NCBI RefSeq assembly: GCF_025602895.1 | Contig: NW_026516219.1 | Span: 1 to 64,000, forward strand | Origin: Polychytrium aggregatum | Taxonomy: Eukaryota > Chytridiomycota > Chytridiomycetes > Polychytriales | DNA: 64,000 nt | Direction of reading: 5' to 3' | Part shown: piece after piece, positions 1 through 64,000 of the stretch | How positions within the stretch are numbered: position 1 is the stretch's first letter | Layout: each line of letters begins with the position of its first letter | Position numbers and translations under genes: made by a program | The notes under the pieces: model-generated | What the model was told of the DNA's origin: nothing | The model's input: only the letters and a program-made list of their open reading frames with translations | The model's database searches: none

Positions 1-62
1 TAAGTGGTTGATGTGGAGACCTGATCAATCGAACCGAAGGTGTTGCGAGACGTCCCCGAGAA

Positions 63-281
63 TCACCTCGATGGAGCAGTCTCGCGGAGGATGGGGCCAG
101 ACGACAGCGGCTTACCATCCACGCCTTCCACTGCCAAGGGCGAAGCCTTGGAGCAGGTGGGGACAGAGTGTCGAGCAACAAAGTCCTCGTCGATAAAGTT
201 GCCAGAGGCACCAGAATCGACAAGTCCTTCGCACGACAGAGAATCACCAGAAGGAAGACGAACAGCGACGGGAACAACCAA
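63..281 (-). pseudogene. pol: Gypsy-1 pol fragment: aspartic protease
   Basis: A short open frame carries the retropepsin signature LVDSGASGNFID with the catalytic Asp in a D-S-G triad, followed by a hydrophobic flap-like stretch. It is the N-terminal domain of pol; reverse transcriptase and integrase would follow to the left, outside the window. The protease is in the same frame as the gag core but in a different frame from the zinc knuckle, so the arrangement here is disrupted. Confidence 0.7.
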
Positions 282-592
282 CGAGCAACGACGAACAGAC
301 GAAACACAAGACTTTGGTTCGGTACCAGCTTCGGCACCAGGGTTGCGGCTAGCACAGACAGTTAACTTTGCCGAGGGTTGCAGGACAGCTCAGGTATTTG
401 CACTGTGGATGAGGTGCAGTTCCCAGTGACACCAGAGGTGCCACGGGTACTATGCCAGAGCTGAGAGTGTCCGCCGGTCCAGAGGCAAGGCGAAGCTGTC
501 CGCACATCACTGCTTCCCCAGTACTTACCAAAGGCACCTTACCAATGTCTTCACTTTCGGAAGGCGGTGGGCACGGCTCCGGTTCAAGGCCT

Positions 593-1568
593 TCACTTAG
601 AACCGGGCCTGGTCGTTTCCCGAACTGAAGTCTTGCACTTCTCCATCTTCGTAAACGATGGTGCGGATGATCCTCGGGCCGGAGGTCCAGGGGGCGGTCC
701 GGTAGCTCTGGTAGATCCAAACTTGACGGGGCAGTTTCGTACCAAGTGGCCCTTCTTGCCACAGTACAGGCAGAGTCCAAAGCGGCGGCGGCGTTGTTTC
801 TCCTCGGCGGTCAGGGGTCCAGAGACGGCAGAGTCCACTTGCATGGGCTCGGAAACAATGTAGGGGTGCGGCGGAGCGAGGACGGGCGCGGGAGCGATGC
901 GGGAACGGCAGCGGAGGCGGAACCAAAGGCGAACTGGGAAGACCGGTAGCGGGCAGGCGTGCTTCGGCGCTCTTGACGGCGCTCGCGGATTCGTGCATCG
1001 AGCTCGTTACAAGCTCGATGTACTCCTCCAGATCTCGTGGCAGAGGGCGAACTCGCGAAAGTTCGTCTCTGACATCATCCGACAAGCCAAGTCGGAAGAA
1101 CGAGATCTTTGCACCGTCGTTCCAAGTCGTATCGGCGGCAATACGAAGGAACTCGGATGCATAGACTGCGCACGGGCGGTTGCCCTGAGACAGTGTGGTG
1201 ATCACTGACTCGGCAGTCCTGGCCCGATCAGGGTCGTCAAACACTTTGGAAAAGCGTTCTAGGAAATCGCCAAAAGAGTTGAGTCGGGGATCACCCATCT
1301 CAAGCATCGGAGTCGCCCACTGGAGAGCCGGTCCAGTGAGCAGACTAATGACGAATCCGACCTTAATCGGGTCAGCAGGGAACCGGTGGGGCTGCATTCG
1401 TATATACAGTTTGCACTGATTTACGAATGCCCGGAACCCTTGCCGGTTACCGTCGTAACGGTCCGGCATCTGCACGCTGTACCCAGCGGCAGGAGCATCG
1501 CGAGCTGTCCGGAGCTCGGCGAGCTCGGCCTCCAAGGCACGGAGGCGGTCCACGAGGGCAGGATCCAT
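593..1568 (-). pseudogene. gag: Gypsy-1 gag, frameshifted
   Basis: The start is the ATG at 1568 (MDPALVDRL), preceded in frame only by a short homopolymer-rich extension. Residues 1 to about 200 form a helical retrotransposon Gag core (GPALQWA, then a segment around SFGDFLERFSKVF). The CX2CX4HX4C zinc knuckle (CLYCGKKGHLVRNC) lies in another frame around 760-810 and that frame ends at 593. Core and knuckle are therefore separated by at least one frameshift around 850-950. Gag would form the cytoplasmic particle that packages element RNA. The break is either real decay or an uncorrected assembly indel. Confidence 0.8.
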
Positions 1569-1732
1569 GGCGGGACTGGGACTGGGACTGGGAAAAAAAA
1601 AAAAAGCGAGGAGGTTCAAGAACAGGAGAGCGAAGAGGGCTCAGACACAAGTGTGCTTGAGGTTCGGACAGGACTAGGAAAGGGGCGGGGCTAGGAGCGG
1701 AAGATACCAAGCAGGTGGTATCAGTAGAAGAG

Positions 1733-1744
1733 AGTTCGAACAAA
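1733..1744 (-). other. Gypsy-1 self-priming primer-binding site
   Basis: The plus strand reads AGTTCGAACAAA. It recurs in inverted orientation inside the LTR at 1833-1844, where it would be the first 12 nt of the minus-strand mRNA. The site sits one base inside the LTR boundary. No match to a tRNA 3' end (TGG...) is seen here. Tf1-type elements prime reverse transcription by folding the mRNA 5' end back onto the PBS, and this fits that arrangement. Confidence 0.8.
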
Positions 1745-1745
1745 G

Positions 1746-2164
1746 TGTAAGGAGTGAACAAGCGCAAGGACGAAGACCAAGTGCTTGGTATGAGCTTTAT
1801 TAGCTTTTAGCCCCGAACACCAAAGAACAAGTTTTGTTCGAACTGGTGTTCAACATAGGCTCAGACATGCAGGGCTATTTATAGACCGGGAGAAGGTCGA
1901 GGGGCAAAAGTGGGCGAGAAGGGTGGAGCATCACAGAGAAGCGAGAAGGGGGTGCGAGAGTGGCTGGTGTGCAAGCGAGAGAGGCTTGGCACAGCCCGGG
2001 GACATGTGCCGAGCGGTGGGGGAGGCAGGAAACCAGTAGACGCGGGTGGCAACGGCGCGTGCTCATGCATGGGGGCAAACAAACACGTGGGGACTCATGA
2101 TTGGTGCGGAGGGCGAGAGCATGCGGGACAATCTCATTGGTCCGTTGTGATGCTGGTCATCACA
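1746..2164 (-). repeat. Gypsy-1 5' LTR
   Basis: The left end TGTAAG is set by the adjacent PBS; the right end ...ATCACA is set by the abrupt switch to LINE sequence at 2165. The termini are TG/CA with a 3-bp TGT/ACA inverted repeat. It contains a minus-strand TATA box (1876-1883). The other LTR is outside the window, so the right boundary rests on the LINE junction alone. Confidence 0.75.
1876..1883 (-). promoter_or_regulatory. Gypsy-1 LTR TATA box
   Basis: TATAAATA on the minus strand. Its first T lies 39 bp upstream of the A that begins the self-primer complement (1844). The same motif and the same 39-bp spacing occur in Gypsy-2. Confidence 0.7.
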
Positions 2165-4718
2165 GCAAGATAGCGGAGCGCATCCTCCCTCCCGTACCTC
2201 ACAAAGGAAATTGGGACGATGGACATTGTCCAGGGAGGATTCCGACCAGGACGAGGCACGCTCGACCAGGTCTACTCCCTGGACAGCCTGATTCGGATGA
2301 AGAGGCTCCAAGGCTTGAGTACTCCTTGGTGTTCCTGGACATCAAGGCGGCGTACGACACCGTCTGGAGGGAACGCCTGTGGGAAAAAAATCAAAGATAG
2401 AGGAGCAAGCTCGACCGCACTCGGGATCCTCAAGGCGCTGTTTGATAGGACAATGGTGAGAGTCGCCAGCAAGGGACGTCGGTCAGAACCTGTGTGGCTC
2501 CAAAAAGGGCTCATACAGGGATCTGTACTGAGTCCCTTGCTGTTCAGCGCTTTCATCGATGACTTACCAGAGCTCCTGAGACAGGGCACAACCAGCGCCG
2601 ACGAAGACCTAGAGCTCTCAACCAGCACGGTGTCGACAATCAAGGTCAACTCGTTATGGTTCGCCGACGATGGAGTACTTGTCGCAAGTCCAGCTTCGAC
2701 ACAGAAGCTCCTGGATATATGCGAACGACACAGCACCGAAAACAGGTACAAGTTCGCACCAAGCAAATGCGAGATCATCCTCTCGACCAACTACCCCGCC
2801 GCGACCACCAAGGCCACTCTCTACGGAGAAGAGCTGCCGACGGCGAAAGAGTTCAAATACCTTGGAACGATCATCGACGCCAACGGGTTCCGAGTCGATC
2901 GACAAGTCGACCACCTGGTCGAGAAAGCCAACATGGCCGTGAAGAGCATCGTCAAGCTTGGAATCAGGCTCGGAGGAGCGTCTGCAAGGACCATCGTGAG
3001 AACTTACCGAGCCTTCATCAGGCCAAGGCTCGAATACGGCCTGGCACTGGACCTCCTACCCGAGGCACAGCAAGAACGAATCGACAAGGTCCAGACAAAT
3101 GCACTGAGGGCAATGTTCAGAGTCGGCCCTGGGACATCGGCCGGAGCCATGCATCTGAGCTGTGGACTGCCAAAACTGTCCATGAGAATCAAGATCCTGA
3201 CCTTCCAAACCTGGACGAGATGGGAAGACGCGTCCTCCGATCACATCCAAGCTCATAGCACTGATCATGAGAAACACAATCAGACACCCCCACCACCCCA
3301 ACCAATTCCTTGGCTACCAAGTGATGGAAGACCCGTATTGGGTCAAACTAATGCGCAGACTAGACTCGGACCAAAGCCTAACCGCAACCGAGGCCTTCCT
3401 GGGGAAGGAAGGAGCGCAACGGAAACCGACCAGCCCAGTCCCACGATCAACACCAGAACAGATCGAGATCGTCACGGGACTCATCATGGTCCCACTATCC
3501 ACCTCGCAACGACGCAGACGGCTGCTCGGGAACGGGCTCTCCGGGATCACGAGTAGTGAGGAAGGATCCCACAACCGAACAAACCGACAGAAGTACCACC
3601 ACGATGAATGAGGACGCTGTCACCACACCCATCAAGGAGCTCATGCCTCACTGAGCATATGAGAACAGCGTTTCGAGGGAATCAACAGCTGACGGCGGCA
3701 TGCACACCGTCAACCCAGATGTCAGGTCTCTGGATGGCGGAAGGGTACCAAGGATCCAAACCCATCCTCGAGCTCATGGTTCGGTGGAGACTCGGAGCCT
3801 TCCCGGGCCATCACACAGGCCGGCTTCAAATATGCCGACAATGTTCGACAAACGGAGCCACCGTGGAGTTCAACCGCACCCACGCACAGCGGTGCATCGA
3901 CCCAAGAGGGATCCTCCCGAGGAAGGTGCGCCAACTTCAACGATCACACCCAGCATGGGTGGAGCCTCAGACCATCGGAGTGGGACCAGTCGACAAGCTG
4001 CTGGACCTGATCACCTTTGAGCAACAGAAAGCAAGACAGAAGAACCACGAGGACACTGACGGTGGAGCGGATTGCAGGCCACCACCAATCGTGTCCGACA
4101 CCACGTCGGATGGGGAGACCAGCATTGACGAAGCAGTCTCGGATGACGACGGGGAGTCGCTCTGGTACCCACATCGAGAGGTGCTGGCACGACTGGAGCG
4201 ACTCCGGCTGACCGACGACGACTCAACAGACCTGAGCTCCGAAATGAGCTCGGTGCCAGACTGGGAATTGAATCTGGAGAGAGATCTGGACTTTTCCTTC
4301 CTCACCAACATCGACGACGACCTGCCCAGCCACGGATGGGATTGGCAGAGCGACCAGAGTGTCGACTTGCTCTCGAACACAACACCAAGCATCGATCTGA
4401 TCGACGATGCCGATCTGAGCCCGGACCTGGTCTCGGACGACGACCTCGGACTCGGAGACACACCGTTCCCAACGACCAGCAGGAGAGGCAGCCCTCCCCC
4501 CACACGGAGCAATGACAGAGTGACTGGAGTGCTGAGAGGCATGAGGCCACGACAGCGACCCCAACGAACAAAGCCGTGGATGGGCTTTGAGGAGATCCCG
4601 GAGAGGAGCTCCCATGGCCAGAGAGAAAGGGTCCCCGAGCGGGACCTGGAGACATGCGAGTCCCTGTGGGACCTATTGGAGGAAGTGTTCACCCCGCATG
4701 GCTCGCCGTGTGGGCTGG
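2165..4718 (+). mobile_element. LINE unit A, left part (interrupted)
   Basis: Collinear with units B, C and D from codon 140 of their frame (GCAAGATAGCGG) to near the end of the frame, where Gypsy-2 interrupts it at 4718. The remainder resumes at 11138. The left edge is an abrupt junction with the Gypsy-1 LTR. The unit is therefore probably cut by Gypsy-1 rather than truncated during its own insertion, with its 5' part to the left of the window. Confidence 0.9.
2165..4718 (+). pseudogene. LINE unit A reverse transcriptase, multiply frameshifted
   Basis: Very close to the RT proteins of units B to D, but with single-base indels at about 2191 (+C), 2316 (-G), 2390 (+A), 3247 (+C), 3592, 3647 (+C) and 4694 (+C). 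The longest intact piece (about 2390-3250) holds the catalytic FADD motif and the QGSVLSPLLF motif. Most indels fall in short homopolymers, so residual long-read error is an alternative to real decay. Gypsy-2 then interrupts the C-terminal codons. Confidence 0.85.
4714..4718. repeat. Target-site duplication of Gypsy-2, left copy
   Basis: GCTGG directly precedes the left LTR and is repeated directly after the right LTR at 11138-11142. In uninterrupted LINE units this pentamer occurs once (GTGTGGGCTGGAGAG), which confirms that it is a duplication. Confidence 0.95.
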
Positions 4719-5509
4719 TGTTAGAGTCCGAAGGGGACTCAACGGCAAAAGAAGAAGTGAGCTCGAAGTGAGCTCAGGGAAGGCAAGGGTAAAGTCCGAA
4801 GTGGACTCGGAGAGGGAGCGAGGGAAGCAAAGATCCGTTCAAGATAAGACTAGTCTCGAAATGAGACGTGAGGAACACTCAGAGAATAAAGTAGAAGGCA
4901 CTTTATTTAGTCCTATTTTGAACGCTGAGGTTCGACTACACATCGCGGGGGTCAGGCTATTTATAGACAAGTCCGGACTTGGCAGCGAAGGGCGGCCAAG
5001 GGAGGGAAAAGTGGGCGATCGAGCAGGGCGAAGGGGGCGATGCACGAACGAGGGCCGAGAAGGACCACCGAGACAGGCAGAGAACCAAAGCGAGGGAGGC
5101 GCAAGCAAAAGCGAAGCACCTGGCAGGAGAAACGTGCAAAGGCGAAGCAATGTGACTCAACGTCCAAGAAGCGGATTGGTCAAGTATAAGGTTGGGGCAA
5201 ATGCATGCGAGATGAACAAGAGATCGGGGCGGTCAGGCAGGTCATGAGTCACCGGTGGTGGGACACATGACCGGCAGCCGAATTGCAACCAATCGCAGCA
5301 AGGCGCGTGCACAAACAAACCGGCGCGTGCGAAGAAGACAAAGGAAGCGGAGCAGCGCGGGGAAACGGAAGTGCGGAAGGAGCGGAAATGGCAGGCAAAA
5401 GGCGGAAAATTGGAGGGGAACTGCAAAGCTACACACAAACAAACAGAAAGGCAAAAGAACAGCCAAGTGTGCAGTCAAAGTGGAGAACAAGCAGAAGCTA
5501 TCCCTAACA
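4719..5509 (-). repeat. Gypsy-2 3' LTR
   Basis: Starts TGTTAGAG and ends CCCTAACA on the plus strand. No difference from the LTR at 10347-11137 was noticed, which implies recent insertion. It includes a minus-strand TATA box and an AATAAA-like motif. Confidence 0.95.
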
Positions 5510-5523
5510 TCATCCCCTTCCTT
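5510..5523 (-). other. Gypsy-2 polypurine tract
   Basis: On the minus strand this reads AAGGAAGGGGATGA and abuts the 3' LTR. This is the expected position of the RNase H-resistant primer for second-strand synthesis. It overlaps the last codon of the integrase frame. Confidence 0.75.
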
Positions 5524-7051
5524 AGCGACGAACTCCGGGCGTCGCCTTCGGCTTTGAGGGATAGCGAAGGTGGAAGTCAGCAACAAGATCAGTGGCGTGG
5601 GAAACATTGGCAGCGGGCTCCCAAGACCGGTCAGTCTCGGAATAGCCCTTCCACTGAACCAAGTACTGTAAGCGACCACGGAAGAGCCGAGAATCGAGAA
5701 CAGTCTCGACCTCAAACTCTTCCTGGGAGTCAACAAGAATGGGTGGAGGTTCGGGTTGGGTGAACTCGGGAACAATGTCCTTCGTTCGGGGTTCAAGGAG
5801 GGATACATGAAAGACGGGGTGGACTTTGAGTGTGGAAGGGAGTTTAAGTTCAAAGGCAACGGGGTTGATGCGGCGAAGAACTTTAAAGGGGCCAAGCTTT
5901 TTCTGATCAAGCTTGTTGGAGGGACGAAGGGTGCGGATGTGGCGACGATCAAGAAAAACGAGGTCGCCAACGGAGATGTCGGGAGTGGGGAGACGGGATT
6001 TGTTGGCCTGCAAAGTGTAGGACTCTTGGGCAACCCGGAGGTTGGCCTTGAGATCCTCGAGAACGGTCTGAAGTCGGTCGACACGTTCTTCGGCAGAGGG
6101 CACAACAGAAGGATCACGGATGATGGAGGGATCAAAAATGGGGTGATGGCCATGGACTGCAAAGAAGGGAGTCATGCCAGTGGAGGTGTTTTCCGAGTTG
6201 TTGTAAGTGAACTCGGCAAGGGGAAGGTGAAGGGTCCAGTCGTCTTGCAGGTAATTGCAATGGATACGCAAATACTGCTCGATGACCTGGTTGAGAACCT
6301 CGGTCGAACCGTCGGTCTCGGGGTGGAAGGCAGAAGAAAGGGAAATCTTCGTCTTCAGAAGCTCATTGAAGCGCCTCCAGAAGGCCGAAGTAAACTGAGT
6401 TCCTCGGTCCGAAACAATAGACCGGGGACAACCATGCAAGCGGAAGATGTGGGAGAGGAAGAGTTCGGCGGTTTGCTCGCCTGTAACCGTCTTCGTGGTG
6501 GGCACAAAGTGTGCTTGTTTGGACAGGCGGTCCTTAACCACGAAGATGGAGTCAAAGCCGTTCGAAGGTGGGAGATCCGTGATGAAGTCCATCGACAGGT
6601 CCCACCAACGTTCGGAAGGAACGGGGAGAGGGTGAAGTAAACCATAAGGGGAGTGACGGGACGGCTTGGCTCGCTGGCACGCTTCACAATTAGCAATGAA
6701 GCGACGCACAGACTTACGAAGCCGGGGCCAGTGAAAGTCCCGGGAGATGAGCTCAACGGTCTTGGCAAGACCAAAGTGACCAGCGGCAGCGGAGCAGTGA
6801 CGTTGCTCAAACACTTTGAGCTGGAGCTCGGGGGAAGGGACAACGATCAGGTCTTTAAAGTAAAGGAGACCGTCACGGAAGGAGTAATCGCCATCAAGAC
6901 GTTTGGCGTTGAAGTCAGAAAGAAGGGAACAAGAAAGGGTGGCAGCTCGAATCTCGGAAAGAAAAGTCGGGGTTCGAGCCGATAACGGTGATGCTGTCGA
7001 GAGAAATAGACTCGAACAGCTGAAGGAAGTTGGTGGAGTGGAGGGAGTCAC
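5522..7051 (-). pseudogene. pol: Gypsy-2 integrase with C-terminal chromodomain
   Basis: This long frame holds the C-terminal part of pol. An HHCC zinc-binding region comes first (HFGLAKTV ... CEACQR). The DDE core follows, with Asp in MDFITDLP, Asp in VSDRGTQF and Glu in the ETDGSTEVLNQ region. A GPY/F-like stretch (KLGPFKVL) and a chromodomain (YLVQWKGYSETDRSWEP) complete it. The chromodomain keeps the aromatic residues expected of a methyl-lysine cage. The frame itself is intact but is separated by a frameshift around 6950-7050 from the RT/RNase H frame, so the polyprotein cannot be made in one piece. Confidence 0.9.
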
Positions 7052-8508
7052 CAGGCTTTATCTCAAAGTCAGAACGGCGACTGAGAGCATCGGCTTTGGT
7101 GTTGAGGCGACCAGGGCGGTGGTAAATGCGAAAAGCAAAATCAGAAAGGAATTGGGCCCACCGGAACTGGCGGCGAGAAAGTTGGGAAGCGGAAGTGAAC
7201 CGGGTGAGGTTCTGGTGATCAGAGAAAACAAGAGTGGGATGATCGGGGTCGGCAGCCATCAAGTAATGACGCCAGGCAGTAAAGGAATCGACAATAGCAA
7301 GGAGCTCTTTGTCGTGGGTGTCATAATTCACCTCGGCGGGACGGAATTGCCGAGAGTGAAAAGCAACGGGGTGAAGAGCGCCGTCAGGGTCAAACTGGGA
7401 AAGGACGGCACCCAGAGCAAAGTCAGAAGCATCGGGCTCGATGACAGCGGGTTTGGAGAAATCAAAGTAACGAAGAATAGGTGCGGAAGTGAATGAACGT
7501 TTAAGAGAATCAAAAGCCTCTTGGGCCTCGGGAGACCAAGAGAAGGTGGAGGATTTGGTGGTGAGTGAAGTCAAAGGACGAGCAAGTGCGGAAAAGTCCT
7601 TGACGAAGCGGCGGTAAAAGTTTGCGAAACCAATAAAAACTTGGATGTCGCGAGCAGAAGAGGGAACAGGCCAAAGGGAAACGGCCTCGACCTTGGCAGG
7701 GTCCATTTTAATGCCATCGGCAGAAATGATCATGCCGAGAAAGTCAACTTCAGAAAGGTCAAAAGAACACTTGGCCGGATTGACCTTAAGAGAGTGTTCA
7801 CGAAGGCGAGAAAGAACAAGCTTAACATGCTCCTCATGCTCCAGGGGATCTTTTGAGAAGATCAGGATGTCGTCAAGATAAATGACAACACAGACACCAA
7901 GGAGGTCCGAGAAGATGTCGTTCATAAAAAACTGAAAAGCAGCGGGGGCATTCGAAAGACCAAAGGGGATAACATTGTACTCGTAATGAGCCAGATTTGC
8001 AAACAAAAGCAGTCTTCCACTCATCGCCCTTCTTGACACGAACCAAGTGGTAAGCATCAGGAAGGTCAAGGTGTGAGAAGACGCGGGCAGAAGAAAGTTT
8101 ATCCAGAAGATCCTGGAAGAGGGGAAGAGGGTAGCGGTTCTTCTTCGTGATGGCATTGAGGCCCCGGTAGTCGACGCAAAGGCGAAGACCACCATTGGGC
8201 TTCTTCACGAAGAAGCAGGGAGCACCAACGGGAGAAGAGGATTTGGAGATCCAACCACGTGCGAGGGCGTTGGTCAGATACTCCGAAAGAGCAGATTCCT
8301 CGGCCGGGGACAAAGGATAGACTTTCCCCGGCTTTGGCAAACGAGGTTCCTTTCCATCCTCGGTCCGTACAAACTCAATAGACAAGTCATACGGACGGAT
8401 GAGGAGGCAAGGAAGAAGGAGGGTCAGACTTGAGGCTGAAAACGTCGCCAAACTCATTGTATTTGAGCGGGACACCTCGAGAGTCAACAGGGGTGCCAGA
8501 CTCGGCAT
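6915..8508 (-). pseudogene. pol: Gypsy-2 reverse transcriptase and RNase H, frameshifted
   Basis: The N-terminal RT half (7873-8508) has FFVKKPNGGLRLCVDYRGLN and the motif-A region HLDLPDAYH. The C-terminal half (6915-8195) has IPFGLSNAPAAFQ and the catalytic VVIYLDDILIF. It continues into RNase H (DASDFALGAVLSQ, DKELLAIV, VFSDHQNL). The two halves lie in different frames, with one extra base in the region around 8000. Upstream parts of pol lie in further frames. In a functional copy this makes the cDNA and removes the RNA template. Confidence 0.9.
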
Positions 8509-8928
8509 ACACCTTCGTCGTGAGCACGGACCTTATCGACACCGTAGGATACGTCTCCGGCGAAGGAGGACGGATATCCATTTGGGCAGCGAAAATGTCG
8601 AGCTTGTCTTCCCGTGCAAGACGGAGAAGACTCGCCGCATTAACGAGCTCAATGTCGGGCTGAAGATAAAGCCGTTGGCTCTTCAGAAAGCGAAGCAGAG
8701 TCAAGGCGGGAAGAAAGGGAAGGCGAAGTGCCAAAGGAGGGAACCGGTGTAAGGGAAGGACCGGAGGGAGGAGTCAAAGGCGAAGTGCCCGAAGGGGGAG
8801 GCGAAGTAGCCGGAAGGGGACGAAGTGTCCAAGGAAGGAAGCAGAGACATCCGCGAGGATGTGTCCATCAGCAAGGCAAGAGGGATCGGAGAACTGAAAG
8901 GGAGAGGGACTTCCAATTGACAACTGGA

Positions 8929-10275
8929 TTATGCAAGCGCATCCAGGGAAGACCAAGAGTGATGGGAGTGGTGGAGAGTCGAGTCACAAGAAAAGAAATC
9001 GACTCGGTGTGGGAACCAATGGTCAGACGTCACAGGAACGGTTTGGAAACGAATGAAACCGGCCGAAGAACCATCAGCAAGGGAAACGGAGTAAGGAGTA
9101 GAAAGAGGGATAAGAGAGAGTTTATGGAGATCCGCAAAGGCAGGATCAATGAGGGCAAGAGCGGTGCATCCATCATCAATAAAGACAGAAAGGGAGATGG
9201 AGACCGGGCCAGAAAGACTCATGACGACAAGGGTGGCCGGAAGAAGAAGCTTATCGTCCGATAATGACGAGTCAGAGGGGGAAGATGTTCGTATCGCCGA
9301 ACAGACCACCTCGCTTACTTGCGAGGTGCTGCTCGGCTGTGGGCATTTCCCGAGTTCCGTTTGACCAGAACCGGGCACTGCTGAACATCGCGACTGCCGG
9401 GACAAGACTTTTCCCCGCAGTACAAGGCAGAGACCCTGCTCACGACGTCGCTTTTTCTCGACGTCGGAGAGCTTAGCAGGGCGGACCGAGACAGAGTCAA
9501 GGTCCATGGGAGTGGGTGCAGAAGAGGAGGAAGAAGAAACATGCGCGGGAGAATGGTGGTGATGGGGAGCAGAGCGAGAAGAAGGAGGAGGAGGTTGGGA
9601 ACGGGAGGAGATCCTTGAGACGATGGAGGGCATCGTCGTACTCGACCGCTGCCTTGATCAACTCAGGCAGGGAAGCGGGAGCGGGGCGGAGACCGATGAG
9701 GTGGAACTTGACCTCAGACTTCAAACCCTCCTTGAAGAAGTGCATCTTGGTGGGTTCATCAGTCTGGACGCGGGCGGCGAGCTGGACGAAGCGGGTGGCG
9801 AAGGCTTGGCAGGACTTGAGCTGGACCAAGCGCTTGAGGTCGTTCAAGGCCTTATCTTGCGAGGAGGCCGTGTCCTCACCGAAGGTCGACTTGAGGGCAA
9901 CTTCAAAATCCGCGAAGGAAGCCGGGAAGCGGTTGGCCATGTAGAAGGCGGCCTCGTACCACTTGAAAGGCTTCACCGCGGAGGAAGGAGGTGGCAGTAC
10001 AGGACCTTCTGGCGCTCGGGCGCGAAGAAGGCAGGATCGGCGAGGAAAACCGAGGTGGCACTGGGCGAGGAAGGCCGTCGTCTCAGTCGCGGGAACCTAG
10101 GAACTCCTTGGGCTTGTTCACCTGGTAGACCTGGCGGGGAGCGGCGGCGGGAGCTTGCAGATCTTGGATCTGACGATGGAGAGCAGCGTTCTGGGTCATG
10201 AGGGCGTTCATACGCTCCTCCATGCGCGCCAGATACGCAGTTGAGGTCTGCAGGGGGTGCAGCAGGCTCAGCCAT
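8929..10275 (-). pseudogene. gag: Gypsy-2 gag and protease, frameshifted
   Basis: The first in-frame ATG after the PBS is at 10275 (MAEPAAPP). The Gag core lies at about 9600-9976 (FADFEVALKSTFGE ... FATRFVQLAARV), in a different frame from the start. The zinc knuckle is split: LCL in one frame and YCGEKSCPGS in another, around 9430. A retropepsin-like domain follows (about 8929-9250) with FIDDGCTALALID, i.e. D-D-G where D-S/T-G is usual, and then ADGSSAG. At least two frameshifts and a changed protease triad indicate a non-functional copy, unless some shifts are sequencing errors. Confidence 0.8.
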
Positions 10276-10332
10276 CGGATCGACGAGGGAAAGAGAGGCG
10301 AAAGAAGAAGAAAGGCCGGGAAGCCAAGAGGG

Positions 10333-10344
10333 AGCGTTCAAAAT
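10333..10344 (-). other. Gypsy-2 self-priming primer-binding site
   Basis: The plus strand reads AGCGTTCAAAAT, two bases inside the 5' LTR. The same 12 nt occur in inverted orientation in the LTR at 10543-10554, the predicted mRNA 5' end. This is the same architecture as in Gypsy-1 with a different sequence, so the complementarity has been kept while the bases changed. Confidence 0.85.
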
Positions 10345-10346
10345 GA

Positions 10347-11137
10347 TGTTAGAGTCCGAAGGGGACTCAACGGCAAAAGAAGAAGTGAGCTCGAAGTGAG
10401 CTCAGGGAAGGCAAGGGTAAAGTCCGAAGTGGACTCGGAGAGGGAGCGAGGGAAGCAAAGATCCGTTCAAGATAAGACTAGTCTCGAAATGAGACGTGAG
10501 GAACACTCAGAGAATAAAGTAGAAGGCACTTTATTTAGTCCTATTTTGAACGCTGAGGTTCGACTACACATCGCGGGGGTCAGGCTATTTATAGACAAGT
10601 CCGGACTTGGCAGCGAAGGGCGGCCAAGGGAGGGAAAAGTGGGCGATCGAGCAGGGCGAAGGGGGCGATGCACGAACGAGGGCCGAGAAGGACCACCGAG
10701 ACAGGCAGAGAACCAAAGCGAGGGAGGCGCAAGCAAAAGCGAAGCACCTGGCAGGAGAAACGTGCAAAGGCGAAGCAATGTGACTCAACGTCCAAGAAGC
10801 GGATTGGTCAAGTATAAGGTTGGGGCAAATGCATGCGAGATGAACAAGAGATCGGGGCGGTCAGGCAGGTCATGAGTCACCGGTGGTGGGACACATGACC
10901 GGCAGCCGAATTGCAACCAATCGCAGCAAGGCGCGTGCACAAACAAACCGGCGCGTGCGAAGAAGACAAAGGAAGCGGAGCAGCGCGGGGAAACGGAAGT
11001 GCGGAAGGAGCGGAAATGGCAGGCAAAAGGCGGAAAATTGGAGGGGAACTGCAAAGCTACACACAAACAAACAGAAAGGCAAAAGAACAGCCAAGTGTGC
11101 AGTCAAAGTGGAGAACAAGCAGAAGCTATCCCTAACA
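10347..11137 (-). repeat. Gypsy-2 5' LTR
   Basis: 791-bp partner of 4719-5509, ending in TGTTAG/CTAACA and followed by the second GCTGG. As the 5' LTR of a minus-strand element it drives transcription toward lower coordinates. Confidence 0.95.
10586..10593 (-). promoter_or_regulatory. Gypsy-2 LTR TATA box
   Basis: TATAAATA on the minus strand, with its first T 39 bp upstream of the first base of the self-primer complement (10554). The spacing equals that in Gypsy-1, which supports transcription starting at the primer. Confidence 0.7.
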
Positions 11138-11142
11138 GCTGG
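11138..11142. repeat. Target-site duplication of Gypsy-2, right copy
   Basis: GCTGG directly after the 5' LTR, matching 4714-4718. Confidence 0.95.
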
Positions 11143-11270
11143 AGAGTCGGCGAGAGCCGCAACAGGGGCGTGTGAGCCTGCTTGTACGCCCACTGCCGGG
11201 TACCGCATGGTACTGATGGCTTGTTGAATATTCCTGAATATACAACTATTGTAAACAAAAAAAAAAAAAA
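11138..11270 (+). mobile_element. LINE unit A, right part with oligo(A) tail
   Basis: Continues the sequence interrupted at 4718: the last codons of the RT frame (ending in a GTG-TGA at about 11173), the short 3' UTR and an oligo(A) tail of 14 A (11257-11270). It is the same as the corresponding end of units B to D. Unit B begins at the next base. Confidence 0.95.
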
Positions 11271-14200
11271 GAGAGCTCGCGGATGCGTACCAGTTGGATA
11301 GTTCGGACGAGGCACTGGAACGACTAGTGGCCCACTACGGCTCGGTCTCGGCCCATAGCCGAGATACAGGAGAGCAGTACGACCGGACAACCAGACCGGC
11401 AGGGCCAGAGGGAACCCCCCGGCCTCTCACTGAGGACCAGTACCTTCCACAATTCGACATCCAGGACATCATCGCGGCCATCCGGGCGTCCCCCAAGATG
11501 AAGGCCTGTGGGTCAGACAGAATCAAAAGCGAGTTGCTGCACCCAGTGGCACCGGTGCTTGCCGAGTGGCTCCAGATCATCATGAAGGCGGCGGTCAAAG
11601 CTTCGGTTGTCCCCGTGTCGTGGAACGAAGTGTTGATCCACCCCGTGTACAAAAACAAAGGATCAATACTTGACCCGGCAATGTACAGGCCAATCGGATT
11701 GACACAAGTGCTCCGCAAGATAGCGGAGCGCATCCTCCTCCCGTACCTCACAAAGGAAATTGGGACGATGGACATTGTCCAGGGAGGATTCCGACCAGGA
11801 CGAGGCACGCTCGACCAGGTCTACTCCCTGGACAGCCTGATTCGGATGAAGAGGCTCCAAGGCTTGGAGTACTCCTTGGTGTTCCTGGACATCAAGGCGG
11901 CGTACGACACCGTCTGGAGGGAACGCCTGTGGGAAAAAATCAAAGATAGAGGAGCAAGCTCGACCGCACTCGGGATCCTCAAGGCGCTGTTTGATAGGAC
12001 AATGGTGAGAGTCGCCAGCAAGGGACGTCGGTCAGAACCTGTGTGGCTCCAAAAAGGGCTCATACAGGGATCTGTACTGAGTCCCTTGCTGTTCAGCGCT
12101 TTCATCGATGACTTACCAGAGCTCCTGAGACGGGGCACAACCAGCGCCGACGAAGACCTAGAGCTCTCAACCAGCACGGTGTCGACAATCAAGGTCAACT
12201 CGTTATGGTTCGCCGACGATGGAGTACTTGTCGCAAGTCCAGCTTCGACACAGAAGCTCCTGGATATATGCGAACGACACAGCACCGAAAACAGGTACAA
12301 GTTCGCACCAAGCAAATGCGAGATCATCCTCTCGACCAACTACCCCGCCGCGACAACCAAGGCCACTCTCTACGGAGAAGAGCTGCCGACGGCGAAAGAG
12401 TTCAAATACCTTGGAACGATCATCGACGCCAACGGGTTCCGAGTCGATCGACAAGTCGACCACCTGGTCGAGAAAGCCAACATGGCCGTGAAGAGCATCG
12501 TCAAGCTTGGAATCAGGCTCGGAGGAGCGTCTGCAAGGACCATCGTGAGAACTTACCGAGCCTTCATCAGGCCAAGGCTCGAATACGGCCTGGCACTGGA
12601 CCTCCTACCCGAGGCACAGCAAGAACGAATCGACAAGGTCCAGACAAATGCACTGAGGGCAATGTTCAGAGTCGGCCCTGGGACATCGGCCGGAGCCATG
12701 CATCTGAGCTGTGGACTGCCAAAACTGTCCATGAGAATCAAGATCCTGACCTTCCAAACCTGGACGAGATGGGAAGACGCGTCCTCCGATCACATCAAGC
12801 TCATAGCACTGATCATGAGAAACACAATCAGACACCCCCACCACCCCAACCAATTCCTTGGCTACCAAGTGATGGAAGACCCGTATTGGGTCAAACTAAT
12901 GCGCAGACTAGACTCGGACCAAAGCCTAACCGCAACCGAGGCCTTCCTGGGGAAGGAAGGAGCGCAACGGAAACCGACCAGCCCAGTCCCACGATCAACA
13001 CCAGAACAGATCGAGATCGTCACGGGACTCATCATGGTCCCACTATCCACCTCGCAACGACGCAGACGGCTGCTCGGGAACGGGCTCTCCGGGATCACGA
13101 GTAGTGAGGAAGGATCCCACAACCGAACAAACCGACAGAATACCACCACGATGAATGAGGACGCTGTCACCACACCCATCAAGGAGCTCATGCTCACTGA
13201 GCATATGAGAACAGCGTTTCGAGGGAATCAACAGCTGACGGCGGCATGCACACCGTCAACCCAGATGTCAGGTCTCTGGATGGCGGAAGGGTACCAAGGA
13301 TCCAAACCCATCCTCGAGCTCATGGTTCGGTGGAGACTCGGAGCCTTCCCGGGCCATCACACAGGCCGGCTTCAAATATGCCGACAATGTTCGACAAACG
13401 GAGCCACCGTGGAGTTCAACCGCACCCACGCACAGCGGTGCATCGACCCAAGAGGGATCCTCCCGAGGAAGGTGCGCCAACTTCAACGATCACACCCAGC
13501 ATGGGTGGAGCCTCAGACCATCGGAGTGGGACCAGTCGACAAGCTGCTGGACCTGATCACCTTTGAGCAACAGAAAGCAAGACAGAAGAACCACGAGGAC
13601 ACTGACGGTGGAGCGGATTGCAGGCCACCACCAATCGTGTCCGACACCACGTCGGATGGGGAGACCAGCATTGACGAAGCAGTCTCGGATGACGACGGGG
13701 AGTCGCTCTGGTACCCACATCGAGAGGTGCTGGCACGACTGGAGCGACTCCGGCTGACCGACGACGACTCAACAGACCTGAGCTCCGAAATGAGCTCGGT
13801 GCCAGACTGGGAATTGAATCTGGAGAGAGATCTGGACTTTTCCTTCCTCACCAACATCGACGACGACCTGCCCAGCCACGGATGGGACTGGGAGAGCGAT
13901 CCAGAGTGTCGACTTGCTCTCGAACACAACACCAAGCATCGATCTGATCGACGATGCCGATCTGAGCCCGGACCTGGTCTCGGACGACGACCTCGGACTC
14001 GGAGACACACCGTTCCCAACGACCAGCAGGAGAGGCAGCCCTCCCCCCACACGGAGCAATGACAGAGTGACTGGAGTGCTGAGAGGCATGAGGCCACGAC
14101 AGCGACCCCAACGAACAAAGCCGTGGATGGGCTTTGAGGAGATCCCGGAGAGGAGCTCCCATGGCCAGAGAGAAAGGGTCCCCGAGCGGGACCTGGAGAC

Positions 14201-14393
14201 ATGCGAGTCCCTGTGGGACCTATTGGAGGAAGTGTTCACCCGCATGGCTCGCCGTGTGGGCTGGAGAGTCGGCGAGAGCCGCAACAGGGGCGTGTGAGCC
14301 TGCTTGTACGCCCACTGCCGGGTACCGCATGGTACTGATGGCTTGTTGAATATTCCTGAATATACAACTATTGTAAACAAAAAAAAAAAAAAA
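11271..14393 (+). mobile_element. LINE unit B (tandem copy)
   Basis: A 3,123-bp unit that starts GAGAGCTCGCGG right after the tail of unit A and ends in 15 A. Unit structure: a short lead-in, an RT frame, a 3' UTR of about 100 bp and oligo(A). No separate target-site duplication interrupts the unit joints. There is no apurinic-type endonuclease domain ahead of the RT. Confidence 0.95.
11294..14062 (+). pseudogene. LINE unit B reverse transcriptase, C-terminal frameshift
   Basis: Same RT protein as units C and D for about 870 residues. An extra T near 13900 (GAGCGATCCAG against GAGCGACCAG) then shifts the frame and ends it at 14062 with an unrelated tail. The shift lies after the RT core and the C-terminal CCHC motif, so only the acidic C-terminal region is lost. 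The frame is open from the preceding oligo(A) tract and opens with TTG at 11294; the first ATG is at 11498, 68 codons in. Confidence 0.85.
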
Positions 14394-17300
14394 GAGAGCT
14401 CGCGGATGCGTACCAGTTGGATAGTTCGGACGAGGCACTGGAACGACTAGTGGCCCACTACGGCTCGGTCTCGGCCCATAGCCGAGATACAGGAGAGCAG
14501 TACGACCGGACAACCAGACCGGCAGGGCCAGAGGGAACCCCCCGGCCTCTCACTGAGGACCAGTACCTTCCACAATTCGACATCCAGGACATCATCGCGG
14601 CCATCCGGGCGTCCCCCAAGATGAAGGCCTGTGGGTCAGACAGAATCAAAAGCGAGTTGCTGCACCCAGTGGCACCGGTGCTTGCCGAGTGGCTCCAGAT
14701 CATCATGAAGGCGGCGGTCAAAGCTTCGGTTGTCCCCGTGTCGTGGAACGAAGTGTTGATCCACCCCGTGTACAAAAACAAAGGATCAATACTTGACCCG
14801 GCAATGTACAGGCCAATCGGATTGACACAAGTGCTCCGCAAGATAGCGGAGCGCATCCTCCTCCCGTACCTCACAAAGGAAATTGGGACGATGGACATTG
14901 TCCAGGGAGGATTCCGACCAGGACGAGGCACGCTCGACCAGGTCTACTCCCTGGACAGCCTGATTCGGATGAAGAGGCTCCAAGGCTTGGAGTACTCCTT
15001 GGTGTTCCTGGACATCAAGGCGGCGTACGACACCGTCTGGAGGGAACGCCTGTGGGAAAAAATCAAAGATAGAGGAGCAAGCTCGACCGCACTCGGGATC
15101 CTCAAGGCGCTGTTTGATAGGACAATGGTGAGAGTCGCCAGCAAGGGACGTCGGTCAGAACCTGTGTGGCTCCAAAAAGGGCTCATACAGGGATCTGTAC
15201 TGAGTCCCTTGCTGTTCAGCGCTTTCATCGATGACTTACCAGAGCTCCTGAGACAGGGCACAACCAGCGCCGACGAAGACCTAGAGCTCTCAACCAGCAC
15301 GGTGTCGACAATCAAGGTCAACTCGTTATGGTTCGCCGACGATGGAGTACTTGTCGCAAGTCCAGCTTCGACACAGAAGCTCCTGGATATATGCGAACGA
15401 CACAGCACCGAAAACAGGTACAAGTTCGCACCAAGCAAATGCGAGATCATCCTCTCGACCAACTACCCCGCCGCGACCACCAAGGCCACTCTCTACGGAG
15501 AAGAGCTGCCGACGGCGAAAGAGTTCAAATACCTTGGAACGATCATCGACGCCAACGGGTTCCGAGTCGATCGACAAGTCGACCACCTGGTCGAGAAAGC
15601 CAACATGGCCGTGAAGAGCATCGTCAAGCTTGGAATCAGGCTCGGAGGAGCGTCTGCAAGGACCATCGTGAGAACTTACCGAGCCTTCATCAGGCCAAGG
15701 CTCGAATACGGCCTGGCACTGGACCTCCTACCCGAGGCACAGCAAGAACGAATCGACAAGGTCCAGACAAATGCACTGAGGGCAATGTTCAGAGTCGGCC
15801 CTGGGACATCGGCCGGAGCCATGCATCTGAGCTGTGGACTGCCAAAACTGTCCATGAGAATCAAGATCCTGACCTTCCAAACCTGGACGAGATGGGAAGA
15901 CGCGTCCTCCGATCACATCAAGCTCATAGCACTGATCATGAGAAACACAATCAGACACCCCCACCACCCCAACCAATTCCTTGGCTACCAAGTGATGGAA
16001 GACCCGTATTGGGTCAAACTAATGCGCAGACTAGACTCGGACCAAAGCCTAACCGCAACCGAGGCCTTCCTGGGGAAGGAAGGAGCGCAACGGAAACCGA
16101 CCAGCCCAGTCCCACGATCAACACCAGAACAGATCGAGATCGTCACGGGACTCATCATGGTCCCACTATCCACCTCGCAACGACGCAGACGGCTGCTCGG
16201 GAACGGGCTCTCCGGGATCACGAGTAGTGAGGAAGGATCCCACAACCGAACAAACCGACAGAGTACCACCACGATGAATGAGGACGCTGTCACCACACCC
16301 ATCAAGGAGCTCATGCTCACTGAGCATATGAGAACAGCGTTTCGAGGGAATCAACAGCTGACGGCGGCATGCACACCGTCAACCCAGATGTCAGGTCTCT
16401 GGATGGCGGAAGGGTACCAAGGATCCAAACCCATCCTCGAGCTCATGGTTCGGTGGAGACTCGGAGCCTTCCCGGGCCATCACACAGGCCGGCTTCAAAT
16501 ATGCCGACAATGTTCGACAAACGGAGCCACCGTGGAGTTCAACCGCACCCACGCACAGCGGTGCATCGACCCAAGAGGGATCCTCCCGAGGAAGGTGCGC
16601 CAACTTCAACGATCACACCCAGCATGGGTGGAGCCTCAGACCATCGGAGTGGGACCAGTCGACAAGCTGCTGGACCTGATCACCTTTGAGCAACAGAAAG
16701 CAAGACAGAAGAACCACGAGGACACTGACGGTGGAGCGGATTGCAGGCCACCACCAATCGTGTCCGACACCACGTCGGAGGGGGAGACCAGCATTGACGA
16801 AGCAGTCTCGGATGACGACGGGGAGTCGCTCTGGTACCCACATCGAGAGGTGCTGGCACGACTGGAGCGACTCCGGCTGACCGACGACGACTCAACAGAC
16901 CTGAGCTCCGAAATGAGCTCGGTGCCAGACTGGGAATTGAATCTGGAGAGAGATCTGGACTTTTCCTTCCTCACCAACATCGACGACGACCTGCCCAGCC
17001 ACGGATGGGATTGGCAGAGCGACCAGAGTGTCGACTTGCTCTCGAACACAACACCAAGCATCGATCTGATCGACGATGCCGATCTGAGCCCGGACCTGGT
17101 CTCGGACGACGACCTCGGACTCGGAGACACACCGTTCCCAACGACCAGCAGGAGAGGCAGCCCTCCCCCCACACGGAGCAATGACAGAGTGACTGGAGTG
17201 CTGAGAGGCATGAGGCCACGACAGCGACCCCAACGAACAAAGCCGTGGATGGGCTTTGAGGAGATCCCGGAGAGGAGCTCCCATGGCCAGAGAGAAAGGG

Positions 17301-17514
17301 TCCCCGAGCGGGACCTGGAGACATGCGAGTCCCTGTGGGACCTATTGGAGGAAGTGTTCACCCGCATGGCTCGCCGTGTGGGCTGGAGAGTCGGCGAGAG
17401 CCGCAACAGGGGCGTGTGAGCCTGCTTGTACGCCCACTGCCGGGTACCGCATGGTACTGATGGCTTGTTGAATATTCCTGAATATACAACTATTGTAAAC
17501 AAAAAAAAAAAAAA
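14394..17514 (+). mobile_element. LINE unit C (tandem copy)
   Basis: A 3,121-bp unit with the same first base as units B and D, ending in 14 A. Nearly identical to B and D over its length; differences are scattered single bases. Confidence 0.95.
14417..17419 (+). CDS. LINE reverse transcriptase, unit C (1000 codons, 5' open)
   Basis: Non-LTR reverse transcriptase. Motifs by residue: YRPIGLTQVL (131-140), GGFRPGRGTLDQV (164-176), motif A LDIKAAYD (198-205), motif B GLIQGSVLSPLLF (255-267), catalytic FADD (306-309), KCEIILS (341-347) and KYLGTIID (371-378). A thumb-like helical region follows, then a CX2CX12HX3C finger (C696, C699, H712, C716) and an Asp/Ser-rich C-terminus. The frame is open from the upstream oligo(A) without an ATG and begins formally at a TTG; the first ATG is residue 69 (14621). 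No endonuclease domain precedes the RT, so the protein is either N-terminally truncated or from an endonuclease-less element. The exact clade needs a phylogeny. Confidence 0.9.
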   Translation: MDSSDEALERLVAHYGSVSAHSRDTGEQYDRTTRPAGPEGTPRPLTEDQYLPQFDIQDIIAAIRASPKMKACGSDRIKSELLHPVAPVLAEWLQIIMKAAVKASVVPVSWNEVLIHPVYKNKGSILDPAMYRPIGLTQVLRKIAERILLPYLTKEIGTMDIVQGGFRPGRGTLDQVYSLDSLIRMKRLQGLEYSLVFLDIKAAYDTVWRERLWEKIKDRGASSTALGILKALFDRTMVRVASKGRRSEPVWLQKGLIQGSVLSPLLFSAFIDDLPELLRQGTTSADEDLELSTSTVSTIKVNSLWFADDGVLVASPASTQKLLDICERHSTENRYKFAPSKCEIILSTNYPAATTKATLYGEELPTAKEFKYLGTIIDANGFRVDRQVDHLVEKANMAVKSIVKLGIRLGGASARTIVRTYRAFIRPRLEYGLALDLLPEAQQERIDKVQTNALRAMFRVGPGTSAGAMHLSCGLPKLSMRIKILTFQTWTRWEDASSDHIKLIALIMRNTIRHPHHPNQFLGYQVMEDPYWVKLMRRLDSDQSLTATEAFLGKEGAQRKPTSPVPRSTPEQIEIVTGLIMVPLSTSQRRRRLLGNGLSGITSSEEGSHNRTNRQSTTTMNEDAVTTPIKELMLTEHMRTAFRGNQQLTAACTPSTQMSGLWMAEGYQGSKPILELMVRWRLGAFPGHHTGRLQICRQCSTNGATVEFNRTHAQRCIDPRGILPRKVRQLQRSHPAWVEPQTIGVGPVDKLLDLITFEQQKARQKNHEDTDGGADCRPPPIVSDTTSEGETSIDEAVSDDDGESLWYPHREVLARLERLRLTDDDSTDLSSEMSSVPDWELNLERDLDFSFLTNIDDDLPSHGWDWQSDQSVDLLSNTTPSIDLIDDADLSPDLVSDDDLGLGDTPFPTTSRRGSPPPTRSNDRVTGVLRGMRPRQRPQRTKPWMGFEEIPERSSHGQRERVPERDLETCESLWDLLEEVFTRMARRVGWRVGESRNRGV

Positions 17515-20500
17515 GAGAGCTCGCGGATGCGTACCAGTTGGATAGTTCGGACGAGGCACTGGAACGACTAGTGGCCCACTACGGCTCGGTCTCGGCCCAT
17601 AGCCGAGATACAGGAGAGCAGTACGACCGGACAACCAGACCGGCAGGGCCAGAGGGAACCCCCCGGCCTCTCACTGAGGACCAGTACCTTCCACAATTCG
17701 ACATCCAGGACATCATCGCGGCCATCCGGGCGTCCCCCAAGATGAAGGCCTGTGGGTCAGACAGAATCAAAAGCGAGTTGCTGCACCCAGTGGCACCGGT
17801 GCTTGCCGAGTGGCTCCAGATCATCATGAAGGCGGCGGTCAAAGCTTCGGTTGTCCCCGTGTCGTGGAACGAAGTGTTGATCCACCCCGTGTACAAAAAC
17901 AAAGGATCAATACTTGACCCGGCAATGTACAGGCCAATCGGATTGACACAAGTGCTCCGCAAGATAGCGGAGCGCATCCTCCTCCCGTACCTCACAAAGG
18001 AAATTGGGACGATGGACATTGTCCAGGGAGGATTCCGACCAGGACGAGGCACGCTCGACCAGGTCTACTCCCTGGACAGCCTGATTCGGATGAAGAGGCT
18101 CCAAGGCTTGGAGTACTCCTTGGTGTTCCTGGACATCAAGGCGGCGTACGACACCGTCTGGAGGGAACGCCTGTGGGAAAAAATCAAAGATAGAGGAGCA
18201 AGCTCGACCGCACTCGGGATCCTCAAGGCGCTGTTTGATAGGACAATGGTGAGAGTCGCCAGCAAGGGACGTCGGTCAGAACCTGTGTGGCTCCAAAAAG
18301 GGCTCATACAGGGATCTGTACTGAGTCCCTTGCTGTTCAGCGCTTTCATCGATGACTTACCAGAGCTCCTGAGACAGGGCACAACCAGCGCCGACGAAGA
18401 CCTAGAGCTCTCAACCAGCACGGTGTCGACAATCAAGGTCAACTCGTTATGGTTCGCCGACGATGGAGTACTTGTCGCAAGTCCAGCTTCGACACAGAAG
18501 CTCCTGGATATATGCGAACGACACAGCACCGAAAACAGGTACAAGTTCGCACCAAGCAAATGCGAGATCATCCTCTCGACCAACTACCCCGCCGCGACCA
18601 CCAAGGCCACTCTCTACGGAGAAGAGCTGCCGACGGCGAAAGAGTTCAAATACCTTGGAACGATCATCGACGCCAACGGGTTCCGAGTCGATCGACAAGT
18701 CGACCACCTGGTCGAGAAAGCCAACATGGCCGTGAAGAGCATCGTCAAGCTTGGAATCAGGCTCGGAGGAGCGTCTGCAAGGACCATCGTGAGAACTTAC
18801 CGAGCCTTCATCAGGCCAAGGCTCGAATACGGCCTGGCACTGGACCTCCTACCCGAGGCACAGCAAGAACGAATCGACAAGGTCCAGACAAATGCACTGA
18901 GGGCAATGTTCAGAGTCGGCCCTGGGACATCGGCCGGAGCCATGCATCTGAGCTGTGGACTGCCAAAACTGTCCATGAGAATCAAGATCCTGACCTTCCA
19001 AACCTGGACGAGATGGGAAGACGCGTCCTCCGATCACATCAAGCTCATAGCACTGATCATGAGAAACACAATCAGACACCCCCACCACCCCAACCAATTC
19101 CTTGGCTACCAAGTGATGGAAGACCCGTATTGGGTCAAACTAATGCGCAGACTAGACTCGGACCAAAGCCTAACCGCAACCGAGGCCTTCCTGGGGAAGG
19201 AAGGAGCGCAACGGAAACCGACCAGCCCAGTCCCACGATCAACACCAGAACAGATCGAGATCGTCACGGGACTCATCATGGTCCCACTATCCACCTCGCA
19301 ACGACGCAGACGGCTGCTCGGGAACGGGCTCTCCGGGATCACGAGTAGTGAGGAAGGATCCCACAACCGAACAAACCGACAGAGTACCACCACGATGAAT
19401 GAGGACGCTGTCACCACACCCATCAAGGAGCTCATGCTCACTGAGCATATGAGAACAGCGTTTCGAGGGAATCAACAGCTGACGGCGGCATGCACACCGT
19501 CAACCCAGATGTCAGGTCTCTGGATGGCGGAAGGGTACCAAGGATCCAAACCCATCCTCGAGCTCATGGTTCGGTGGAGACTCGGAGCCTTCCCGGGCCA
19601 TCACACAGGCCGGCTTCAAATATGCCGACAATGTTCGACAAACGGAGCCACCGTGGAGTTCAACCGCACCCACGCACAGCGGTGCATCGACCCAAGAGGG
19701 ATCCTCCCGAGGAAGGTGCGCCAACTTCAACGATCACACCCAGCATGGGTGGAGCCTCAGACCATCGGAGTGGGACCAGTCGACAAGCTGCTGGACCTGA
19801 TCACCTTTGAGCAACAGAAAGCAAGACAGAAGAACCACGAGGACACTGACGGTGGAGCGGATTGCAGGCCACCACCAATCGTGTCCGACACCACGTCGGA
19901 TGGGGAGACCAGCATTGACGAAGCAGTCTCGGATGACGACGGGGAGTCGCTCTGGTACCCACATCGAGAGGTGCTGGCACGACTGGAGCGACTCCGGCTG
20001 ACCGACGACGACTCAACAGACCTGAGCTCCGAAATGAGCTCGGTGCCAGACTGGGAATTGAATCTGGAGAGAGATCTGGACTTTTCCTTCCTCACCAACA
20101 TCGACGACGACCTGCCCAGCCACGGATGGGACTGGGAGAGCGACCAGAGTGTCGACTTGCTCTCGGACACAACACCAAGCATCGATCTGATCGACGATGC
20201 CGATCTGAGCCCGGACCTGGTCTCGGACGACGACCTCGGACTCGGAGACACACCGTTCCCAACGACCAGCAGGAGAGGCAGCCTTCTCCCCACACCGAGC
20301 AGTGACAGAGCGACTGGGGCGCTCAGGGCCACGAGGCCACGACAGCGACCCCAACGAACAAAGCCGTGGATGGGCTTTGAGGAGATCCCGGAGAGGAGCT
20401 CCCATGGCCAGAGAGAAAGGGTCCCCGAGCGGGACCTGGAGACATGCGAGTCCCTGTGGGACCTCTTGGAGGAAGTGTTCACCCGCATGGCTCGCCGTGT

Positions 20501-20637
20501 GGGCTGGAGAGTCGGCGAGAGCCGCAACAGGGGCGTGTGAGCCTGCTTGTACGCCCACTGCCGGGTACCGCATGGTACTGATGGCTTGTTGAATATTCCT
20601 GAATATACAACTATTGTAAACAAAAAAAAAAAAAAAA
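17515..20637 (+). mobile_element. LINE unit D (last tandem copy)
   Basis: A 3,123-bp unit ending in 16 A, followed by unique sequence. It starts at the same base as B and C. A patch near its 3' end (about 20283-20340) carries roughly a dozen substitutions relative to A to C, while the rest is almost identical. Confidence 0.95.
17538..20540 (+). CDS. LINE reverse transcriptase, unit D (1000 codons, 5' open)
   Basis: Intact frame of the same length as unit C, with all RT motifs (FADD at residues 306-309) and the C-terminal CX2CX12HX3C finger. It differs mostly in the acidic tail, where a diverged patch changes several residues. Like C it lacks an upstream ATG (first ATG at 17742) and lacks an endonuclease domain. 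Whether it can be translated in this context is unknown. Confidence 0.9.
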   Translation: MDSSDEALERLVAHYGSVSAHSRDTGEQYDRTTRPAGPEGTPRPLTEDQYLPQFDIQDIIAAIRASPKMKACGSDRIKSELLHPVAPVLAEWLQIIMKAAVKASVVPVSWNEVLIHPVYKNKGSILDPAMYRPIGLTQVLRKIAERILLPYLTKEIGTMDIVQGGFRPGRGTLDQVYSLDSLIRMKRLQGLEYSLVFLDIKAAYDTVWRERLWEKIKDRGASSTALGILKALFDRTMVRVASKGRRSEPVWLQKGLIQGSVLSPLLFSAFIDDLPELLRQGTTSADEDLELSTSTVSTIKVNSLWFADDGVLVASPASTQKLLDICERHSTENRYKFAPSKCEIILSTNYPAATTKATLYGEELPTAKEFKYLGTIIDANGFRVDRQVDHLVEKANMAVKSIVKLGIRLGGASARTIVRTYRAFIRPRLEYGLALDLLPEAQQERIDKVQTNALRAMFRVGPGTSAGAMHLSCGLPKLSMRIKILTFQTWTRWEDASSDHIKLIALIMRNTIRHPHHPNQFLGYQVMEDPYWVKLMRRLDSDQSLTATEAFLGKEGAQRKPTSPVPRSTPEQIEIVTGLIMVPLSTSQRRRRLLGNGLSGITSSEEGSHNRTNRQSTTTMNEDAVTTPIKELMLTEHMRTAFRGNQQLTAACTPSTQMSGLWMAEGYQGSKPILELMVRWRLGAFPGHHTGRLQICRQCSTNGATVEFNRTHAQRCIDPRGILPRKVRQLQRSHPAWVEPQTIGVGPVDKLLDLITFEQQKARQKNHEDTDGGADCRPPPIVSDTTSDGETSIDEAVSDDDGESLWYPHREVLARLERLRLTDDDSTDLSSEMSSVPDWELNLERDLDFSFLTNIDDDLPSHGWDWESDQSVDLLSDTTPSIDLIDDADLSPDLVSDDDLGLGDTPFPTTSRRGSLLPTPSSDRATGALRATRPRQRPQRTKPWMGFEEIPERSSHGQRERVPERDLETCESLWDLLEEVFTRMARRVGWRVGESRNRGV

Positions 20638-21059
20638 TCAGGGCACGCTGCCTGGTGTCGGATCGAGGGAGGATGGTCTTGGTGCCAGGGAAGGCTGGTG
20701 GCTTGCTGCCTGCTTTCTTCGGTACCATGTGGCGAGGGATGGTCTGGGTCGCGCTCGCCAGCTATGGTTGCAGAACGAGTATCGATTGTGAATGTCGAGT
20801 TGTCGTTGTCGAGTCATCGGATGTTCTCTCAGTCGATCAACATCAGCAATTGTTATGGGACAGCACTATTGTATATTGTATGTATTGAATCTATCGAATA
20901 TCAAATACAACATCACTCGGCCATTGCTGCTTCATCAAGTACACCTAACCTAATCCACACTTTGGAATCATGGTGTCTGATGGGTGACGGCGGTGCAATT
21001 TGGTTGAATGTTGGATGTGGTAGCTTATTACTTTGGGAGTGGAACTCAAGGGATCAGGG
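20638..21059. other. Gap between the LINE array and host genes
   Basis: About 420 bases of unique sequence after the last oligo(A). No gene, repeat or convincing target-site duplication was recognised. It marks the change from transposon-dense to gene-dense DNA. Confidence 0.6.
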
Positions 21060-22526
21060 TCACTTGCCGAGTTGTTTGAGCCAGAAGATGGCATCTTCGT
21101 GGCCCTGGTCAGCGGATTTGCGGTACCAGAAGACGGCGATGTCGATGTCCTTGAGGACACCCCAGCCCCATTGGTAGCAGTTGCCGAGCCGATCTTGTCC
21201 ATATCGATTCCCTTGCTCGGCTGACTTGCGATACCACTCGACCGACTTGGTCCAGTCCTCGGTGACTCCCCCTCCATTGCAGTAGCACTCTCCAATCCAC
21301 AACTGGCTATCGCTGTGGCCTTCGTTGGCGAGTTGCTCAAAGATGCCCGCTGCCTTCTTCCGGTCTTGCATTATTCCGAATCCTCGGACCAGACACAAAG
21401 CCATCAAGTGTTTGCACAACCAGTTTTGGTCCGATCCGAGCTGGCAGAGTTTGAAGAACATGCAGGATGTGGGTGAATCGGATTTGCATTCGTCTGCCAA
21501 CCACGCCAGACACTCGTGCTCTCCAAGCTTGAACTCATCCGATTTGTTATCTCGAATGATCTTGATGCCCTTCTGTTGGTTTTGTTGTGTGCCCCGGCCG
21601 AGGTAGTGCATCCACCCAACCATGTGGGTAGCGATGGACTTGATAATCGGATCGGTGGACAGGTTGCTGACTTCATGCCAGTGGTTGAAGGCATCAGCGT
21701 CGCTCTGTTCGACACCAAGGCCGATGAACGAGAACTATCCACGGAGGAACACGATATGGAGTCGGCCATCGTCACTGCCTTGATCTGCAGCCTTAGAGTA
21801 CCACTCGATTGCGTTGTTATAATCTTGATCGACACCTTCGCCTGACTCGTAGTATCGACCGAGTGCAACTTGGGCTTGTGCCATTCCACATTCTGCAAGA
21901 CTGCGAAACATATCGACAGCTTTGGTGTGGTCTTGGTCGACTCCAAGACCGTTGCGATAGCATCCAGCCAAGTGGAACTGTGACATTGTGTGGCTTGTGT
22001 TGGCGGCGATCTCCAAATGGCGGAAGATTCGCTGGCGGATAGCTTGCTTCTTGGATTTCTCCAAAGACTGCCGGCCGGAGAGATCAACCTGCAGTATTCT
22101 TGCCAGGAAGTATGATGCGGCAACATTGCCGTTATCGACTAGATATTCAAGCCAGGATCGGCCAGTTTTGACTGGATCCTCGCAGTGTATGGAGAGTACA
22201 ATCTCGTCGCTCGGTGTGAGTTCGACCCGCATCTGTCCGTCTGGATGACACAGCCCTTCCTTCCGACACCAGCCGTGGAAGAGAGGCAGCTTGGAGCTCA
22301 GGAGGGGTCGGGCACGCCGGCACACTCGGAGCAGGGTCTTGATGGTGCTGTGGTCGAGAGTGAGTTGGAAGCTGTCGTTGCAACAGACGATGGTGAAGAT
22401 GTCTGGGTTGTGTTCGAGGGAGAGTTGGGTGATATTTGGCATCGACGAAGCTGTGCTGTCATCAGCTTGAATTTGCTGAGTGGCAGATGATTCCGTGGTT
22501 GAAGCAGACTCGTTGATGTTGGCCAT
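21060..22526 (-). pseudogene. Sel1-repeat protein with an in-frame stop
   Basis: The start is the ATG at 22526 (MANINESAS). The first part (to 21735) has a poorly conserved N-terminal region of about 170 residues and then Sel1-type repeats, e.g. GCYRNGLGVDQDHTKAVDMF and YYESGEGVDQDYNNAIEWY. A TAG at 21735-21737 interrupts it, yet the same frame continues with FSFIGLGVEQSD and several more Sel1 repeats (GECYCNGGGVTEDWTKSVEWY, GNCYQWGWGVLKD) to a stop at 21060. The full frame would be about 488 residues. Sel1 repeats form alpha-solenoids that scaffold protein complexes. A nonsense mutation is the simplest explanation; a sequencing error, read-through or two genes are alternatives. Confidence 0.75.
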
Positions 22527-24181
22527 GTTGATGGAGACAGGAGGGAGGCAAGTGGGTGATGGAGATGGACAGGAGAGGGAGACGAGTGGCGAAGCAAGCC
22601 AAACGCTGGCAAGCCATACCCTGGCCATCCAATACCACACACAAATCTGGCTCGATTCGTTTGTTTGATGGTTGGAGTCGTTGTTCCTCTTGCACTGCCA
22701 CATGCACTGCCGCATCCATCGAACATGGAATCGATCATGGAATCGAACATCATGTCGAGTCCTGCATTCTCGCCAAGGCAAGATGTAACAGCCATTCCAT
22801 CCAATTCCACATCGACTGCAACACTATGGCTCCAACCTGCTGCACCGAGTACCATCAAGCAGGACCTGAGAGTGTCCAAGGTTACCATTGCAGCGATTGT
22901 GAACGGGTGATACATTCGGTCCATCAAGAAACGTGGCAGTCACTTTCTGGCATCGGCGAACAAGTCCGCTGATCCATGTGCTCCAGCGAGCAAGCCGTGC
23001 GATAGTTTCCCGTCCTGTTTGGCAATCTCAGTGTGGTGCATTCACTCGATCCTCTGGGCAGTTCCATACTAACTCGATAGCATGATACTCGGCCTTCTCG
23101 AGTCGCTTGGCTTCCCGGTACTGCGAGCACACCTGGAGATCGAGTCGCTTGAATCGCCGTCGCAGGATCAGGCTGAAGTACAGCTGTTTGTCCAGTACTC
23201 ATCCATTACTGCAGACCAAGGACATTGTGGGTGCTCTGGATCCACTTGGTCGACTGGGTGGCGTCTTTCGCTTGCGGTGAACCATCCGAGCGAGACAGTG
23301 TCCTTGATCCAGACCCAGAAACGCACCACTGAATGGTTATGGCCAACGCGATGTTTTGAGGTAACAACGTATCTGTTCGACGACCAAAATCCGAGGTGTC
23401 CTGTGTTTTATTGAATTGGGGGTAGTTGTGCTGCCCGCAGTCTGCCTGCGGGTCCTCTGGATGGGGCATTTGGCTCAATCAGAGACTTGCTTGCAACTCA
23501 TTCCCTTCAAATGCAGCATCCAAGTCCCATGTCTGCGGAATCGCCATGACCCAGCGGGCTCGTACAAAACAGACATTAAAATCACACCATTCTGTATTGT
23601 GTGGCTTGCCTTGGACCCGGTGGCGACATCAAGGGTGAGGGACGCATCCAAAGACAAATGCACCACACGACTAACTGCAAGATTCCCACATATGCCCGGC
23701 TCCTTCATGGATTACTGCTGTCCCGGTGGAAGCCGGCAAGCTGGCAAACGGAGATCCCATCGTGGAACATGCCACGATCAACCTGTGGAGCTGATCTGGC
23801 ATTGCTCATTCGCGCCTTGTGAAGTCTCGACGAACGGCAAGTTTGATTCAGCGAGTCTGCGTTTGACCTCTGAGCAACCCAATCCAAACGATCGAGCTGG
23901 ATGACGGAAATCAGATGATGGCCGGTGCCACCGTAATGCGAATACACAGCAGTGAAAGCAGCACAAGCTGAAGTGGAAACCTCATTTTACCCTGCACGAG
24001 TTTCCAACATCGCTGTTGAGTGGTCGGCTGCAACCCATGCTTGTCGACAGGAAGTATCAACCAAGGGCTCTCCAGACATCCCCAACAATAACATCCCAAC
24101 ACCAATATCCAAGCCTGCTGCGCACGCTGTCGTCTCAAAACCCGCTTCTGCTCCGCCGTTCTTGCTCTGCTGCCGTCGTCC
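22527..24181. other. Shared upstream region of two Sel1-repeat genes
   Basis: About 1.65 kb between two divergently oriented Sel1 genes. Only short frames without recognisable domains occur. No promoter element is convincing, and no repeat or RNA gene was seen. Confidence 0.5.
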
Positions 24182-25012
24182 ATGCCTCCTCTGCGCAAGA
24201 ACTTCCCCGCCTCCACAGACTACGTCGACAGGAAGCATGGCCCGCCGCCGAGCCCCGAGGAGCTCGATGCCCTCTGCGCCCGCGCCGACGAGCTGATCGC
24301 CAACCTCGACCTCGAGAAGGGCTATGCCGCCTTCAAGGTGGCTGCCTCCTGGAGCCATCCCCAGGGGCTGATGGGCTTGGGCCTCTGCTACCGGTTCGGC
24401 TTTGCTGTCGCCGTCGATCTGAAGCAAGCGTTCGAGCTCTTCTGGGACGCATCCAGAAAGGCGCACCCGCAGGCCATCTTCATGGTCGGCCACTGCTGCG
24501 AGGAGGGCATCGGCGTGGACCGCAACCTCGAGGCCGCCCTCCAGCACTATGTCGTCTCGGCGACCTTTGGCCACCTGGAAGGCATGCTCAAGGCTGCCGA
24601 GATGCACGAGGCCGGGCTCGGATGTGCCCACAACGAGGAGCGGGCGCTCTTCTTCTACAAGATGGCCGCCGAGGCCGACCACGTCCCGTCGATCCTGCGG
24701 GTCGCCCGAGCATTCGACTATGGATTCATCTATCCCCAGCGACCCAGGGAGGCTTTTGCCTGGTATCTTCGGGCCGCCCGCCAGCACAGCGCCGAAGCCC
24801 AGATCCAGGTTGCATGCTGCTACTACACCGGCAACGGCGTGCCCAAAGACCTCAACCGATGCATCGAGTGGCTGAAGCATGCCAACAGCCACGGATGCAG
24901 CTATGCGAGGAAGAACCTGGAGCTCCTGATGCACGAGGTCCAAGGCAAGCAGACTCTGGAGCCGCCTCCGAGCCACCTCACCGACAGCAGCAACCACACA
25001 GCGCCGGAATAG
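24182..25012 (+). CDS. Sel1-repeat protein, intact
   Basis: A single-exon 276-residue protein starting at the ATG at 24182 (MPPLRKNF). After about 55 N-terminal residues come at least five Sel1-like repeats of about 36 residues. Clear ones are GHCCEEGIGVDRNLEAALQHY, AEMHEAGLGCAHNEERALFFY and CCYYTGNGVPKDLNRCIEWL. There is no signal peptide or membrane segment, so it is probably a cytosolic scaffold. The partner is unknown. It lies head to head with another Sel1 gene, as expected for a small local paralogue cluster, and is followed by about 1 kb without genes. Confidence 0.85.
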   Translation: MPPLRKNFPASTDYVDRKHGPPPSPEELDALCARADELIANLDLEKGYAAFKVAASWSHPQGLMGLGLCYRFGFAVAVDLKQAFELFWDASRKAHPQAIFMVGHCCEEGIGVDRNLEAALQHYVVSATFGHLEGMLKAAEMHEAGLGCAHNEERALFFYKMAAEADHVPSILRVARAFDYGFIYPQRPREAFAWYLRAARQHSAEAQIQVACCYYTGNGVPKDLNRCIEWLKHANSHGCSYARKNLELLMHEVQGKQTLEPPPSHLTDSSNHTAPE

Positions 25013-25995
25013 CAACTCCAGCTTCGGCTTAGCGAAACAAACTACTCTTTGGACGACCAGACTGCCACCAGTGCCACCCACTGCCAGCTGAAACCACCTG
25101 CTGGTCCATCAGCGCATCGAATGCTTGTATCAATGCTTGTATCAACGCTTTCATCAACGCTTGCATCAATGCTTGTATTCATTGCACACTGCAAGTCTCG
25201 CAGCGACCGTCCGAGCAGATGTCTTCTTCTCCAACGTTCACCCTCCGGAGCTGTGCGATCGATTGGTGCAGTTGAGACGGCTGTCCCGGCCTCAATGAGG
25301 CATAATGTCGCATCCATGGGTGGCCGTCCCTTCCGGCATCATGGTTGAATACACTGGCTGTGGCGTCCATGCGGCAGTCTGGACAAGCAAACGATACCTG
25401 GTGCATCTGGGCGAGCAACAGGAGTCATGGATCGGATCGGATGTGAGCAGCCGGGGGCTCATGGTGGTGCGCTGTCTCGGCTGCCTCTTGGCCCTCATTG
25501 TTGGTCTGCAGCACCATCCCTCCTTCAACCTCGCTTGTTCTGGACCTCGGACACTATTGAAGACTCATCCTGCCAGCGACGAGATCAGCAATAGACACAG
25601 CCGAATGCTGTACGGATTTGGGGCTATCGTCGATGCCTCATATCGTTTTCGAAAGCCTTCATCCAACAAACCGTCGTGAATCAATGATCATCAAGTCGCT
25701 GTCTATTGTCGCAATGTTGACTGCCACACATCCGAAACACCCCTCTGGCGGTCCTTAGCGGCACTGTCCAAAATATGACTTGTACGGAAACTCACATCAA
25801 CCGCAGAGTCATCTGTTTTGGAACGGGCAATAGTATTGTGTTGAAGTTTACATTTCCCACATTTCCGAACACTGGGCTCCACAGCGACGGATGTTGTTGC
25901 TCATGAGCTTGTTGGCGCGCTATATACCTCAGGCAGCCCGGGAGTATCGAAAACCGATTGCAGCATGACGGGCCGTGATCACTCCAGCAATCGAT
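25013..25995. other. Gap between convergent genes
   Basis: No gene was recognised. It holds a short degenerate repeat of about 15 bp (ATCAATGCTTGTATC and variants, about 25125-25180). Confidence 0.5.
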
Positions 25996-28900
25996 TCAGT
26001 AGTCCATAGTATCCTCGTGGACGATTATTGTTGGATCCTCAGTCAGATAGTTGAGTAGCTCAGCAGCGTGCGTTTCGCTCAACACCAGACCAAACCTCCC
26101 CGCGGATGTTGATAGCCTAAAGCGAAAGCGATTGTTGCCAATATCGTCACCGCGATTGACATGAACGATGGATTGGAGCAATGGAAGCACAAATGAAACA
26201 TTCTGCGACAAGATGCTATCGCGTCAGCCTCTCAGATTATGTAGCAACCTCGTCCGTAACAATTACCAGACCCCCGATTGTTCTATGCATGTTCCAATCG
26301 ATCAACATACCTGCTTGCTCTCGTCAAGCGGCTTGGCATAGAGAACAGAAAACCCTGGGAGATACAGCTCCCAGAGACCAAATCCGATCCAAGCGGGCCG
26401 ATGCAACATCCGATATCTGCCGATTTCCACTTGTGGCAGCGCCTTGGTTCTGACGAGAGATACACCCCCTTGGGCGAGAACGTCGGGAGGCACCTTTGGA
26501 GGTATTTTGAACGACACTGCCATCTCAGGCTGTGCTGGATTTGCCCGAGGACTTCCACCGACGAGCAAGGCAGAGCTTTTGTCGGCCGTGCTCAACACCA
26601 ACGGTAAGCCAACGCATATGAGGACCGAAGTTGAAATGACCAACTGACGACAAGCAATCACTTGGAAACGGTAGATCATGAGTGGCCTCAAGATACTGAT
26701 TCCATACGCTGCTGCTGTCCACACGATAAAGCTCCTGATAGCAAGCAGGCAGGGACGAGCCTGTTAGATACCACAAAGTGTACATTTGGAATAGGTAGAT
26801 GGTCTTATGACCCATCGAGCAGAACCCACGAACGCCTTGGCGGACTCACCCAAGGAGGAATAGAATCGAATGTACTTCGCATCTTGAAACCCAATTTTGT
26901 GAACATATCAGGGCAGATGATTAGTCCCGCAGCGCAATCGGCCGCTCATTTCCGAGCCAAACAATGGTGTTCTTACAAATACTCAGTGTCCATGGCACCG
27001 ACTGTTCCAAAGTAGATTCCCATAATGGCTAGAATGAGGCCCAGTGCATGCACGGACATCAAGTTGTTGACATCAAAGTGGTCGAGTGGATGGCATGATA
27101 TGAGTTGGTCAACGTCATTGAGATTTCCGACGCTGACGCCATCAACTGGTGCTTGCTGAAAGATGATGGATATCAACTATGGAGATAGCATCGAGAGGTC
27201 AACCATCGTGCCCTTGTCAGACGAGTATTTACTTTGGAATAGCGACGCTGCACTCAGAAGCGACACCTACAACTTGAACTGATAGGGCCAAGAGTGTGGC
27301 AAGCGCCATCCGATATTCGGGGACAGGTTTGCGCTTGGCGATGATACTCTTCATTCTGAGATAATATGCTGTCACTCGAGGTCAGCTTCAAATCACGATC
27401 CAAACTGGCAGCCCATATTGAATCCTATAATCGAACATACCGACTGCCTTGACTGTTGGAGGGCTGTACGGCAGAGAAGCGTCAAAATCGCTGATTCAAT
27501 CAGGAGCACATTTGTGTTTATGGCTCACCAGATACATAGGGTTAATGATATTGAGCTCCACCAGTCGGTTATGACACAGTTGAGTGGATCCGGGAGAGTT
27601 TTTCGCACGACCATAAGCGTGTACCCGAGCGAGCATCCGAGTAGCACTGTTTCAAATCATCGTGAATCAAGATATGAGGAAGAGCTGGTATCAACATGCG
27701 ATTCGATGTTCGACGTTAGCCAAGCTTAATGGTTCATATTATTGCGATCCTACCGCTCGTGGTGTATGTGATTCCGTAAACCGCGACGGCCTTGGTGTTT
27801 CGATGATATAGCATATAAGCCATCAGTCCCATGCACATGAGCATTCCAAGGAAGCCAGACACGCGTGCCCAGAGAACATCAGCGTCCGAGGGATTGATGA
27901 TGTTGACGGGGTAGTCGGCCGGAATTAAACCTGAAGGGCAATCGAGCAGTTTCCTCATACAGTCAGCACAGTCGGCACAGATAACTCCACGACAAGCGAA
28001 ATACTCGATGGATCGCATTAGACGACTATTACCAGCCGACGACCCACACTGTCTGGGTATAATATCGATCATAGCATGCGGATACTACATCGCAGTTACC
28101 GCCGAATCTGGGCTTTACCTGCACGGATAACTCCAGCATACCGACTATTTGGTCCAGCTCCAGAGTCCGTTGATTCGGAGCTGATGGGAAGCTCATCGAC
28201 GACATCAAAGGTATATCCGTCTCGCCCGTGGGCTGTGATCCGCATCATTGGTATGCGAATCATATCCGACGATCGGTTGAAATCCTTTATGCAAATGATT
28301 GATCAGCGTCATTCCGGGCAGCACATACGACTAGAATGGCCTTACCATACTCAGAAACTCAACCACGCTAGGGAGACACAAGTTTGATTCCGAGACGAAT
28401 CATAATCGTTATAACGTGGCTAGCGCGCTGTGGAGCGGTAGATTCCATCACAAGCTACCCGAAAGCGAACACTTACGCTGATTCTCTGTTCCCATTTTCT
28501 GAGAGGAGGTTTGCGAAGCCCAGTCGTCAGACTCTATTTTGAGCGGCGCGATGATCTGATCTGCTCCTCAGCGCAGCCCGCGCATTGACCATGTACTTAC
28601 CCTTGAGTCCAATGTACCCAGACGCCCCTTCTGACACATTGAAGATGGATGTGTTCACCAACCCACGTGGGATCTGATTGTTCATAATATCTTCTGGCGT
28701 CGTCAAATTGTTCTTGAGAAGCTGATGTTCGAAGGCTTTGTCAGCATCAGCGTGCCCCAAGAGCGACCCACAATCGGTGTACTTACATAGTCCCACCCAG
28801 CAACGATAAGGACTGCGCAATCGAATGACATTCTGTCGGAAGAAGCGCAGGGCCAGAGGTTCAGATGATCGATAACACAACTGAGAGTATTGATACGGTT

Positions 28901-31482
28901 TCATTTAGTGCTTACGGAGGAAAGTTTACTTCGGGTGTCATCCGTAGTTTGCCCATTCCCAAGTAGTTGAAGGTTAGGTTGAGGTAGCTCCACATGTCAC
29001 CGTCAGTGTCGGTCAATATTGGACCATGCCTTGGCACATGGTAGCGAGTTAGCTGCGGACGTGAGTTATAACTGCATCGGCGAAACTCTTTGACTTACAG
29101 CACGTAGTGTCTAAATTGTGATCGATCATGGATTGTGAATGATCGTTCAGCAAACATCCCAAACTCCGAGTACTGCCGCGTGCGGATTCCAACAGTGGTG
29201 AACTCACTGATCGATAAACGCCTCGGTGATGGTTGAGTTGTCAGGTATAGGATTGGGGTCGATCGCAGCATTGATCTGCTTCATAATATCTGGAGCTGAG
29301 AGGCCGTTCGACACAAACCACGAGAACTGGCTGCCTGTGAGATTTCCTGCCGCGCTGTAGACAGACGTTAGCTTGCGGAATCTCGACCCCACTCACAAGA
29401 TTGGCTTGAGTTCTCGATCGACTGTACATTGCCATCGTATCGAGGACTTGTTCCAAGCAAGTCCATCCCGTGTGCTGCGGCGACCGATGGGTCTCCCAGC
29501 AACGCGGCACAATGTGCCCTACGCAATACGTACGCAGCCTTGGATACAAGAGCAGTAGCGAGCCGACGGATGCATTGCGTGAGTGAAACGCGAGTGACTT
29601 CCTTCGAACTGCATCCTTAATCGCCATCCGCTCTTCTCGCCCTGTGCAAGCGAGCAGAACATACATGCAGCCACAGACACGAGGCTTCGTAGCTCCCAGC
29701 AAGTACTACGAACACCCGAACTTTGGAGTTCTTCATGGCCGCTATCGTGGAGGAGTAATCCCATCCGGCTGGATCGACAACAATACTCTGGCGAGCATTA
29801 TCGCCCAGAAATCGCGTGAACATCACATCGAGACCCAGAACCGGCGCCTCGTCCACAAACCCGCCAATGAGATCCCCTCCGATTGTGGAGTAATCAGACG
29901 ACTGGAGAGGCGGTTCCCGCGGACGAAGAGAGGTCCCTGGCCATTAGTTTCAATATGCAGCCTGGTTGATTCATGACTGTGCAAATGCAGTGACTGTGAT
30001 TCGATATCCTGCGACAGTTCTCGACATTGAGTGGCCGGCTGTCCATTGCATCGCCTACCGTAACGATCAATCCCAACTTTCGCCATCCCATTTCGTAAAT
30101 AAACCGCGCGATCGCTAGAATGATCCATCACATGTGTATGGGCCAGTGTCCGTGAGCTGATCATCGCATTCGTCCGTTTTGGATATTGCATTTGCTGGTT
30201 GGGGTGAATCGTTGCGTTCTCGCGTCTGCTCTACCCATACCTGCCCCAGCCAGCGATGTCTCGGGTATAGTTCGGAAGAAAGTTGGATATTTGGACTTGT
30301 CCGACAACTGTGGAGAGCCGAATCTGTGAGAAAAATGTCATCGTGCATGTGTTTGCGTGTCGATGTACTCACAACAGGGTCGGGGGTGGTTGGAGAGCAG
30401 TACGGCACATTTGCGATGCCAGCCGCCACGGCACCAAGCCGTTCATTTCCTTCGAACAAGGGGAAATTGCTCTCCGACTCGCCTGACCAAAGGGCGAAGG
30501 GCATACACGTCATGTTGGATCAATGCTCGATGGCAAACAAGGGTCTGGAAGGGCTGATATTGCGACATGACGTTCTGTTTGCGCCGAGCTCCGGCCAGCA
30601 CCAGAAAGGCGGCAGTGTTGATGCTAATCGAGCGCGACGACGATGACGGTAACGACATGGCGATACGCACCAATCACGGCGTTGATTCTTGCGCTCCGGC
30701 TGATAGACCCCAAGTTGTCCATGATGGCCGTGAGCTTCAAAGAGTTCAGGGTACAATGATATCGGCCCGAACGAGTAAGTGGCAGGTGAAGTCGCCCCCG
30801 AGTGACAATGCCGATGCGCTCTGCCGAGCTTGCACTCGACTGTGGGACGGGGTAGAGGCTCACCGACTTTCCGCTCGAGTGTATCAGATTCCGGTAGTTT
30901 CCTGTCTGAATGAGCCTCACCGACAGATGCTGGATCGAACGCGACAACCGAACTGTGCTTGAGTCGCAATTCCGGAGCAACCCGCTCTCCAAAACGATCT
31001 GTCCTTACCACTCCAGAGAGAATGTCCGGCCTTGGTCGCCCAGCCGCACGGGTTAGATCTTTGTTTGGTCTTACTATCCAAGTTTGGTTATGCACTGCAC
31101 TGCGAAGCGGCTCCACCAACCTCGAGTTGACGTATATCGCATACGAAAGCACCGAGTTGGCCCTATGTTGCCTTGTGAATGAGTTATCCGAGGCCAAAGC
31201 CTTTTGAACACGACAAGCCGCTGCCGCCGTACTTGGGACGATACCACGGTGCTTCCAGATATTGAAGTGCCTCGGAGCTTACATGGTCTTGTACATTTGT
31301 ATCGTCAGTGGCGGGGAATTGGTTGTGAAGAATCCCGCCACGCCTATTGTCAGATTCGTCGCGGCCGCGAGCTTTGATGGGTGAACCCGAGGCAGGACGG
31401 ATGTCGACTGGGTCGCGGCATTGGGCAGAATGCTCATCAGCAGAGCGCATAGCAAAACAAGCAATAGTCCAGGCGGCGCCAT
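25996..31482 (-). CDS. Class C (GABA-B/glutamate-like) G-protein coupled receptor, many exons
   Basis: Exon 1 (31283-31482) starts MAPPGLLLVLLCALL, a signal peptide, and ends at a GTAAGC donor. A periplasmic-binding-like ectodomain is spread over short exons: AVAAGIANVPYCS (about 30420), FIYEMGWRKLGLIV (about 30090), VDEAPVLGLDVMFTRFLG (about 29850), FSWFVSNGLSAPDIM (about 29310), SFDCAVLIVAGWDY (about 28810) and GASGYIGLKGKYM (about 28600). A Cys-rich linker (CADCADC) and TM1 (VLWARVSGFLGMLMCMGLMAY, about 27860) follow. Then come LGYTLMVVRKTLPDPLNC (about 27600), further membrane helices (MALATLLALSVQVVGV; LGLILAIMGIYFGTVGA) and a cytoplasmic tail ending at 25996. The tail resembles a PH domain. 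Such receptors couple small ligands to heterotrimeric G proteins at the cell surface. Exon joins are not all resolved, so the span is firm but the full protein is not. Confidence 0.75.
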
Positions 31483-32110
31483 TGAGCCAAACGGAGTCTT
31501 GGGCCGCTGGTTCACAGCTCAGGCGACCAGAGAGCGACGCGTGTGAGGGTCTGGATTGTGATGTTCTGGATCGGAAAGGAGGGCTCTCCAGGCCGAATCG
31601 ACCCTGGGCACCATTTCAATGTCTGGGACGGGGTGATTGGTGGTCATGTTGCCGTCACGTTCCACTCTTTGGATGACGCTGCTTGGACTGCGACCGATCG
31701 CGGATGCTCATTTGCGGATGCTCAATCGGAAGTGCCGGATAAGCAATGATGTATTCAGGATCCACAAAAGTGTAACTTCCACCACCACCACCACCGCCGG
31801 CACCAAAAGAAAAACAGGGTGTGCCTCGATCGACTCTTTACGAATGCCACGAAACCCAAGCAACACAAAAAAACACATGAGACCGCCGAATCAGCGACAA
31901 GGACAACAACGATATACAAAACTGGAGCAGAGAGAGAAGAGAGGAGAGAAGAATGGAATGTGACGGGCAGCTCGCCCAAGGAACATCGGACAACGAAAGC
32001 AGGCTTGCACAGTACACGGCAGAGGAAAGAACACGGCGGCATAGGATCAGATCAACCAAAGGTGGAAAGTGGCATCCAAAGGGAGATGCGATTCGCGCTG
32101 GTCTCTCAGA
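31483..32110. other. Gap between the GPCR start and the LAM gene end
   Basis: About 630 bases containing the upstream region of the GPCR gene and the 3' flank of the LAM gene. It includes a short ACC/CAC-rich run around 31780. No gene was recognised. Confidence 0.5.
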
Positions 32111-35100
32111 CTACAGCTCAACTCGACCGACAGCCGACGATCCACCCACCAGTCGGTCAACAGCAGCCTGGAGCCGCAGAATGGTGAGCTGGTTGTACAG
32201 CACCATCAGGATCAGGAGCAGATTCAGGCTGACCCAGGTCACAAAGATGCACATCAGCAACCTGGACTGAATCAAGACTTCAACAACAACACCCAGGGCG
32301 TCGCGGAACGGAATTGGCGAGCCTCGGGAATTGACAAGCGCCGTGGACGTGGCCACGCCGGTGCGCTTTTTCGGAGCTGAGGAGGCCGACACTACCCTCT
32401 GCGGCTGAGTCAGTGGCTGCGTTGATCCAGGGGCAGGGACATTGGCAACGTCTTCGATCTCGGGCAATCCGCTTGTCCTTGTCGCCCCCGGTTTCTCTTC
32501 GAACTGCTCTGGGTATTCGGTCTTGCTGTCGATGGCCTGCGGCTCGTGCGTCTCTTGTGCAGCGGCTTTGTTCTCGTCGTCCAGCTCAGCTTCGAGCTCG
32601 GACTCGGACTCGATCTCAAGCTCGACTTCCGAGTCAGGATCGGGATGCTTGGCGATGTATCGGTGCAGGCTTTCAGCAAGATGCTTGCTGGTGTTCTTCA
32701 GGCCATCGGGGACAGCGTGACTGATGGCCACTGCAGCGGAATGAAACGTTAGTACGATTGCAGAGCACATGCACGCACATGTACGCACAGGACCGCAGCA
32801 CAGCGCCAGCCCACGTCCACGACTCACACTTGATCCATGTGCTCTGAGTGAACTCAATCTCGGAGCTGTACTGGATGCGCGTTCGGTGAGCATGGTCCTC
32901 GGAGAAGCACATGCGCTGGTGGGTCTTGAAGCAGCTTCCAGAGGGCACATCTGGAGTGATCGATGTCTGCAGGATGCAAAAGTATCTGTGACAGCGTGGA
33001 CGATTGCCAACACGCAAACAACCGAGTGAGTGGCCGTGCACGCGGCGGCATATCAGCAGGCACATGCAGAAGAAAGATAGCACAGGTCTATTGCTGGAAG
33101 CAGACATGGCCAATAACAGCATCGTGTAGGCATGGACCGTCGATTCGTGCGCAGCTCACCTGTCACCTTTCTCGATAATGCGGTCGGTGATGTGACAGCG
33201 GGTTTGCTTTGGCCCCATAGGATGGGTCAAGGGCACGACATAATCGACCTTGCGTGCCTGGCCGACGCGAATCTGGTCGAATGCGAGCACCATGTCTTTG
33301 AATCCAGACGAGACGGGATCGCCGACAGCATCGACGCTCGATGCCCAAGCAGTCATTTTGAGATCTGGCCAGAGAAGAAAAGAGTCGCATTGTCAGCAGT
33401 CCGGTCCATGATGACGGGTGAGCTATTCCCCGAGGCACCTGTCACAAGCTTGAAGCGCTGTGCCTTCTCACCGAGTCCATCGCATCAGACGACACATGTA
33501 TCTGCAACACGCACCAACACACACAGCACACGAATCACACGCAACACCATGAGCATACCTCTGTACTTCATTACCGATCCAAAAAAGTCGGCAATGTAGA
33601 CTACGCTCGTGCCTGTCTCGAGGGCGATGGTCTTGTTTCCAAAGATCAGGTCCCAAACATTGCGGAGACTCGTATCCACGTGCTGATCCAGGATCGGCGT
33701 CTGCTTCTTGCGAATCTCGCCACAGGGACACGTCGCCGGCCCAGAGTGTATTTTCGTTGCCGGCGGCGGTCGGGGCTTTCTGGCAGCCGACCTTGTTGGC
33801 GCAGCGTCTCGTTTCGACACGGGCTGTGCCGACACCGCTGCAGGCTTGGCCGGCGAGGTGCCCTTGGGAGAGACGCCAGTGATCGATTCGGATCGAACGG
33901 CTGGTGCTTTTGGAGCTAGGGGATCCAAGAGTTTGGGCTCGGGGGCCGCAGCGTAGCCGTCACGCAGGATCGGATGCACTTCGATGGGGTGCTTGCGATG
34001 AACAATGTGAAGATTGGGCTTGATCGGCGTGGGCTCGTCCGACGTCAGCGATGAGCGCGCAGAGTCCAAGGCCGTGGGTTTCCGGATTTTGGAATCCCGC
34101 TCGTCGCTGGCCGTCGACCGCGTCGCTGAGGCTTCGCTGACTCGCTCCGAGGCCACGGATGTTGGGGTGACTTGATTCGAATGGCTGGTGAGGGTGCGCT
34201 CGGCCGCAAGCTCAGCGAGGCCGAGGGTTGGGAGCCCAGAGACATTTGCGTGTGAAAGGCGGCGGGCAGGGAGCTCGAGCGGATTCGTGTAGAGAGTGGG
34301 TGGCAGCCAGCCGGTGGAGCTGTCGCCATCCTTGTCGGACAGCCGGGCGCCCGAAGTCGCCTGTAGCACGCGTGGGAGCAGCAGGGCCTGTTTGGAGACT
34401 GGGGTGCTGTCGGATCTGACGGCTGCGAGCTGGCCCGCAGGCTTCTCGGGAGCACCAAGTGCACGCTGGCTCTTGCGAGCCTCTGGCGTGACCGACCCGG
34501 CAGAGCCAGCGCCGTCTTGCGCAGATGGATGAGCGACACCATCAAAATGAGAGAGTTGAGGGGCGGACCCAACCAGGATGCCAGCCGAGCCCTCGCCACG
34601 ATCCGGAGGACTATCTCGAGGAGAGTCGGCGGATTGGCTGCGATTGGCGTTGCGGGAGAGCTTTGCAAGATGTCCGGGACGGCCACGGATCCGGGGGATG
34701 TCGATGCCGGGGGTCGCCGAAGCGTCCGGAAGGGCGGGCTCATGCCCGTCGGGGTCGTGGAAGGACTCGTCGCTATCCGAGTCATGGTCGGTATCGCGGC
34801 CCTGCCACTCAGTGATCGACTCTTCGAGGTCGACCTCGCTGACGGCCTTGCAGTAGTCGCACTCGCCTGTCTTGCCCTCGGGGCAGGTGCAAGTGCCAAC
34901 AACCGTCTTTCGGAAGGTGCGCATCTTGATGTGGCTGTTGGGACCGGTGTCGAGCAGCGTCTGGATCATGGCCAGAGCTTGGTCGCGCTGGATAAAGCTG
35001 GCAAAGAAGTACTTTGCGGATTTGGTAATGACCTCGAGTGAGTTGGGGATGATGCCGCCGATGGCGCGCTTCTCGACCGAGACAATGTCCTCGAGCGGGA

Positions 35101-37072
35101 TCGAGACCGAGTGCACCCAGCCAAAGAGCTTGGCGTAAAAGTTGATGTGGTACTGCGAGATATACAGCTTGCCCTGGATGAGCACCTCCTTTTGCCAGGC
35201 ACAGATAAATTCCTCCATCAGCAGCTCGGTCTTGGGTATCTCGAGGAACAGGTCGTGGAAATCCTGGTTCTTCTTCTCCGACGCAAAGGCCGCGGTGCTC
35301 TCGGTGGCCGTGTTGAGCAGCGCAACTGCCTCCTGGGCCGAGAGGTCCGAGTTGTCGTCGACGGGAGCGTCGAATTCGTAAAAGGCAGATGCGGTTGAGC
35401 CCATGCTGAACCGCTTGCGGGGCAGCTGGAAGCTGCTGCCGCCGCCGGCAGAGTTGCGCCGTTCCTGTGAGGTGGATGTGCGGCGAAGCAGCTTGGAAGG
35501 CAACCCAGAGGCATTCAGAGGCGGCGTTGAGGATGGCGAGACCTGGCTGCCTTGCCGAGGCGGCGAACCCGAGGCGCTCGACGAGGACGCCGGCAGACTA
35601 CCCGATCCGGACACGTCCTCCAGCGGGAGAGGCGACGAGGAGCGTCCGGTGGGTTTCGAGACAGACGCATCTGTGGACGACAGCGAATGCAGCGACGGGG
35701 CCGACTCTGGATCCGGTGCTGCTGCATTGGCCGAAAGCGACGTTGCCGAGGAGGGCAGTGGAGCCTCCTGTAGGCGCGAGGGTGTGCCAGAGCGGCTGAT
35801 TCCGTTGGGAGGAGCAGAGGATTGTTGCGATGGTGCGTTTGGGTGCGCGGACAGGACCTTGGGAGTCGGTGACAAAGTCTTTTGGGACGAGAAAGACAGC
35901 TCGGGGGTTGGGGTGGTCGATCTCGATCCAACCATGGGTGCAGACGAGGAGGTGGACGAGGACAATGGTACGGCCGCTGGGTCGGATGTCGCTTTGCCGG
36001 AGAGCGATGCAGATACAGATGTGGCTGAGGGAGTTGCCGCCAGCGACGATGCCTCGTGAGCATCGGCGGAATGCTCCCGTTCCGCCGGACCAGAGGAACT
36101 TGAGACAGAGCCATCGGCAGTGCGACGATTCAGAAGGGGAGCCTCATGTCCGGAGTTGGGTTTGGGCGACTTTGCAGATGCCTGAGCCATGGCAACGTTA
36201 CTTTCAGCGGCGATGGGGGGAGGAAGAGAAGCGACCGACGGCTCGTTGGAGTGTTTGGATGCCACTGGCGGATGCGTAAGTTCGACGAGAAGAGGGGAGT
36301 GATGTGGAGGGCGGGATCTTTCTGTCGATGTCGAGGCAGTAGAGGAGGTGGAAGTTGCAGATGCTGCGGAGGATGTTGAAACGGCAGCGGCTGGCGGAGC
36401 CGCGGCCAAAGTTGTTGCCGTCGTTGTCGTTGATGAAGATGATGCCGACGAAGCAGGTGGTGGATTCTGGCTGTTGCGGAGGGCAGATAGCGAGACGGCT
36501 CGGCGGACATTGGGCAACGCCCAAGTCCTCTGCGAGGAAGGGCGGCGCTGCGATCCTAATCCTTCGGGAGGTTTGGAGTAGCCTGTGTCGACCGAGTCTC
36601 GGAGCTCCGAGACATCGACGAGGCTGCTGGTGGTGGACGCGACCGAGACAGAGTCAGGATCGAGATCTGCGGTCGCAGATGGAGCCGCAGCCGAAGCTAA
36701 AGCTGAAGCCGAAGGCGAGGCTGGAGCTGGGACCGGGGCTGGAGATGATACGGCGGATGACGCTGCGGCTGGGGCCGTGGCGGACAATGAAGATGACGCC
36801 GGGGCCGGCGGAAGCACGGCGGCCACGACCTTGGTTGAGACCAGGCCAAAGAGAGCGTTGGTCCGGGCAGAAAGATCCGAGAAAGTATCTTTGCTCAGGA
36901 GCCTTCCGACGGAGGAAGCCGATGCAGCCGGTGCGGCCGATGACGGGGCAGACGGGACAGGCGCCGCAGGATGCGAGAGGAGACTCAACGATGAAGTGGA
37001 CTGCGGCGAGACAATGTCTGACTCTGACGACAGCCGAGGGAACTCTTCGGGAGGCCAGCTGGAAGGATCCAT
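32111..37072 (-). CDS. LAM/Ltc-type sterol-transfer protein (GRAM-VASt-TM)
   Basis: Four exons: 33559-37072, 33160-33364, 32828-32985 and 32111-32730. All junctions are GT-AG and in phase, giving about 1,498 residues. The start is the ATG at 37072 (MDPSSWPPEEF). A very long Ser/Ala/Pro-rich region (residues 1 to about 600) precedes a GRAM domain (about 610-720: FICAWQKEVLIQGKLYIS, FGWVHSVSIPLEDI). A VASt domain spans the introns (DQHVDTSLRNVWDLIFG, then DLKMTAWASS, then HPMGPKQTRCHITDR). Near the C-terminus is one membrane helix (CIFVTWVSLNLLLILMVLY). This is the domain order of yeast Lam proteins, ER-anchored at membrane contact sites, which move sterols from the plasma membrane. The low-complexity N-terminus is unusually long. 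It is divergently paired with the transporter gene to the right. Confidence 0.9.
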
Positions 37073-38831
37073 GTGCAGGGGGTATGTGGAGGTTCGGAGT
37101 GGGGCGTCTGTGGACGATGGTATGGGCGATGGTGTGGACGATGGTGTGGACGCCGAGTGAGCGACAATGCAGCGATGGGATAGAGATAGGATAGCGACAG
37201 AATAGCGATGGGACAGCGGAGACGAGCCGAGCAGGAACGAATGAGGACCAACGAAGGAAACTTGGATAAATGGGCCGTCTTGGGGATTGGAATGGCGAGG
37301 ATGACAAACGCAGGCGCGAGGACATTGAGCAAGAGGCAAAGTCGGGCGGTGCGAGGCAGAGTTGGAGGTTGGTGCACGGATTGAGGGCCATGATCGGGGG
37401 GTGGGCGGCCGGCAGCCGTATTGAATGGCGACGGTTGGGATTGCGGTTCCGTCGGCAATGTGGACGACGTGGACGGTGAGAGTAATGCCGAGACGGTATC
37501 AAGACGACGGCAGTGCAGAGAATGGTAGAAGGTGTGAGATTGAAGACATTGCAAGACAGACGGTGTGGGACAGCGCGAGTTGCATGGTGTGGGAATACGA
37601 CAGAGCATGGACAGACCTGATGCAGATGTGGATACGGACGAGAATGCAATCGCAATTGCAGATGCAGACGAGAATGCAATCGCAGATGCAGACGCAGGCC
37701 GAATGACAGAAGCAGATGCAGATGCAGACCAGAATGCAGACGAGATTGCAGCGGCAGGCCGGCGGCAACAACCAAGACCACCACCACCCCCCGGCGAATG
37801 CGTGCGCGAGACGGCACTTTGGGGAGGCGACTGTTTTTGGGGGTGTGGAAATGTGGTGTGAGGCCGCCGGCAGCGAATCGGCAAGCCGGGCCGTGTCCAG
37901 CAGACGTGGGACAACATCGGATCTGGCAGCGTGATCGCCCGAGCAGTGTCTGCAGTGTCTGCGGTGTCTGTGGTGTCTGCCGATGCTGGTGCGGCCGATG
38001 CTGGTGCCGGCGAGTGCGATCGGCCTGCACCACCAAGACTATCACCAACATCACTGCCAACATCACCATGAACACCACTGCCAATATCATGCCAACACCA
38101 TGGCCAATATCACTGCCAGCAGCGAATCAATATCGCCGTCAAAGTCCTTGCCAAGGGCAAATCTGGTGACACAGAACAGCTACAGAACAGCCACAGAACA
38201 TGCACTGCGCAGCACCGCCCCAAACCAGCCAGCCAGCCAGCCAGCCAGCCAGATCCAGCCAGCCAGCCAGATCCAGCCAGATCCAGCCAGATCCAGCCAG
38301 ATCCAGCCGGATCCAGCCGCACCCGCGGCCAATCAGCAGGGGCAGCCACGATCTGACCCGCGATTGGCTGCCGCCGCCGCCGCAGTCGCAGTGAGGCGCA
38401 ACAGCCGCAACGCCACACACAGTCACAGTGCGGCTGGCCAGCCAGTGTGCCGCACGCACACACACACACATGGCTGGTGCCGACAAGGCGCCGATCCATG
38501 GCCAGCCAAGACCCAGCCAAGACCCAGCCAAGACCCAGCCAGCCAGCTCCTGGCTGGCCGGTACTTATCTCCCTGGCTCCGTTTCCGATCCGCTCCTCCA
38601 ACGCACCGACCCAGTCCATCTCTGTCTATCCCAATCTACCCCAGTCTACCCCAGTCTACCCCTGCTGTTGCAATCTATCCACCAACTCAGGCCCGACCCA
38701 GCACACCGAGCCTCGCCAACTCCATATCCCGCACGGCCCCTCCATCCCCCCCTGGTTCGGCTGATCAAGCAGCCCAAGTCGCCGCTGCTCAATCGACGCT
38801 TCGGATCCAATCCCTCCCTCTTCTCGCCCAG
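37073..38831. promoter_or_regulatory. Divergent promoter region of the LAM and MFSD10-like genes
   Basis: About 1.76 kb between two start codons facing apart. No coding potential was recognised. It contains a GCAGAT/GCAATC-rich minisatellite (about 37615-37755), a CCAGC/ATCCAGCC tandem array (38225-38318) and AGCCAAGACCC repeats (about 38505-38545). The MFSD10 side is pyrimidine-rich just before the ATG. No TATA box is convincing. Confidence 0.5.
38225..38318. repeat. CCAG / ATCCAGCC tandem repeat
   Basis: About 94 bp: a run of CCAG tetramers that passes into the octamer ATCCAGCC repeated in near-perfect tandem. It lies about 510 bp upstream of the transporter start. Confidence 0.9.
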
Positions 38832-40703
38832 ATGGCTCCATCTCCCAAGGCCGTATCGTCGGGCCGGACGCTCTTCACAATCTTTGCCTCTCTCCTTATC
38901 GACATCCTCGCTTTCACCATCATCCTTCCCCTGTATCCGCGCATCCTCGCAAACTACCAGCAGACAGATGGGCATGACGAGGTAGGTCTCCCAGCTTTGT
39001 ATCGACGGCTGCCGTGCCGGACAGCCCCAGTCCCTGTGCTCTCACAGGCTACTCGTCCATTGCCGCTTGTCTGCCACTTACTCGTCGCATCGTTTTCCGC
39101 CGCATCGGCCCTGTCACATCGACGACAAATCTCAACCCCGACCTGAACCTGCTTCCATCAATCCAACCCGCGCTTCCGGCTCGACAACGTCAACCCCGAC
39201 AGACGACGCTCTACTATCACTTCCAGAGCTACATCCGCCAGTTTCGGGTCTTGATCGGCGGAACCGGCACGCATCTCGACATTGTCCTGATTGGCGGCGC
39301 GCTGGGCTCCATGTTTTCCTTCCTGCAGTTTGTCTCGTCTCCCTGGATCGGCTCGCTCTCCGACAAATACGGCCGGAAAACCATCCTGCTCCTCAGCATG
39401 GTATGCGGCTCGTCATGCTCCACGCCGATGGGCGACTGCTCACGACAACCAGTCTCTGGCGCTTTGTTGATTTGCTGTGTTCGGTGGCTCGCAATCGTGT
39501 GACATGCCTCGGCCCTCTCCCACAGATCGGCAACGGCCTCTCCATGCTCCTGTGGATCTTTTCAAAGTCGTTTTCGGTCTTTGTCCTTTCCCGCATCATC
39601 GGGGGCCTGACCGAGGGCAACGTCCAGATGTCGATAGCCATGATCTCGGACGTCACAACCCCCGAGACTCGATCCCGCGGTCTTGTGAGTATTGCTGAAC
39701 CGACGGCGCCGTTCAAGCCCCAACTCCGACTGGCCATGAGTTCTCGCTGAGCATGGATACGACGACTCACGCCCCGACCCGCTTCCATCTCGCTGCTGCT
39801 TCGTAGGCACTCGTCGGCATCGCTTTTTCCCTCGGCTTCACCATCGGCCCTCCTCTGGGCGCCTATTTCACCTCCCTCGATCTCGCCAAGATCTTCCCAT
39901 GGATCCAGGCTCTCCCCATCAACCAGTACTCGACCCCGGCCCTGTTTGCCTTTGTGCTCATCGTCATCGAGTCAGCGTACATGTATCTCGCTCTCCCAGA
40001 GACCCTGCACTTTAAAGCCCAGGACGAATCCGGCGCCGACTCGCAGCCTCCCGAGTCCAGCTCCAAGGCAGAGCCCGCGCCAGGCACCCAAGATACCTCT
40101 CAGCTGGATGTGGCCTCGACCCGCAAGCGGCTGCTCACCCTGGGCTTGGTTCACTTCCTGTTTCTGTTCTTCTTCTCAGGCATGGAGTTCACCTTGACTT
40201 TCCTGACCCACGACCGCTTCCACTTCAGCCACGCCAACCAAGGCAAGCTCCTCGGCTACATGGGCATCCTCTCGGCTCTCATCCAGGGCGGCTACGTCCG
40301 TCGCGTAACACACAAGTACATCTCGGAACGGACCTTGGTCCTGCAGGGAATCGCCGCCTGCGCCGTGGGCCTCTTCCTCGTTGCCTCCTGGGCCACCACC
40401 GTCTCGCGGCTCTACATTGGCGTCACTTTCCTGGCCTTTACGAGCGGCACCGTCGTCACCTCACTCACTGCCCTGGCGGCCAGCTTCTCGGGCGGCAGCC
40501 GCGGCAAGATCCTGGGCGAATTCCGCTCCATGGGGCAGCTTGGTCGCTCGCTCGGCCCCATCTTTGCCTGCAGTGTCTTTTGGATCATCGGCAGCGAGCG
40601 CTGCTACTGGATCGGCGCCGCCGCCATGGTCCTCGTTGTGCTCTTGGTCGTTGTTGCCGTTCCCAAGCAGACCCTGCCCTCGCTCAAGCAAAAGTCCCAG
40701 TAA
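38832..40703 (+). CDS. MFSD10: MFSD10-like major facilitator transporter
   Basis: Four exons (38832-38981, 39203-39400, 39526-39684, 39807-40703) with GT-AG introns, all in phase 0, giving 467 residues. It begins MAPSPKAVSSGRTLF. TM1 is FTIFASLLIDILAFTIILPLYP, typical of the MFSD10/TETRAN branch. The MFS motif A (SDKYGRKTILLL) follows TM2, and SRIIGGLTEGNVQMS lies in TM4/5. A variable central loop (about residues 225-265, Pro/Ser-rich) separates the two six-helix halves. Family members are proton-linked exporters of organic anions; the substrate here is unknown. The open frame upstream of the ATG is low-complexity and lies in the promoter, so it was not included. Confidence 0.9.
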
Positions 40704-41360
40704 CAGCAGCAGTTGTAGCAGTCTTATCGTGCTATGGGGTGCAAGCTCGCGGGAATACACACAATTGGTCGGTTACCTGCGGCAACAATCAGCCGACAGT
40801 GATGGTCGCGATGCGGGAGTGTGGTGTGTGCATTCGACTATCTGGGCATCTCTGTGGTTTCTCGATATCAAGATACTCGCTTGGCTTCCAGGCACTGTGA
40901 GCACACCGTTTGGTCATGGCAGGCGATGGGCTCATGTGTATTCAAGATCCAGAAACAACAACAAAGCAGGGTGTCCCGTTTCGTTTTGGGAAGCTTTATA
41001 CATGCACCACGCCGGCCATCGCCACAGCGTCGCTCCAAGGCATGCCCGCGAGGAAGCATGATTTGATATGATATGATCTGTATTGCGCCACTTTAGACAT
41101 ACGGATGAGATGCTCCACGAGCCTCCTCGGCTGCCCCACAATATTTGCAAGCACGATGGCTCGCTCGCTTGTCGCCGACACATCCGAGCCTCGCTCTCTC
41201 CCAGCGATTGTCCATCCCGCACGCCCATCAATGTCCTCAACAATCACTCGCTCGCCCGCCTGTCCTTCCATGTGCTCTCGACATCAGAGCGTTGCGCCCA
41301 CACCAAGTTTGTGGGTGGGGAGAGAACCAGGGTCGCAGACATGGGTTCGTCGTGTGTTTC
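40704..41360. other. Gap between convergent genes
   Basis: About 660 bases between the 3' ends of the transporter gene and the SR-protein gene. No gene, repeat or RNA was recognised. Confidence 0.5.
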
Positions 41361-43860
41361 TTACCAGCCCGACGATCCCCCGGTGGCCCGATCGGCATGC
41401 CGGTCCTGTTCCCGTTCGCGCTCGTGATCGAGCTCCCGGCTCGGCTGATCTCGGCTGCCACCAGCCCATCCCTCGCCGCCGTCGGCCGGCGGAGGAGGAG
41501 TGGCTTTGCGCTCGGCAGGGGCACCGCTGGGGGCATCTCGGGTTTCGTCACGTCGCTCCTCACGGCGGTCATCCCTTCGGTCTTCGTTCGACCAGCCTTC
41601 TCGTGCACCTTGCTGATCCTTGCGCTCCTCGGATGAGCTCCAGTTCGATGCGCCATCGCGAGGGGCTGAGGGTCGATCGCCCGACCAGCCACGGTCGTCT
41701 CGTCGGTCGACGGCTCGATCACGGTCGCGATCGCCCGATCGTGCCGGAGGAGGAGGCCGGTCTCGGTCGTCGCGTCCGAATCGCTCAAAGTTTCCGCGGT
41801 CTGCCGGAGGGTAGGGTCCGCCTCGAGGAGAGCGCGAGCGGTCTCGGGATCTGGGAGGCGATCGCTCGCGGCGGTACGCAGGCCCGTCTCGGAACTCGCG
41901 GGGGTCTCGTCGATCGCGGTTGCGGGTGTCCTCACGAGGATCTCGGTAGTCACGGCCCGAGTCGCGCGGGTCTCTTCGCGGGTCGCGGTCGTCGTAACGG
42001 GGAGGTCGGTCACGGCCGCTGTCTCGCGGCGGACCGTCGAAACGCCAGGACTTTTGGGGACCAGAGCGAGCCCACTAGAAAGGGGGTTAATGATCCAGTT
42101 CAAGTTGCGAGATCCCGGCGAGACAAGGTGGAGAGACATAGCGAGATAGAAATGAGACGACGGAGACGTGGGCGAGCAGATGGAGGACACGAGCCTGGCC
42201 CGCAATCGCAATCGCAATCGCAATCGCAATCGCAAGCACCAACACCAGGCTGGCCAGACATGCCCCGCTGCGCGAGTTGCTCGCAACCAACGCACCTGGA
42301 TGTTGAGGACAGCGCCGTTTATGCTGCGGCCGTGGAGGTCATGGAAAGCATCCTCAGCATCGCGGGGGTCTTCAAACTCAATGAAGGCGTATTGGTTGGT
42401 TTGGTTGGGCTTGGGGGCCGGAATGTCGCAGCGGACCAGGCGGCCGAATCTGGAAAGGATGCGTCCGCATCCAAATCGTCACCGATGCCACATCGAAGCC
42501 GAAACCGCATCCAGAAGAGTGACCGGCATCCGAATCACGACCCCAGAGGTTGCGTCGCAGGAGCGATGGTTGATGTGCGAGTTGGTTCGGCGCCGCGCAG
42601 ATCGGCGGGGAGACGAAGAGGAGGCGAGAGAGAAAATCGGATGTTGGCGAGGTGTGCTGATCAGTACGAGTCGTGCTTCCGATCGAGCCGAAGACAGTGA
42701 GGGGGGGGTATTGCATCGGCCGCAGGTAAAAACAAGTCCAGCGAGATCGAGGATGCGGAGTGCCCACAAGCGGCAGAGGGCTGAAGCGACGCGCAAGCGG
42801 AGGCGAGGACGGAAGCACCGACGACGAGTGGCCGCAGAAACAGGATCGGCCGTCGTCGTCATTGTCATCGTCATCGCCATTATCATATCGTCATCGTCAT
42901 CGTCGTCGTCGTCAACCTTCGTCGTCGACCCGAAACAGCCAGAGGTGCGCCAAAAATCGGTCCAAATGCCAGTGCAATCGTTCGTCCCAAAGAGCGAGTG
43001 TCGTCGATCCGCTCATAAAAAAGGGGGGGAGACAGCCTATGGCCGTCGCTCTCCGTCTAGCCGTATCGCCGTATCGCCGAAAGGACGCAGAGGAGCAGCA
43101 GGAGGCAGGATGGAGGCAGAGCCGAGCATTGAAGCGCTTGAGCAGCCAAGGGACCGAGGAAGCAGCACCCACTGTCGCAAGATCAACTGTGCCGCTGGGC
43201 AGGGAGGCACAGCCGTCCCGGCGCAGAGCAGGACAGGCGATCAGCTCGATCCTCTCCTCCCTCTTGCGTCTCGGACAGCCAGACAGCCGATAACCGCGAG
43301 AGCAGGCCGACAACGAAGCGAAATGCAACGCAACGCAAAGCAACGCAACGCAACACGGCCCGATCGAAGCGATCAAGGGCGGCGACGGCTGATGAGATGC
43401 GTCTCCAAGGGCCTCCACATGCGCCCACTAAAGGTCGGGAGGGGGGAGGGTAATGCAACACAACAGCCAAGGAAAACAGCCGGCGGCCGATGAGATCGGG
43501 GAATAGACACGTTCGGGCTATACTCTACCTTTCGAACTCGAAGCCAAGATCTCTGGCGGACACGCTGGAGAAGGAGGACAGGGCAGATCAATCCTGGTCA
43601 GATCGAGAATCACGGCGCAATTTGCTCGGACCTAGCGCTATGCGCCAGGCACGGGAGAGCTGTGACGGCAGCACGTCCACATACACCTGAACAGCCATTC
43701 GACACACCGATGCAAGTGCCGGACCCGGACGAAGCACTGTTCTGCCCCCCCCCCCAGGCGGGACGAGCCAGCCAGCTGGATTTGTGCAGCGCGGCCGCGA
43801 ATAGAAGAGATCGACTTACCCAGAGCCAAAGCCGGCAACAAACAGCGTGGTTCTGCTCAT
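41361..43860 (-). CDS. SR-type splicing factor (RRM plus Arg/Asp/Ser-rich tail)
   Basis: Four exons: 43820-43860, 43529-43564 (36 nt), 42296-42449 and 41361-42074. All are GT-AG and in phase, giving 314 residues. Exon 1 encodes MSRTTLFVAGFGSG, the first RRM strand (RNP2). The microexon encodes helix 1 (VSARDLGFEFE). Exon 3 carries FGRLVRCDIPAPK and RNP1 (YAFIEFED) to the end of the RRM. Exon 4 starts WARSGPQKSWRF and continues with about 230 residues rich in RD, RE and RS pairs (RRERSPPRSRDRSRSPRGG) to a TAA at 41361. The layout matches single-RRM SR proteins that bind exonic enhancers in the nucleus. Intron 2 is 1,079 nt, far longer than its neighbours. Long frames on the opposite strand here are shadows of the biased tail. 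Confidence 0.88.
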
Positions 43861-44355
43861 GACGGATGGCGGATGGGGCAGCGGCAGGCAACGGAAACGG
43901 TGCAGGAAGGAAAGCGGAGCGAGACCAAGCGAGGCGGCCGAGTCTGACTTGGCCAGGGCCGACGACCAGGCAGAAAAAAGCAGCCGGCTCGAGCCGGAGC
44001 GCGGATCAATCCGATCCGCCCCGGCAGGCGAGGACGATGTTGGGAACGAGTGCCAACCGCGCAATGCAATGCAATGCAATGCAATGCAATGCAAGGCAAT
44101 GCAAGGCAAGGCAAGGCAAGGCGGGGTGGAAGTGGGGGCGGATGCGGAGGCAGATGCACCGGCTGCAAGCGACACTCGAGACGCAGTTGACAAGCCACCA
44201 TGCGTCCAGCGGAATATCGTAGCAACGATCGACTGTGTATTCAGGGCCGTGCTCTCCATGGCGAGTGTAGTCGTAAGCCGCCATCGGAGAGCCAGCGGGT
44301 GCCAGCGGGTGCCAGATACTTGAGCAAATGCGATACGTTCGAAACAATCTGGCGT
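43861..44355. other. Gap with a GCAAT microsatellite
   Basis: About 500 bases upstream of the SR-protein start and downstream of the UBX-LRR gene. It includes (GCAAT)n passing into (GCAAG)n at 44061-44122. Nothing else was recognised. Confidence 0.6.
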
Positions 44356-47300
44356 TCACTCTTCACCGTCGCCAGGAGGAGCTGGAGGGGTATAGCGGAC
44401 CACCAAGCCGTACCCCAGATCTGTGGGATGCGTTGCGATAAAGGAAATGGATACCACCGCGAGTGGTTAGAATCGTACAGCTTTGAAGATACAACTCCGC
44501 AGCAGCAGCAAGCAGAGTCGGAAACGTCGATGGCATACCTTGGATGTTGGCGACACAGCCAGGAGTGACCAGAGTGCCTTCCAAGTTGATGATGGCCAAG
44601 TTGGAGAACGCTGCAGCAAGATAAAGTTAGTCGCTGGCTGCAGGGCACACACGGTAATCGAGAGAGACTCGCTGGGTTGATGGGAGCATCGGCTCGCTGG
44701 TGCGCACCTGCCAGCATGTTCATAACGCCTGCATCTCTGACCGGCGTGTGCGACAGATTCAGGCTCTTGAGAGCGAACCGCATCGGTGACTTGGTGAGCT
44801 CGTCCAGGAGCTTATCGGAGACATGGGTCTGTGCCAGAGAGAGCACTCGCAGGTACGGAAGCGCCAGGAGGCAGCCCATTCCCTCGTCGTGGATATCGAG
44901 GTGGTTGAGGTAAAGCTCCTTGAGTTGCAGCAGCCCTGGTTGCAGATCGGCCCAAGCAGCGATGATACACGCACCCACAAATGCGAGCGAGTCACGGATG
45001 CCGTAGCGCGTGAGCCGGGAGCGAAGGACCAGCCGTGAATGCGGCTCAAGGCCGATTGGCGACTGGTTGATGCAGGAGCAAGTGCAGGAGCAAGTGCAAA
45101 GCTCTCGGGACCAAAGCATCCTCACCTGCAACCGAAGCAAGACCGGCGTCGTCCACCTTGGTTCGTGACAAGTTCAAGTGCTCCAATGTTCTCGAGAGTC
45201 GAGGAAGCGTCTGCAGCCCCTCGTTGGAGACTTGGGCGCCTTCAAGATCGAGCTTGACGAGTGGGAGATCTTGGAGTTGTAAAGCATGTCCAGCCGTGCG
45301 CCAGTCGTCAATGGGCATGTCAGACCACCTTCGGAAGCATGGGGCGCAAAGACACTCGACACACTCATACGATGGCCATGTGGAGACAGCCGATCCGCCG
45401 TGTGCTGTCGTGCGAGCCCTGGTACTCACTTGCAATCACATACCTGTAAACTTGGGGAGTATGCCATCCAGCGGTAAACCGGAGAGCGGGAGCTGGATAT
45501 GCTGAAGATGCTGCTGGCCTGTTGTTTGCCAGCCGAGGCCGACAATCCCATGGCCAAAAGAAGGGTGTCCGTCGTACCGAAGCAATTCAACGCAGCGTCA
45601 GCTCGGGCAACACAAGAAGCGGGGCCTCATTCGATCCTACACCCATCCTCGGTTGAACATGTGCTCATCGTCCGTCAGAGCAAATCCACAAGGGGCATCG
45701 ACTGACGCACCTCTGGGGATCCAAATCAATCCCTCGGCGCTTAGGTTGTTGCAGCCGCGCAGATCGAGCTCCAGCAGGTTGCGAAACGACGAGACCACCA
45801 GGCGCACGTCGCCGTTGACAATCGGAGTGCCACTGATATCGAGGTACTCGAGGGCGTTGACGAGGCTACCACGAACAGGGCTCATTGGTGCTGCAAAGTG
45901 CAGTCGCGAGACGTTCAATCGAACAAGACGAGTGTTTGCCAGAAGTTCAAAGACACGCTCGCCCTCGATTCGCTGGCAGTTACCGATGCTGAGGGAGACG
46001 AGGGTCGTCTGAACAGCATCGATGATCTCGGCAAGGCCACTGGTGCCGATAAGGGTGTACGACAGGTCGAGCTCCCGCAATTGGCCAAGCTCTAGCAACG
46101 GAGTCGAGATTCGGTCTCACGTAAGCGTCTCGCACGGTTCGACGCCCCACCTCCCCACGAGAGTTGCACACATCTTCATCTTTCTTACCGCGGAAGACAT
46201 ATGCACATTTGTCGGTTACCCGACAGTTTGCCAGATTGAGACTTTGCAACGACCGGGCAGCTGGAGCAAGGTCACGAAACATTCGCGTGAATAGGCTGTC
46301 ACGTCTACCTCAAGAATACGACGCCAGCACACTAGAACAGCACTCGCCGCATGAATCGTGGGTGATGATGCCTACCCGAGAGTGCGACAACAGCTTGGTC
46401 ACTGATGTGGCAGCCCTTCAGCGACACTCGATCCAGCGTCACCCAATGGTCGAGGGTCAGCTTCTCCACGAGTGAGTCGGTGGTCAGCACGCAGCTGATT
46501 GAAATTGCCGTGGGTTGTCCGGGGCAGAGAGGAAAGCACTCGCTGTCAGTCCACCGTTGCTACACTTGGGCGGCGGCGTTAGCAGCGAGCAAAGGTACCG
46601 AGAGGTATGATGCTGCGGACAAAGCATTGCTGAGCGACAGTGTGCCGCTGGATACCCACTGATCGAGACAAAGGTTTTCCACGATGCTATCAAACCGAGA
46701 GGCATGGATCGAGTCAGTCAGCCAGTCAGTCAGTCAGTCAGTCAGTCAGGATGAAGCCTTGCTATTTGAGCACCGGATTGCAGCACAGGCATTTTAACGC
46801 ACGCAGAGCTCAGTCGTGAGGCCAGGAAGGCGCTGATGGTCTTAGAGCGCACAGCATGATCTATGATCATCTCGACCAGGGACGAGCCATAGCTTCGCAG
46901 CACAACCAAGGTTGAGGCCGCTGTTCGAGGGTCTCTAATCACATCTAAACCAAGATTAAATGCGTGAGCGGGAAGGCACCATTGCACCGCACACTCAGCC
47001 AACTTCAGTCCATACCCATAGATGTCAGCAGAGCCAGCTCCTTGAGTGAACGCGGCGACCTGAGCAGCTTGCGGGGCCTCTTCTCCGCGATAGTGTCGGC
47101 CGGCGCGACCGGGACAAAGGGCAGCGCTCCTGTATGGGGTTGATCAACGTCAGATCATTACCGAAATGCTCGAGATATGGACCCAGCAGTGCCCGCCGTG
47201 CTTACTCTCGTCTTGGGGAACACTTCCGCCCAGGCGATTTCCGGCGCCGACAAAGGCGTTCTGGACAATCCGATATCTCGGCCGTCCTCTATGAAGCCCG

Positions 47301-49462
47301 GGCTGTCTCCCGCGGTTCCTCGGTGCCGCATGGGGAGGGACAACTTCTGGCTCGTGGTCACTGGCACGGGAGCCGTCGTTATCGTCACTGGAATCGCTGG
47401 AATCGCTGGCGCCCACGCCATCATCGTCGCCGTTTTCATCAGTGTCTGAGTCCATGACATCGTGAGGACCAGGCCCGCTCCTGGTATCAGAAGCATCCTC
47501 GTTGCTATCAATGGCCATGTCGTCCGATGGGAGAGTGGCTGGTGCTGCCGGATCACGGGAAGTGGTCGCACTGGAGTCACCAAGTTCGGCTGAGGATGCG
47601 GCAACCAAGGGTGGCTGGGCTATCGGGCTAACGATTGCGGCCGGAGCACGATCCTGAACAAACACCGAGAAAGGAGATGAGGTGAATAGGGGAAGTGCAG
47701 ACACTGGATTATCTGAGCTGCGAGTAATTACATTGCACAGAACACAGAACCTACCACCGACTCGGCAGCCAAAGGGACCACATGCAAATTCCCGCTGGGA
47801 ACCAAACCTGAGAAGATGAATTGAGGGCCCGCTTGGAATCAGTCTTCCCTGGCAATCGGCGCCAAATTGCCCAGCCCATTCGGCGAGCCGCTCCCTCATC
47901 CTCGCTCGGATGCGCTGTTAGCACGGCTCTGCGGCTCCAGTAGAGGGCACGACCCCAGTACCTGCATCCAAAAGCGACAGGACATGGTCTTGACGGGCAA
48001 ACGTTCGCCGCGGAAACGGCTGCAGTAACTGGAAGCTGCCGGCCTTGCACCAGGCTGGCACACGTGCACTTGCCGAATCGACGACCCAGGCAAAGACACT
48101 TCCCAGGTCCGAACTGGAGGTAAAGCGCTTCTTGACACTCGTTCCGTTGGGATACCGAATCTGATGCAAGCAACCGGCCGAGAGTGAGCGTGGGCACCGG
48201 TCGAAGAAATCCGTGCGAGGCGATCATGTATGTCTCTGAGAGCCGATCCAACTCTACCTGGAGGACCGTTTCATTGGCCGAGGGGCTAGGCTGGACAGCC
48301 TTGGGCTTGATATCAGGCGGGGCCTATGCAGATAGCAGGATAGTCACAAGTCAGACGGATGGTGGCGGCAGAGGCTTCGTTTGTTGAGTCGGCAACAGTA
48401 ACCGACGAAGGTCCGAGAGAGATAGGAGAACATACTGCCGATGTGGTAGATCTCAGCTTCATTCTCTCGCGATCCTCTTTGAAACGGGCCAGAGCCTCTT
48501 GCCGATGCTGAAAAGCCCCAGTGTGGATCGACAGAAGCGAGGAGCGCAGACATAGAGCGTTATTATCAGAGCAGGCCGGGTGGTATTCAGGGTTCATGAG
48601 CAGCTGGCGCCGATTCGTTCCGTCACTCGATCGCTCCTCTGGACTCGATCCACTCCCATCCCCGACGACGGACCGAAGGGTCAATCGCTGCTCGTACTCA
48701 ACCAACCTGAGCATTTTGGCTCTTGAATCGCTTGCTCTCCTGGAATTGAATCGTCTGCGCCAAACGGGAGTGGTCTTCACGAGTTGATGTATACCGCGAG
48801 CTGACCTATCGGAGCCAGGGATGGCGATGGGGTGTGAGCCGATATCATCACTGATGGTGTTTGAAGATCATTCGATCGGCGATATCGAGGAACACTGCGA
48901 GCCCCGGCCTCTCCAATTCGCCGTTCATGCGACCAATGCGCAGGAGAGCATCAGAGAGACGATCGATACCTGCGGGGTGGGATCGTGCTGGATGGGATCC
49001 TGCGCTGCCGATACAGGGCTCGTTATCCGAGAGGAGCTGGCATTCGTCGTCGGAGAATCGGCTGCTGGCTCACTCGACGGTACGTCTGCATCGGGCAACG
49101 GCTCGATATCGACTTCGCTCGGGGACGAGTCTGAAGGCAGGTCGAGCCGCAGGATGGGTTGGTTGTTGGTGGAGAGCAACTGGGACTTGATCCTGCACAG
49201 GCAATAATAGAGCTGGTTATTAGCTTGTAGGGAGAGGAAGGATGGGCTAAGGGAAAGCCGTCTCCACAAGAGAGCCGGGGGTGGTGGCCGAGGCGGGGAA
49301 GGGAGCGACAGGGGTCGTTGGGAAGGGAGCACCTTGCCAAACGCACCATGAATCGGCCTCCTCAGGGGACGTGAAGCCATATTCGATTGCCCGGATGCAG
49401 GACTCCCACGAGTGGCCATATCCCAGCAGAGTGGCGAGCAGGAGATCGTGTCTCGTCGACAT
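44356..49462 (-). CDS. UBA-UBX-SHP protein with C-terminal leucine-rich repeats (probable Cdc48 adaptor)
   Basis: About 18 exons. Phase-consistent ones are 49347-49462, 48970-49192, 48707-48805, 48436-48507, 48258-48323, 47962-48160, 47808-47914, 47206-47653, 47016-47129, 46803-46944, 46599-46686, 46376-46538, 46189-46308 and 45711-46091. Exon 1 starts MSTRHDLLLATLLGYGHSWE, a UBA domain ending ADSW. A basic coil (QEALARFKEDRERMKL) leads to a UBX domain (IRYPNGTSVKKRFTSSSDL) that keeps the p97-contact loop QPFPRRTF. An acidic stretch and an SHP-like box (FVGAGNRLGG) follow. The rest is RNI-type LRRs (LRELDLSYTLIGTSG, LEHLNLSRTKVDDAG, LKSLNLSHTPVRDAG). UBA binds ubiquitin; UBX and SHP bind Cdc48/p97; the LRR may select substrates. 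Junctions between about 45100 and 45500 and the 44356 end are less certain. Confidence 0.75.
46711..46750. repeat. CAGT microsatellite inside an intron
   Basis: (CAGT)n tract within the intron at 46687-46802 of the UBX-LRR gene. Confidence 0.85.
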
Positions 49463-49895
49463 GTTTGGAGATGCGGATGCAAGGAGATTGGGATCGGGGC
49501 GAGGACGAAGACGAAAGCGAAGGCGAAGGCAAAGGCAAAGGCGTGTTTGGGGGTGACATGGACGAACCAATCGTCCGGGATCCAAGAGCCACCAAGCGAG
49601 CCACCACACCACCAGGCAGGGCGGACTCGCATACGACGGCATGCGATACTCTGGTAATGGAGCAGGTGTCGGATTGCGGCCCGAGCACCCCGACTGGGCG
49701 AATGCACGCCGAGCCAGTTTCTGCTTCTGCTTCTGCTTCTGCCTCTGCCCATGCTTCTGCTTCTGCGTCTGCTTCTGCTTCCCACGCTCTCACACCGATA
49801 TTGGGTGACAGGATGGGCCGTGCAGCAAGCCAAGTTGCCGCACAGAGCCCTGCAATGTATTTGCGGTCCGTCGGAGAGCAGCCTCCCCCCCGGAC
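49463..49895. other. Gap with a GCTTCT microsatellite
   Basis: Short region between the UBX-LRR start and the aquaporin stop (same strand). It holds an AAGGCG-rich run near 49515-49545 and a degenerate (GCTTCT)n tract at 49720-49782. No gene was recognised. Confidence 0.55.
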
Positions 49896-51242
49896 TCACT
49901 CGTCGTCATAATGGACTTGTCGCTCCCGGGCGCTGTGGGTGAGACGGCGGCTTCGCGTTGACCTTGGGCGCTTCCCGAGGAGCAGCAAATAGATTCCGCC
50001 GCCGATCGGAGCGCCAATGAAAGGGCCGAGAATGTAGACCCAAAAGCCGATGCGTGAGCCTGGAAAGGCGACAGTGCCCCAGCCCAGAGCCGCGGCCACA
50101 AAGCGAGGGCCGAGGTCGCGGGCAGGATTGAAGGAGGCCATGGTGATTGGGCCAATGACGGCTATTAGGCAGGTGAGGGTAAGGCCGATAAAGTACGGTG
50201 CAAGCTCCTTTCGGGGCATGGCTCTGTTGTCGGGATCAGTCAGGGCAAAGGCCATGAAGGAGAGCATGCCAGATCCAAAGGCTTCGCAAAAGAGGGCATT
50301 CGCGGGGCTCAGCAGGGTGAGCAAAGGTCCATTGATGGAGGCGGACGAGGCGTTGGTTGTGGGGGTGTAGTACTGGGGGTAGTACCCCGGGTTGGGAAAG
50401 TAGTTCACAAAGATCATGGCCGAGAGTTCGGATCCGGACTGGCCGCGATGGATGTTGTTGAGCTGCTCGTATTCGGCAATGAGGGCGTTGAAGAGTGCGT
50501 AGTTGAGGAACCCGGCAGCGATGCTTCCGAGCAGCTGGGCGACCCAGTACAGCAGGGCTTTCTTGAAGGTGAACCCGGTCCGGTACTGCCATATGGCCAT
50601 CGTCAGCGAGATTGCAGGATTCAAGTGTGCCCCTGAGACGTAGGCCGTTCCGTAGATGGCGAGGCCCAAGGCAGTGCCGCAGACAACAGCCAGCTGACCG
50701 GGATCGAGCCAGATCCATCGTGGCAAGTGAGTTGTTGAGGGATCGATTCCGCCAATGTGTCGGATGGAGTTAAAGGCGGACGGTCAGCACAACCAGGCGA
50801 GTGCCACAAGTGGATAGAAAATGGAGCGAGAGTTGGAATCGTACCCAGCTCAGCTAGGACGGCAGGCTTGCGACGACATGGCTCTAGCAGATGCACGGAG
50901 CCCGCACATTGCTCAGCTCGGTCATGTGCGCTGAGACAGACACGCACTCACCTCCCAGATTCCTTTGAGAGCCCCGATGAGTACCAGGGACGACAGAGAG
51001 CCGATACAGAGCAGGACTAGAAACAGCGTTCCCAGAAACTCGGCGACGTAGGGTTGGAAATGGGGCCACGACAGCTGGATCGCCAGCCCGTAGTAAGTAA
51101 GCTTCCTCTTGACCTTGTGGGTCCACAGACCCCATCGGATTTTGCAGGATACATGAGAGTCTGAGGGGTCGCTTTCGCCCATGTCGATCTCCACAACGGG
51201 TGTCTCCGACTCTTCGCTGCCGCTTTCGACCACCGACGACAT
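49896..51242 (-). CDS. Aquaglyceroporin (MIP family channel)
   Basis: Exon 1 (50952-51242) starts MSSVVESGSEESE. It has an acidic cytoplasmic N-terminus of about 60 residues and TM1 (VAEFLGTLFLVLLCIGSL), and ends at a GTGAGT donor. The main exon (49896 to about 50693) holds both pore boxes. The first is SGAHLNPAIS. The second is FNPARDLGPR, where Asp after NPAR marks glycerol-conducting members. Further helices end with YILGPFIGAPIGGGIYLLLLG and a basic tail. Loop C is long (about 60 residues, Tyr/Asn-rich). The channel would pass glycerol and water across the plasma membrane during osmotic change. The only AG near the expected acceptor is at 50694-50695; it shortens the region before TM2, so a small exon may have been missed. 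Confidence 0.85.
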
Positions 51243-53121
51243 GCCTAATAGCCCGTGGATGTGAGCGAGGCGCTGCGAAATGCTGGAGATGCACAATATC
51301 GACGGCAGCACGAGCCAACGACCTCAGTGCAGTGACGTACTCAGATAGAGCAGGTTTTCTCCCTTCTTTGGCAGCTGCGACATGGTATGTAGTGGGTATG
51401 GTACGAGTTGCTATGGCTGTGGGAAAGGGGAGCACGAGAAGAGGGCGGGTTGGGAGCAGCCACGGACGAGATTGCGTGCAGTGGTCTTGGCGAGTCATGG
51501 AGGCAGAATAGGAACCGCGGTGAAGGCAAATGAGTTTGGAGTATCGTTGTTTGAAGGCAGGGGCGACAGGACGGTGGTTGTATCGATTGCCACGATCCCA
51601 GGTGAGTGTTGGCATCCATTTTCATAATGGTGCTGGGGATCGGGACGCGTCGGCCTCGTTCGAGCTCAAGCCGACGATGGGACGGATGGCACATGCATTG
51701 ACTCATAGATTTGCCCATGCACACCACATCGCACAAAGACCCTTGTGTTGAACCCTGAGAAAAAAGACCCGCCTACCTCGCAATGGCAGTGTGCTCCAGT
51801 CACGGTTGCGGAGGACTGCGGCCAAGTTTTGGTTGCGAGACGCGTCCAGTGATGACGACGAGGAGGAATGGTGCACAAGAAAGGCCGGGATGAAGGCTGT
51901 GGAGTGACAAGCCGGGCTCGGGCGAGTGGCCAGCGAGAAAGACGAGGGTGCTGTCGGAAATATATTTTCAGATTCGCCAAGAGCCAAACCGACAAGACGG
52001 AGAGAATCAGGGGCCGATCGTCACGGGGGGGGCAAGCGTCGATGCATTGGTTGTGCCCACGACACCTCAGGGGAAGCACTGCACAGCCGAGCGGTGCGAC
52101 TGACTCGCTGCCGGGTCGCGAATAGTGAGAGTTCCGCCATGCATGACAGCGCAAAGGGCTGATCCTGATCCTGATCCTGATTCAAGCTGGGGGCAGCCGT
52201 GATTCTGGTGCGCGCCCTTGCAAACAGCAGGCCCCGTCGGGTTGATGTTCACGGACGAGGGCGAGCAGGCGTGCACGCAGAGGATATACGGGGTTCCGTG
52301 AGTGATCAGGGCGACGATGATGGCCGCAAGGACTGGTGGCGGTCGCAAGGGTGGCCGGAATGATGGACCCGACGACGACAAGTCCGATGCTGGGCGTGGG
52401 AATCAGAAGCACCCTGGCGTTTGGCGGTGGCGGTGGCGGTGCTGCGGCGACACAGAACGGCAGCCAGGCTCGCTGCGATTGGCCGGAGCCCAGAACATGT
52501 GCCGCTGCTGCCCCGGAGCAGACACGGTGCAGAGTGGCACAGACACGGAATCATGACAAGGGCGTGCTTCTGCGGCAGCGGCGAAGGACATGTGGGTATC
52601 AGGTGAGGCAGCAGGTCGCACAGAGCGGGAGAGAGCGAAAGCGAGAGCGAGGCGAGACAACAACAGCGAGAGCGGGGGGAATATTACTTTGACGCATCGG
52701 CTGCGGGCTGGGGCATTAACCCTCGACCCGACAGCACCCGCAGCCGAGGCGCATCAAATACACGCAGTATAGACCAGATGCAGACTCATCCTCGCCTCGC
52801 TCACAGGACACCACCACACCACGCAGTCGCAACAGACCACAGTCTCAGTGTCGACGGCACATGACGCCGCCAAGGCGCCACAGAACACAGACACAGAATG
52901 CCCCTGGCTCGCCAGAGCGGCGAGATTCCACTTTTTCGCCCCCCCCGCCCCAGGCGAGAGCCACAGGCGGCCAGGTCCTGCGCAACTGGGCCGCCCTTTT
53001 TTTCTTTCCTGCTGTTGTGAATCTCGTCTCCTCGTGCTCCTCGCCGGTGCTTTGCCGCTCTCCGAAATCTCGCTTCTTCTTCCTCCCCGTCGCCGACTGC
53101 CTATCTCGTCCGCTGCCTGCC
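51243..53121. promoter_or_regulatory. Divergent upstream region of the aquaporin and PP2C genes
   Basis: About 1.88 kb between two outward-facing start codons. Short frames only, none with a recognisable domain. It includes a GATCCT repeat (about 52160-52182) and a GGTGGC run (about 52424-52442). No core promoter motif stands out. Confidence 0.45.
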
Positions 53122-55534
53122 ATGGGTCAAACACTCTCCGAGCCCGTCACCGAAAAGCACACCACCTCTGGCGGAGACGATCGCCTGCTCTATGGCGCCA
53201 GTGCCATGCAGGGATGGCGCATCAGTACGTTTCCGACCCGTCTGCCCTTTTGCTTGGGCGGCTGCGGCTGCTCGTCGCTGCTATCTCTCCTCTCGACTGC
53301 TTCTTGCATCTGCCGCACTCGGTCTTCTGTACACACGGCTGCGATGATGCCTGGCTGCTATACAGTCCTCCGTCCGTCACCCATACGTGTCGGGGGGGGG
53401 GCATTGGCCAGGCATCCTGTGCTGTCGCTGGCTCTGTTGCTCAAGGCAGCTTCTCTGGCACCAGTTGTCTCTCGTCTATAGGCAGATCCATCTGCTGCAG
53501 ACGTGTGGCTGCCATGCAGTCGTCCTGCTGTGGCGGCTCCGGCTGATCTGGCGGTGGAGGCCAGAGCCGACCAGAGATGACCGACCAGAGGCGATGCCGC
53601 CATCCGGCTCTCCCTGCTTGTCGCTGGGACCTGGAGCGGCAGTAGCAGCAACGGCAGCAGCTGGATCGCTCGTCTCTGGATGATGTCGAGCCGTTGTCGC
53701 TGCGGTGTGCCTTTGGCTGCTGTCTTGCTCGAGCCCCACAGACCGTCGCTGTGGGCTCTTCCGCTGCGTCACGCAGCCGGACCGAGGCCGTTTCTGCTGG
53801 ACGAACTGGACTGGGAGCAGCCATCACGAGACACGGCCGTTGCTGACACTTGATGCCGATCTCTCTTTCCTCGAAACCAAACCCGCCGGTCCAACCGCAC
53901 CTGCCTCCTTCTCCACTCGCTGACTCCTGATTTGCGCGGTCTGTCATCGAACCTATGCGATCTCGTGTTGTCTGCCCGTCGCCCCTCTCGATACCTCCTG
54001 CTCCTCAAGGCATGGAGGATGCTCACACTACCGTCCTGAGTCTTATCGATGGAAAGAAAATCTCATTCTTTGGAGTCTTTGATGGACACGGCGGAAGCAC
54101 GGTGGCAAAGTTCGCTGGAGAAAAGCTACACACCCAGATCGCCGAGACTGCCGAATTCAAGGACGGCAACTTCAAAGACTCACTCAAGAGCGGCTTCCTC
54201 TCGTTCGATCTTGCCCTGTCCAAAGGTACCCATCCCACCGCCTGCCTGGCTGCCTGGCTGCCTGCCTGCATGTCTGGAAGTGCGCGCTGCTGCACCCCCT
54301 CGCGGCAGCACGCATTTGCGCTCGCGGTATGCTCTGAAGGCCGAGGTATCCGCAGCCGCCCGGCGCGCTCGATTTCCGCGACTTTGGGTGGCACGGCAGC
54401 GCCAGGGCCAGACCCTGGACAGCGGCCACCTGCCCCCCCCCACTTTGCATCATATACCCTAACCTGTCGCCGTCGCATGCCGTCCTCCAGAACCCGTGAT
54501 GCAGTCCGACAGCTCCGGATGCACATCGGTGACCATCCTGATCACCGAAGACAACCGCCTTTTCTGTGCCAACGCCGGTGACTCGAGAGCTGTCCTGAGT
54601 CGCGGCGGCGGTGCCATCCCGCTGTCCCAGGACCACAAGCCCACCAACCCTGGTACGCTCAGGTCGCTGCATGTCGCAGTCATCATAACCCCTTATACGC
54701 TCTCCGGACGTCTGGCTTACGACTTTGCGCTCGCCACCAGAGGAAATCAACCGCATCACCATGGCCGGTGGCTTTGTTGAGTTTGGCCGCGTGAACGGTA
54801 AGTGGCTGCCACACGCAATCGGGCTCGCTGCTGCCTGGGTCCGGCGATGTGCAGATATCCAGTCTTCCTTTTCTGCTCCCCGCCCCCGGCAAGATGGCTT
54901 GGCTTGCAACTCATCCACCCGCTGGGAATCTTTGTTACACCACAGGCAACCTGGCTCTTTCTCGTGCTCTCGGCGACTTTGAGTTCAAGGATGTTGCCGA
55001 TCTCCCCCCGGAACAACAAATCGTGACCGCCAACCCCGATATCACCGAGCAGACTCTGGATCAAAACGACGAGTTTGTTGTGCTGGCGTGCGATGGTGAG
55101 TGCTTTCATGGTGCCTGTTTGTTGCTGTTGGTGCCTGTTGGTGCCTGTTGGTGTCTGTTGGTGTCTGTTGGTGTCTGTTGGTGTCTGTTGGTGCCCATGC
55201 TCGCATCCTATTGTCACTGCCGTTCAGCCCACCCCCCCCAGAACAGGCCACCGCCTCATCCTCTGTTTCGGTTGCCGATGCGTGTACAGGTATCTGGGAC
55301 GTTCTTTCGAACCAACAGGTCGTGGACTTTGTGCGTGAGCGGCTCCTCAACCACGGCGACCTCGCCAAGGCCGCCGAGGAATTGATGGACCGATGCCTGG
55401 CCAAGGACAGCGACATGGGAGGTGTTGGCTGCGACAACATGACCGTCATTATCGTCGGAACCCTGCTGGGCAGAACGCAAGAACAGTGGATCGAAGCCAT
55501 CAAGAGCAAAGCCGGCGACCTCATCTCGAACTAA
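53122..55534 (+). CDS. PP2C-type Ser/Thr phosphatase
   Basis: Six exons (53122-53224, 54010-54225, 54491-54652, 54741-54797, 54946-55095, 55290-55534), all GT-AG with matching phases, giving 310 residues. It begins [15 protein letters not shown]; the Gly2 fits N-myristoylation, as in several PP2C enzymes. Metal-binding motifs are in place: [29 protein letters not shown] and the final DNMTVIIV. It belongs to the Ptc2/Ptc3 and PPM1A/B group that resets stress MAP kinase signalling and dephosphorylates Cdks. At 310 residues it is nearly the bare catalytic domain. Intron 1 is 785 nt; the last intron holds a GTTGGTGTCT repeat. Another gene model could include an extra exon in the large intron, but the protein is continuous without one. 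Confidence 0.93.
55121..55195. repeat. Intronic GTTGGTG(C/T)CT tandem repeat
   Basis: About seven near-perfect 10-bp units inside the last PP2C intron (55096-55289). Confidence 0.85.
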
Positions 55535-56746
55535 AATCGCACTCATCTAAATGTAAATTTTGAAGAGAAACAGCACCAAGACGAGTCGCTCAGATGACTC
55601 TTGATGCTGTGTTTGTTGCGACGGCCTCCTTAAGCTCTGCCCTTTTTCTCGTTTATTCACTCTCCGTTCTTTCTCTTGCTCCTTTCATACGTTTCTCCTC
55701 CTTTCCTCCTTGTTTCTACTTGCTTGTGCCTTTGCCTCACCTCTCTCGCACTCTACTATCACCACCATTACCACCCCACCCCCCGTTGGCTGATATGCGG
55801 CACATTCTCCTCCGCAGCAAATCACCCTAAGAGCACGGGGTGGCAGAGAGTGGAGGATGGGCGGAGCTGCCGCTCCATGATGTCTCAACAGATTGAGCTG
55901 ACACCGAGTCTGCGCCGCTGTTCCCCTCCCCTCGCTGCCTTTCCTGCTGCATTGCTGTTTCGCTGCTCCTGCCTCGGTGTTTCTGTGAATGCTTCTGGTT
56001 GCTTACTTGCTTCTCTGTGCCCTGGTATCTTGAGGGTGTGGATGTGTTCCCTCTGGTGCTGGTGCCTGTGTCGGGTTTATTCGATATTTGTCTCCTTTCT
56101 TCTTCTCTGCGATGCTTTCTACCAGCTCTCACCAGCCCGGTTCGTGATGCAACTTGGACTCTTCCCCAATGTCGATCCTGGATGAACGGCTGGCCACTCC
56201 CTGGTTTCTTTTCTCCACCCAAGAACTGTGAAAATAGGACCCGATGACCCATTTCCCATGTGCCGCCGCTTCTCACACGTCCTCCTCCTCCCCCTCTCCG
56301 TTTGCCCTCCGTCGCCTATTTTGCTCTCCTGTTTGATATACTTGTCGCCTATATTCTGAATGTACCATTTGAGCAATGAAGAAACTATCAACCAAAACGA
56401 CCACAACCCTCGTCGCCATCATTGCCATCACCACCAATCTCCACAATTGCAGTTGCTGGTATTGGGACCTTGGAGTCATTGCGAAGAGCCAGTGAGATGG
56501 TGTGCCCAAGGCTCGGCCGGCTGATACCATGCCATGAACCAGGGCACAGCGCGGCATAACCTGTGTCATGCGCCCCGTCAATCCCGGCTGGATCCAAAAG
56601 GCCTGGACAACACCTCGCCGCTTGCGAACAGGTGCCATGCACTGCGTTGCGGGCTCGTGGGCGCTGGACCCATGCAGGAGGCCTAGTCCGAGTTGATCGG
56701 ATCAGATCGGACTGAATCCGTGACTGGCGGTGCCGAGCCGCCCGAT
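55535..56746. other. Gap between convergent genes
   Basis: About 1.2 kb, strongly pyrimidine-rich on the plus strand, between the PP2C stop and the cytochrome b5 stop. No gene was recognised. Confidence 0.5.
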
Positions 56747-57206
56747 TCAAAGATAGGTAGCAAGCTGGCCAATCCAGTAGATCTCGAGCATGTCGAAGGC
56801 CTGGGTGGTATGGGGGTGGACGGTATCATCCCTGAACACTGTCTGCTCGGCGAGTTGGGATGAGAATCATGCGAGGGAGCATGATGCAAAATCAGGATGG
56901 TGTCAAGTGATCTCGGCCAGTGGTCAGAGCGAGGCCAGGGTCACCCTGTGGCGGCGGGGGGAGGAAAGGCAGAGGCAAGAAATCGAACAGCGTCCTTCTG
57001 ATGCCTTTTGCGAGGATGTCTCTTACCGAAATGTCGGTGCCGAGGTGCTCCTTCAACAGCGTGAATCCGCCGGGATGGTTGCTCTCATCGTCGAGGAAAT
57101 CCGTGATATCGAACACAGCGCCATCGAGGGCGATCCATGCATCGTTCATGGTGCTGTGCTCCGCGATCTCGGCGATCGAATAGACAGGGCTGTCGCTGCC
57201 GCTCAT
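56747..57206 (-). CDS. Small soluble cytochrome b5-domain protein
   Basis: Two exons (57027-57206 and 56747-56842), intron GT-AG with phase 0, giving 91 residues. It starts MSGSDSPVYSIAEIAEHS. It has the heme-binding HPGG box (DDESNHPGGFTLLKEHLG) and a second histidine candidate in DDTVHPHTTQAF, the two axial ligands of the b5 fold. It ends DMLEIYWIGQL-ATYL, matching the terminal helix of the fold. There is no C-terminal membrane anchor and no signal peptide, so it is probably a free electron carrier. The single-exon reading runs past a GTAAGA donor into unrelated residues and was rejected. Confidence 0.88.
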
Positions 57207-58073
57207 GAGGGTATGTGGGCGGCTGGCCGGTGAGTTGGAGAGAGACAGTCGGCGGGTCTGGGTGGATGATGTGGGTGGGTGGATGCAGGCATGGCAAACG
57301 AAGCGAGGCGAACCGAGAGCGCGACTGGAGATCGAGGGATGCACGTGCCGCGATGCAGCAAGGATTTGGCTCGATCCGGCTGGCTGTTGGTGCGACCGCG
57401 CTCTCGAATTGGACACGGACTTTGTGCGGTCTCGGCGAGAGCGGAGAGAGGCAGCGGCGGCGAGAGGGAGAGAGGCGGCTGCGTTGATATCCGTCGACAT
57501 GGGCTGCATTGGAATCCCCGGCACACATGATATCATATATCCCCCAGATCATATCATATATTTCACACATCATATCATATACTGCACACATGACATCATA
57601 TGTACCGCTGCCGGCTGGCTGGCTGCCCCCCCTGGCGCGCTCTCTGTCCCCACCTCGCCGATCTCGCCGATCTCGTCTTCTCGCTTCAGCCTCCAAGGCG
57701 CCCCTTTCCGTCCTTTGGGAGTTTCCTCGTCGTCGCCGATTTCACCCTCGCCATCACCACCGCTGCCGACGCCGCGAGCGGCTCCTTCCGTTGCCCACGT
57801 CCGCCCACCGCTCCATCTCCGGGCCGATCGGATTGCATCGCATCGCATCGCATTGCATCGCATCGCCGGGCTCCTCTTGACTGTCTTCACCTGCGCATCC
57901 ACCGCCTCTGCTTCCCCTCCTCCATCGCCTCCGCGTCGGCTCCTCGGTCTCCAACTGCCCTTTCGCTCTGGGCTCGCATCTGCTCCATCCGCCAACTTCC
58001 GTCACCAACTCTCGGTCCCTGTCCGATCCGCCCTGCCTCCTGAGACATCTCTGCCAAGAGCCACCTGTCCTCC
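57207..58073. promoter_or_regulatory. Divergent upstream region of the cytochrome b5 and RasGEF genes
   Basis: About 870 bases between outward-facing starts. It contains an ATCATAT-type AT-rich repeat (57523-57602) in otherwise GC-rich DNA and a (GCATC)n run (57836-57862). The RasGEF side is pyrimidine-rich up to the ATG. Confidence 0.5.
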
Positions 58074-61000
58074 ATGGAACAAGAGTATATCGATGTGGTG
58101 ATTGCCCTTCACAACTATACCTCCCAGGAGCCGTCCTGCCTCTCCTTCCGCCGGGGCGACATCATCTATGTCTGCGCCCAGGATCCCTCTGGCTGGTGGG
58201 ACGGCGCTCTCCAGGACGGCCAGAAGGGTTGGTTCCCTTCCAACTATGTCAAGAAATACGTCCCACAGGTCAGGAGCTGATGCTGCTTGCGGACATTCTG
58301 CGTCCGGGGGCTGGCGGAGGAGCGGGTCTTGGGATTGGGATTGGGATTGGGATTGGGGTTGGGTCGGGTCCGGCTCGGTTGGGTGGGTGGGGGGAGGAGG
58401 GACAACAATCCGCCAACGTGCCGCTTTCCGCCGCTGGAAAGGAGCGGCCTGGCCAGCATCGGACGGCCCTTCGATGGCCATCAAGAGCGCTGGGATTGCC
58501 GACTCAGCCCAAGGACGCAGTGGCACTCTCCTCGATGATGTTGCCCCTGTACCGGCCTTCCCCTCCCCTTCCAATCATGATGTCGCTCTCTTCCACACGA
58601 TCTATGACTGCACGACTTGCTTTGCTGTCGCTTCTCTGGGCACCCTCACTCTATTGCTCATATACCTTCGGGTCCTGGCTTTTGGTCCTGGCTTTTGGTC
58701 CTGGCTTTTGGTCCTGGAGCTGGTCCTGGTCGTTTGGTCAACTGCCGTCGGGGTTTCATATCCATCTGTCCTGACGCCATCTTCCCGAACGCAACATGCA
58801 ACATGTAGCAGGCAGCCCCTCAGAGGTCCAACTCCAACCAAGTCGAGGCCGTCACCCAGCAAATGTCGCAGATGATCATGGAGGCCCAGAACTTGGGTCA
58901 GGAGGACGACGGCGGCGAGTTTCCCCAGCGAACGCTCTCCTCTGACAGCAAATCCAAGGTCTTGGACATTCCTCAGACCCCGACCCTGGGCGCGCACGCC
59001 ACGACTTATGTGAGCCCGATTGCTGCGGCGGCCACGCCCCTGGCAAACCCTGCGGCCACTGGAGCCGTGCAGGTAATGTCCCTCGCCTGTCGATCAGCAT
59101 CGCGCTTTTGTGGATCGCCCGGTGGCATCTATCGCCCGTCGGCCCTTGCCATCGGCCTTGCCATCAGCTGCATCGACCTTGCGTCTCGACACCTGCCCAA
59201 AGCCGTCCTGCGTCGATATCGTGTGCCTCTCTTCGCTACCGACTGTTGCTTGCGGGTCGACTGTTTCTCGCGGATCTGCCCCTAACCATCCATATCAACG
59301 TCTCTGGGTCGGCCGCGGATAGCTCCCCCCCTTTTGGGGACGAAAGACAACTCCCCAAGGCGTCGAGTACTATTTCAATGTCCAGACCAATCGCACCACC
59401 TTTGACTTGCAAGAGGTTCTCCAATCGGTACGTGCCGCGATGCTCTCTCGGTTGGGAACCGCCGTCGGCTGGGAACCCTGCCTTGGACCACCATCGTACC
59501 AACCGCGTGGGTTGCAATCGCATTTCGCTCTGCCTTTGCCAATCGCGCAGCTAACAAACAGCTCTGTGCTCATGACACGAACAGCAAGTCAGCAAGCGCC
59601 GCTCCCAGGTCATTCTCAACGATGTGCGCCGGTCCTCCAACACACTTGAAGCCGTGCCCGAGAACGTCGCCGTGGCCATGATCACCAGCACGGGCCAGCC
59701 TGTGTCCCAGTCTCCGATCCCCGAAACCTCGCGCCAGCACTCGTGGATCCCTGGTCCTCAGTCCCTGATCGACGGCCAGGCGCCGCTCACCTGGGAGCTC
59801 CTGGTCGACAACATCCTGCGAGCCATCTCGGACCTCAACTACTCCACAAAGTCCAACAACAAGGCTCTCTATGTCAGCCAGACCAACCAGGTCGTCCGCG
59901 CCATCCGCGACATGCTCGCGGCGTCGGGAACCATCAACAAGAACTCGGTGGTGATGCAGAACAACCGCCAGCTCCGCACCCATCACCAACAGATCCTCAC
60001 GTCGCTCTCGAGACTGGTTCTGGCTGCGAAGGTTGCCTCGGGCCTCTGGCCTCCCCCAGACGCCGTCGGCAAGCTGCGCCACATGGCTGGCCAAGTGCTC
60101 ATGGCCATCCGCCACTTTGTCTCCACCGCCAAGGAGCTGCCGCTCGAGCTGCAGCCCATCCGCCAGTACATTGTCGATGACTTTGATGTCCGCGGCGCCG
60201 AGCTCTCCGAGTCCGAGTTTGTCAATCGGCTGGACCAGAGCTCCGAGTCGGCAATCACGTCGATCGCCCGCCTGGTCAACATGATGACCCAGAACAACCG
60301 GGTCAGCAGCGTCCTGATCGACCAGGTTCGCATGGCCGTGACCGAGATTGGTCAGTTCCTGTCCCTGATCGAAGACATCAGGATCGTCAACCCGGACGAG
60401 GCCCACGACGACGTCCTGACCCAGTTCCAGTACAAGAAGGATATCTTGTACGCTGTTGTCAACGACATGGTTGCTGCCGCGCGCGCCGCCATGGACAGCT
60501 TTGCGCCCCCGAACGCCGTGGTGATCTTGTTTGAATGCTCATCGGTTGTGCTCCAAACCCTCGACGATCTACTGATCACCACCAAGCTCGTCGTCGACCA
60601 GCGCGAGCTGATCGAGCAGCGCAACTTGCAAATCGATGCTGAGTATCTGGAGCAGGAGGACGACTCTGAGCTGAGCCAGCTCCAGCGCAGGGCCATGTCC
60701 CTGACTTTTCCGGCCAACCCTGTCAAGGCACCGCAGGGCACTGCTCCATCGCGCACCTCTGCCCCAGCAACCTTCAACCCTTACCAGCAGCACGTCCGCA
60801 CTCCGTCGGACAGCCAGCGACCTGCCTCGACGGGTACGCCGGCCAAGCCTGTCGATGCCTCCACGGTGGCGCCACCGCGCGACAACTCGAAGCGCATCTC
60901 GGGCGAGCCGTTGAATGCAGCCAAGCTCTCGAAGGGCGTTGGTGATGAAGTCGCTGGCCCCAATATGGGTCGTCGCGGCAGCTTGGATGTAAGTGTTGTC

Positions 61001-63043
61001 TCGTGTGTGTGTGTCTATGACTGCTCTGCTCCTCTGTCATGCGACACAATCGTCGAGTGAAGAATCCGTGCACGAGGAGCCGGAATCGCCTGCGGTGCGC
61101 CGTCCCTTTGTGTTGGACCCAACAGCCACCGCTGAGCGCCTCGGTGTTGAGTCCGTGCTGTCTTTTTCTCTGTAGCCCACGAGCGACAAGTGGTACCTGT
61201 CGTACGACTACTCTCCCCACGAGCTGTCCCACACCCCCGACGGCCAGATCAACGGCGGAACCCTCAAGGCCCTGGTGGAGCGCCTCACCATCCACGACAT
61301 CCGAGTCGACTCCAACTTTTCCAACTGCTTCCTGATGATGCTGCATTCCTTTACCACGCCCGAAGAGCTCCTCGAAACACTGATTGCCCGATTCCGCATC
61401 CAGCCACCGCCTAACTTGTCGCCAGAGGATACCAAGATCTGGACAGAGAAGAAGGCCACCCCCATCCGCATTCGGTGAGTGTCCGCGGGCTTTTTCGGAA
61501 GACTCTTCGCAGTGGAACACGTCACTGATTCTATCGGGCTCGATGCAGTGTCTTTAATGCGCTGAAGCTGTGGCTCGAAAAGTACTGGTCGGACGACTTT
61601 GACAAGCCCATCTTGCCAAAGCTCCAAGAGTTCCTGTCGGCTCCGGGCGAGGGTGTCAGCATCCCCATGCCCGCGCGCCTGAGCGAACTGGTGAACGAGC
61701 GCGTAAGTATCGACGGCGATGCTCCGCCTCCCACGACAGAGTACATGTCGACGTAAAAAGGCGCTCTGGGCTACACCCTTGCTCGTGTTGCCGCCGCCAC
61801 GCCTGTTTCCCTTTGTCCAACTGACGCATCCCCACCGGCACATATATAGACGAAGGGATCGGGGCTCCAACGGCTGGTTTCCAAACGTGCCGTCAATGCC
61901 AGCGATTGCCCTGCTGTCAAGCTCCCGAGCAACCTCCGCCGCTTCACCACGATCGACATCCCTCCTGTCGAGATAGCCCGCCAGATGACTCTCATCGCCA
62001 ACCGCACATTCTGCGAGATCGAGCCCATCGAGCTCCTCAACCAGGAGTGGCAAAAGAAGCAAAACAGCGTGGCCACCCACGTCTTGGCCATGAGCCGCAT
62101 GTCGAACAGGGTGCGTTCCATGACTAACGCCACCACCACCACCACCGCTGCTGCTGCTGCTGCGCTGCTGTCGCTCCACACGCAGCTGTCATCTCTATAC
62201 GAGACTCTGGGCTCAGAATGCTGACGTCGAGCGGCGCGCGGTCTTGTGTTTCTGATGATGACGTCTAGATTACCTCGTGGATTGTCGAGAGTATCCTGTC
62301 CGAAACTGATTTGAAGAAACGCGGAAAGCTCGTCAACCACTTTGTTTTGGTCGGAGAGGTGGGTGTCCTTCCCCGAGGCTTGTGTCGGACTGTGATCAGT
62401 GCCACTGCGACTCCAGTCTGTTTCTCACCCGTTTGTATGTGGCTGCGCTATACCCGTCGCTCTTTCTCTCTCGCTCTCTCAACGCTTCCAACCCCAGCAA
62501 TGCCTGGCGCTGCAGAACTACGACAGCCTGATGGCCATTCTCGTGGCTCTGCAGTCCTCCACCATCAGCCGCCTGAAGCGCACGTGGGACCAGCTTCCGC
62601 CCAAGTCGAAGCAGCTCTTTGATGATCTCAAGCTGTCGATTGACATGAGCCGCAACTACGCCGACTATCGCGCCACGATCCGCAACGCCATCACCCCTTG
62701 CCTGCCGTTTGTGGGTGTGTATCTGTCCGATCTTGTCTTTATCGAGGACGGCAACCCCAAGCTCCGAAACAACGGCACCCTCCTGAACTTTGACAAATAC
62801 GCCAAGCTCTACAAGGTCATCCTGGAGATCCAGCGCTTCCAGCAGCCGTACATGCTCATGGAGGTAACCGAGATTCAGGAATTCCTCAACAATGCCATCG
62901 AGCTCAGCGGCCGCCAGAACGAGGAGCAGCTCTACGAAATCTCGCTCCTTCTGGAGCCTCGAGAGAACTCGGACCGTGGCGACGATGCCCAGCGCGAGCT
63001 TCAGAACAAGATCCGACTTCTCGAAGATGCCGGTCTGATTTAA
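58074..63043 (+). CDS. SH3-domain Ras guanine nucleotide exchange factor (Cdc25 type)
   Basis: Nine exons (58074-58268, 58809-59072, 59347-59427, 59585-60988, 61176-61474, 61549-61702, 61850-62110, 62269-62358, 62498-63043), all in phase, giving about 1,097 residues. Exon 1 is an SH3 domain (ALHNYTSQEPSCLSFRRGD ... GWWDGALQDG ... GWFPSNYV). Exon 3 carries a WW-like strand (GVEYYFNVQTNRTTFDL). Exon 4 holds a long helical region (about residues 185-480) and a disordered linker. Exon 5 starts the RasGEF_N domain (GGTLKALVERLTIHD ... FLMMLHSFTTPEELL). Exons 7 to 9 form the catalytic CDC25 domain (IPPVEIARQMTLIANRTF, KRGKLVNHFVLVGE, PCLPFVGVYLSDLVFIEDG). It would load GTP on Ras at the plasma membrane, upstream of cAMP or MAP kinase signalling. 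SH3-RasGEF order matches fungal Cdc25/Ste6. The exon 2 start could be 58809 or 58812. Confidence 0.93.
58324..58368 (+). repeat. G-run repeat in RasGEF intron 1
   Basis: GGGATT repeated in tandem, passing into GGGGTTGGGTCGGG: eight runs of three or more G in about 45 bases on the transcribed-RNA strand. It can in principle form a G-quadruplex. Confidence 0.8.
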
Positions 63044-64000
63044 TCCGAGCAACAGGAGAAGGAGGAGGAGGATACGGAAGTGGAAGTCGAGGTGGTGGGG
63101 AAGGAGCTTTGTTGCCCTTATACTTGAAATCCTTTCGCCCCCCCCCTCTCACGATGGAGCTTCTGCACGGCCATGTACAATATGATCCTGTGACTGCACG
63201 GTGGTGTTGATCAGCACGAACGTTCGCCTGACCGCCGCTTTGGAATGTGGCTCATGGTGTCGATAAGCTGATCCTGGACGTCTGGTGCTTTGCTAGTGGG
63301 ATGGCCAGTGACACAGCGGCTGAGCCGGCCAATATTCTCTCCCCTCTTCTTTCTTCCACTTCCCTTGCAATTTACTATTCTCTCTCTCTCTCTCTCCCAC
63401 TCTTTCGATTGCCTTTCCATTTCGCTACCTAAATCGTTAATTAGTTGATCCATCCTTACCATTATCGTTCGCTCGCCTCTGCTTTCTTTCCCATGTGTCT
63501 CTTGCTCTCTTTGCTCTCGATCTTTTGGATGGCACGCATTTGTCCGTTCCTCCATGCTCAGGCCGCTCTAGTCTCTCCATCGCGAATGCATTTCCCGCTT
63601 CCATCTGTATTCCTATTTCTTTTTCTTTGCCCAAGCTTGTTTCGGCTGTGTTTGCCCCTCTCCATCCTCTCCATCCTCTCCTCCTGCATTCGTTAAACGA
63701 GGCTTCGGATCTTGAGTCAAATCTGCTCAATACAGTCTCTCCGGACAAAGAATGGTGTCAATAGCGAGTGACTATGCATGGCCGTTGGTCTGTTCAATGG
63801 ATTTGGAACCGGGAAGGACTGGGTGCAGGCGTGGAATTGCTTACATCGTTTCCAAATGAAATGGGACTCCCTGTTTTTGAGCCAGGACAGTGTTTTTATC
63901 TGGAACCTGAATACACCCACCACTCATCGCATTCATGGCCAAGCACAGCACCATCTTGATATCGAGAAACCACACATTGTCCGGAGCTGTGTAAGCTGCC
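63044..64000. other. Right flank without recognised genes
   Basis: 3' flank of the RasGEF gene, followed by a CT-rich stretch (about 63330-63700). Only short frames without domains occur; nothing can be supported. Confidence 0.5.

Follow-up and report, generated by a model that had tools for sequence, protein, structure and literature searches.

LINEs that seek telomeres have arisen several times; the endonuclease of TRAS and SART is of the APE type, and HeT-A, TART and TAHRE have eroded 5' ends. Among fungi, MoTeR1 and MoTeR2 of Pyricularia (Magnaporthe) oryzae are described as LINEs lying head-to-tail in telomere repeats, with short telomere tracts between units, and their arrays as showing break-induced growth, LTR element insertion and inland vestiges (PMC7367193, PMC8381367). 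FoTeR of Fusarium oxysporum is reported to be telomere-associated, with telomere repeats (TAACCC) at its 3' junction, tandem repeats upstream and a REL endonuclease that goes with the clade of MoTeR1, Cnl1, SLACS and CRE (PMC12857005). TRAS and SART of Bombyx mori sit in TTAGG/CCTAA telomeres, TRAS targeting the CCTAA strand according to PMC7265360, while PMC5537684 describes both the HeT-A, TART and TAHRE arrays of Drosophila (several families mixed, head-to-tail, poly(A) toward the centromere) and GilM and GilT of Giardia (head-to-tail in one direction between subtelomere and telomere, with some 5' truncations). Zepp of Chlorella and Coccomyxa forms nested clusters of LINE copies, earlier reported at chromosome termini and, in the Coccomyxa assembly as described, present once per chromosome and mostly internal (PMC3446292).

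The window, a stretch of 64,000 nucleotides at the start of a Polychytrium aggregatum contig (C79), holds at 2165..20637 a real head-to-tail array of LINE units (A–D) of a family that we call E1; elsewhere in the genome we recognize a second family, E2, and a third, E3, known from a fragment. Like MoTeR, these are fungal LINEs found head-to-tail in telomere repeats and entered by LTR elements, and the trait shared by MoTeR and FoTeR, a 3' end joined to telomere repeats, was seen for E2 and, in one marginal case, for E1. Tandem MoTeRs, however, are described as always separated by TTAGGG tracts, whereas many LINE–LINE joints here hold no telomere repeat; and MoTeR1 groups with restriction-like-endonuclease elements (PMC12857005), whereas the E1 copy on C20 and the E2 copy on C358 carry instead an APE-type endonuclease domain. 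The A–CCTAACC joints of E2 recall the TTAGG/CCTAA target with oligo(A) of TRAS and SART, but those are R1-clade insect elements, and E1 and E2 are placed only by the nearest solved reverse transcriptase structure, LINE-1 ORF2p and then R2, a ranking among solved structures and not a clade placement. GilM and GilT, likewise similar in arrangement, differ in being protist elements.

The preliminary description had likened the array to HeT-A/TART and to Zepp, and the genome at large bears this out, since LINEs of three families meet there at oligo(A), truncated at varied points, and one of the families is joined directly to telomere repeats. As in Drosophila, the LINEs lie head-to-tail at chromosome ends with 3' ends inward and 5' ends truncated, apart from some inland or inward-pointing copies; telomerase, lost in Drosophila, has not been replaced here, a TERT domain (on C408) and TTAGG tracts being present. 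As in Zepp, truncated copies are joined to the oligo(A) of other copies, in contrast at tips rather than internally.

Units, boundary and longer copies

The sequence GAGAGCTCGCGG occurs on the plus strand of the window at 11271, 14394 and 17515 only, each time directly 3' of an oligo(A) tract (11257-11270, 14379-14393 and 17501-17514), so that units B, C and D (3,123, 3,121 and 3,123 bp; pairwise likeness 99.5-99.8%) share one start base immediately after the preceding oligo(A), as had been reported. Unit A consists of two pieces around an LTR element, and its own 5' end lies outside the window, a further LTR element adjoining at 2165. Positions along the 3,121-bp unit are given as U coordinates.

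Table. Features of the array and its surroundings in the window
Feature	Position	Strand	Content
Partial Ty3-type LTR retrotransposon, running off the contig start, inserted in unit A	1..2164	-	gag ORF 597-1619; Retrotrans_gag 8e-12, Ty3_capsid 3.4e-7
Unit A, 5' piece	2165..4718	+	U445-2993; 99.5% to B, 99.7% to C, 99.1% to D
Chromodomain Ty3-type LTR retrotransposon in unit A	4719..11137	-	LTR pair, termini; RT/RNaseH, integrase and chromo domains
Unit A, 3' piece with A14	11138..11270	+	100% to U2989-3121
Unit B, 5'-truncated LINE E1 with A15	11271..14393	+	922-aa frame, shorter than in C and D
Unit C, 5'-truncated LINE E1 with A14	14394..17514	+	RT frame 14417-17419; RVT_1 5.6e-29
Unit D, innermost 5'-truncated LINE E1 with A16 (20622-20637)	17515..20637	+	RT frame 17538-20540; RVT_1 5.6e-29
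Inner-side DNA next to the array	20638..20960		one CCTAACCTAA at 20944-20953

The chromodomain LTR element has 794-bp LTRs (4716-5509 and 10344-11137 by BLAST boundaries) and is flanked by the 5-bp target duplication GCTGG; the element adjoining at 2165 has the target duplication GCAAG, whose other copy is seen on contig C301. At the C301 tip stands unit A with the two LTR elements inserted in it and, upstream, the end of another unit, joined as A13 followed by GAGAGCTCGCGG. Should C301 and C79 represent the same array, its units would number at least five and its identical boundaries at least four; identical boundaries of this kind are not chance. On the inner side, the single CCTAACCTAA is possibly a telomere vestige.

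The boundary, U1, falls within ORF2, and four longer copies (on C20, C224, C386 and C195) continue 5' of it, their 150 bases next to the boundary being identical except for one base in C386. The window units themselves lack the endonuclease, the unit C frame matching no such domain in a profile search; the search among the longer copies covered that on C20, which combines endonuclease and reverse transcriptase in a single frame of 1,471 codons (Exo_endo_phos 2.8e-15, RVT_1 2.1e-28). In the E2 copy on C358, Exo_endo_phos (1.7e-13) likewise lies N-terminal to RVT_1 (3.1e-24) in one frame. Since longer copies, one of them with an endonuclease, read through the boundary inside ORF2, the fixed 5' end most probably goes back to a single truncated copy that was multiplied as DNA.

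The units are mosaic at their SNPs, as recombination predicts: C equals D over U1-2617 apart from U2387, and at eleven sites in U2770-2818 units A, B and C carry one allele set and D the other. Comparison with other copies found no allele private to the array, and the SNPs consequently do not prove common descent of the units. Divergence, considered as a clock, decided little, the units differing among themselves about as much as from copies elsewhere. Arrays of exact period also occur on C374 (period 5,178) and C207 (alternating ~2,810 and ~2,955).

Joints, telomeres and orientation at contig ends

Tracts of TTAGG/CCTAA stand at the tips of C323, C39 and C40; TTAGGG was rejected as the telomere motif, with 0 matches to four repeats. 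The chitin synthase N-terminal domain, a fungal mark, has 13 matches in the genome. E1, E2 and E3 form head-to-tail arrays at contig ends, and 5' ends point outward at all 23 scored ends (22 contigs of at least 75 kb, copies within 65 kb of the end, pooling E1 copies of at least 98%, E2 copies and oligo(A)–telomere joints). Exceptions are three E1 rows of at least 98% that are inland and point inward (one on C377, two on C394), an E2 row 461 kb inland on C375, four of ten diverged E1 rows pointing inward (of the five ends that the diverged rows reach within 65 kb, just three have all rows outward) and two inward among 15 contig-end stretches with E2, both on contigs below 31 kb. The start of C79 bears no telomere repeat, and its status as a tip therefore rests on the genome-wide pattern.

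Exact A8-CCTAACCTAACC sites number 38, whereas the reversed control pattern gave 1; we read 23 of these sites, and every one is an E2 3' end. In the DNA retrieved, 56 oligo(A) joints lead into a LINE of the same direction (23), a telomere repeat (23, one of them CCTAACC only) or other DNA (10), the telomere share being inflated by the choice of loci and copies on paired contigs being counted apart. The joints into LINEs comprise 12 into E1, at seven different start points, nine into E2 and two into E3. Inward from the tip of C323, the telomere is followed by six 5'-truncated LINEs, which adjoin one another at oligo(A) without intervening telomere repeats, and then by other DNA; a repeated E2 boundary occurs at this tip, and at the C323 and C40 tips telomere repeats are joined straight to truncated E2. 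On C195, two LINEs are separated by 10 nt left over from an E2 3' end. Joining to telomeres is thus observed for E2; for E1, whose oligo(A) stands next to CCTAACC once (on C2, with fewer than two repeats, a marginal case), we infer it.

A possible route to the array, and the alternatives

The best explanation, which we consider probable, combines LINEs added at chromosome ends, healing by telomerase and break-induced or unequal exchange, and takes the window to be, most likely, the tip of a chromosome arm in a genome whose LINE arrays lie beside ordinary telomere repeats. The related families E1, E2 and E3 would be added at chromosome ends by cDNA synthesis that, to judge from the joints, may use the G-strand end, or a nick there, as its primer, such priming accounting for oligo(A) toward the interior and the 5' end outward. 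Presumably the ends later erode into the outermost LINE, whereupon an eroded end may meet either of two fates: telomerase heals it, which leaves a truncated LINE directly under a telomere, or a further LINE uses it, which leaves a truncated LINE bordered by oligo(A). Junctions of both kinds are seen. The equal units of the window would have arisen afterwards, at the DNA level: the fixed boundary and mosaic SNPs suggest that unequal exchange or break-induced replication multiplied one E1 copy that was truncated at U1 and lay beside a second E1 copy; such a process would keep the oligo(A)–U1 joint and yield units with the 5' part of D and the 3' part of a distal copy. Two LTR elements inserted in unit A.

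More tentatively, we suggest that chromosome ends may be built jointly by telomerase and several APE-type LINE families attaching to eroded ends with or without telomere repeats, and that E2 might carry (CCTAA)5 at its own 5' end, each full-length copy then supplying a ready telomere seed. MoTeR and FoTeR, the fungal telomeric LINEs that we found in the literature, are both members of the restriction-like-endonuclease group, and a search of open-licence papers showed, among the matches listed, no fungal telomeric LINE of the APE type. An APE-type case that is independent, in a genome with both TTAGG telomeres and telomerase, would mean that a different LINE lineage has arrived at the same end state, and since telomere–LINE and LINE–LINE joints stand side by side, this single genome would allow study of how telomerase and LINE addition hand over to each other.

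Of the two origins offered in the preliminary description, tandem duplication of a truncated copy as DNA is supported for the window array, whereas 3.1 kb as the real unit fails. Identical boundaries would suit a short but genuine element that has a defined 5' end and retrotransposed repeatedly into one site, but the four longer copies read through the boundary inside ORF2 and none of the matches listed starts at U1 outside C79 and C301; as a complete element the 3.1-kb unit is ruled out, and this reading is largely refuted. A single unit repeated by the assembler is scarcely more credible: contig tips in repeats are error-prone, and the tips of C79 and C301 agree as far as an LTR edge, where they diverge, yet ordered SNP blocks separate the units, which makes a simple assembly repeat unlikely, the oligo(A)–U1 joint recurs on C301, and E2 too has a repeated boundary at the C323 tip. 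By the preliminary description, longer copies with an endonuclease would reduce the array to a plain duplication of one truncated copy. Longer copies exist, the one on C20 with an endonuclease, and the duplication stands, but the setting is still not an ordinary one. A satellite-like duplication at a telomere by accident of location would fit the fixed boundary, the near-equal unit lengths, the longer copies and the exact periods elsewhere; covering units A–D, it leaves the mixed-family joints, the orientation rule and the telomere joints unexplained, and we regard it as improbable.

Slightly better placed, though still unlikely, is nesting as in Zepp, in which ordinary target-primed reverse transcription places 5'-truncated newcomers in the oligo(A) of copies already present and chromosome ends take no direct part. 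In its favour are the APE-type endonuclease, a kind of enzyme that nicks T/A-rich sites, and LINE–oligo(A)–truncated LINE joints that involve three families and varied truncations; addition at an end is hard to tell apart from insertion into oligo(A). Such nesting, however, predicts neither the 38 junctions between oligo(A) and telomere repeats, nor telomere repeats directly on truncated E2 at the tips of C323 and C40, nor the uniformly outward 5' ends at the scored contig ends.

The array unit as a shortened LINE copy

The window opens contig C79 (892,257 bp) of a 64.7 Mb genome in 418 contigs, to which all C numbers refer. On the + strand, the boundary word GAGAGCTCGCGG is present at three places, always with an oligo(A) tract immediately before it, which bears out the array of LINE units (A outermost, D innermost) joined at oligo(A) with an identical 5' boundary that the preliminary description had reported. 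Units B, C and D measure 3,123, 3,121 and 3,123 bp; unit A is present but broken by two LTR elements. In C and in D a single frame of 1,000 aa carries an RT domain (5.6e-29), and neither gave a match to an endonuclease; the frame of unit B is shorter (922 aa). Telomere units occur in pair only once in the window, as CCTAACCTAA at 20944-20953, in telomere orientation and ~300 bp to the inner side of the array.

Elements and frames in and beside the array
Feature	Position (strand)	Remark
Chromodomain Ty3-type LTR element	4719-11137	inside unit A
Second LTR element		cuts unit A at 2165; continues off contig start
Sel1-repeat (two), GRAM-domain and DUF7783 frames	21738-22781 (-), 24182-25009 (+), 33488-37339 (-), 59624-61057 (+)	inner neighbours of array

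Copies of the window's family, E1, on C20, C224, C386 and C195 extend 5' past the boundary, and the 150 bases upstream of it are identical across them, a single base in C386 apart. In the C20 copy, a stop-to-stop frame of 1,471 codons carries endonuclease (PF03372, 2.8e-15) and RT; its closest solved structure is human-type LINE-1 ORF2p (2.6e-23), with R2 second (1.3e-11). Since longer copies read through the boundary and one retains this frame, the 3.1-kb unit is, by sequence comparison, a cut-down LINE copy. That 3.1 kb is the real unit, as had been considered, is not supported, the boundary lying ~130 codons upstream of the RT match and four copies continuing upstream. Elsewhere, E1 copies that follow oligo(A) begin at six other points; given such varied starts, the common start at three C79 joints and one C301 joint calls, from the sequences, for copying as DNA, in line with the earlier suggestion that a truncated copy was tandemly duplicated. 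Longer endonuclease-bearing copies, it had been said, would make this a plain duplication: four longer copies exist, the C20 one with an endonuclease, but 'plain' does not fit the tip setting.

The unit alignments (which record substitutions, not insertions; U, position on the 3,121-bp unit, U1 being the boundary) reveal mosaics. Unit C equals D over U1-2617 with the sole exception of U2387, and unit A, which begins at U445, equals D over the same stretch save for U596, where it has a gap. Across eleven sites (U2770-U2818) the D allele set recurs in C224, C195, C386, C397, C2 and C377, and the other set in A, B, C and an extra C301 unit, as well as in C20, C323, C38 and C193; C408 is mixed. 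Unit B has C20/C224 alleles at 862, 1085 and 1870 and D alleles at 2618 and 2622; no array-private allele was found in these alignments. The mosaics are consistent with, but do not prove, break repair off unit D: a broken distal unit would invade D and repair would copy outward, giving a unit with the D 5' part, the fixed joint and the distal 3' part. A second tip copy with both LTR insertions (C301:431812-443047) is ~99.7% like window 1-6218 and stops following C79 where the LTR element ends on its far side; haplotype, exchange or misjoin may account for the parting.

Chromosome tips and LINE orientation

We take the host to be a fungus with telomerase, because the genome yields a TERT domain as well as 13 matches to the chitin synthase N-terminal domain. 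Several of these matches form equal-scoring pairs whose members lie on different contigs, as would be seen if a diploid assembly were partly phased. The telomere repeat is TTAGG, present as ~400 bp at the C323 end and also at the C39 and C40 tips.

The window's setting is most probably a chromosome tip. Within 65 kb, E1 copies of at least 98% identity reach 10 contig ends, the second family, E2, 15, and oligo(A)-telomere joints 9; LINE 5' ends point outward, towards the contig end, at 23/23 pooled ends on 22 contigs (coin-toss probability 1.2e-7, although some arms may be counted once per haplotype). Had the assembler merely broken internal arrays, both orientations would be expected. Evidence to the contrary comes from three E1 rows of at least 98% that are inland and inward (C377 once, C394 twice) and from one E2 row 461 kb inland on C375; among diverged E1 rows 4/10 are inward, with 3/5 ends reached within 65 kb wholly outward. 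Among 44 contig-end stretches, from contigs selected for E1 or E2 so that shares are not genome-wide rates, 15 match E2 (13 outward; the two inward, C286 and C214, on contigs <31 kb) and three carry a telomere tract. On C214 (30,750 bp) E2 stands in both orientations, contrary to the orientation rule.

Joints of oligo(A) with telomere repeat and LINE

The pattern A8-CCTAACCTAACC matched 38 times, against once for its reversed control, and the E2 3' end stood at all 23 of the joints read. Beyond the joint come 4 to 11 CCTAA units, then a truncated LINE, other DNA or CCCTGACACATCG, with which the long copy of E2 on C358 starts. That copy measures ~6.35 kb and has open frames of 762 codons and of 1,238 codons, endonuclease and RT both in the latter. 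Exactly five CCTAA precede CCCTGACACATCG at six of the 10 places observed, and two five-CCTAA blocks parted by CCCTGACCCTGA at the other four; the constant five could be part of E2, or these ends could be of common descent. AGGG, the first bases of the G-strand ahead of TTAGG at the C323 and C40 tips, C212, C20:20.6 kb and the E2 start, may mark a telomerase start; it is missing at three other joint types (C374/C182; C207/C38; C39/C207/C38/C224). Telomere tracts on C40, C358, C239 and C284 repeatedly contain or begin with CCCTGA (opposite strand TCAGGG), which may be a variant unit or else a telomerase start.

Joints are spaced exactly 5,178 bp on C374:34568-50121 and C182:30855-36052; the C374 unit read comprises ~4.5 kb without E1 or E2 match and 636 bp of E2 3' end, followed by oligo(A) with (CCTAA)4. 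On C207:6121-26245, oligo(A)-telomere joints alternate at ~2,810 and ~2,955 bp in a two-unit higher-order repeat, and both joint types are also on C38.

At the C323 tip, going inward from the outer end, telomere repeat leads to a truncated E2, two E2 copies from 3708, one from 5552, a fragment of a third family (E3), E1 from ~U1606 and other DNA without forward match to E1-E3; all its LINE joints are oligo(A) without intervening telomere repeat. E2 therefore combines varied truncations with one repeated boundary. Of 56 oligo(A) joints classed in fetched DNA, 23 meet telomere repeat (one as CCTAACC only), 23 LINE and 10 other DNA, a tally in which paired contigs count apart and locus choice inflates the telomere share. 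E1 oligo(A) adjoins telomere-like CCTAACC once, on C2.

Proposed maintenance and known systems

Beside the observed location, orientation, joints, truncations, enzyme domains and telomerase gene, we propose that LINEs may be primed at chromosome ends or at telomere G-strand nicks, that ends would erode between additions, that telomerase could heal eroded LINEs, and that arrays may amplify through exchange. For E1, we infer telomere targeting from its company and place. ORF2 of E1 and E2 is 51.8% identical over 1,204 aligned positions, and dN 0.42 against dS 1.48 (a rough estimate, near saturation) suggests past protein constraint on both.

Passages in PMC7367193 and PMC8381367 describe MoTeR arrays of the blast fungus as head-to-tail, with telomere tracts between, and growing by break-induced replication. 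FoTeR and MoTeR1 share one restriction-like-endonuclease clade, according to the relevant part of PMC12857005, from which E1 and E2 differ in endonuclease type; where a 2023 paper lists telomere-associated elements, it gives MoTeR1 for fungi (PMC10088271). The TRAS/SART target is TTAGG, as here (excerpt of PMC7265360). The likeness to HeT-A/TART and Zepp arrays drawn earlier holds in orientation for HeT-A-type arrays (PMC5537684, in part), although Drosophila is without telomerase and a TERT domain is present here; Zepp differs in location, its Coccomyxa clusters being, in the portion of PMC3446292 concerned, mostly internal, whereas the arrays here are at tips. The E1/E2 system would appear, by analogy, to work like MoTeR and HeT-A combined, classed with neither. 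Ahead of its first frame, the C358 E2 copy has a run of ~20-bp tandem repeats, resembling those that FoTeRs are reported to have upstream.
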